Positions 1 to 64,000 of a stretch of 64,000 nucleotides of DNA are shown here, one piece after another. This DNA comes from Paraescarpia echinospica (taxonomy: Eukaryota > Annelida > Polychaeta > Sabellida > Siboglinidae), in assembly GCA_020002185.1 (NCBI GenBank), contig CM034539.1, positions 27,478,721-27,542,720 of the forward strand, given 5' to 3'. The notes beneath the pieces are model-generated. The model was given only the letters and a program-made list of their open reading frames with translations, had not been told where the DNA came from and searched no databases. Within the stretch, counting starts at the first letter, position 1, and every line of letters starts with the position of its first letter. A program made the position numbers and the translations under genes.

Positions 1-430
1 TTGGTCAACCACTCGGCTGTAGTTTAAATGTGTAGAATGCAGACCTGATATTATCACATTCTCCATCCTCGAGTAGTGTTCAAGGTCATTGAGTCGTATA
101 TCCATTTGTTTGATTTCTGCATCTTTCTCGGCGTTATTTCACGAATTGGAGAATTTCTGTTACTTCAATTTTCGAGGCTATGAGTTCGTGAAACTTGTTG
201 CTAATGTCGGTGACCAATGTTTAGTTCAGCGAACTCGTCTTGTTGCGTAACGTCCGATTCAGATTGCTTTGTTCTCGGCATTGTTAATAACCAAGTGGTT
301 GTCAGCGATGCAACGGTGCAATTGTTCAACGGTCGCGTTTTGGGAATCCTGTGTTTTTTAGGCACATTAAACGCTATTTACAGCATTCAGTCATTGGTCC
401 ACAGCAAACTGAGTTGCGATGTCTAGAACC
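1..430 (-). mobile_element. LINE ORF1-like coiled-coil remnant
   Basis: On the minus strand near 100-230 the translation reads like a coiled-coil segment followed by LNDLEHYSRMENVIISG. That is the usual end of the coiled coil and start of the RNA-binding part in non-LTR retrotransposon first ORFs. Stops interrupt the frame and nothing further is recognisable, so it is treated as a truncated relic. Confidence 0.35.
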
Positions 431-544
431 AGTACCTTTACCATCTAGTCAATATTGACGAAAACTCCAGGCGCGCCTAGCATATTCCGAATTTTGTTGT
501 GTACAACGCTATAGACACCTTTACGTACAGCGCACTAAAGAAAC

Positions 545-618
545 GTGACGGTAGCAAGACGTTTCGAACCAGGAATATCTCGATTGAGAGTCCGATGCAC
601 TAAACACTATACAACCGA
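545..618 (-). repeat. tRNA-derived SINE fragment (antisense)
   Basis: The stretch with GAGAGTCCGATGCACTA matches the tRNA-like head of the SINE copies at 3,866 and 6,690. A B-box-like GTTCGAA lies on the minus strand. Only the tRNA-related part remains. It lies about 40 bases from the last visible exon of the cysteine-rich gene. Confidence 0.45.
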
Positions 619-655
619 GCAAAGCATAGAGAACAGTGCGCAAGCAAAGGCTTAC

Positions 656-790
656 CTGGAACGATAGGGTCACTGGCAGTGTTATCGGCAATGGTAGTGG
701 TATTGACAGCAGTAGTAGTATTGGCAGCAGTAGCGGTAGTGTTAGGAGTAGTGGCAGTGGTTGGAGAAGTCAACGACATTGGTCCAACAA
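656..790 (-). CDS. Cys-rich gene, exon 5 (Thr/Asn mucin-like linker)
   Basis: The acceptor follows a pyrimidine tract ending in TTGCTTCAG and the donor is CAG|GTAAGC. The 135-bp exon enters and leaves in phase 1. It encodes a Ser/Thr/Asn-rich stretch with repeated NTT sequons, including ATAANTTTAVNTTTIADNTA. There are no cysteines. It is likely an O- and N-glycosylated spacer. It is the last exon visible before the window edge. Confidence 0.5.
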
Positions 791-3700
791 CTGAAGCAAG
801 AAATATAACAGTGTGTTCTTCTCCTCCTCTTTCCTGCTGTGCAAGGGTGGTGGCAAAGTACACTATTGCCAAACGACTCGCTGTGTTCTTTTTTCCGAAG
901 TCTTCCATCCACAGTCCCCTCTCCCCATATATCATACTCCCCTGATCTTCTCGTGTTCCTCCTCACGCAGGCTTCCCATCTCAGCTGTGGTCTTACCTTT
1001 TTGTGTCCTTTATGTTTACCACCCCTGCTCTCTTTTGTTAATTTCCTGCATCCATCCTTACAAAATGGCCTGCCCTTATCATCCAGATTCGAGATTTTTC
1101 GCCAGAACGTCACCAGTTCGCTGACTCGAAGACTCGAAGATTGGGAAGGTGCTATTGGAGATTTTTCGCCAGAATTTCAACGGTTCAGCTCTTCTCAGCA
1201 CGTTTCCCGTTGTGTCGCGATGTTTCGAAGGCGGGGTGGGTGCTATTGGCGATTTTCAGCAAAAATTCTGGATTTACCTCTATTCTTAGACACCGGGAGA
1301 TACACCCAAAACCCAGATTTCCCTGGATAGTTGACAGGTATAGTGTAAGCTAATGTATTATAAAGATATTTGGCACTTACTTCTTAAGCACTGTCTGGTG
1401 TCTGTTCCGACACATTTCCAACACGTCATGTTCTTGTCGCATAGATCGGAATCCGTGCACTGGGCGTTCTTAGATAGCCTGTCTGTTGCTATGTAAACAT
1501 GATAAAATACAGCTTGAAACGTATTTGTTATCCTGTTAAATTGAATCAACAGGTGATGTACATCATATCAAACTGTGCGCTCGGCTCATGCAAACACGTT
1601 CTCTGCGACATGAAGACAATACAGCTAATCACAGTTTGACTTATATAGGCATATATAGGTCAATCACGCAGTCGGCGCAACAGGTCAAATCGCCTATAAA
1701 AACAAATAACCCGCTATTAGATCGTTATGGCGCATATGTCTCCTATGTTCCTTTTTATTTTTCAGTAAGCATCCAATACGTATGTATAAATATTAAATAC
1801 ATTATAGCCATATATCCAGTATTATTAGCGATCATTTCCACCACTCACACCGAATCACGTTGACTTTTACTCGACTTGGCCTTTGAACTTTGAAACTGTG
1901 ATTGCGTGTTTGTTAACGGGTGATAGGTTGTTGACCGGTTGGTCGTCGTCATGTATCGCATGTAAATAAATAAATAACTAAAGAGTCACTGTAGTGCCAC
2001 CTATCGAGCATAACCTACACTACTGCACACTGATGCAGATGTAGTGTAGGTATTAGCAGCTAATATTGGCCGTGGTTTGGGAAGCTATTTTGGATCATGC
2101 AAAATTTTAACAACAAAAACAATTAAAAGTCGCACAACTTGTATTTGAGGGTTTGAACCTTTACGAAGCAATGCACATGCTTCTGTTCTTCGAAGTTTGC
2201 ATCTGTATCAGTTTGTTTGTAATAACAATATCATTTATTTGATATGGTGCCAGATTAATGTTTGATCGTGGCGCTTCACAACACATTACAATATTTAAAA
2301 TAGCGTAGAATAAACAAATTAATAGTAATAATAAATAATAAGTTATTAAAAATACTACTAACAATAAGAATAACTTAAACTATATATATATATATATATA
2401 TATTATAATAAATAATTTAATATTTTAGTAAAAGTGTTTTTTATTTTTTTAAATGTTTAAGTGATACCATTATTGGTAAAATAACGTTAACTATTATGAA
2501 TAAGTCTAAATAATGTAGTGGAGAATGTTCATCTCATTGGTTAGCCATCTATCAAGTGTCGCCAACTAACTAGAAAACACACCTAGGCCTACATTAAACA
2601 CAGGATTTGCTCCGCTAACTATTGTCCTCAATCTGTCGTAGCATAATATTTAAATATCGACGTCATGACTACTGCCCTACCCATGCCTCCATCCATCACA
2701 ATTCACACCAGTCATCAAAAACACACGATGACAGTTATTCATAGGTATCAAACAACTGGATGTCTTATGTATACGTTAAAGACTAAGTGAAATAATTTTT
2801 TCAATTTCTTTGAAACTTCCTTTAAGTAAAAGTACTGTTCTTGACAAGTAACGCATCAGACACGAAGTCTGTTGATTGCGAACTAATGTCGCTATGTCCG
2901 CGCAAACATTGGCATTTGCGTGTCACAAAACAACTAGCTTGTCAGATGTTAGTGACGTCACCGGAGTAGAGGCCGCTGAGCGCGCCCTATTCGATAGCAT
3001 GAAGTGTGACGGTACGGCATGTTGTTTCAGACTGTACATAGAATTGCAATCGCGGAATTTAATATTTCTTATATCCCCGTAAAGATAATAATCTTTCCTA
3101 CCAATTTGTTGCTGGATGTCTTCTTCTTCTTCATTTTACCAACATGAATGTACCATGATTACGTCGTATGGAGGTTGCGAAGATGGTCAGCGCGGTTTTA
3201 AGATATCTTGGATGTGGGAAAAGTGGTAGAGAGTGTGGTAAAGTATAGGTAGGGAAGGTAGGGTGGTAGGCAGAAGAAAGGAGGGCAGGGGAGGGGGTAG
3301 GGTGTGGTATTTATAGGTGGTATTTATGTATGTAGCAATTAATTTTCTTTATGTTTTGGGTCATTGCTGTTTGAACATCGCCAATTCATTATATCGGCAA
3401 TTCATTATATATAATTGAAAAGCTTGTTCAAGCAGGATTGTCAGGAAATTATCAATACCCCTGGAAAGAGACAACAAATTGAAGTGGCTTCGTCAACTGA
3501 ATTAGCCCATCGCGAATCCGGTTCTTCTATGTCAGCATTTCATGTTCGAATATTTTAAATAACATCTACAATTGGTTTTAAAAATACATTTGTTTAGATG
3601 GTCTTTGATTGTTTCATCTGTTTACTTTGGTTGTTACATCTGTTTACTTTGGTTGTTACATCTGTTTACTTTGGTTGTTACATATGTTTACTTTGGTTGT

Positions 3701-6230
3701 TACATATGCTTACTTTGGTTGTTACATATGTTTACTTTGGTTGTTACATATGTTTAATTTGGTTGTTACCCCTGTTCACTTTGGTTGTTACGTGTGTTTA
3801 CTTTGGTAATTACATCTGTTTTCTTTTGTTGTTACATATGTTAATTTGCGTCACTTTGTGGAGCGCAGTAGAGAATTGCTTAGAGCTTTGGACTCTCGAC
3901 CGAGAGAAGCCGAGTTCGAATCCTGTGTGGTGTTGTCGAACCTTGGGCAAGTTCGTTCACTCTACGTTGCTTCAGTGCACTCAGCTGTATGAATGAGTAC
4001 CTGGCTATAGGCAGTGGTGGATACTTGTGTACGAATAGTCTTCGCGCATTAATTTCAGCGTGGCTGGATGTTTCCCAGAGAAGTCGAGATGGTGTTCGGT
4101 TAAACAAGTCTGCTAGGGAGTAAAGTGTAAAGCGCTTTGAGCAATCCTGAGGACTGGATACTGCGCTATAGAAGACCGTACATTTACATGTTTTCGAGGA
4201 AGCGAGGAAAGTCGACAACATTAACAAAGAAACACGTACACAATCGTATCGCGCATTTACGTGACGATGCCAACTTTGATAATTATTCGAATTTTCAACA
4301 TATTTGTTGCACAGTTGAACCTACATCAGATTTTCTTTATCAAATACGGGTAACTTCCACGATAGCGACCAATTTTGGTCTTAGTGCGCAGTCTCCCATA
4401 CCGCAGCAATTTGTTTTGTATGTTGTTGATATTATGTAAATCGTTATTATAAAATTTGTATCTTAGTATTCGTATGCATGTCTGTATAATTTATGTTTCT
4501 GCTATGGATAAATTAAATGCAATCAATCAATCAATCAATCAATCCCTCCCTCCAGATGTGGACGTATTGGGGAATGGGTAGAGTAAATCCAGGTGCCTAA
4601 ATTGATTAATTGTTGACAATTTCCATTTACGTAAATAACATATGTTGCATTTTGAGTAGATATCATGTCATTGATTAATAAATACTAAAAACTACAGGCT
4701 TCAAAACCTTCGGTTAATTTTCATTTGAAAATTACATTACCATTCTTAGTTCTTCGTGCGTTTATATTTTCAACCAAGGATATTCAAACGGAAATTATTT
4801 ATTATCACAAAATGGGGAGCGGTAGAACAGATGCACGCGTTATGTTATAAAACCCGTTTTTTTGCATCCAATTTTGGTGTCGGGCCCCTAATCTAGAATT
4901 CCAGATTTTGTCGGGCCCCTAATCTAGAATTCTAGATTTTGTTAGGTGGTTGGGTAAATGTAAGCCTTCTAGACTTCTATTGCGATGCTTAGAAGTACGA
5001 ACAAGCAATTCTTACACAGAAGTGTAACCATATATATATATATATATATATATATACAGTCAGCGTCATCAGTCTTTGACACATGCACTGAATATGAAAC
5101 GCATTCGGCTAGTAACATATAAATGGTTGCGTAAATCTCGTTTTCGGCATATACATGCTCAGCATTTCATCTTCACACCATAACATCGTCCATCTCATCG
5201 CGCATCTCATCGATCACCGCAACGCACATCGTCCGTCGCATCGTCTATCGCATCGTCCATCGCCCAATGTGTTATCGCCCCGTGGCGTTGCGAATATTCA
5301 CACACAAAACGATGGCTCTTCTAGACCATCATAGGAATGTGTTTAATAATAAAATATAAAAAATGTGCATAGGTAATGTTTTCAGCATGCGCGTGTGAAT
5401 TGCGGCATCTTTATAGCATAGCATCATCCATCCCATCGCCCATTGCATCGCCCACCGCATCGCGCATCGCAACGTCCATCGCATCGCGCATTGTCCATCG
5501 CATCGCCCATCGCATCGCCCATCGCATCGCGCATCGCTCCATCGAAATTTCGAATCGACCATCGCGCGTCGCTTCATCGTTTCGTGCATCGCATCGCACA
5601 TCGCTCCATCCCGTCGCGCATCGCTCTATCACATCGCACATTGCATCGAGCTTTGCTAATCGTATCGTCCATCGCATCGCGCACCGCGTCATCGCCCCCT
5701 GGCGTTGCGAATTTCCACACACAAAAAACCGAAGGCCCTTCTCGGCCACGATGCTAAAGGATAGGGCGTGCTCAATGGTGACTTCTCACACACAGTCACT
5801 AGGTGTCGCAATAAACTGCGCAGAATCTGCACAGAAAAGGTCGACCAAAAGCGGCCTTAAATACTGTGACGGAGAGGTTAAAACAGTTTTTGAATCACAG
5901 AACACTAAGTAGTCTAATGTCTCTTTAGAGTATATTTAATTCAGTTTGGGAATTAAAAGGTTCATTTCACTTAGTCTTTAAAAGCTTCCTAGTGGCATAA
6001 ACTCCCTGGGGGAGAGTTTAACCTATTTAGTCCTCGTCTGGGTAAATGAAAAACAACATACCGGTGTCGCTGACGCACTGATCTTTCATACCGACCGTAG
6101 TTAACACCCCTTCATATGTCTTGCCAACTCCGCAGCCGCAAAATTCGTCATTTATGCATTCCATTGCAGACCCGCATTCGTCACTATTGCACGACTCGTT
6201 TCTCCTACCTGGAAAACATTGTATTACTAG

Positions 6231-6279
<49 letters not shown>

Positions 6280-6295
6280 GCTGCTGCTGCTGCTG

Positions 6296-6332
<37 letters not shown>

Positions 6333-9300
6333 CAGTCAGTCTGCCTGGGACATCACATATTCGGCAAGATAAATGAGAACAGACAGCGACTTCTTGAATT
6401 CTGCTCCTAAATCACCAACTTCTTTTTTCAAACGAAGCCCCAACACAAGGCATCCTGGAGAAACCCACGATCCAAGCACTGGCATCAGACGAAGGTTCAC
6501 CGCTAACAACTTGAAGGAAAATCTAGCAAAGACGTGAGCAAAAAAGTAAAACGGTAAGTTTTTATATAGCGCATTATCCACTAATCAGTACTGTTCAAAG
6601 CGTTTACACTTTACTCCATGACAGACTGTTCACTCTAACACCATCTTGACTTCTCTGGGAAGCATTCAACCACGCTGCAATATCCACTGTTCACTGCTAG
6701 GTACTCATTCATAGAGCGGAGAGAACTGGAGCAACGTAGAGTGAACGAACTTGCCCAAGGTTCGACACCGCCGCACAGGATTCGAACACGTGTTCTCTCG
6801 GTCGAGAGTCCGATGCACTAGCCACTGCTCACTGGGAACACCATCGCTCGCCCAGCCAAACAATGCTCCAGGCGCTCCGAACAGTCAGGAGCAAAGTCCC
6901 GCAGACTGCAAGACGCTGTGCGAACGAATACTGGCTCCAGATATGCGAGGACATCCAGCGGTCAGCTGAAACAGGCAACACTGGTGCCATGTACGACGGC
7001 ATCTAGAAATCCATGGACCATGCCAGGAGTAAGTCAGGTTTTCTATAGAGTAAGGCAGGTCATCTATAGGAAAGCACTTTGAAATGATGGAATTCCACCC
7101 AGAATAATCAAGTGCGACAAGAGCACTCCACTCTAAAATGTTTCATCTAAACGCCATATACAACCGAAACTTTAAGGCATTATAGATGGTCGTTGACAAC
7201 TGGGAGGAAATTGCTGCTGACCATTCAACATGGAGGCAGGAACTAAGCAGGGGACGTAGAAGAGGAGAGAGGAACCTCCGCATCCCAGCTGAAGAAAAGC
7301 GCAGCCGCAACAAAAACAGCCAGTCCGAAAGCAGAGTAACGAGTGTAACAGATCCGTCAAGAATTGTCACTCCTAAATCGGCCTGAACAGCCAAAACAGA
7401 CGCTGTTTAAGTACGGCCATAATTACACGCACAAGTGTAATGGTCCAGCCACTTTCTGCCGAGCGCAACCCGAATATGTTTGCGCATGATTAGGTAGTAA
7501 AGTAGGTGGTTTACAATGTACGCCAGAGCCAGTGCAAGTGCAAGAGCAAGTCAAAGTCAAAGGTCAATACCAATGTCAAGATCAAGATAAAAACCAAAGG
7601 TCAAAGATCAAGGTCAAGTGGCGCCACTGGCGAATAGGTGGTGAACTAAACAACTAGGCCTATAAACGCCCCCTTGCGGTAAAAAACTGAAATAGAACTG
7701 ATTAAATTCGTGCCTCTCATTTTGTTCTACTATAAAATAGGTCAAAGACGTTAATAAATAGTTCATTGCGCATGAGCAAAGGTGTCTTTACCATGGCATA
7801 TAGGTGGTGGACCGTTTCTATCATATAAAGCACCCCCTGGCGTGTACATATACAACTATGAAATACATAAAATAAAATATCTTTGAAAATTTATTTTATA
7901 TGTTTTTCGAAGGTCTTACTGCATCGCATATGCTAATGAGATAATGACGTAGGCGCTGACGTGTTCTGTCCTTATTGGTCAATCTGTACATTTTCACGTG
8001 ATTGTTTAGCCCTGTATAAGCCTGGTGCTCTATCAGCCGAGTCATCATTCGTATCACGACGACACCATGGCTAACATCATGTTGAAGACTACCTACTACC
8101 TGTCTCTTGCAACCCTCTAACGTATAAACAGAGTACTACGTTTTACGGTAGCGCCCCTACGTAGAGAAATTTGTTTCATAATTTCACTACCACGACAGTA
8201 CTATGGCTGACTTCATGCTGGAAACACTCAACTATTACACTCCTGCGGCTTTCAGCGACAGTGACAAAGATGCTCCTTCTGTCAACCGACCAGACGTACC
8301 GTCAAGAATCTACGCACCGGAACCGGAACCTCAATCTGAACCGGAGGTCGCTGTGAAACCGAAATGCGTTGAATTTTCTGGGGCCGACTCTCCCTTGTCA
8401 AACGTTTTCCCATGTCGGACCGAAGCATTCGGTCGGGTGTTTAAACACGCCTATTAATACAGAAAGGCACTTAACAAAACGGAAAAGCAAGCATATTGGG
8501 GAGACGAGATCTGGTTGGAACGACGTCCATGTTCACAGGATGCGGCATTTGCTGCTTGCAAAGTTCAAGGCATCATAGGATTGGAGAGCCGTATAGTTGG
8601 CAACTGAAAATGCTGAACTGGTGCCGCTTGTACCATCGAAAGAAGGCTTTTGGGGAATTGGACATGGCGACAAAAACGGTTGAAACACTCTCGGGAAACG
8701 TTTGAGCAATGTGCCCGACAACTACTTGTAGACACCGCAACTCGTGAAACAACAGAGCAATAACTAACTTGTTTGCCGTTGTTATTTTAAAGTACAAGCA
8801 AGGGATGAATACTACTGAGAATAGTCGTGATTTAATTTGTTTATCCGATGTGACGTCACAATGCGTTGTGTATTTTGGATTGACTGTCTGATGTCATGAT
8901 TACGTGATTCTCATAATCCTATATAAGAATGTAGCAACTAGCTCATAGTTATTTGTATCACGACAGTGTTATGGCAAACTTCATCCGTCCTGACTTTTCG
9001 ATTTCACTAGTTTATAGGTATGATTGTGTAGCATTAAGATACTTTTGAAAACACGACGTCTAAAAAAACAATCGTTCGTACTTTTAAAAGATCGCGCGTC
9101 GGACCACTCTGACCCAACCTCCCGTCGCCGCCCGCGAGGAGCCCATGGCCCCGCCACGTGTGAAACCGTCGGCACCGCCTTCATGTGCGGCATTCACCTG
9201 CACGGACTGCTCCACGGCTTTCAGCAGGAAACGACGCCCGCGGACGTTGTGGCCGCCCGAAGAGGTCGGAAAGGAAGCCAAGTTGGCTACGCTGGTGGTG

Positions 9301-12300
9301 AGTCATACTTTATAGTGTGTTACTATATGTTTTCACATAAAATAGCGGCCCCCACGCACTTCCTATCAACGTGGGTGGCTTCCCCTGTGTGTTTACTTCC
9401 GCTAACAGGCCGTCTCTCATGTACTTCCTGTCACTGTATCCGCTCCAGTGGCATTACTTCAGTTAGAGGCGGCTCCCTGCCTTTATTTAGTATATGGTCG
9501 GTGCTATCTAACTGCTGGTTGCCGCGGTTGCCGGTTGCCGCCGAAGAGGCAGCCAGCTCCGTCCACGGACCCACTCGACCCCGCGGCCCCGACAGTCAAC
9601 CCGAACCAACGATCAACGAACAGTCCGACGACCACCCCGACGCCATTACTGTCAGTGGCCCCGGCGAACAACCCGACGTCATCACCACCGACGAAGCGTC
9701 GGAAGGTTTTGCCCCATTATGCCTGCTGCATGTGCGGTAATACCTTCACCGCAAAGGCTATGGGCACGTCCATGTGAAGCAGGGCTACTGCCAAAAGAAG
9801 TAAGCAAAGGCGAAGTAAAGAACAACTTAAAGAGATAATAGTAAGCTTCAATTTCTCATAGTATTCAGGCCTGTTCTAAATAATTTGCGTTTCGTCAGAC
9901 CATTTTCAAGGCCTGTTACAACGAAAATATATTTTTCTATTACATACCAGTTGACCATACATGATTAAGGGCATCTAGTCGTTATTTTAGCGGCAACGAA
10001 AGGACCGCGCGGCCGCTGCTGTCGCCGCTTCTGCGTCTTCTCCCGCTGTTGCGATAACTATCGGTACGACCACTCCATCCGACGCGAAAGACTTTGCTGT
10101 CATTGAAATGAAGACGTTAGCATGACACATAGCATGTAGCGTCGTTAAGCTGTCAACACTACGCTGTCCCGGTTGCGAGATAGACGATCCAAGTCAATTT
10201 CACCACGATGTCACCAACCAATATTCTAATTTACATGCATTTTGAGGAGGCCGTCGAGGATGTTAATTCAACTGCAGTTTTTAAAGACTGGTTGACTGTT
10301 TTAGTAGAGGGAGGTGTTATCTATCTGACGTATCGTCCGAAGAGTTGTGTGGTATCGAGAGTTGGTTGCGAAATCCTAATTGAGAAGAGTAGCGGAACTG
10401 TGTGAAAGAAATGGCGCTTGCAGTAATGGAGGGTGATCTCGAAATAACGGACTTTGTTTGTCGTTTTGTTCAAAGCAACAATTGTTATTGTACTCGATTA
10501 AAATGTACAAACCTTATCTCAAGTCATTTTATCCTAGTATAAGTACCACCCACTCGTTCATCATTTGTGTAGAGTATGGACATGGCTCACTTGTAATATA
10601 GCACTCAGTTTCGTATCTGAGAGCAAAGTTGATACATGTATTATATTGTATATACCATTAAGGTAATTTAGTGAAATACTCAAGTTTGATAAACAACGTT
10701 AACAGACTTTCAGTCTTTGTTCACATACCTCCAAAACAACCATCGTTGCAGCCATCTTTCATTCCTACTTCCCTTTCAATTTACTATGTCATATAGGTTT
10801 ACAGTTAGAAATTGATTAAAGTCCCCGTAATGCCTATGTTTATAATTAAGTTCACGTATCAATGTTCTCTAACAATCTCTCTCTCTCTCTACAGTTGTGT
10901 TGTTGGTAACTCAGTCACTCACTCACACACTCACTCACACACTCACACACTCTCTCACTCACTCACTCACTCACTCACTCACTCACTCACACACTCACTC
11001 ACTCACTCACTCACACTCTCACTCACTCACTCACCCACTCGCACACTCACTCATTCACGCACACATTCACGCACACACTCACTCACTCACTCACTCACAC
11101 ACACACTCACTCTCTCTTGTCTTGTATATCTTAGGCAAACATTTTAGTGTTACCCATCATTCAATACATAGTTTGACCTATTGACCTATCAAGAAGCGCC
11201 ACCTAGTAACTTTACGTGTCAGTTTGGGGTGAGTGTTTAACCATGGTCTACATTTCATCTAATTCCATTCCCAATTCCCTTTGAACCTATTATACCATAA
11301 GGGTTTACAGTTAGAAATGTACTAATACTATTAATAGTACAACGTGCCTCAAAACCATGACGAACTGCGTAAACATTGACGTATGCCACTGTATTGCGAA
11401 GCTGCACAACTAAGATGCCTCTGTTTTAAAATATGACATTTGTTGTTTCCGAGTCTATCAAAGGCTGCTGATGCTAAAGCTATTCGCCTCCTTCCCCCCT
11501 GCCTCCCTCCCTCCCCACCTCCTTCCTCTGGCATCTACTCTTCTACTGATGGCCACCCACTGGCCAATTTGTTATATCCGGCCTTCTGGTACTCGAAGAC
11601 CAAGTTTCACAGTCGAAGTCGACGTAGTCGGGCTCGTTTTATATCTAAATCTAAAACTCTGTCTCAGTGACGCCGTAACGACCTCTAACCATCTCCCTCA
11701 TCCGTCAACATCCGCTCTATTCATCACCGACCTTTTGTTTATACACTTTCGTCTACAACCACATCAACTGTCATCCGTCAGTTCCTTCAACGAAAGTGTT
11801 GGTGTCCAAAGATAAACTATATAATGTCGAGAAAGTGTTGCAGCAGCGCAAGCGAGGGATAAAAATACAGGTACTGGTCAAGTGGCTAGGGTATTCGTTT
11901 AACAGCTGCATGGACAAGTCATCACTCGTAGCGCATAAAGGCTAGTACATGCAGTTCGAATGACCATTCGTGTATGGAAGAAGATACAACGGAGGTTCAC
12001 TTCTCACAGAGTACTATGACACTGCAAGTATCAGCAGACGTTGGGTGTTGTTTGGAAATTCGTCCCCGAAATCGGAAATCGTCTTCTTTTGTTAATTCGT
12101 CGTGTTACACACCTTTATAGTGGTCAGTATTTATAACCCGACTAGAGTCGACGGAAACTCCAATCTGTGGCCGCCTTTGTTGAGCAGTTGTCGCGGTTAC
12201 CTCTTACCTAATCCGCCGATGAAATGTGGTGAACACTTCGTCTGACTTTTATCTGACATTGCCCAGCAACGCGTCGATGGATTTACATCCCGACAACACG

Positions 12301-15300
12301 TTGACCCACTATGTCACGACTTTGCCGCAACGCATTAGTTTAGTCGGTCAGTGGGAGTGCGGGTTGGTCGAGATTCAATACCCGCACCTTTGGCATAACG
12401 TCTGAGGAGAGACTACATATTTCGGCGTCTTTGTGAACGTTGTGCTTTATGTGGGGAATATCGAAACAGGCTACTACGGTAGTCCCGAATCTCTAATGCG
12501 TGCAATCAACAGAAGCATAAGGACAGCGTTAAAAGAAAAGAAGGTAAAATTGAGCTACAGTGATATCACACAAAAGTGACTATATACATGACACAAAACA
12601 GCTCATTCACCGTGTAATCGTCGAAGCTACAGCGTTTGGTAGGCTTAAGCCGTGAACATTACAAGAGTTGGGAAGTGGAAGAAAAAGCAAGTCGACTCTG
12701 TGGAAGATATGGCGCGGGGCTTTTACTCGCTCTATGTCTATACAAGTATCGTGGAACCACGTGTCGCTGGGGACAGTGTCGTCCCTCTGTTGAGGGTTGC
12801 ACCCTTAGAAGGCAAACACGGAGACATGGTGTCAAAACGTTTCGACATCGTGCAATACCTTCCCGTCTTGCACAGATAATTCACGACTATCGAGATCGAT
12901 ATAAGAGACGACACGGACGTCGCGTACCATTTGAACGTGGTAGAGTAACGATGACGCTACATTATCGATGACGCAAGCCATCGTTTTTTGAAATATGAGT
13001 CGCAGTCGCACCTACGAAGACTATTACGTCAGATAAGTCGATGACGGATTACCCGTGTTTGTTGGGGCAAGAGTGCAACAAAGTCAGTCTAGGTAGTTTA
13101 TTCGGCGGCCTCATTCGAAGTGCTTTGTCAGTTTCGTGTGCAATATGCAAGTCACAGGAACAGTGTGCAAGACACACCACGTCGGGAATATTCTGTCTAT
13201 TGTTTGTCAGAAATGCATGAATTGACAAAAAATAAAATTGTGTTGATACTATGGCTGTATGTGTTTTATTTTTAATGAACACAGTCGTCACGACACTCCT
13301 CGTTGTTCCCAATTTCAGTTACAACAACTCTTTTATCAATATGTCACTCTAGGTGGCGTTCAATTAGGATAAGTAAATTTGAAAAATGTTATGATCGAAA
13401 AACAACTATGTCCAAACCATCTACGGAAAAGCACGTAACATATGTTCATTCCAAGAGGCAGCCATCTGTTCGGGGCTCAGTTCCAGTGCTGCTGATAGTC
13501 TCGGAAACAACAAATGCCATATTTTAAAACAGAGGCATCTTAGTTGTCCAATTTCGCAATACAGTGGCATAGGTCAATATTTACGCAGTTCGTCATGGTT
13601 TTGAGGCCCGTTGTACTATTAATAGCATTAACTGTAAACCTGTATGGTATATAGATTCAAAGGGAATTAGGAATGGAATTAGATGAAATGTGGACTATGG
13701 ATAAACACTCACCCCAAACTGACACGTAAAGTCACCAGGTGGCATTTCGTTATAGGTCAATAGGTCAAACTATGACATGAATGATGGGTAACACTAAAAA
13801 TGTATGCATAAGGGATCCAAGTCCATAGAGAGTGAGTGTGTGAGTGAGTGGGTGAGTGAGTGTGAGAGTGAGTGAGTGTGTGAGTGAGTGAGTGAGTGTG
13901 TGTGTGAGTGAGTGAGTGAGTGAGTGAGTGAGTGAGTGAGTGAGTGAGTGAGTGAGTGAGTGAGTGAGTGAGTGAGTGAGTGAGTGAGTGAGAGGAGGAG
14001 GAGGAGTGAGTGAGTGAGTGAGTGAGTGTGCGAGTGAGTGGGAGAGAGTGAGTGAGTGAGTGAGTGAGTGAGTGAGTGAGTGAGTGAGTGAGTGAGTGAG
14101 TGAGTGAGTGAGTGAGTGAGTGAGTGAGTGAGTGAGTGAGTGAGTGACTGCGTTACCAACAACACAACAGGAGAGAGGGAGAGATTATTAGAGGACATTG
14201 ATACGTGAACTTAGTTATAAATATAGGCGTTAGGGGAATTTAGTCAATTTATAACTGCACACCTTTATGACATAGTAAATTGAAAGGAAAGTAGGAATGA
14301 AAGATGGCTGCAACGATGGTTGTTTCGGAGGTATGTGAACAAAGACAGAAAGTCTGTTAACGTTGTTTACCAAACTTGTTTATTTCACTAAATGCTCTTA
14401 ATGGTATATACAATATAATATACGTACCAACTCTGCTCTCAGGGTAAGTTTACGAAACTGTGTGCTACATTACAAGTGAGCCGTGTCCATACTCTACACA
14501 AATGATGAACGAGTGGATGGTACTTATTCTAGGAAAAAATTACACAACATAAGGTTTGCACATTTTAATTGAGTACAATAACAATTGTTGATTACGCTAC
14601 ATGCTCTGTATCGTGCTAACGTCTTCATTTCAATGACAGCAATGTCTTTCGCGTCGGAGGGAGTAGTCGTACCGATAGTTACCGCATCAGCGGGAGAAGT
14701 CGCAGAAGCGGCGGCGGCGGCGGCGACGGCGGCAATGCGCTCCTTTTCTTGCCGCTGAAACAATGATGAGATGACCTTAATCATGTATGGTCAATGGTAT
14801 GTAAAAGAGAAATATATGTTCGTTGTAACAGGCCTTGAAAATGTTCTGACAAAAAGCACATGATTTAGAACAGCACCTGAATACCATTTGAACATTATGA
14901 GAAATTGAAGCTTACTATTATCTCTTTAACTTGTTCTCTACCTCGCCGCTGCTTAGCTTGCTTCCTTTGGCAGTAGCCCTGCTTCACATGGACGTGCCCA
15001 TAGCCTTTACGGGTGGAGGTATTACCGCACATGCAGCAGGCATAATGGGGCAAAACCTTCCGACGCTTCGTCGGTGGTGACGACGTCGGGTTGTTTGCCG
15101 GGGCCACTGACAGTAATGACGTCGGAATGGTCGTCGGACTGGTTGCCGGGGCTGATGGGAGCGACGAGGCTGGGTTGGTCGTCGGACTGGCCGTTGATCG
15201 TTGGTTCGGGATGAATGTCGGGGCCGAGGGTCCGTGAACGGAGAAGGCTGCCTCTTCGGCGGCAACCGCCGTTTTATGAATTTATATAAGAATATTTAAA

Positions 15301-18300
15301 TATAATTTACACAGACGCATGGCAGAAAAATAAAGTCGACGCAATAGACGACGTTACATTTTATCACGGAAAACACGCTACTAAAAGTCACGTGACCAGA
15401 TGTCCTGTGACAGGACTGTTGTGTCATGCATTACATGTAAACAAGTACACGGGAAGAGAAATATTGGAAGTTAACACGTGACCGAATAAGGTATACCGGA
15501 ATGTTGACAAGAACAACTACACGGGGACAGACATGTTGGAAGTCGATGCGGCCATTTAGCAGAAGTAAACACAAGGGGGACGCCACGTTGATAGGAAATG
15601 CGTGGGACCCGCTATTTCAGGTGAAAGTATATAATAACACAATGTAAAGTATGACTCACCACCAGCGTAGGTAACTTGGCTTCCTTTCCGTCGTCTTCGG
15701 GCGGCCAGAACGTCCGCGGGCGACATAGCGCTTCCAGGAGTCTTCCCTGCTGAAAGCCGTGGAGCAGTCCTGGCAGGTGAATGCCGCACGTGATGGTGGT
15801 GCCGACGTTTTTACGGGTGGCGGAGCCATGGGCTCCTCGCCGTCTGCGACGGGAGGTTGGGCCAGAGTGGTCCGACGCGCGATCTTTTAAAAGTACGAAC
15901 GATTGTTTTTTAGACGTCGTGTTTTCATAAGTATTTTAGTGCTACATATTTATACCTATAAACTAGTGAAATATAACAAAATTCATAAACACTTACCACA
16001 GGAGGCTCAATATCATTAAGCCCAACGGTCAAGGAGCTGGGATGGGCTCCAGCTACCTCGGCGTAGGAAAGGTCAGGACGGATGATGTTAGCCATAACTC
16101 TGTCGTGGTACAAATAACTGTGAGCTAGTCGCTACAGTCTTATATAGGATTATGAGAATCACGTGATCATGGCACCAGACAGTCAATCAAAAATGCATAA
16201 CGCATTGTGACGTCAAATGGATAAACCAATGAAATCACGATTATTCTCTGTAATATTCATGTGCCTAACCCTTGAGGCAACGTACCAGTTTCATACTTTT
16301 TGCTTGGCCTATTGCCATTTTTGAAAAAACCATAATCAATGCAAAGTCAGTGCTGACATATTAAGTTACTGTAAATAAATATTTATTTCATATATGTTTT
16401 CTGTGTATGGTCTGTTGGATACAACATCATATCATAGGTGGTGAAGAATTTGTGTATTTGGAAAAACTGAAATAATAAAGGGTTGACGCGCACATCCCTT
16501 GCTTGTACTTTAAAATGACAACGGTAAACAAGTTAGTTATTGGGCAGTTGTTTCAGCAGTCGCGATGTCTACAAATAGTTGAAGCGCACATCGCACGAAA
16601 ATTTCCCGAGAGTGTTTCAACCGTTTTTGTAGCCATGTCCAAGTCCCAAAAACCTTCTTTCGATAGGACAAACTCCACCAGTTCAGCATTTCCGGTTGCC
16701 AAGAATACGGCTCTCAAATCCCTTGATGCCTTGAACTTTGCGAGCAGCAAATGCCGCATCCTCTGAACACGGAGATCATTCCAACCAGATGTCGTCTCCC
16801 CAATGTGTTTGCTTTTCCGTTTTGCCAAGGGCGTGTGTTTTGCTGCTTTGATGCGGTCTGCGCATTCGACGTCGCCGTGGTACAATGCCTTTCTGTATTG
16901 ATAGGCGTGCTCGACCGTATTAAACACCTGACCGAATGCTTCGACCCGGCATGGGAAAAAGTTTGACAAGGGAGAGTCGGCCCCAGGAAATTCAACGCAT
17001 TTTGGTTTCACAGCGACCTCCGGTTCAGTTTGGGGTTCCGGTTCCGGTGCGTAGAGGCTTGACGGTACGTCTGGTTGGTTGACAGACGGAGCATCTTCGT
17101 CACTGTCGCTGAAGGCCGCAGGAGTGTAATAGTTGAGTGTTTTCAGCATGACGTCAGCCATAGTACTGTCGTGGTCCTGAAATTATGCAAACATTTGTCA
17201 CTACCTAGGGGCGCTACCGTATAACGTAGTACTCTGTTTATACGTTAGAGACCGGTGGTAGGTTGTCTTCAACTTGATATTAGCCATGGTGTCATCGTGA
17301 TACGAATGACGATCCTGCTCACCGCGCTTATGTATGAATGTGAAAAATAACGTGATCACGGTACCGATTGACTAATGACAGAACACGTCAGTGCCTACGT
17401 CATTATCTGATTAGCATAAGCGATGCAGTAAGACCTTCGAAAAGTACGTACAATTAATTTTCAAAGACATTATATTTTACGTATTTTATAGTTCTAAATG
17501 TACACGCCAGGGGCGCTATATATGATCAACACGGTCCACCACCTATATGTAATAGAAAATATATCACAATTACTTATTAACGTATTTGACATATTTGTAT
17601 AGTAGAAACCAAATTAAAGTCCACGAATTTAAGGAGTACTGTTTCACCGTTTTCCAGCAAGGGGGCACTTATTGACCTTCACTTGCACTATCGCTGGCTC
17701 TGGCTCCGGGTGCAAATGGATATATAATTATTGTCGTTCCTTGTTTATTGCTATTGACAACTGGCAAGGACCAGGACTAGTCTTTTCCCAGAGCATGACA
17801 TATGCCGTTGCCATTAACATGAATAACGTTTTTGCCTCTCCAAAAGGCTATCCAAATGTATGCAGTTTGACAAAAAGTGACAAGCTCGTACATTCTAACG
17901 ATCGGAAACACAAGGGCACACGTGTACACATTGCGTATCAAGCATGGTTTTGATCCATTTTCCGCAAAGCATTTTGCACAAAGTTCAACATTTGTGTGTC
18001 AGGTTCCTCATGGTCATACTGGATGTAGTATGTCATAGTTGTACCTACTGAAGACAGCTGAGGTGTCTAACGTGTCAAAACACTTCCTTTCAACCTGGAT
18101 AGTGGAGTTTTGCAACCTTAATTGAGAGAAATGCAAATAGCTCCAGTTTGTTGGTGACATCGCGATGGAAGTATTTCCAGTTTACTGGCACTTTGTTCCA
18201 TGTTACCTTCCTCAAAGTACCGTTACCACGCTTCTCTCTTGTGGATTATATTTTGATCCTGCTGGCGAGGTACGTGTCCCATACGTCGCCAGTACTGTTG

Positions 18301-18873
18301 CAGTTAACTACGTGCTTCATGATGCGTGGAACAACAACAATATCTGCACACTCATCAAATGTGGTGATGATGGTTGATGCATCTTTTTGTTGATGACCTT
18401 GTTCAAACTTCACTTTCAACCTTCACTCCACAATTAGACCACCACTTTACAACTCCATGGCATGCCTCATTTTGACAGGGATACAACACTCATAGGTGCC
18501 TAAGATGGCCTAGTGTAGGTAGATAAAGAAGATATACAAACAATCATTGTACAACGTTTGCGGAATGGCTCAGTTTTGAATATCCGTCATGTGGTGACCT
18601 TGCTTGACCTTCACTCCTCCACACCTATTGCACCACTTGATAGCTCACCGTCGTATCAAGTATTTACGGGGAGACAGCAGGCTTACATTTTTTTCTTTCA
18701 GCTATATATATATATATGATGGGTACATAGAAATGAAGTAGATACAGGGTAATTGTAAATTTACAAATTTGCGCTCTAATTTCTTCATTGACATAATCAT
18801 AACAAGATACCGTGAAAACATGCGTTTGGACGTATCATTTTGATTGTTTAGATATTTACCATTCGAGATATTC

Positions 18874-18911
<38 letters not shown>

Positions 18912-18929
18912 GTACTGTTTTTCTGAATA

Positions 18930-18962
<33 letters not shown>

Positions 18963-20689
18963 TGTACCATTGTCCTAGAAGGTTGGAAGGTCACAAAAAT
19001 GCCAAAAAAAATGCCAAAAAAAACACCCAATGCACGCTTCACTTGTCAACACCCGGACTAATTTGCATTACCCTATGTTATTGTTATGAAGATGCAATGT
19101 GTATGTTGTGTTCTGCTACTCACGGTGGCAACTATACATGTCGTCTGACGTCGCGGCATCAAAATATTTGCAAGTACAAACGGTGTTCACGCACGGTGCT
19201 TCCGAAGGGCATTCTTCCGATTGACTACATGGTTCATTGATCTTTGTGACTGTAATGCAAACATATATTGCATTGGAATTTAAAGCGGCTTCCTCATTGA
19301 ATGTTTCAGCCCACGATTACCTAACATTTTGCAACTACGATCACATGTCTAGCGTTAGTAGTTAATAAGAAAAAACCCACATAAGTACCGAATTTCGGAG
19401 CGAGCCATTGCTGGCCACAAAACGACGTCACCAATTCTGTCTGGACAGTAATTCCAGGCCACGTTAATAAAACTGTTGTAATAATAATAATAATATTATT
19501 GTTTATTTCCAAGTAAAAAATACAAACAAGAAAACTACAAGCAATATACAATAACCTAAACAATTACACATGGAAACGGGGGGAATTGAAGTACAGTACT
19601 TATTAATCACTTCCCTCATAGATCACTACTTTACAAGTATATTAAATATTCGTCACAACATGGAAATGTACATTAGAAGACAATCTATTTATATCTTCAG
19701 TTACATTTCCGTATTACTTGTGTGCATGGTAATCATTGCGAAATCAGTGCTTAATTCTTTTGAGTATTTAAACTGTTGCTGATCTAGTTAAGTTTTTTTT
19801 ATCCAGCTTTCTTCTAGGCTCTTTATGGCGCAATGCATTTTATTATGCGGCCGGTTTAGTTTGATCTCAGCTTATCTTGTTAGTTTTTGTTCACGCGGAC
19901 GTGACATTAATCAATATAAGAGTAAGACTAAGACGTATAGGCTCTAATAACTGATTATCCAATTTAAGTAAACTATTGGCCCAAGTTATGCCTCATTTGT
20001 CTTCAAAAACGTAACTGTACCGGTGTCCGAAAATAATTCGATTTTGCGAATTGCGCATGCTCCCGCAATGCGACCCGCGGTGAACAGCGCGATCTCAGGT
20101 GACCGATCAACTTTGACCCCGTGCCATAAGTATGCGGCGAATGAATTACACCGTGGTAAGCACCGTGACCTCAGGTAACCGATCAACTTTGACCCCTTGC
20201 AACAATCACGCGTCGACTTGGTTACAAAATTATTCATTTTAAGTTTACTTTAGCGACCGTTACGCCACTCTCATTTGAGAAACAATTAGGTCTTATTAAT
20301 TGCAAGTTATGATATATTACGACAGTAAATTCCTGCCAATTTGAAAACACAAGCAAATGCGCCAATCCTCCGCATGGTGTTATATACACTCAGAGACACA
20401 GTAGTATGTTTCCTGGCGTATTCGTACAAGACATTTTCTATGATATAAATTTGAACAGTTTTTTGCAATGCTAGTTACATAAAACGTCCCTAACTAATTG
20501 CTAGCTCGATTACAGTAACATCGAGCATGTGGACATTTACTCTGTTAAAAGCTTTGAATACGAACTATTTATCTGTTAACGTTATTACACTACCAAGTTG
20601 GTTTGTGTAAAGTATTATTATATTTCACAGAAATAGCAAAGGAAAATTGTGACCTACAATATTATCAAGGGATCGTAGTAGCAGTAATA

Positions 20690-20722
<33 letters not shown>

Positions 20723-20741
20723 CTAGTAGTACTAGTAGTAC

Positions 20742-20779
<38 letters not shown>

Positions 20780-20789
20780 CTAGTAGTAC

Positions 20790-20846
<57 letters not shown>

Positions 20847-23800
20847 CAGTAGTAGTAGTAGTCGTATTTTATTAGAGTCTCACTCCACGAATACAAACAT
20901 TAAAATACAAGACAAATAAATACATTACATTCAAAGTTAGCACTGTATACAAAGACCACTCAAAAAGAGTTATGAGAAACTTGTAAAAACAAAAATGTAC
21001 AAATAAAAACAGTAATAATTTAATAAACATATGCTATTATTTTGTTGTATTGTGTAATCTTGTGTGCAGTATTTTTGGAGGATGCTGGCAGTTTTACTTA
21101 TTATATTGTCATTACTCAATAAATATACAAATTTATGTTGATCATTCATACTAAAAAAAGCTGGGTCATTAATTGTTGCATAGCCTATTAGTTCTTGTCG
21201 TTCGTTAAAATATAAAGGGCATTTCATTAGAACGTGAAACTCGTTTTCTATTTCATTCGTGCAATTACAACACGTCCTAACTTCAGGCGGGGGTAATTTC
21301 TTTCAAAACGTCCAGTTTCAATTCTGATTGGTGCCACGCCACATCGAAATTTTGCAAGTGCTGATCGATTACTTCTAGACATAATTTTCTTAACCTAATG
21401 TTTATAAGTTCTTAGTTCATTTCTACTAACATTTCTGCCCTCTTCTCTATTTATAATATGAACCCATTGCTGTTCCTGTAATACAGACAGACAAACATCT
21501 GTGTGTTCTATTACAGGCTTTACAGTAACATGGTCTCTTATATTAGTACGATTATGCATATTTAAGTCATTATAACGATGGTATACTTCGTAGCCCCAAT
21601 TTCGTTTCCCACTTACGGCCATTTCCATTATCCATAGAAACACACGTTTTGTCACTCTAGATACATCCATATTGATCAAACGACACCAGAGCCTAGCAAC
21701 AGATAGCCATTGTTGGTGAGTCGGGGATTTCCACCCCGTTTCACCCTGTACTGCTGCTGATGGGGTATATTTACCCACACCTAGGAAAAATCGACATTCC
21801 TATTATGTATGCTATTTATGATCGAATATTCCTTTGTACCCCACACAGCAGAACCATAGTTAATAATGGAGAGCACCATACCATCGTATAGTTTTATAAA
21901 ACAGTTAAAAGGCATTCCTCCATTACACTTTGTCTTAGCCATTAATAAACCCAGAGCTCTGTTCGCCGTAGTTGCTACTGTTTTTATCATCACCTTATAA
22001 TCAAGGTATTCAGTTAAAATCAAACCTAAATATTTATACTTATTTACGGTGCATATGCTTTGGTCACCTAGTAGAAAATCGTAAGTAGTCTCAGATATCG
22101 ATGGATTACGAAAATGTACAATTTGAGTTTTGTCTTCGTACGAAGGTTTGTAGACGAGTGTGTTATTGGTGTAAGGAAATGTTAGTATTAATGTGTATCT
22201 GTATTCCAGTACGCAAAGGCCATCAGCAGTGGACTACCACCATCCAAGATGCGCCAGTGTCATGTCGCATCATTCCGAAAGGCGGAATTGGCAGAGTTCC
22301 TGCTATATATGAAGGAGTATTGACACATGCAGTCAATGTGAAGTCATGCTATACAGAATTAATGATTACTTGTAAATAATAAAGTTTGCTTTTATTTCTG
22401 AATAATCGAATTTGATAATACTTGGCTGATTAAATATTGTGATAGACTTAATTTGTAGCAATGTTGTATTGCAAGAGAGTGCACTGTTATACAAACGGCC
22501 CTGCGGTTTCATTCCTTGTAAATGTATGCCAATCATGTTATTGTATTCCTGCTATTTTATGTTATTTTGTTTAATATAATAACAATCACGGCTTTAGTTT
22601 CATGAGGATCTCCTCAGTTTAATTTACATTCTAATAGATTGTCCGTAAAATGAGGTAAATACGTGCGACCAGAAAGGCTAATGTTACTTACGAGTTAATA
22701 ATTATTTGTAACAATAGTTTTATTTTATAATAATTGGATGTGATCACTTCTCTGATTAAACATTATAATATACCATATTTGTATAAATGTTTTGCTGCAA
22801 ACCAGTGCAGTTTTATACAAAGGGCTACGTGATTTCGATCAGTGTAAAGAATGACAATTTTGTGCATTTTATATTTAATTTAATAATACTATTTGAACTG
22901 TTATGTCACATGTAATTATACACGTCGAAATTATAATACATTTTTACTTATATAAATCGCGATTGTATGACTTATTTCCAAAAATGTATTAATAGCAAAC
23001 GGCCGAGTCACCCGGCGTTGCCTGGGGGAAAGGCAGTCGCCTGTAATAAAACAGTTTGGAAATTGTGCCCCTCCGTACGAATTTCGAACCACCCCAATGG
23101 GTCTGCTAGACTGCATACAAAATGTCAGCGTATATATGCAAAACTGACGGAGATAAATGCCGCTTTAAAACTGTGAACCCCGGACGGATTTCGATGCAAC
23201 CTACGTCTACAAACTACCTGAAAGGGCCCGCTAGATCACACACGACATTTCAGCTTCTGATATGCCAAACTGACGGAGATGTGTCAATATGACACATGTC
23301 AAATGTGCCTACCCTAAAATTACTCTTCGCACAAGGTTCTCTAACTCTAATGGTACATAAATAGATAACTTTTTTGCAAACTGTCCAATACTACTATGAA
23401 TACTACATCAGGCATTTTGATTTAAAAAAAAACATTTTCAGATCATCAGCCTTATTATACATGCCTAAATATTTAAAGAAGTATCCAGGAAAAACCTCCA
23501 AAATTTATAAAAGTGATAAAAAACAAATGCCTTAAACAACCTACTATACGAATTAACAATTAGCAATATTGCTGGAAAACTAGACTCATCCCATAACACC
23601 AACCCCAATACAAACACAAACATTATGTGTGACACCATTGAAAAAATAGTTTAAAAACATTTTCCAAGTAAAATTGTTAGTTTCAACACTCATCACCACA
23701 AAAATCAAACTGGGTCATGCATGGCATTATTAAATATATAAAGCAGAGATAAATTATACAATAAATTACGCACCATTATACCTAGACACAAAACAAATAT

Positions 23801-26800
23801 AAAAAGACATGGTCAAAATTAAACGATATACTAAATAAAACGAAAAAATAATAATAATTCCCCGAATATTTCACTGTGTAAGAACAACATGTCTCAGACA
23901 AGCTTATTATCGCAAACAAATTTAATCTTTACAAACATTGGACCGGAACTTGTCAAGAAAATCCGTAACCCAGACTACAAAACATATCAAGACTACCAGC
24001 AATTCAAACATGATGTACAATTTTCCTTTGAAAAAGTGAACCAACGAGACATAGAAACTGTCATTGATCGCCTTCACCAGGAATCCAGTTATAGCGAAGA
24101 TGGTATATAAACAAAAGTATTGAAACAATTAAAGACACCTTTACTTGAATCACTCGATATCATAATAAACCAAACCTTAGAAACATGAATCTTTCCTGAT
24201 ATCTTGAAAACAGCCAAAGTAACTCCTATATTCAAAAATGAAAATAAAAGGTTATTCACAAATTATCGACCAATTTCAATGCTTTCAACAATCTAAAAAA
24301 TGTTCGAAAAAATTATCTATAAACCAGCTATATTCCTTCTGTCAAAATCACAAACTATTCTATAAAAGTAAATATGGTTTTAGACAGGGGCATTTTACGG
24401 AGTTAGCAGCACTTATTGACAAACTTATCTGCGAAATGGATAAAGGAGAAATTCCCATAACAATATATTTCTACACTTATCAAAAGCCTTCGATACATTA
24501 GATCATGACATCTTATTAAAACAAAGACATTACAAACGCTAGCACAGTTTTTAAACTACTATTTCACGCAGATGATTCAGTATTAACAAGTACATTGGGA
24601 TACTTTAATATACATGGCAATTTCCAAGAAATCAATATTAAGTTAGGCAAAATAAATGCGTGGTTAATAGTTAACAAACTGTCATTAAACATAAAAAAAT
24701 ATAAATACATGTTATTCCATTCTCCACAAAAGGAAATCCCAAGATTATCCTTAAAGATAAACACACCAGTTGAATGCGTAGATAATTTCAATTTCCTAGG
24801 TTTAACTATAAACAAGCATCTTAAGTGGAATGGCCATATCGACAAAATAGCTTCCAAAATATCACGCACAATTGGAATTATAAATAAGTTGAGATGGTTC
24901 ATTCCTAAAGACATATTATTAAAACTATACAATTAACTAAATCTCCCCCACATAAATTACTGTATACTGGTATGGCGATCTCAACTCAATAAAGTAACTA
25001 AACTACAAAAGAGAGCAATACGAATGATTACAAACAGTAAATATAACGCACATACTGACACTTTTTTTAAAGTATAAAACTTCTAAAGGTTGAAGACATC
25101 TTTAAATTACAACAATTAAAATGTTATCTCAAATATGTAAATATAGACCTTCCTGAATATTTACAAAATATCACCATAACACTTAATTCTGACGTACACA
25201 CATATAGTACCAGAAGTCAGGAATGTATCCAAACCGAACGTACTAACAGTGACATTTCAAATAAAAGCATCTGACATGGTATCGCTCGTGTATATAATAA
25301 TACTCCTAACTTAATCACGGACAAAATCCAAACCCATTCTCTCAACGGCTTCAGAATTGCTACATATGCAAGCCAAATGGACCATATCTAGAGTGGACAT
25401 TTCATAATATAAAAATATTGTGATTAGTTATACTCTACTATGTGTTAGATTATGTTTGTAAATGTAGGTTAGGCTAGTTTTGTTTCAGTTAACATTAACT
25501 GACAATAATGACGTCAGTAGGTTTAGAGACAGTAGTGATAATTATTGATATCAATGTTTATAAATGATGGTATTACTTGTTTACTCTTTTTGTACTTCAA
25601 TTAATTTAGAGTTACTATTTTTTATATAACATCAGTAAGTTATATTTATACAGACATATTTATTATATATTCGTCATGGTGGCCTGTCAGCGATCTTGTA
25701 GGTCTTAGTGCAGGTCTCCATAGATCAATCATCATGTATACTTATAATAATGTATAAACTGTATTATTATGTACATCATTGATCTGAAATAACATCTATC
25801 TATCTATATATATATATATTTCAGTGAATATACAATTAAAAAAACATTTAATTTCAAAGTACAGCTCAACTTGCCGAATTAAGCACTGTTATACATGTGT
25901 ACATTCAAGCTAAATAAAACTACACTTAAAATGTACATATTTTCTTTATACAAAAAAACCCGTCTGATTTGTTTCCCTCATTTTTTACATTTAAGATAGC
26001 ATTATTCACCTTATACGTATAAGATATATTGTGTTTGCTATCATTATGTATTAGTAATCATTTTCAATTGTATCATAGTTAAAACCCGGTACCTACTGTG
26101 CATTCGATGTTTACAAAACCCCTAAAGATGTATGTGAATATATGAATAACTTCACGATATATATATTGCATCTATATGAACTTGTTAGACTATATTATAT
26201 TGTTGCATCAATTGCCATATGATATTTATTTTACTTTATATACATACATACATACATACTCGTACGTACGTGCAATCCCTCCTTCTGTTCTTCGCTTCGT
26301 TTCTTTCTCACAGTTTGTCATGAGGACGATGAATATGAATATTAGCTTTAAATCTTTTATTAATTAATTACTGATGAATCCAACGCTGTAGTATTTAAGG
26401 ATGGCTCTCATGACAGCGACCTAGCGATCTTAGCGAGAGTCTCCCTGGTCAGTACAATAACATCGTATCAACTCATTTTCGTTTCTACGACTGTAAATAT
26501 TGACTATTATGTTATTTAGTAGTTTTCATTTGTTAATAAACTACACCATGGATGTCTTCACTTTGATGTACATATATTATGTATGAATACATATTTTACG
26601 ATGTTTAGTATTTTGCTATTGATTCTTGTACGTATTGACCAAAATAAACTACATCCATTGTCATTGTAATTTTAAAATTGTTACCCCCCCCAGGATCCCG
26701 ACACCTGACGAATTTCACAAAATCTAAATCTACGAACTACCCCCAATGGGCCCGCTAAATTAACACAAAATGTCAGCTTCATACAAGCAAAACAAACGGA

Positions 26801-29800
26801 GATGCGTGTACACCTACAGACAAACAAGCAGACAGACAGACAGAAAACCGTATTGTTTTTTATGATTTATGTCATAATTTATTAATCTAGCGGAGATTTG
26901 TGCTTACCCGCTGTGCGTATAGACAGCGCTGAAAACTGCGCCTCTGTTTGACGACGCCGTAAGGTACACAACGCTCTGAGACAATGAAATCAACATAAAA
27001 CACAACGGTTTTTTTACAAATAATTACAAGTTTTACTAATTATGTGTTTATGTTATATATACTAACAATTACAATAGTAAACTATCATTAACGCAAAGTA
27101 TAATATAAATGGGTCGTGCATACTTTTGGCAGGCACCATGTTTAAGTGGGTCGAAAGCAGGCGCAGGCGTGTGTGCATTTGGCATGCAGACACGTATATG
27201 TAATACGCAAAACGGAACCGGGACTTACTTTCAGACTGGAACTTACTTTTGACACGTGTATAAGCGGGCCGAAAATACGCGCTAACCTTTGGCATGTACA
27301 CGCGCATGCGTAATTTGCAAAACTGAACCGGAACTTATTATAAACAATATAAATATGTACATAACGCCAAATCCCGCAAAATCTAAAATGCTCCAAGATT
27401 ATCATTTAGGTACTAATTACTCTTTTTGCAATTTGATTTCGCAGGGCGCTATATGGAAAAACTGCGTTGCATCGACGGTTGGTATCGTTGGCATTGCGCC
27501 AAGTTTCATAATTTCCAACCAACCTTTCCACAATAATGAATCCACTGTTTCAACTGTGGTCTGTTCAAATAAGTTCAAAAGAAATATTTGTCACTGTAGT
27601 ATTGCTACCACTGCTTGCGGAATAGTATTTTTTACCATATTTAACCAGATTTAACCAGATTTAACAAGATTGCCGTCCATAGCTGTAAGCTCCAGACGGT
27701 ATGAGGACAAGGAAGCCTTTGGCTTATTGAGAATCCAACAATTTTCCACTTACGTATAACCCGCCCTCTCCAGATAGCTGTCAATTTTATTGTTGAACAT
27801 ATTCACACTGCTAGCATTAATACGATCATCAGATAATTTGTTAGTCATTTATTGTCCTCTGAGAGAATGAGTACTTTCTCATATCCAACCTACTCTGTTC
27901 CTTGTCTAATGCTGCATTGTGCTGTCTGATTATACTGTCTTCTTTCGGTTTGAAGACAATATTTCTATCAATATCCTCATAATCATTCAATATCTTAAAA
28001 ACGTAAATTTGGTCTCCTCTTAGTCTCCTAGTCTCTAGTGTTGTCAACCTACATTCTAATAGGCGTCTTTCATAATCAAGATCTTTCAGTTCAGGAATCA
28101 GCTTAGTTGCTCTTCGCTGCACTCTTTCTAGCTTATCTATATCCTTCTTACGACATGGCCGCCATGCTTGTATACACTATTCCAAATGTGGCCTAACTGT
28201 TGCTTTGTAGAGTGGTACAATTAGCTGTTTCTCCTTATATGTGATATTTCTCCTAATTAGCTGCCCTAGTATTTGGTTACCCTTTGAAGCAGCAATTCCG
28301 CATTGCTTCGAAACTTTCATGTCAGCACTAATTGTTACTCCTAATCTTTTCTTTTACAGTTTTACCTAATTTAGTATCACCCATTGTGTATTTTTGTTCA
28401 CATATCCGTGCCCTATTTTGATGCATTTATACTTCCCAAAATTGAATATCATTTGCTATTTTTCAAACCAATTTTGCTAAATCATCATGTAAAGTGTCTT
28501 TATCTGCATCTGTTCTGAACACTTTTGTATCATCTGCGAATTTCAGTACTTCGCTTAATACATCACCATCCAAATCATTTATACATATCAAGAATAATAT
28601 AGGTCCCAACACTGACCCCTCTAGCACTCCACTTAAAACTGGTTTCCAGTTTGAAATCTCCCCTTCTACTATTACTCTCTGTCTTCTGTATGTCAACCAT
28701 GTTTATAGCCAACTGATCACACCATCCCCTATGCCATAGGCTTTTAGTTTAAGTAACAATCTTTGATATGGCATTTATCAAATGCTTTCTGAAAATCTAA
28801 GTAGACAACATCCACTGTTGATCCATCATCTACCCACTTTGTAATTTCTTCTAAAAACGTAAGAGATTGGTTAGATAAGACCTGGCGTTTAGGAACCCAT
28901 GGTGAGATTCATTTATTAATTTGTGTTTTACAAGGAATTCCACCATGTGGTCTCTAATAAGCGTTTCTAATAATTTGCATAAAACTGGTGTTAAGCTCAC
29001 TCGTCTGTAATTCTCTGTCTTGCTCCTCGATCCATTTTTAAATAATGGTGTATTGTTTGCTTCTTTCCATTCTATTGGAATGATTCCCTCTTTAAGTGAC
29101 AAGTTAAAGAATATGGTAACTGGTGTACTGGTTTGGTCTACATTTTCCTTAAGCAGTTTTGGTGGTATCCCATCAACTCAAGGTGATTTGTTTTCTTTCA
29201 TCATCTTAATTTTCTTCGATATCATTTCAGGACTAACAAACAACTGCCGTAATTGCCTCATTAGCCACTCAAGAAAGATCCTGCTACGCATCATTTTGAA
29301 CCGGTTGAAAAAGCAATCAGAAGAACTACTAGCAGAAGCACAGACCGGATTCAGACCCGGAAGAAGTACCACAGAGCAAATCTGCAACTGCAGAATTCTT
29401 ATCGAAAAGCAACTGCAATACATGAAGAACCTGCTCCACAACTTTATAGACGTCAAGACGGCTTTCGACAGGGTGTGGCACGAAGGTTTGTGGCAAGTTC
29501 AGCATTGAAGAAGGCATCACTCAAGTCATCAGCGCACTGTATAATAACGCCAGCAGTGCGGTCCTTCTCAATAACCAAATAGGGGAGTACTTCAAGACCG
29601 CATTCGGAGTCCGTCAAGGTTGCTTTCTGTCGCCGGTTCTCTTCAACATCTACCTCTAGAACATCACGAGGGAAGCCCTCCACAACTTCAACACAATTAT
29701 CTCTGTGTGAGGCAGACCTGTCAGCAACCTGCGATTTGCATTTCTTGGAGGAAGCAACAACGAGCTCCAAGATCTCACCAACAGACTAGTGGATAGAGCA

Positions 29801-32402
29801 GGCGCTTACGGCGTGGAAGTAAGCAACGAAAAGAGCAAGGCGATGGTCAACTGCACTGAAAACATCACTGTTGACATCACGATGAACGGCCAGAAGCTGG
29901 AGGAAGTGGATGCGTTCAAATATCTCAGCTGCACATTCACCAAAGATGGACGGTCGGACAAAGAAATTCATATCCGAATAGCCCTTGAGACAGCCGCAAT
30001 GACCAAACTCAGTAAGATATGGAAAAGCATTAACATCAGCCTCCTAACTAAGATCAGATGTAAAGAGCCCATGTTGTCTCCATCCGACTCCCTTGCCAAG
30101 ACAATCATGCCAGAAACTCTGGAATGAAGCAGGCGGAGAGGCAGACAAAGGAAGACCTGGGTGGACAGCATACGGGAGTGGACCGACCTTGACGTTCAAA
30201 CGCTACTGAGACTTGCGTTAGACCGCCCCGGCTTGAGAGCATTCGCTGCGTCTACGTCCCTCATGTCTCCCATGCGACCTGACAGGTCTCGGGATGAACT
30301 GATCTGAACTGAACTGTATTGTATGATTTGAAAATGGTGGCCATCTTGAAATACAAGATGGAAAAAATAAAATAATGTTGTTTTGTCACAATCGAATTCC
30401 ATATCCATAATTATGCAGGTCTAGTCACAAAAACCAGCTTCCAGTGTGTTCTACAAGAAACATTTGGACATTGTGAGGGAAACCAATGTCATGTATGTTT
30501 AGGAGCCAACGCAGTTAAGTGTGTTAATAAAATAACCATTTGCAATTACAATCTATGATAACATGTAGGAAGCTTACTGGGACAACGTCGTTTAACACGC
30601 CGAATTGTAACTGCGTGGACAACGTCATTGTGACAGACTGGCGACCCCGACCGAGTATTCCCTGTTCGCCTTGTACGAACAGGGAACACTAGTCTAATTC
30701 ACGTCGCACTGTAAACCCACATACTTCATCCAACAATGTGTTAATGTTTTTATTATGTTTGATCAGCTGGTTATGAAACTATCAGTTATGTAAGTTGCTT
30801 TATGTATACTGAGATATGTTTATATCGATGGCAGCCCACAGATAACGATGAATTTATTCGGCATATTTCATAATTCGTTTTTCCGATATCCCTAGGAATC
30901 TCAGATCATCTGTTTCACAACGACTTTTTGTTCCGAAAACCAAGCTTAATATCGGCAAACGTGCTTTTTCTGTAGCTGCACCCACAATCTGGAATCAACC
31001 CCCTATCGCTTTAAAATCATCTGAGACTATAAATACCTTCCGTAAAAACTAACGTCTTATTTATTTAAAATTGCATTCCCACCCTAACCTTCGGCGGTCC
31101 CTTGCTCTAATGACGACTCTTGATTGTCCCTGTTAACGATTTTGCCCAATGATTTTTGTATGTTGCGCCTCTGAGCTCAGATTCCTGGGGATTTAGGCGC
31201 TATAGAAGTTTGTCAATGTTATTATTATTATTATTATTTAGGCCTATTTAATCATTATTGTAGATGCATGCATAGGCCAAAAAGTAAGCTGTTGTTTCCA
31301 TTAAATAATTTAATTGATGCAATGTGTACACTTGGTTAGTCACATCCTGTTACAGTACTATGAGACACTGCGCACATGTATTATTGTTAAACACAGCGAA
31401 AGCATTGTGAACCTTCGAAGAATTTAGAATGTCTTGCAGCGACACTTGCACCGACATTTGATCAATTCCACGAAGTAAATGAACAATTCATGTAGTGCAT
31501 AACTCAGACAAACAAATGTTTTAGCAAACATGTGGTTTTTGATTTGTGATAACATTGAATAACACACATGTACAAGAATGTTTCCATTGTTCTCTGGAAT
31601 GCATAAAAATACGACTTTTGATGTAAAATAAAAATTAACTTAATTTATATATAAACAGACATAACAGAGATTTTATAAATAAACACGGTAATTTTTAAAT
31701 AAATTGCCGTAATTTCGGACTTTCAGTTGGCTCGTAGATTGGATTTTGGAGATTGCCCAAATGTGAATATGCATGCCACGTTTCACGCTTGTATCACCAT
31801 GTGAACGAATGATCTCAAAATTAGCCCTAATCTGCTCCATTACCAGACTCAGGATTCAAGAGGTTACGATTGTAACACTGGCATCGGAGCGAAATTAATA
31901 AATTAATATTGAGGGGGCTAAACTACGAAGATCAAGAGACGGAGATGGAGATGGTTAGGGCACATTTGCAGTATGCCCACAGGCGCACTACCAAAGATAG
32001 CCCTACGTTGGGCAGCGGATGGAAGACGGAGACGAGGTCGCCCAAAAGAGACGTGGCCAAGAACAGTGAAGAAGGAAATGAAGGCCTGCCAGCTGACGTG
32101 GAGTACGATCGATGCACGGGCTGCCGACCGACAGCAGTGGCGCTCTCTTGTTAATGCCTTATGTGCCACCTATGGCACGAAGAGGACGAGTGAGTGAGTG
32201 AGTGAGTGAGTGAGGAGGAAGGAGGAGTGGAGTGAGAGTGGAGGAGGTGGAGGATGATGACGATGATGATGCCGATGATGATGATGATGAGCGATGATGA
32301 TGATGATGATGACGACGATGATGATGATGATGATGACGACGATGATGATGGATGATGCCGATGATGAGCGAGCCGTGATGATGATGATTTTATGATGATG
32401 CC

Positions 32403-32445
<43 letters not shown>

Positions 32446-32462
32446 CCGTGATGAGCCGCGCC

Positions 32463-32509
<47 letters not shown>

Positions 32510-32525
32510 GCTGACGATGATTATC

Positions 32526-32557
<32 letters not shown>

Positions 32558-33399
32558 CGTCGATGATGATGATGATGACGTCGATTGATGATGATGACGA
32601 TGATGATGATGACGATGATGAGTGAGTGAGTGAGTGAGTGAGTGAGTGAGTGAGTGAGTGAGTGAGTGAGTGAGTGAGTGAGTGAGTGAGTGAGTGAGTG
32701 AGTGAGTGAGTGAGTGAGTGAGTGAGTGAGTGAGTGAGTGAGTGAGTGAGTCAGCCAGCCCGAAGCTTCAGTTCAGCACTCCACCGATTTTTCGCGGCGA
32801 CGTTTATAATTTTGCAACCTCACTAACAACCTCGATTTGCCACCCCCTTGAGGTTCGTCTAAAACCCCACCACTTTCTTCAGGCTCTCCAAAAACCTCGA
32901 TTTGCATCCCCCCGAGGCTCGCCACAAAAACACCTCCAGCCTCACCAAAATCGTTACATTTCATCCATGTGCACCCCCTTCTCTAAATGTTGGGGGGTTA
33001 ACCCTACCTCCAGCCCCTCCACCATATAAATATTACTCCCTAAGCAACCCCCACCTTTTTCCGACGCCTATGCGTAGTATCAAGTCATTGTAAAGACGTG
33101 CCTTGCATGCAGTGCGTGTCGTTTAGAAAGAAATAATCGAATTCGCAGAGGCACATCCCGGTGTCACATCCGTCCATCTCCCAGCACGCTGAGTGTACGT
33201 AGTTGCATTCTAGGGGGCTTGAACATTTACTGCCGTACTGGCCTGGCGTCACGTCGCACACAACTGGTAACATAAATAATATGATATGTATTATCGACAA
33301 ATATCGATACTAACAAAAATGTCCATTACCTGACGGGATAACTTGGCAGAAGACAGTCGTGATAGTAATATGTACCAAATGGTAGAAGACGCACAGCAT
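656..33399 (-). CDS. Secreted cysteine-rich modular protein, five visible exons, 3' end outside window
   Basis: Gene model from splice signals and phase: 33399-33330, 33263-33102, 6208-6062, 1482-1381, 790-656. Exon 1 encodes a signal peptide. Exons 2-4 each carry a cysteine module with spacing close to C-x4/5-C-x5/6-C, and exons 2 and 3 also have a C-x-C pair. This resembles EB or EGF-like modules. Exon 5 is Thr/Asn-rich and mucin-like, with four N-x-T/S sequons. Every junction is phase 1, and exons 2-5 are multiples of three (162, 147, 102, 135 bp). I infer that the protein is extracellular; its partner is unknown. One junction uses a GC donor. The intron between exons 2 and 3 is about 27 kb and contains the NADAR element and many LINEs. 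Further exons may be missed, and the exons could belong to more than one gene. The consistent phase is the main support. Confidence 0.55.
1060..1330. repeat. Degenerate tandem repeat, about 100-bp unit
   Basis: Three imperfect copies of a unit with GAGATTTTTCGCCAGAA (near 1,090 and 1,160) or GCGATTTTCAGCAAAAATTC (near 1,249), each preceded by GGTGCTATTGG-like sequence in the later copies. No coding potential is evident. It lies in the intron between exons 4 and 5 of the Cys-rich gene. Confidence 0.45.
1381..1482 (-). CDS. Cys-rich gene, exon 4
   Basis: The acceptor is TAGCAACAG and the donor AGAA|GTAAGT. The exon is 102 bp, phase 1 to phase 1. It encodes five cysteines in the pattern C-x5-C-x5-C-x2-C-x7-C, including NAQCTDSDLCDKNMTCWKC. 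No stop occurs and the phase fits both neighbours. Confidence 0.55.
1490..2930. other. AT-rich intronic sequence, no gene seen
   Basis: The sequence is AT-rich with a (TA)n tract at about 2,380-2,402. I see no sustained coding frame, RNA gene or recognisable transposon. Confidence 0.5.
2930..3440 (+). mobile_element. Partial copy of the foldback family at 45.2 kb, interrupted
   Basis: From CTTGTCAGATGTTAGTGACG through GAATTTAATATTTC the sequence aligns with the left arm of the foldback at 45,240. After about 3,120 there is unrelated G-rich sequence (near 3,230-3,310). The family then resumes with CATTGCTGTTTGAACATCGC at 3,361. I read this as one arm with an insertion. Confidence 0.5.
3600..3860. 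repeat. 22-bp minisatellite
   Basis: About eleven copies of a 22-bp unit close to TGTTTACTTTGGTTGTTACA plus two bases, with point differences. The unit is not a multiple of three, so all frames stay open and give repetitive spurious proteins. It is not a gene. Confidence 0.85.
3866..4185 (+). mobile_element. tRNA-derived SINE
   Basis: The head has a pol III A-box-like segment (GTAGAGAATTGCTTAGAGC) and a B box (GTTCGAATCCT). A conserved core with CCTTGGGCAAGTTCGTTCAC follows, and the tail has AAAGCGCTTTGAGCAATCC and GCGCTATAGAAG. Other copies lie at 6,690 (minus), 54,303 (plus) and, in part, at 43,240 (minus). The tail resembles core-SINEs seen widely in animals. Confidence 0.75.
4250..4545 (+). 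mobile_element. Possible retroelement 3' end with (AATC)n tail
   Basis: AT-rich sequence ends in a run of five to six AATC units, the form taken by the 3' ends of several LINEs in this window. No RT motif is visible, so this is a weak call. Confidence 0.3.
4875..4942. repeat. Short tandem duplication
   Basis: Two adjacent ~33-bp units begin GTCGGGCCCCTAATCTAGAA. The second unit contains the palindrome CTAGAATTCTAG. They differ at one base. Confidence 0.8.
5160..5705. repeat. CATCGC-type degenerate satellite
   Basis: Dozens of short units related to CATCGC and CATCGCATCGCC are arranged in two blocks. Each block ends with nearly the same sequence (GTGGCGTTGCGAATATTCAC near 5,282 and CTGGCGTTGCGAATTTCCAC near 5,699), so a larger ~420-bp duplication is superimposed. 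The long open frames on both strands are repeat artefacts. Confidence 0.8.
5765..5990. repeat. Dispersed repeat shared with 45.78-45.97 kb
   Basis: Similar blocks such as GAGTATATTTAATTCAG, plus the preceding GTCGCAATAAACTGCGCAGAA segment, recur just outside the right end of the foldback at 45.2 kb. It is probably the flank of an older, larger member of that family. Confidence 0.45.
6062..6208 (-). CDS. Cys-rich gene, exon 3
   Basis: The acceptor is TTTTCCAG and the donor ACCG|GTATGT. The exon is 147 bp, phase 1 to phase 1. It encodes six cysteines with C-x4-C-x5-C-x5-C-x-C spacing (NESCNSDECGSAMECINDEF, then CGCGVGKTYEG). The framework matches exon 2, so the two are probably duplicated modules. 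Confidence 0.6.
6234..6333. repeat. (CTG)n / (CAG)n trinucleotide repeat
   Basis: About 100 bp of CTG units in two tracts, interrupted near the middle by TTGG and GAT variants. On the sense strand of the Cys-rich gene it is a CAG run that ends about 25 bases upstream of the exon 3 acceptor. Confidence 0.9.
6690..6835 (-). mobile_element. tRNA-derived SINE, antisense copy
   Basis: This is the reverse complement of the 3,866 element: CAACGTAGAGTGAACGAACT, then CCCAAGGTTCGACACC and GGATTCGAACACGTG. It is truncated before the tail. Confidence 0.7.
7040..7415 (+). mobile_element. LINE C-terminal fragment with degenerate zinc finger
   Basis: The frame from 7,186 gives NWEEIAADHSTWRQELSRG and then a basic region. 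With a frame change it continues to a decayed Cys/His segment (KNCHS, IGLNSQNRRC). This is the usual C terminus of one class of invertebrate LINE reverse transcriptases. A relative lies at 42,923-43,225. Confidence 0.5.
7973..8070 (+). promoter_or_regulatory. Promoter and leader cassette 1, left arm
   Basis: ATTGGTCAAT (CCAAT-type), an E-box-like TCACGTGATT, a TATA-like TGTATAAG near 8,013 and then TATCACGACGACACC directly before ATG at 8,067. The same order occurs before the second gene at 8,900 and in both right-arm counterparts. Confidence 0.5.
8203..8705 (+). pseudogene. NADAR-domain gene, broken left-arm copy
   Basis: The ATG at 8,203 begins MADFMLETLNYYTPAAFSDS, which matches the right-arm protein. 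The frame runs to about 8,457, where deletions relative to the right arm (about 10 bp and about 60 bp in the EHAYQ region) cause a frameshift and stop. Later parts of the domain are readable in another frame up to about 8,705. This copy cannot make a complete NADAR domain. Confidence 0.8.
8880..8973 (+). promoter_or_regulatory. Promoter and leader cassette 2, left arm
   Basis: TACGTGATTCTCATAATCC is followed by TATATAAG at 8,920 and then GTATCACGACAGTGTT directly before ATG at 8,971. The TATA box lies about 50 bases from the ATG. The right arm repeats this at 16,095-16,170. Confidence 0.55.
8971..10520 (+). pseudogene. Zinc-finger gene, left-arm copy (disrupted)
   Basis: It corresponds to the right-arm gene at 16,095-14,524. 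The first exon starts MANFIRPDF and then jumps, by deletion, into intron sequence. The second exon region (about 9,090-9,297) still encodes CAAFTCTDCSTAFSR but the rest of the finger is lost. The third region (about 9,535-9,840) encodes a Pro/Thr/Ser-rich linker, the basic PTKRRKVLP and HYACCMCGN. A C-terminal part at 10,005-10,500 includes CPGCEIDDPSQFHHD at 10,165-10,209, absent from the right arm. Several stops and frameshifts make it a pseudogene. Confidence 0.6.
10911..11115. repeat. (TCAC)n array, left arm
   Basis: About 200 bp of TCAC units with ACAC variants, mirrored by the GTGA array of the right arm (13,832-14,150). The open frames reading TLTHSLTHS are artefacts. Confidence 0.9.
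11808..11945 (+). pseudogene. Chromodomain-like tail of an integrase, remnant
   Basis: In one frame the sequence reads LYNVEKVLQQRKRG, then VLVKWLGYSFNS, and ends at a TAG at 11,943. The V-E-K-V-L ... basic ... V-K-W-x-G-Y pattern with an N-S-x-x-D-like end is the chromodomain-like C terminus found on integrases of LTR and Polinton-like elements. No integrase catalytic core is recognisable upstream. It is a fragment. Confidence 0.5.
12241..12971 (+). pseudogene. Virus-like-element structural-type protein, decayed
   Basis: One reading frame from 12,241 covers most of this span but has several internal stops (first at 12,403), and the last part shifts frame before ending at 12,971. Visible pieces include FYLTLPSN near the start, GQWECGLVEIQYPHLW, GYYGSPESLMRAIN and a C-terminal FERGRVTMTLHYR. 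From memory I associate this family with unclassified virus-like or Polinton-like elements in invertebrate genomes, next to chromodomain integrases. Its function is not established and a structural role is inference. Confidence 0.5.
12995..13130 (+). pseudogene. Small Gly-rich virus-like-element protein, N-terminal remnant
   Basis: The ATG at 12,995, 24 bases after the previous gene, begins MSRSRTYEDYYVR and meets a stop. It then reads DDGLPVFVGARVQQ and, one frame over, SLGSLFGGLIRSAL. Position and composition fit a second late-type gene of the same element. No function is assigned. Confidence 0.4.
13832..14150. repeat. (GTGA)n array, right arm
   Basis: About 320 bp of GTGA units with a short GAGGAG interruption near 13,992. 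It is longer than its mirror in the left arm, as expected if the arrays drifted after the arms formed. Confidence 0.9.
14524..16095 (-). CDS. Zinc-finger, basic-region protein in right arm (multi-exon)
   Basis: Exon 1, 16095-15997, is in frame from ATG (MANIIRPDLSYAEVAGAHPS) and ends at GTG|GTAAGT. Exon 2, 15883-15660, starts after TTTTAAAAG in the same phase. It has an acidic-proline lead and a finger-like FTCQDCSTAFSREDSW with a basic tail, and its donor is GTG|GTGAGT. A third exon, about 15,270-14,915, carries a Pro/Thr/Ser linker, the NLS-like KRRK at PPTKRRKVLPHYACCMCG and a C2HC-type group with HVHVKQGYC. Its donor is GTAAGC. A fourth, 14,758-14,524, starts after TTGTTTCAG with RQEKERIAAV and an Ala run. 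The exon 2/3 junction phase did not resolve. DNA or RNA binding in the nucleus is inferred. It could already be non-functional. Confidence 0.5.
16090..16175 (-). promoter_or_regulatory. Promoter and leader of right-arm zinc-finger gene
   Basis: On the minus strand: ATCACGTGATTCTCATAATC, then CCTATATAAGA (about 16,147-16,138), then TACCACGACAGAGTT directly before the ATG at 16,095. This matches the left-arm cassette at 8,880. Confidence 0.55.
16553..17161 (-). CDS. NADAR-domain protein, intact right-arm copy (202 aa)
   Basis: A single uninterrupted frame starts at MADVMLKTLNYYTPAAFSDS. Residues ~1-55 are acidic and proline-rich. A NADAR (YbiA-like, DUF1768) domain follows from about residue 56 to 180. 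Seen motifs: FPGADSPLSNFFPC, the Glu-containing TVEHAYQYRKALYHG, TSGWNDLRVQRMRHLLLAKF, and LATGNAELVEF with FWDLD. Known NADAR proteins are N-glycosidases acting on riboflavin-pathway intermediates or ADP-ribose-type modifications. The exact substrate here is unknown. The TxEHAYQ glutamate expected for catalysis is present. It sits behind a copy of the shared promoter and leader. The intact frame, in an element whose other genes are broken, is notable. Confidence 0.85.
   Translation of the reverse strand: MADVMLKTLNYYTPAAFSDSDEDAPSVNQPDVPSSLYAPEPEPQTEPEVAVKPKCVEFPGADSPLSNFFPCRVEAFGQVFNTVEHAYQYRKALYHGDVECADRIKAAKHTPLAKRKSKHIGETTSGWNDLRVQRMRHLLLAKFKASRDLRAVFLATGNAELVEFVLSKEGFWDLDMATKTVETLSGNFRAMCASTICRHRDC
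17275..17360 (-). promoter_or_regulatory. Promoter and leader upstream of right-arm NADAR gene
   Basis: The minus strand carries GTGATCACGTTATTTTTCAC, a weak TATA (TACATAAG, about 17,335-17,328) and TATCACGATGACACC before an ATG at 17,287. A second leader, CACGACAGTACT, directly precedes the NADAR ATG at 17,161. The first ATG opens only a short frame (MANIKLKTTYHRSLTYKQ) and may be a 5' exon or upstream ORF. Confidence 0.45.
17710..18100. other. No gene seen
   Basis: This is sequence between the inverted-repeat element and the dispersed repeat at 18.1 kb. I see no sustained homologous frame. Confidence 0.4.
18100..18830 (+). repeat. Dispersed repeat related to the 58/60-kb family
   Basis: Two diverged monomers contain GACCTTGTTCAAACTTCACT and GCGGAATGGCTCAGTTTTGA. 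The second also has GATAGCTCACCGTCGTAT and GAAGTAGATACAGGG. The same blocks, in the same orientation, occur at 60,180-60,790. Confidence 0.55.
18876..18963. repeat. (TA)n tracts with inverted flanks
   Basis: Two TA runs are joined by CCTGTACTGT. GATATTCAGAAA on the left is complementary to TTTCTGAATATC in the middle, so the first tract lies in a hairpin. Confidence 0.7.
19240..20680. other. AT-rich sequence, no gene; two short direct repeats
   Basis: GACCGATCAACTTTGACCCC at 20,101 and an identical-core copy (AACCGATCAACTTTGACCCC) at 20,177 are 76 bases apart. A (TAA)n tract lies at 19,478-19,498. Nothing coding is supported. Confidence 0.4.
20684..20864. repeat. (AGT)n microsatellite, 3' tail of a LINE
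   Basis: About 180 bp of AGT units with a repeated ATTAGTACTAGTAGTACTAG interruption. It abuts the 3' end of the minus-strand LINE that follows; in that LINE's orientation it is an (ACT)n tail. Confidence 0.9.
20865..22140 (-). mobile_element. LINE, 3' half of RT ORF (decayed)
   Basis: Minus-strand pieces in order from 22,140: HFRNPSISETTYDFLLGDQS, then KYKYLGLILTEYLDYK, KLYDGMVLSIINYGSAVWGT, KYTPSAAVQGETGWKSP and WLSVARLWCRLINMDVSRV. They end in a degenerate NEFHVL-like segment near 21,230. This is the region after the RT fingers and palm of a common invertebrate LINE. Stops break it. Its 3' end runs into (ACT)n. Confidence 0.8.
22215..22390 (+). CDS. Possible terminal exon of an unidentified plus-strand gene
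   Basis: A strong acceptor (TGTATCTGTATTCCAG) is followed by an open frame of 54 codons containing GHQQWTTTIQDAPVSCRIIP and ending in TAA at 22,377. AATAAA overlaps the stop region. The peptide has three cysteines and matches no family I know. No upstream exon was found that fits convincingly, so this stays tentative. Confidence 0.25.
22390..23000. other. AT-rich, no gene seen
   Basis: There is no sustained frame or recognisable element. Confidence 0.4.
23000..23290 (+). repeat. Dispersed repeat with internal units (AACTGACGGAGAT family)
   Basis: It contains two diverged units ending GCAAAACTGACGGAGATAAA and GCCAAACTGACGGAGATGTG, each with a TGGGTCTGCTAGA or GGGCCCGCTAGAT block. Related copies lie at 26,690-26,850 (plus) and 56,150-56,520 (minus). 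Confidence 0.6.
23560..25400 (+). mobile_element. LINE (jockey-like RT), AT-rich and decayed
   Basis: Plus-strand fragments in the expected order: HFPSKIVSFNTHHHK (about 23,660), SRDKLYNKLRTIIPRHK, then KTAKVTPIFKNENKR and NYRPISMLST (about 24,215-24,290), LSKAFDTLDHDILL (about 24,480), NAWLIVNKLSLNIKKYKYML and FNFLGLTINKHLKWNGHI, and last LQKRAIRMITNS (about 25,000). Many stops and frameshifts are present. The YADD motif is lost in a deletion near 24,550. Confidence 0.8.
25400..26690. other. AT-rich, no gene seen
   Basis: Short (TA)n at about 25,806-25,819 and a CATA run near 26,241 are the only structured parts. Confidence 0.4.
26690..26850 (+). repeat. Copy of the AACTGACGGAGAT dispersed repeat
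   Basis: CCCAATGGGCCCGCTAAATT and ACAAACGGAGATGCGTG match the 23.0-kb copy. A short CAGACAGACAGA run follows. Confidence 0.5.
27140..27345. repeat. Two-copy tandem repeat, about 115-bp unit
   Basis: The first unit, from AAGTGGGTCGAAAGCAGGCG, and the second, from AAGCGGGCCGAAAATACGCG, share TTTGGCATG, a GTAAT-TGCAAAAC block and GAACCGG-ACTTA. Confidence 0.65.
27640..29240 (-). mobile_element. LINE reverse transcriptase, 5'-truncated
   Basis: Minus-strand pieces in order from 29,237: SPEMISKKIKMMKENKSP, GIIPIEWKEANNTPLFKNGS, LLETLIRDHMVEFLVKHKLI, VLEGSVLGPILFLICINDL, VLKFADDTKVFRTDADKD (the FADD catalytic motif), MQRRATKLIPELKDLDYERR and NASSVNMFNNKIDSYL. It ends in repeats of ATCTGGTTAA at about 27,640-27,670. 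Several stops are present. The 5' end stops abruptly where another LINE begins. Confidence 0.85.
29241..30315 (+). mobile_element. LINE endonuclease-RT fragment, internally deleted
   Basis: Plus strand from about 29,280: LLRIILNRLKKQSEELLAEA, QTGFRPGRSTTEQICNCRIL, FIDVKTAFDRVWHEGLW, VRQGCFLSPVLFNIYL, then EEVDAFKYLSCTFTKDGRSD. A deletion removes the middle. A C-terminal part follows: RRRGRQRKTWVDSIREWTDL, ending MSPMRPDRSRDELI before (TGAAC)-like repeats. The catalytic A/FADD region is missing. Confidence 0.8.
30440..30700 (+). repeat. Possible LTR remnant with primer-binding-site-like sequence
   Basis: A ~200-bp AT-rich stretch with AATAAA near 30,527 ends in GTGACA and is followed by TGGCGACCCCGACCGAG, which looks like a tRNA primer-binding region. 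A small hairpin TTCCCTGTTCG/CGAACAGGGAA follows. No second LTR or gag/pol was seen. Confidence 0.25.
30880..31245 (+). mobile_element. CR1-like LINE 3' end with (TTA)n tail
   Basis: The frame gives SLRSSVSQRLFVPKTKLNIG, then AFSVAAPTIWNQPPIALKSS and the stop. A 3' UTR with GCGCCTCTGAGCTCAGATTC and TTTAGGCGCTATAGAAGTTT precedes a (TTA)n tail. The same end occurs at 38,050 and, inverted, at 43,508. Confidence 0.8.
31250..31900. other. No gene seen; small relic of a signal-peptide exon
   Basis: The sequence is AT-rich. Near 31,340-31,370, ACATCCTGTTACAGTACTAT resembles the exon at 34,086-34,110. It is probably an old duplicate of that segment. Confidence 0.3.
31905..32200 (+). mobile_element. 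LINE C-terminus running into a (GAGT)n tail
   Basis: The frame reads GHICSMPTGALPKIALRWAA, then DGRRRRGRPKETWPRTVKKE and ADRQQWRSLVNALCATYGTK, and the stop is made by the first TGAGTGAG unit. This is the C terminus of a widespread invertebrate endonuclease-RT LINE. The last codons merge directly into the repeat. Confidence 0.85.
32187..32752. repeat. (GAGT)n and (GAT)n/(GAC)n compound microsatellite
   Basis: GAGT units at 32,187-32,215, GAT-rich units with GAC, GCC and GAGC variants at about 32,245-32,620, and pure TGAG units at about 32,618-32,752. Confidence 0.95.
32755..33085 (+). repeat. C-rich dispersed repeat
   Basis: It contains ~45-bp sub-units such as AAAAACCTCGATTTGCATCC followed by CGAGGCTCGCC, and ends TTTTTCCGACGCCTATGCG. 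A second copy lies at 40,110-40,310 and ends GTTCCGACGCCTATGC. Confidence 0.65.
33102..33263 (-). CDS. Cys-rich gene, exon 2
   Basis: The acceptor is TTATGTTACCAG. The exon is 162 bp, phase 1 to phase 1, with a GC donor (CAAG|GCACGT). It encodes eight cysteines: VCDVTPGQYGSKCSSPLECN, then ACWEMDGCDTGMCLC and NDTHC. The spacing C-x5-C-x6-C-x5-C-x4-C-x-C-x10-C is EB/EGF-like. The GC donor is the only one that joins in frame to exon 3. Confidence 0.6.
33330..33399 (-). CDS. Cys-rich gene, exon 1 (signal peptide)
   Basis: The ATG at 33,399 encodes MLCVFYHLVHITITTVFCQV followed by IPS, a hydrophobic leader with a small-residue end. The donor is TCAG|GTAATG, phase 1. It joins in frame to exon 2 across a 66-bp intron. 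Confidence 0.55.
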
Positions 33400-34080
33400 C
33401 GTTACATAAACACCATGTAATGCGTTCGCTGATCTATACTCGTTGTTTGTTCAAAACGATGAAGGTCGGAAAGAATATGAAGTTCACGTCAATCAATAGG
33501 CCCCAGTCATAATAAGCCAGAATTGTCCAATAATATTCGTTTTGCTATGCTATTGGCATGAGTAGAATGGGTAGACATAAGCATTATTGTGTATGCGTCT
33601 TCTCTACGTCGCCAAATCAATGACGCAGGGGCCTTTTTCGAGAGGATTTTGCAGCGCGCGCGTGTTGTTATAGCACGTTTTACGTATTACGCCTTCATTG
33701 CGTTTTACGTATTATGTGCACCGTACGTTTACCCCATAAAATATGTATTTAGAAAATATTTAGGCATTACGTTCTACTCTAGGGGTCGTTGATTAATCCA
33801 TGAAAATTTGGGTATTGAGGTTCAAGCCGTCTAAAAGAGAAACGTTAAGATACATACGTTAGGTCGACTATAGTTAGATACGAGATGGCTACTTGTTAGC
33901 ACGGATGTAACGAACGATTGAACTATCGAAACAAACGTTTTGACATCTTCTCCTGTCTGTTTGTTTGGCACTTTGAGTGCGAAGAACAGAGGCAGGTTGA
34001 ACAGTATTGCCAACGGGGAAGTAAGGTTGTGGAAGTGTATGAGGAGAAGCCATGAGAAATAGCTTGCAAATCATGAGTGA
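33400..34080. other. No gene seen
   Basis: This is the putative 5' region of the Cys-rich gene. I see no clear promoter element. CGTTTTACGTATTACG and a near copy occur around 33,680-33,715. Confidence 0.35.
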
Positions 34081-34085
34081 CTTAC

Positions 34086-34146
34086 ATCCCGTTACAGCAC
34101 TGTGAGACACCGCCATCAGCAGGAAATTTAGAATAAAGAGCGCCAT
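34086..34146 (-). CDS. Alternative or additional signal-peptide exon
   Basis: The ATG at 34,146 encodes MALFILNFLLMAVSHSAVTG and ends at GGAT|GTAAGT in phase 1, like exon 1 of the Cys-rich gene 690 bases downstream. It could be an alternative first exon of that gene or the start of a neighbouring paralogue. The ATG lies at the edge of a dispersed repeat that runs on to 34,380. Confidence 0.4.
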
Positions 34147-34420
34147 GTTTTAAAATGACGGACATGTGAATGTCGGCGAAAGTCAAAAGTAATATATATA
34201 TTTGAAATCGCCTTAACTGAAAACTCTATTTGGACGTTAACCACGCGGCTCTAGATTACGTCGTTCTTAAGATAGGTGAATGATACGCTTTGACGGACGC
34301 CATATTAAAAAATGGCGGACATATCAATGACAGCAAAGTTTAAATTTAATATTTTTTAAACCGCTGTCTACAAACCTATATCTGAATCAGAATCAGAATC
34401 AATTTATTTGACCTATAAAT
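34140..34420. repeat. Dispersed repeat and (GAATCA)n
   Basis: Two partial units with GCCATGTTTTAAAATGACGG and GCCATATTAAAAAATGGCGG resemble 39,000-39,080. A GAATCA run at 34,385-34,400 looks like the 3' tail of a minus-strand retroelement relic. Confidence 0.4.
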
Positions 34421-34989
34421 ACGATACATATACAATGAATAATGTAAGTAATAGATAAGGTCGGGATACTTCCATTAAGATATACAATACGCTAGTACAA
34501 CAGCCACCCCATAATTATAAACAACAACAAAACTTACATGACACAAATCAGAATAGCATATGACTTGTTTTTACAGTTGATAATTACTCAATGTATCAAC
34601 ATGCATACATATTACAAGGACTGCCTATCTTGGCTCCGGTTCAACATTTATAATTAAATAAAGTAGGCTTTATTGTTAAAATTGAGACTCTACCGATCTT
34701 GTAAATATAATTTAGTTTTTGACTTACGCCTTAGCCTTAGCTTTGGGCTTAATATTTTTACTATTTATTATCTATATGATATATAATTATATGTTTTTTG
34801 TCTATTCATTTCTATTAAATATGATAATAGTCTAACATAATTATGTCACCATTATTCTTATTGGGTGTTTTTTGCTTGTCTTGCTCTGTTGCTGTAAGGA
34901 ATAACGATTTTGTTTTATGCAAACCATTGACATATAATCATTTTAATGTGCTTTTCCTAATCACACTAGAATCCATCATTCTATTTCAA

Positions 34990-37900
34990 TTTTGCGTAGC
35001 CTACCATATCTTCATGTTTGCTATAATAGAAAGTTACTGCCAATCCACCGCTCTACGCCAACATTGAAATTAGCAATAATGTTATTACTAGCAGGAGATG
35101 TAAGTCTCAATCCTGGGCCAGCTGTTAGACGAAACATTCGGATGGCAACTACAAACGTTCGATCTGTACGAGATAAGACAGCCTCACTTTGTGATTGATT
35201 AATTTCAAGGAAAATAAACATTCTAGCTGTAACTGAGACCTGGCTCAGACCACATGATACACCTGCATGCATTGCTGACGTTTCCCCTTCTAGTTACACC
35301 TTTCACCATCGACCACGTTTAGTCGGCCGTGGAGGTGGCGTTGGCTTTCTTATATCACAGCAGTTTAAAGTTAAATTACATTCTGATCCTGAATACTCCA
35401 GTTTTGAGTCCATATGTGCTGACATTTCAGTTTCTTCTTTCTCCGCATACTCTCTTTGTATCTATCGCTCTCCAGGACATCCGGCAAATTTCTTTGAAGA
35501 CTTTCGGGATATGTTGGAAAATCTGGCAGATATTCTTTCAGAATTTTACATTCTTGGTGATTTTAATCTACATTTGGATCCACCTTCTACAACCTCAACT
35601 ACGTTTGATGATATTCTGGCATAATTTGACTTGAAACAACATGTTACCTTTTCGACACATATACAAGGCCATTGGATTGACCTCTTGATAACCCGTTCAA
35701 TTTGTAATAATATCCAAGTACCTACTGTTTCAGATGGGTTATCAGACCACCATACTGTCATTGCCAATATTAACGGTTCTACAGCCCCTTTACAATCGAA
35801 ACACAATGTGTCTTACAGAGCCATTCATAAGATTGACATTACAGCTTTAATGGCTGATATCCTTACATCTGACCTTATCACAGATCCAAAAAAACATTTA
35901 TCTGACTTATATAAACAGTACTGTCAAGTACCCAATGCATTACTTAACAAACATGCACCTATAAAATCCAAATGGGTGTCAGAAAGGCCACCGGTTCCAT
36001 GGATGACTTCCGAAATTATACTATCTAAAAGGCGTCGTCGTTATTTAGAGCGTGTATGGCGCAAATCACGCTCGCCATTAGATAGATCGCGCTATTCTAA
36101 GCAATGTCACCTCTGTAACAGACAAATGGCCAAAGCTAAATCAGATTATTATACAAATATGGTCATCAATAAGTCTGATAACCCGCGTCAGCTATGGAAC
36201 TGCATCAATAACATTCTACACAGACGGCCCATTCCATCGCTACCTGGTCATAATAACTAGAGAACGAATCACATAGAGACTTAAATATTATGTCAATTAA
36301 GTCTCTATGTGATTCGTTCTCTAGTCACTTTAAGAATAAAACCTGAATTATTCGTTCTGCTTTCCCACGTCATAATTTAAGTAAGGTAAATTTGGACTTT
36401 CCACAAGTAAATTCTCTATTTGTATCATTTGAACTTGCAACAGTTGATAAAGTTAGGAAAATAATGATGTCCTCCCCAAATAAATCTTGTGCACTTGATC
36501 CATTTCCGACAATATTGCTAAAAGCATATCTCGATACACTAATTGGACAAATAACAAATATTATAAATACATCACTTTGCTCTGGCTGTTTTCCTGATGA
36601 TTTCAAATACCACCACTTCTTAAGAAGTCATCTCTGCCTAAACAAGATCTAAACAGTTATAGACCTATTTGTAGCCTCAGCTTTATTTCCAAAATACTAG
36701 AAAAGGTTGTAGCAAGTCGTCTAAGGTCTCACATTAGCACAAATGTCTTAACTAATGTGTCACAATCGGCATATAGACAGTTTCATTCAACAGAGACTGC
36801 CCTCTTAAAGGTTCATAATGACATTAACTTGAAAATTAATAATGGTAAAGTGATTGCATTTACCTTACTAAATCTCTCTGCCGCTTTTGACACAATTGAT
36901 CACAACATTCTCATTGAACGCTTATTAAAGTGGTACGGTATATATGGCACAGCTCTAAGCTGGTTTTCTTCATATCTTACTGATATATACCAAACTGTAA
37001 ATATTGGGAACTGCTTCTTAGCTGCACTGCCGGCTTTATTTTGTGTTCCCCAGGGTTCTGCTCTTGGGACTTTGCTTTTTACTCTTTACACCACGCCACT
37101 AAGCTCTGTTATACAAAGACATAACTTGGATTATCATATTTATGCTGATGACACTCAGATCTACATTTCGTTGGCTACCCCGGATACAAATCGCTCCCTT
37201 AACCAACTTAGTGATTGCCTTCAAGATATTTTTCACTGGATGACTGATAGCAAGTTGAAAGTAAATGCAAATAAAACTGAATTGATCATTATTGGTACTC
37301 CAATGCAGCGTAGTAAACTGGATGGTTTTTTTCCTACGCATATTTTGAATCAATATATCACGCCAGCAACCTCGGTGCGGAATCTAGAAGTGATATTTGA
37401 TAGTAATTTATATTTCCGACAACACGTATGTCAAACATGTCGCTGCTGTTTTTATTATATTCGTGATATTCGCCGTATTCGCCGGTATATGTCATTTTCT
37501 GTTGCTAAAACTGTTGCAACAGCGCTTGTTAGCAGCAGACTTGACTATTGCAAATCCCTCCTTTATAGTATCGCTAGCAAGGATATCACAAAACTTCAGC
37601 GTGTCCGAAATTGTCTAGCAAGAGTAGTTACGCGATCTCCTCGTTTTTCTCGCTCTGTACCACTTTTGAAGTCTTTGCATTGGCTTCCTGTACGATATCG
37701 TATACTATTTCAGATCTGTACCATTACATACCAGGCAGTGTTCAGTAAGCAACCCTCTTATTTGCATTCATTGCTTACTCCTGTAAGAAAACCTATCCAG
37801 CTTCGATCATCTAGTTCTGACCTACTTTTTGTTCCTAGAGTCAACACTAACTTGTTCTGTTACTGCACCAAATCTTTGGAATATGCTCCCTCTTAGTGTT

Positions 37901-38125
37901 AGATCAGTTGAACAAATTCCGTCGTCATTTAAAAAACTTATCTTTACAACCTTGCTTATCCACCGTAGCTCCCTAGCGCCTTGGCCCATCTGTTGACAAC
38001 TGGAATACTACTTATGGATTTTGAGATTGACCAATCCTTTTGTTTTTATGCGCCTCTGAGCTTGGTTTCCAAGGATTTAGGGGCAATAGAAGTTATCTTA
38101 TTATTATTATTATTATATGTGGATA
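34990..38125 (+). mobile_element. CR1/L2-type LINE with 2A-like leader, near complete but inactive
   Basis: In order: a leader with MLLLAGDVSLNPGP (35,079-35,120), matching the 2A consensus end NPGP. Then an apurinic endonuclease domain with ATTNVRSVRDKTASL, TETWLR, YILGDFNLHLD (about 35,550) and GLSDHHTVIANI (about 35,735). Then a linker and RT from about 36,390: VRKIMMSSPNKSCALDPFP, NLSAAFDTIDHNILIERLL, VPQGSALGTLLFTLYTTPL and HIYADDTQIYIS with the catalytic YADD (about 37,137). The C terminus has SLHWLPVRYRILFQICTITY. The longest frame, 36,757-37,896, is open. Frameshifts or stops lie near 35,200, 35,620, 36,250 and 36,650. The 3' UTR with GCGCCTCTGAGCTTGGTTTC ends in (TTA)n at about 38,100. 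Confidence 0.9.
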
Positions 38126-38399
38126 CTTAGGTTTACATTTCAATATGTATTACGAATTACAAATAACGCAATTATTAATACGACAACTGGATTCATAATG
38201 ATAATGATAATACTTATTATATTGTTAACTGTCTCTACTATGTTGTGTCTAATGCATTTTTTGGCAAATTCATGTTTGAATCTGGACATATACAGATTAT
38301 TTCTTTCACGTGTGCAGTGCTGATGGGTATCATAGATGTGTGTGTTTGGGAAAAAACATTGAAGTAATAGGATAACAATTGATTTGTAGTAAAATTTTG

Positions 38400-38990
38400 T
38401 TGGATTTTATCAATGTTATCCAACTTTAACAACGAAGTTTTAAAACAAATAGGACTTGTGTGAGCATGTATGTCCCATCTGTTTGTAACACAGGGTATTC
38501 TACATTCTTTCGAGGCATATGAAAAATCATGAATTTAGTATGTTTAGCATTTAGTGACAGTTTGCTAGCTTTCAACCAATTGCCAATCTTTGTTAGTTCT
38601 TTGTTAATATTTTCATTTTGAATCGTTAAATGTGTCTTGTCTACTAGTAAGGGTGGTGTCATTAGCATACGTTATTAATTTGAAAAGGTCATTAGAAAGT
38701 GCTATGTCATTTCTGTATATAATAAATAAGAGTGACCCTAAAATTGAACCTTGAGGGACACCAGTGTTGATGACTATTTCCTTAGATTTCTACGTAGTGC
38801 TTATGATTTTATAAATAACTCTTACAAAGTTCTAAAGCCTGGTCATTTAATCCGTAGTAATTTAACTTCTGTACCAATGATCAATTGTGTCAAATGTTTT
38901 TGATAAATCAAGGTGTGTGTTTATTGGAGTAACCGATTTATCAAGTTCTTGTATAATTATGTCTATACAAAATCTGCTCTATGTGGTGTA
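38400..38990 (-). mobile_element. LINE RT fragment (jockey-like)
   Basis: The minus strand reads VINTGVPQGSILGSLLFIIY near 38,760, then LFKLITYANDTTLTS in place of the YADD motif (a decayed catalytic Asp), then ELTKIGNWLKASKLSLNAKH and KFMIFHMPRKN. It is relatively compact and has lost both ends. Confidence 0.8.
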
Positions 38991-38999
38991 GTTGCTACG

Positions 39000-39240
39000 A
39001 TATGGTGATATTTGTATTGACGACCGCCATATTTAAAAATCGCGGATGTGAATGTCCCAGAAGTTCATATTTAAAATATTTGAAATCCTTGACCTCTAAA
39101 ACCTACAAATCGACACCAGAAATATGGTTTAGGTGACGCAGTTATTATTACATAAGGACATTGGATTTAGTGGCCATTTTTCAAGATGGCTCCCAAGCCG
39201 AGAAACACATTTTCACAAGTGATATTCACCTGAACAGGGT
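39000..39240. repeat. Dispersed repeat related to 34.15 kb
   Basis: CGCCATATTTAAAAATCGCG and ATATTTGAAATCC match the 34,140-34,330 block. No coding frame is supported. Confidence 0.35.
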
Positions 39241-39765
39241 ACCTTAGGTTATTGACAGCTCTGGCAGGTCAAACCTTTGCTGTAGGGGGTGCGAAAGTAA
39301 AACAATGTGGTCTTGGCCACCAGAGTAGTTTGGGAATGCACTAAAGTGGTTTGTGATGGGACTGGGACATGTGAAACGAATATAATTCGCGTCGTTAGGC
39401 GATGCCCGTCGTTCTCCTGGGTGTGCTTTTCGTGCCACCCCTCCTCGTAGAAATGTATGTAAACACCTGATGTAAATATTGTCAAAAGCACCTGCAACCT
39501 AACATAACCCTAATCCAAACCTTCAACCTAAAACAAACCCTAAGGTGGTGGCTATTTGCTACCCCTCCAGGTACAGACACATGTATCTGTTATCAATCTT
39601 GCCAAAAGCACCTTCACCTTCAACCTATCCGTAACCCTGACCGTAGCTCTAAACATAACCTTTTTGCACATCAGACCTACCACAAAAAGGCATTTGTACG
39701 TGGAGGTGTAGCCCGAAGCTCCCTCTTACCCGCCGTTCTCCGATGCCTCCACGAAACTGACTTAC

Positions 39766-39817
39766 CTTGGTTGCAGCACACGATCACTACCAGAAGCAGC
39801 ACAAGGAAACGCGCAGT
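39766..39817 (-). CDS. Possible small exon encoding a hydrophobic leader
   Basis: The acceptor is TACTCATTGTAG and the donor CAAG|GTAAGT. The 52-bp exon reads TARFLVLLLVVIVCCNQ and leaves in phase 1, as do the two signal-peptide exons at 33.3 and 34.1 kb. The start codon would have to be in an unseen upstream exon. It is supported only by splice sites and hydrophobicity. Confidence 0.3.
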
Positions 39818-40109
39818 CTACAATGAGTATACGTATATAATATGTTAAGTCCTTGACAACATCACATCGTTAACAAAGTAATAAACTCTTATATCATATA
39901 TGAATCAATCATATCTAGGACAAATAACAACAATATATATATATATATACATATAGATATACACGGTTATGTGCGCGCGTGTGTGCGTGCGTGTGTGCGA
40001 GCGTATGCGTTGCACGTGTGCAGGACACAGGAAACTGGGTACTCCCTCTTTTCAGCGTCTAATTGTTCCCATACTGTGCTACTCACTGGCATCTGAACGT
40101 GGTGCACAT

Positions 40110-40310
40110 TGAAGGCTGAGCCTCTTTAAAAACCTCTAATTGCACCCCTCCATTGAGGCTCGCCAAAAACACCACCTTGACGCTGTACGAAAACCTTGAT
40201 TTGCACCCCCACCTCGAAGCTTTCCAAGACATCAATTTGCCCCCCCCCCCGAGCCCACCCCATAATAGGGGCTCAGCCCCCCAAACCCCCCGGTTCCGAC
40301 GCCTATGCTA
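40110..40310 (+). repeat. C-rich dispersed repeat, second copy
   Basis: AAAACCTTGATTTGCACCCC and related sub-units run to a C12 tract near 40,240 and end GTTCCGACGCCTATGC, as at 32,755-33,085. Confidence 0.6.
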
Positions 40311-40771
40311 CTCTTTCAAGACATTTTGCATCTCAAGCGCTAAACATTCGGTGGTTCATCTACGGTCCCACTAAAGGAAGGTAAGGTTTTTTTGAAATTC
40401 GCAGTGTTTCAAGAGTTCTTGTTATTTGGAAAGGGGTTTGTACCGGATAAGTATTCGTAACATTATGCATGTTTTCTCCAGTGTTCAACACTATGTAATC
40501 CATCCGCAACCCCGATGGACGGCAAACGCAGCTTGGAACAATCGCAGCGGATCTAGAGAGGGTAGTCTACGGGGGGGGGGGGGCACAAAAACCTCCATTC
40601 GCGGCCGACGCAAATTAATATTTGGAGGTCTGAGCCGGACATTCAGCATGACTACATCCTCGCGCTGTTGGATCATTCATGACATCGGAAGACGGGGGAA
40701 GGGGGGGGTTGCTGTTGAAAATTGTTCGTCGCTGCGCGGCCATATCTTCAGCTCTTCTCTTCACCTTCTCC

Positions 40772-40952
40772 ACTGGCTCGGCTGGCTCGGCTGGCTCGGC
40801 TGACTCGGCTGGCCCGGCTGGCCCGGCTGGCCCGGCTGGCTCGGCTGGCTCGGCTGGCTCGGCTGGCTCGGCTGGCTCGGCTGGCTCGGCTGGCTCGGCT
40901 GGCTCGGCTGGCTCGGCTGGCTCGGCTGGCTCGGCTGGCTCGACTGTTACAT
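40772..40952. repeat. 9-bp minisatellite (GGCTCGGCT)n
   Basis: About twenty copies of GGCTCGGCT with GGCCCGGCT and GACTCGGCT variants. Because the unit is a multiple of three it stays open in all frames and looks like a Glu-Pro-Ala or Gly-Ser-Ala repeat protein. It is not a gene. Confidence 0.9.
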
Positions 40953-41390
40953 CGGAAGACAGGGAGGAGGGGAGGCTGGTGATTTTATTCGCCGCCACAT
41001 CGGCGTAAGTTCAGTTTTTTGTAACTTGAAAGGGAGCACATTTCCAATGGTCTAAGGGGCTCGGTCACGTGGCCCTTTCAAAAAGGTATCCGTGCACGCC
41101 AAATTCCAAAGGTCTACGGGACACGTGCCCTCCAGGCCCTCCTGGATCCGCCTATGCATACTGACACGCGAAACCTTGTGAACAATTATTCAAATGTTCC
41201 AGGTTAACGTCAATATATGATAGCCAAGAGCATAGTGTGTTTTAAAACAACTGAAATATTCTTCCCGTTGATGTGGTGCAGGCCCCCGAAGGGGAGTCAT
41301 CAAGGAATTTCCTTGCGGGTATCCCAGACGCACAGTAAAAGATAAAGAAACATCACATATGACTTACAATTGTGTTTAATAAACCTAATG
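40953..41390. other. No gene seen
   Basis: This is moderately GC-rich sequence between two simple repeats. CTGGATCCGCCTATGCATAC near 41,142 resembles the end of the C-rich repeat. Confidence 0.35.
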
Positions 41391-41561
41391 TTTGTTTGTT
41401 TGGTTGGTTGGTTGGTCTGTTGGTTGGTTGGTTTGTTGGTTGGTTGGTTGGTTGGTTGGTTGGTTGTTGGCTGGCTGGCTGGCTGTCTGGCTGGCTGGCT
41501 GGCTGTCTGACTGTCTGGCTGTCTGGCTGGCTGGCTAGCTGGCTGGCTGGCTGGCTGGCTA

Positions 41562-41614
<53 letters not shown>

Positions 41615-41655
41615 GTGGCTGGCTGGCTGGCTGGCTGGTTTGTTGGTTAGTTGGT
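41390..41655. repeat. (GGTT)n / (GGCT)n microsatellite
   Basis: GGTT units at about 41,398-41,466, then GGCT units with GTCT and AGCT variants to about 41,635. The predicted Trp/Gly-rich peptide is an artefact. Confidence 0.95.
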
Positions 41656-42224
41656 GTATGTGCTGCGTAACAACCTTTAGGTTCTCTATTTGATGTGGTT
41701 ATCGAGGTATATGGAAGAAGAACAAAACGTTGTCCCTTTCTGAGGATACAGAGGATATGTACGTTTGCTAGTGCCTTTGTAATGGTCTTTGATCTTTATA
41801 ATAATAAACGCATTAAGCATTATATATTTACTTATAGACGTGCATTTTTCTGTTAAATTGTACCGTGAGCACATGACACATAACAAACCTACACTGTAGA
41901 AGTTGTGTACACACTGAAAAACATTTTATCAAGTGTATTTTTTTATTACACTTATGTAGATATGACTTCAGCAAACTCACCGTCTGGGAATACATCGTGT
42001 CGGTTCTGCAAATTTTAGTTTGTTCTATTCATGCTCTGCGTAGATGGTGTGTGGAGACAGGTCTAAAAGAAACTCAAAAATCTCGCCGTTGAACGCATTA
42101 AATAAATTCAACTAATAAAAAAATTCGCGCTTGAAGGAAATTCCGTGACGTACGTAATACTGACTGTGACGAATATGTGCAAGTCAACGAGTCACGTGAC
42201 TACACTGTGGGGTCAGACCGGACT

Positions 42225-42475
42225 GGACACAGGCAATAAGAACACACACAAAGGGACGATTTATGTCAACCTCTAAAACGAGGAGACCACCGATGATGAT
42301 GATTATATTACTATTATGTTAGCTTATTAAAAAGAACATTAGTTTACTAAGGTAATAATAAGTACGTTCGTATCCCTCATGAAACCTGCTCCGTGCTTCT
42401 GAAAAAACGTGACGTGTGGAAATGTCCCGCGGACTTTTTCGCCGATCTAGCTGGGCAATTCCCTGTTAACTGGAG

Positions 42476-42525
<50 letters not shown>

Positions 42526-42636
42526 GAGAGAGGGAGAGAGAGAGATAGAGAGTATATGTATATATATATATATATATATATGATAGATCGATTAATAATG
42601 AAGCAGCATTGTTCCCATTGGAAACAGGTTAATAAG

Positions 42637-42734
<98 letters not shown>

Positions 42735-42941
42735 GCTCTCTCACGTTTTTTCAGAAGCACGGGGCAGGTTTCATGAGGGATTCGAACTACGAACGTACTT
42801 ATTATTACCTTAGTAAGCTAATGTTCTTTTTAATAAGCTAATATAATAGTAATAGAATCATCATCACAGGTGGTCTCCTCGTTTTAGAGGATGACATCAA
42901 TCGCCCCGTTTTGTGTGTGTTCTTACTGCCTGTGTCCACAG
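42225..42941. mobile_element. Foldback element with complementary microsatellite cores
   Basis: The left arm (42,225-42,413; GGACACAGGC ... AAAAAACGTGA) is the reverse complement of the right arm (about 42,742-42,941), with small differences. Inside are (GA)n at 42,480-42,546 on the left and (CT)n at 42,639-42,738 on the right, which can also pair. Only about 90 bases in the centre, with a (TA)n tract, stay unpaired. It has no coding frame and is probably non-autonomous. Confidence 0.8.
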
Positions 42942-43225
42942 GCTAGTTCGTGTGACACTAGTGGAATTCGGGCAGCAGCGATTCGACCGCAGTGTCTGCA
43001 CACGAATGTTGGCGGCTGTCCCGTTGGAGCAGCTATTGTGCTCACTCGCTGATGACGTCGCTGTCTTCTGCTTTCTGCATCGGCTGCCCTTGCTGCTTCA
43101 GCATTGACGGCTGCTTGTTGGACAGTCGGACGCCACGTGCTGCGGACTTGAGCTGTCTCTTCCCATGTTGTTTTATCGAGACCAGGTTCTCTCTGGATAC
43201 AATCAGTGTATAATAGCCGTGGTAT
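42923..43225 (-). mobile_element. LINE C-terminal fragment with Cys/His finger
   Basis: The minus strand reads TTWEETAQVRSTWRPTVQQA, then AADAESRRQRRHQRV and PPTFVCRHCGRIAAARIPLV followed by SHELACGHRQ. A C-x2-C ... H-x4-C finger after a basic stretch is the standard C terminus of one LINE class; the 7.2-kb fragment has a decayed version. Confidence 0.65.
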
Positions 43226-43234
43226 CCCCACATT

Positions 43235-43485
43235 CCGTTTACCTTGCCCAAGGTTAGACACTGCAGCACAGGAATCTAACTCGGGTTCTCCCGGTCGAAA
43301 GTCCGAAGCTCTAGCCATTGCACCATTGCGCACCACGTTGCAAGAAATGCCTGCGTGGTGGTGCTCAGTGTCTATGTCTAACTCGGGTTCTCTCGGTCGA
43401 AAGTCCGAAGCTCTAGCCATTGCACCATTGCGCTCCACGTTGCAAGAAATGCCTGCGTGGTGGTGCTCAGTGTCTGTGTACCGAC
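43235..43485 (-). mobile_element. tRNA-derived SINE with a 102-bp tandem duplication
   Basis: Antisense SINE: CCTTGCCCAAGGTTAGACAC (core), then a tRNA-like head. The head, 43,278-43,379, is repeated directly at 43,380-43,481 with only a few changes. Both copies contain CGGTCGAAAGTCCGAAGCTC and TAGCCATTGCACCATTGCGC. Confidence 0.7.
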
Positions 43486-43507
43486 GTCACCGAGCAATGA
43501 AGGTGTA

Positions 43508-43765
43508 ATAATAATAACAACAACAGTAGTAAACTTCCATAGCGCCTGTATCCTCACGTATCTGACCCCAGAAGTTCAGCTTACATGATTCATAAGGAAA
43601 AATCGTAAACATGGACGTGCAAGAGTTGTCATTAGAGCAAAGGGCCCGCCGAATGTTTAAGGTGTGAATGCGATTTCAAACAAGTCCTTTGTTCTTTATG
43701 AAAAGTGGCTATTGTTTCAGATGATTGTAAAGTGATTGGGAATTTATTCCTGAAATTATCGCATT
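43508..43765 (-). mobile_element. CR1-like LINE 3' UTR, inverted copy
   Basis: The reverse complement reads GGCGGGCCCTTTGCTCTAAT ... AGGCGCTATGGAAGTTTACT and then (TTA)/(TTG) units. This matches the 3' ends at 31,080-31,245 and 38,050-38,125. Confidence 0.65.
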
Positions 43766-45080
43766 ATAGCAATACTCCAAAATTTAAGCCAGTCGGCTGT
43801 ATCTTGGTGAAACGAGACTGACAGTCCGGCCAGTTAGACCAACAGGAACCAATCCCTCGTGGGGGAACTGGAACTGGAATGTGTTTCGTTCAAGCAACTG
43901 GCATACTCACATTCACTGTTCACTCGAGCAAGAAAGCGTAAAGTCAGCGTTAAATCAGCAGGAAATATAATATAAGTTCGCTGTCTTGGGATTCCAATGA
44001 GTTTGGCTCGGAATAAGTGTTTCATATCGCATTGTGGTTGGTCGCACGGGGGTGGGCATATGATTTCCGAGTCGCCCCGTAGAGAACAAACACTAAAGGT
44101 AATGTATAACTAAGAATAGAAGCAACGCTGAACACAGTACAAGAGGCATATAGATATAATAAGCATTATATAATGAGCAATATTTGCAGTGAGAATGCAC
44201 AGTAAAATAAACAATAAACAGCTAACATTGCCCTGCACATGTTAGGCAAAACAAGCCACTAAGATTGTTTTCAGCACAGTATATAACGAGCAACACAAGC
44301 AGGAGAAGAAGGATTGCATACAATCTGTGTATAATGCTGGGAACGCCCATTGTATGAAACGTGTTGGATCTTGATAACATTGTTCTGTACATGCGATGTT
44401 CCTTATAACCATGCGCACGTATAGCAAAGCAGGCAGATTTTCCAATTAAATGGATATTCCCAATGTCAAAAGTCCTTATAACGAGCGTCTACCATAAGCA
44501 ATATAAGCAACGTAAATATCACCGCATATTATAAGCAGCCTGAGCAGATAATCTAAAATAAGCAATTAACCCGTCTTTAGCACAGCGTATAAAAACAATA
44601 TAAACGGCATATGGCACTCCATAAACCTATATCAAGATAAGAGGATAACTAAATTGCATATAACGAGCATTAAAAGCATATTATTATTATAAGCAACATA
44701 AACAGCAAATAAAGCATTAAACATAATAATTATATAATATATATATATATATATAGGTCTACATTTGCTTACACACAAACACGCATACACACGCACGCAT
44801 GTAGCGAAGGTGGCAATTCATAGCAATATAGCAAAACTGTATTGTTTTTCACAGCAATATACGACAACAATACAATACATAATATAATTTTCATTTTAAT
44901 ATATTATAAATGATCTGATAAATATTATTCTTAGGCATCACTACTAATCTTGTGCAAACATCAAAATACAAACTAAAATATATGTCATTTAAAACAAAAT
45001 CATATTTTGTTTATGCTACCGTGTATCAAATAAATGCACTTGTAAACAATTATTTCCATCTGAAATCTCCAAAACGGGTT
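43766..45080. other. No gene seen; A-rich region with recurrent ATAAGCA
   Basis: From about 44,140 to 44,720 short words such as ATAAGCAATATAAGCAACG recur irregularly without a fixed period. A (TA)n tract lies at 44,733-44,753. Confidence 0.4.
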
Positions 45081-45084
45081 ATTT

Positions 45085-45185
45085 GTACACGCACGCACGC
45101 ACGCACACACGCACGCACACACACACGCATGCATGCACGTCCGCACCCATACACACACACTTAGATAGACACACACACACACACT
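45085..45185. repeat. (CACG)n / (AC)n microsatellite
   Basis: Alternating CACG and CACA units with short interruptions. Confidence 0.9.
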
Positions 45186-45239
45186 CATGTCACTAAGCTC
45201 GTTCAAACATGGTATCTTGCGTGTCCCAACACAACCAGC

Positions 45240-45782
45240 TTGTTAGATGTTGTTGACGTCACCAAAGGGGACGCTACTGAGCGCGTAGTGTTAGCATTGT
45301 GCGGGGCGGATGCGTGTTAGTATATCAGGATATATATATGAAATTGCAATAATGGAATTTAATATGTTTGATGTCACTGGAAAGATAACAATCGTATATA
45401 TAAAGTTGTCGCTGGATGTACTCAGCAATTTTGTTTATGTGTTTGAGGTATTGCCGTTTGAACATCGCGAATAAATAATCCTCTGATATATGCGGCTGTT
45501 CGATCACCGAGTAGCGATCAAACAGCCGCGTATATAACGCAGAGTTAAGCTTTCACGATATTCAAACGGCAATAACTCAAAAAGTAAACAAAATTGCTGG
45601 GTACATCTAACGAAATATTTGTAGAATACATTATTATCTTTACGATGTCATGTACACATTAAATTCTGCGATTACAAATTCAGATACAATCTAAATCATC
45701 AACCCGCACAGCTGCCCACCATGCTAAAGGCCTACGCGCGCTCAGTGCCATCTCCTTCGGTGAGATCACCAACGATCGCTAG
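45240..45782. mobile_element. Foldback element, ~270-bp arms
   Basis: Arms 45,240-45,510 and 45,512-45,782 are imperfect reverse complements around GCGGCTGTTCGATCACCGAG / AACAGCCGC. Matching blocks include GACGTCACC/GATCTCACC, GAGCGCG, GAATTTAAT and GCAATTTTGTTTA. It has no ORF. A related single arm is at 2,930-3,440. Confidence 0.75.
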
Positions 45783-46061
45783 GAGTCACAACAAATTGTG
45801 CAGTAAATGTGCAGAAAAACGTGACCAACTTTGAATATGATGATCGAGAGAGCTAACATACTTATTTGAAAACCAGGACAATATTTAGAGTATATTTAAT
45901 TCAGATTAGGAATAAGTAAAGGTTAATTTATTTCATCAGTTTTTAAATTTCCTAAATCATCAACAACAATCTACATTAACAGGCAGCGTGCGTAATAATA
46001 TCACTGACATGTCAAGTCTCTGGCTTTGTTCAGCATTTTTTTTCTCGGATATACAGAGGTG

Positions 46062-46139
46062 TCCACAATTATTTAGTCCCTTTTCCCGCAGTTAGGACGC
46101 AGGTTGTAACTGCGGGAAAAGGGACTAAATTATTGTGCC
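46062..46139. other. Long near-perfect hairpin in SLC13 3' UTR region
   Basis: Arms of 32 bases (46,062-46,093 and 46,108-46,139) flank a 14-base loop. The inner 25 base pairs, with CCCTTTTCCCGCAGTT, are perfect. It begins about 95 bases past the SLC13 stop in the direction of transcription. A possible AATAAA on the minus strand at 45,931-45,926 would include it in the mRNA. Confidence 0.7.
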
Positions 46140-46234
46140 ATATTTGCGCAGCAACATTGAAGTTTGTATCTGCACATTGTATGTGCATATTGCTGTATCC
46201 TTTCTTGCAGACCTATCTACACGGCAGGCCTACG

Positions 46235-63749
<17,515 letters not shown>

Positions 63750-64000
63750 CTGGTAGGGGAGACGAACCATTGCGTAAATTACGTGGCTACAGTATATTTC
63801 ACGTTATATAAGCGTGGCTTTTCCCGAAATCAAAATGACGAATATATAATACGATTTTGATATTTTTACATACGTCATCCTGTTGTGTTATGACAGTAAT
63901 TGTTTATTGCAGACCAAATATGATATCAGATACTTGCTAGATATACTTTGTTCGCCCCTCCCCAATTATGTTAACCGATGAAAATCATTATATATCCCCC

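Follow-up and report, generated by a model that had tools for sequence, protein, structure and literature searches.

Are the two inverted, gene-bearing arms that flank a short virus-like spacer in the genome of the siboglinid annelid Paraescarpia echinospica the long ends of one decayed mobile element, or have unrelated repeats come to lie within one another by chance? The question is raised by a locus within a 64,000-nucleotide stretch of contig CM034539.1 (assembly GCA_020002185.1, forward-strand positions 27,478,721 to 27,542,720), which was analyzed as a whole, is referred to here as the window, and supplies all the coordinates given below; a single copy of the locus was examined. The reading favored here, with a probability of about 0.5, is that the locus is a dead, internally deleted Maverick and that the arms are its long gene-bearing terminal repeats, this figure covering the whole of the reading, including the unity of arms and spacer, the route of replication and integration and the role of NADAR, all of which we infer.

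The layout proposed in an earlier note on this DNA, i.e., reverse-complementary arms of about 4 kb flanking a 2-kb spacer within positions 7526-17706, was borne out by blastn and by an alignment of the arms with each other:

7656-11460, plus strand: left inverted arm (inverted blastn blocks, arm alignment; weak tip to about 7522)
13493-17678, minus strand: right inverted arm (inverted blastn blocks, arm alignment; weak tip to about 17704)
10143-10472, no strand: stretch of 330 bp found in the left arm only (arm alignment)
16261-16495, no strand: stretch of 235 bp found in the right arm only (arm alignment)

The left arm (7656-11460) pairs in the opposite orientation with the right one (17678-13493), the main blastn blocks showing 79-89% identity (for two of them E was reported as 0.0), and a weak 33-base match at the arm tips (27/33) carries the homology out to about 7522 and about 17704, close to the span claimed earlier. 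The arms, one per end and 3.8-4.2 kb long, bear genes that read inwards, and enclose a spacer of 2.0 kb (11461-13492). Across 3,445 aligned base pairs they are 87.3% identical, with 215 transitions, 224 transversions and 40 indel events between them; an assembly artefact was rejected, as differences at 13% of the sites, together with large indels (330 bp and 235 bp, each confined to one arm), make it unlikely. An Rfam scan of the window at gathering scores gave 0 matches.

Each arm had also been said to carry a NADAR-domain gene and a zinc-finger gene, and the corresponding features are as follows:

8204-8722, plus strand: NADAR pseudogene, left arm (tblastn of the relative P0001, arm alignment)
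16553-17161, minus strand: NADAR gene, right arm, a 202-aa ORF (PF08719, TIGR02464, alignment to P0001)
8972-9800, plus strand: second arm gene, left copy, degraded (arm alignment)
14895-16095, minus strand: second arm gene, right copy, a probable split gene (sub-threshold zinc-finger matches to 15886-15656)

NADAR is indeed present in both arms, and broken in both. The right-arm ORF scores above the curated cutoff of PF08719 (E 2.6e-17, 64 bits vs. 35.1) and just under that of TIGR02464 (E 9.2e-19, 68.2 bits vs. 73.7); a frameshift removes its C-terminal end, and the original frame also has a stop at 16619-16617. The left-arm copy, recovered as fragments by tblastn of P0001, has deletions, stops and one frame change, and its stop at 8681-8683 is the same codon as the right-arm stop, so that NADAR may have been truncated already when the arms were last alike. 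Given the frameshift on the right and the common stop, an intact C-terminal catalytic segment is absent from both copies in the window. Among the NADAR relatives used (P0001-P0004, of which P0003 and P0004 are rearranged or partial), P0001, which represents 15 member sequences, matches E. coli YbiA (2b3w; E 6.7e-14) and the NADAR 8bau (E 2e-7), passes TIGR02464, a model for riboflavin biosynthesis intermediates N-glycosidase (90.3 bits vs. a cutoff of 73.7), and within PHROGs finds only phrog_1017, a function-unknown family (E 1.5e-33). The NCBI anti-phage NADAR model NF053876, whose cutoff is 240 bits, scores far below it with both P0001 (47.9) and the window ORF (23.6). What the locus shares with the NADAR/YbiA family is, then, the above-cutoff Pfam match of the right-arm ORF and the matches of P0001 to YbiA and 8bau, whereas the window copies depart from it in their C-terminal segment and P0001 in its last segment, where an Asp is aligned to a YbiA Glu, a position whose catalytic meaning is among the matters treated in PMC11125620. 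The structure of P0001 built from 5 sequences was too poor for use (pLDDT 42.7).

The zinc-finger half of the claim was not established, the matches of ORF 15886-15656 to zf-LYAR (E 0.015) and zf-C2H2 (E 0.08) both being under cutoff. The right copy of this second gene starts at 16095 and has Cys/His-rich segments in the ORFs 15886-15656 and 15281-14895, its exon limits having been set by eye; the gene is probably Cys/His-rich and has a weak PHROG match (E 0.0088), and the 128-aa segment 15281-14895 found no protein relative at E<=0.01 among 22 candidates. Two other accounts of the arm genes were set aside: a functional host gene pair, as both NADAR copies are broken and no clear codon-position bias is seen between the arms, and NADAR as ORF1 of a Tx1-type LINE, as inspection by eye of the ORFs listed for the spacer, the right arm and, from 100 aa upwards, the left arm showed no reverse transcriptase.

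The spacer, judging by its sequence, is Maverick-derived, and contains the following:

11461-11791, no strand: junction DNA joining the left arm to the Maverick piece, 331 bp (no assignment by tblastx)
11793-11933, plus strand: integrase C-terminal tail with chromodomain (match to the L001 integrase, Pfam Chromo)
12042-12092, plus strand: small-ORF remnant between integrase and penton (tblastn E 6.4e-4, inside the collinear match)
12238-12995, plus strand: penton gene, broken, nearly the whole length covered (tblastn, 29 family members, fold of P0008)
12996-13111, plus strand: PW-type gene, N-terminal start, truncated (tblastn, end of the collinear match)
13112-13492, no strand: junction DNA joining the Maverick piece to the right arm, 381 bp (short tblastx matches)

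A single blastn match (60% identity, E 7e-74) places spacer positions 11792-13111 in collinearity with positions 7491-8851 of L001, an almost complete Maverick contig from a tubeworm-symbiont genome bin, in which it is apparently a contamination. L001 encodes PolB, an Adeno_IVa2-like ATPase, an integrase (rve + Chromo), penton, PW, major capsid and a C5-like protease, and the match falls inside it, with the gene order integrase-penton-PW that is also reported for vertebrate Mavericks, elements with terminal inverted repeats (PMC8097293). The chromodomain integrase tail that had been noticed earlier was confirmed by 53% identity to residues 311-359 of the L001 integrase (E 3.6e-9) and by a Pfam Chromo match just under the cutoff (E 6.7e-5, 23.2 bits vs. 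25.1), a C-terminal chromodomain being described as distinctive of the adintovirus integrase (PMC11071296, a preprint). Next to it lie the trace of a small ORF, which has 92 aa in L001, and the broken penton, followed by the start of PW, where 13010-13081 matches PW residues 2-25 (tblastn E 0.002).

The penton family comprises 29 relatives at E<=0.001 (25 of the 29 in alignment A1 and 19 in A2, from which the fusion P0014 and copies that are shorter or divergent were left out), and the fold of one of them, P0008, matches adenovirus and mavirus pentons; by sequence, the family profile found no solved structure (best E 0.31). This fold and the collinearity with L001 argue for a Maverick/Polinton origin of the spacer, in keeping with the virus-like nature suspected earlier. 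As to the two structural-type proteins proposed for it without further specification, its two best ORFs prove to be parts of the one broken penton gene (12223-12405 holds the N-terminal part and the end of 12618-12971 the C-terminus). IMG/VR scans with NADAR, the penton, the Ridgeia protein P0014, the major capsid and the integrase gave no relative.

PolB, the ATPase, the major capsid, the protease and the integrase core were not detected in the window by tblastn of the L001 proteins (the best rows at E up to 10 being 0.031 for the protease, within the spacer, 0.68 for PolB, 6.7 for the ATPase and 7.5 for the major capsid), so the locus was filed as a Maverick-derived remnant and not as a Maverick. 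It resembles Mavericks/Polintons and adintoviruses in having an integrase tail with chromodomain, a penton and the start of PW in the Maverick order, and in its 60% DNA identity to L001; it differs from them in the missing core genes, in a target duplication that was not found and in a NADAR gene that did not turn up in L001-L004, as well as in the length of its gene-bearing arms, 3.8-4.2 kb, where the terminal repeats of intact vertebrate Mavericks are reported to span 46-1,447 bp (PMC8097293).

Do arms and spacer, at least, seem to have decayed together? Substitutions between the NADAR copies number 14, 11 and 19 by codon position (of 152, 152 and 153 sites; chi-square P 0.33), and those between the copies of the second gene 7, 7 and 8 (of 71-72 sites) and 8, 8 and 7 (of 107-109 sites), the wider span 16095-15656 (11, 10 and 11 of 109-111 sites) having been left out of the codon test on account of an intron that it probably spans. 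Third codon positions carry no clear surplus of changes, which is what would be seen had the arms remained alike up to the death of the element. In the penton, a by-eye count against P0006 gave 4 stops on the homologous path and 3 frame changes (a single-frame reading shows 12 stops, mostly off that path), compared with 1.7 stops (P(>=4) 0.09) and 3.1 frame changes expected from the arm divergence. Damage to arms and penton is of compatible age; the 4 stops make the penton somewhat more damaged than expected, which still allows an older penton.

As a working model, a Maverick/Polinton-type (adintovirus-like) element would have entered an invertebrate genome and then decayed, its terminal inverted repeats having been extended to the about 4 kb now seen as arms. 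Its genome would have been linear and replicated by protein priming, which would keep the ends alike, so that genes within the repeats would stay in two copies; the accessory NADAR and the second, probably Cys/His-rich gene would thus have been kept as inward-reading mirror copies. Most of the interior (polymerase, ATPase, integrase core, major capsid and protease) would then have been lost, leaving the integrase tail, the penton and the PW start. NADAR might take ADP-ribose off guanine bases and in this way counter a host ADP-ribosylation response, guanine de-ADP-ribosylation having been shown for other NADARs (PMC11125620).

This explanation is preferred because the spacer keeps the Maverick order, the arm genes read inwards, no clear codon bias is seen and the decay is compatible; the central placement of the Maverick piece, where an interior remnant would be expected, and its damage, compatible in age with the divergence of the arms, count against a chance composite, which we deem rather unlikely. 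In that case the arms would have arisen by inverted duplication, or would be long terminal repeats belonging to some unrelated repeat family with NADAR, and would enclose a dead Maverick fragment by chance. It gains from the borders, as the Maverick piece breaks off within a gene at either end and unassigned DNA, 331 bp on the left and 381 bp on the right, lies between it and the arms (zero tblastx rows at E<=1 vs. L001-L004 for the left stretch; matches of only 12-35 residues, best E 0.006, for the right one), so that the one-element reading needs at least two deletions. It gains, too, from the related contigs L001-L004 (L001, L002 and L004 end-cut, L003 broken), in which neither a NADAR match (P0001-P0004 as queries) nor arm-like DNA or inverted repeats of their own were found, and from the target duplication that the earlier note had wished to see at the element's ends: no acceptable 6-bp pair turned up at the ends tested, the sole matching 6-mers (GTGCAA) having ends that do not match and being at about chance level by a hand estimate, and age may have erased it. 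The 15 members behind P0001, moreover, mean that NADAR may itself be a repeated gene, and other mobile elements with NADAR domains are on record (PMC12477816). The points on the borders, the related contigs and the target duplication also tell against the one-element reading, as do arms beyond the 46-1,447 bp range, the stop common to the two NADAR copies and the single copy of the locus that was seen.

Snap-back and end duplication occur in protein-primed linear genomes. The locus could accordingly descend from a one-off defective genome in which snap-back copied one Maverick end, inverted, onto the other side, the arms being specific to this insertion and not a trait of the lineage; arms far above the reported 46-1,447 bp and their absence from L001-L004 would both be accounted for. 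Such an event predicts continuity at one arm-spacer junction, yet the piece is broken mid-gene at both, so further deletions would be needed, and we hold it to be improbable.

The claim that a NADAR cargo is undescribed in animal mobile elements was too strong: according to PMC12477816, domains of the NADAR type occur in the Pacific oyster, in the ORF1 proteins of Tx1 LINEs, and likewise in Gypsy elements of Ectocarpus. These are alike in being mobile elements that carry a NADAR domain, but there it lies within retroelement proteins and here in a separate gene in inverted arms; no report of NADAR or YbiA together with a polinton was found in the literature searched. Most vertebrate Mavericks have accessory regions flanking the core (PMC8097293), and if the arms are the element's own, true ends, the element would be an uncommon sort of Maverick. 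Long inverted ends that house accessory genes, a feature of some linear DNA viruses, would then be a Maverick feature too, the accessory repertoire of Mavericks would gain NADAR, and a testable ADP-ribosylation-based antiviral response in invertebrate hosts would be suggested. Should the arms have nothing to do with the spacer, what remains is an unremarkable nest of dead repeats.

More tentatively still, and with doubts outweighing confidence, one may envisage an invertebrate Maverick lineage in whose poxvirus-like multi-kilobase terminal repeats a NADAR counter-defence gene is present twice, mirrored, and is driven by a repeated promoter/start module; animal Mavericks would then be tied to conflicts over ADP-ribosylated nucleic acid. 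Multi-kilobase inverted ends are shared with Yalta entomopoxvirus (inverted terminal repeats of 8.4 kb in a genome of 219.9 kb; PMC8363768), which is a poxvirus, whereas the spacer here is of the Maverick type. The module in question is the following:

8052-8072, plus strand: repeated start module, TATCACGACGACACCATGGC (alignment and pattern scan)

Modules related to it precede the starts near 8204 and 8972 in the left arm and near 17287, 17161 and 16095 in the right one.

When the stretch was compared with itself by blastn, 7656–11460 matched 17678–13493 in the opposite orientation, with main blocks at 79–89% identity, and alignment of the two arms gave 87.3% identity over 3,445 positions, with 40 indel events, a 330 bp stretch confined to the left arm and a 235 bp stretch confined to the right, which bears out the earlier note's description of ~4-kb reverse-complement arms around a single-copy spacer. 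The ends proposed there (7526..17706) are nearly matched by the homology of the tips, which reaches ~7522 and ~17704 via a weak 33-base match. By eye, the left tip (7526–7620) is seen to hold many short GTCAA/AGGTCA-like repeats that have no full counterpart at the right tip, and long (ACTC)n-type arrays (13830–14153, 32528–32751 and 54704–55330) are common to the arms and two other window sites. Two features between the tips are:

11461–13492: single-copy spacer
16553–17161, minus strand: right-arm NADAR open reading frame (202 aa; 64 bits against a Pfam cutoff of 35.1)

A NADAR gene is present in each arm, as claimed, even though both copies are broken, the left, degraded one by deletions, stops and one frame change, and the right one by a frameshift close to the C-terminus. 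Of 63 candidates from a protein search, four qualified as relatives at E ≤ 1e-6 (61–74% identity, all of “ena” source). One of these, P0001, a putative N-glycosidase, matches E. coli YbiA (E 6.7e-14) and the solved NADAR structure 8bau (E 2e-7) and scores above the cutoff of NCBI's TIGR02464 (riboflavin-intermediate N-glycosidase model). Both copies have a TGA at the identical codon (left 8681–8683, right 16619–16617), where P0001 has Arg; this stop may have been there before the arms diverged, or may have arisen in each by parallel CpG change. CpG occurs in one or both arms at 213 aligned positions; it stands in both at 127 of these, and 42 pair CG with TG or CA. We lean towards the older origin, in which case the NADAR gene would have been truncated before the arms began to differ. 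The second gene, downstream of NADAR in both arms, is Cys/His-rich and probably split, but the zinc finger claimed for it finds only sub-threshold matches, and a database search with its 128-aa segment yielded 22 candidates but no relative at E ≤ 0.01. The arm-gene starts are preceded by related modules (core TATCACGAC or CCACGACAG, upstream of ATGGC), which look like a promoter/start region duplicated internally.

The spacer carries a piece of a Maverick: 11792–13111 matches 7491–8851 of the related contig L001 as a single collinear stretch (60% identity, E 7e-74). At the protein level it comprises L001 integrase residues 311–359 (E 3.6e-9), a small-ORF piece (E 6e-4), a penton (E 8e-65) and the start of PW, the next Maverick gene (residues 2–25, E 0.002). 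The remaining L001 proteins had no convincing match across the 64-kb window (E 0.68 for PolB, 6.7 for the ATPase, 7.5 for the major capsid, and 0.031 for the protease, the last within the spacer over the small ORF).

L001 (11.8 kb, all genes on one strand) reads PolB (cut off by the contig start), ATPase, integrase, small ORF, penton, PW-type, major capsid and C5-like protease, with Pfam matches to DNA_pol_B_2 (E 2.8e-9), Adeno_IVa2 (E 8.5e-5), rve (E 3.5e-13) and Chromo (E 3.2e-8), and one below cutoff for the protease (E 7.7e-4). Its penton, PW and major capsid are what we take them to be from gene order, the penton-family fold and what is known of such elements, since Pfam gave no name to the latter two or to the penton relative P0008. 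Scanning contigs with the penton alignment gave 16 stretches fitting the pattern, four of which encode a relative (L001–L004); they lie in bins of Escarpia laminata symbiont (L001, L004), Breoghania (L002) and Bathymodiolus symbiont (L003), and are apparently animal-type Maverick contaminants in bacterial bins of a species-representative genome collection. The penton has 29 relatives; the named spacer relatives are one Ridgeia tubeworm protein and contigs in tubeworm- and mussel-symbiont bins, L004 matching the start of the spacer penton at 86% identity over 35 residues. The host is accordingly likely to be a marine animal of annelid or mollusc type. The Ridgeia piscesae protein (P0014, 633 aa), a penton fused to a domain matching the L001 major capsid ORF, is probably an annotation fusion of two adjacent Maverick genes. 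L003 has two integrase-like stretches (5728–6614 and 8731–9708) flanking ATPase- and pz-like genes.

Whether arms and spacer form one element is close to an even call (roughly 50%). This reading is favoured by the central position of the Maverick genes between inward-reading arms, by intact vertebrate Mavericks (PMC8097293), which show the gene order int-mcp-PW and end in terminal inverted repeats, most of them also having accessory regions on both sides, and by the arm differences, which have no clear codon-position bias (NADAR P 0.33). Also in its favour, the penton has collected 4 stops and 3 frame changes, a level of damage that fits the time since the arm split: at a half arm distance of 0.07, 1.7 stops and 3.1 frameshifts would be expected (P of at least 4, 0.09; of at least 3, 0.59). 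Counting against a single element, and leaving some room for a chance composite of arms and Maverick piece, a tentative alternative, and less for a rather improbable one-off snap-back product, are the arms, longer than the 46–1,447 bp of vertebrate Maverick terminal repeats (PMC8097293), the Maverick piece, which breaks off within a gene at either end and leaves 331 and 381 bp without assignment up to the arms, and the absence of a target duplication at the tested ends. Searching L001–L004 for arm sequence, for NADAR and for inverted repeats found none of them, which weakens the single-element reading further. The original observation holds and is now more sharply defined, and the virus-like element with NADAR arms proposed from it has partial support; the locus is a single-site fossil whose link between NADAR arms and Maverick is attractive but unproven.

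If arms and spacer are one element, its ancestor when alive would, like other members of the Maverick family, have integrated by a chromodomain integrase and been copied by protein-primed PolB as a linear molecule, its terminal repeats being kept alike in the process. The simplest role of a Maverick NADAR may be that of countering host ADP-ribosylation defence. NADAR enzymes reverse guanine ADP-ribosylation (PMC11125620) and, according to the NADAR survey PMC9503650, occur in phages, in several clades of NCLDVs and in invertebrate RNA viruses, the text of the survey containing none of the words polinton, maverick or adinto. The supposed novelty of the cargo has to be narrowed, since NADAR is already known from mobile elements, namely Ectocarpus Gypsy elements and apparently oyster Tx1 ORF1 proteins (PMC12477816), but a literature search, with most subscription papers outside its scope, found no Maverick or Polinton with NADAR. 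One candidate report of NADAR and a Maverick transposon, PMC6679389, was ruled out, its term matches being an author's surname.

Elsewhere in the window, 35199–37896 is a non-LTR retrotransposon whose ORFs encode a reverse transcriptase (RVT_1, E 2.7e-29) and, at a score below cutoff, an endonuclease-like protein, a second reverse transcriptase fragment lies at 29011–29508 (RVT_1, E 3.7e-11), and 58133–58556 and 60353–60775 form an inverted pair of ~420 bp at 80% identity (blastn).
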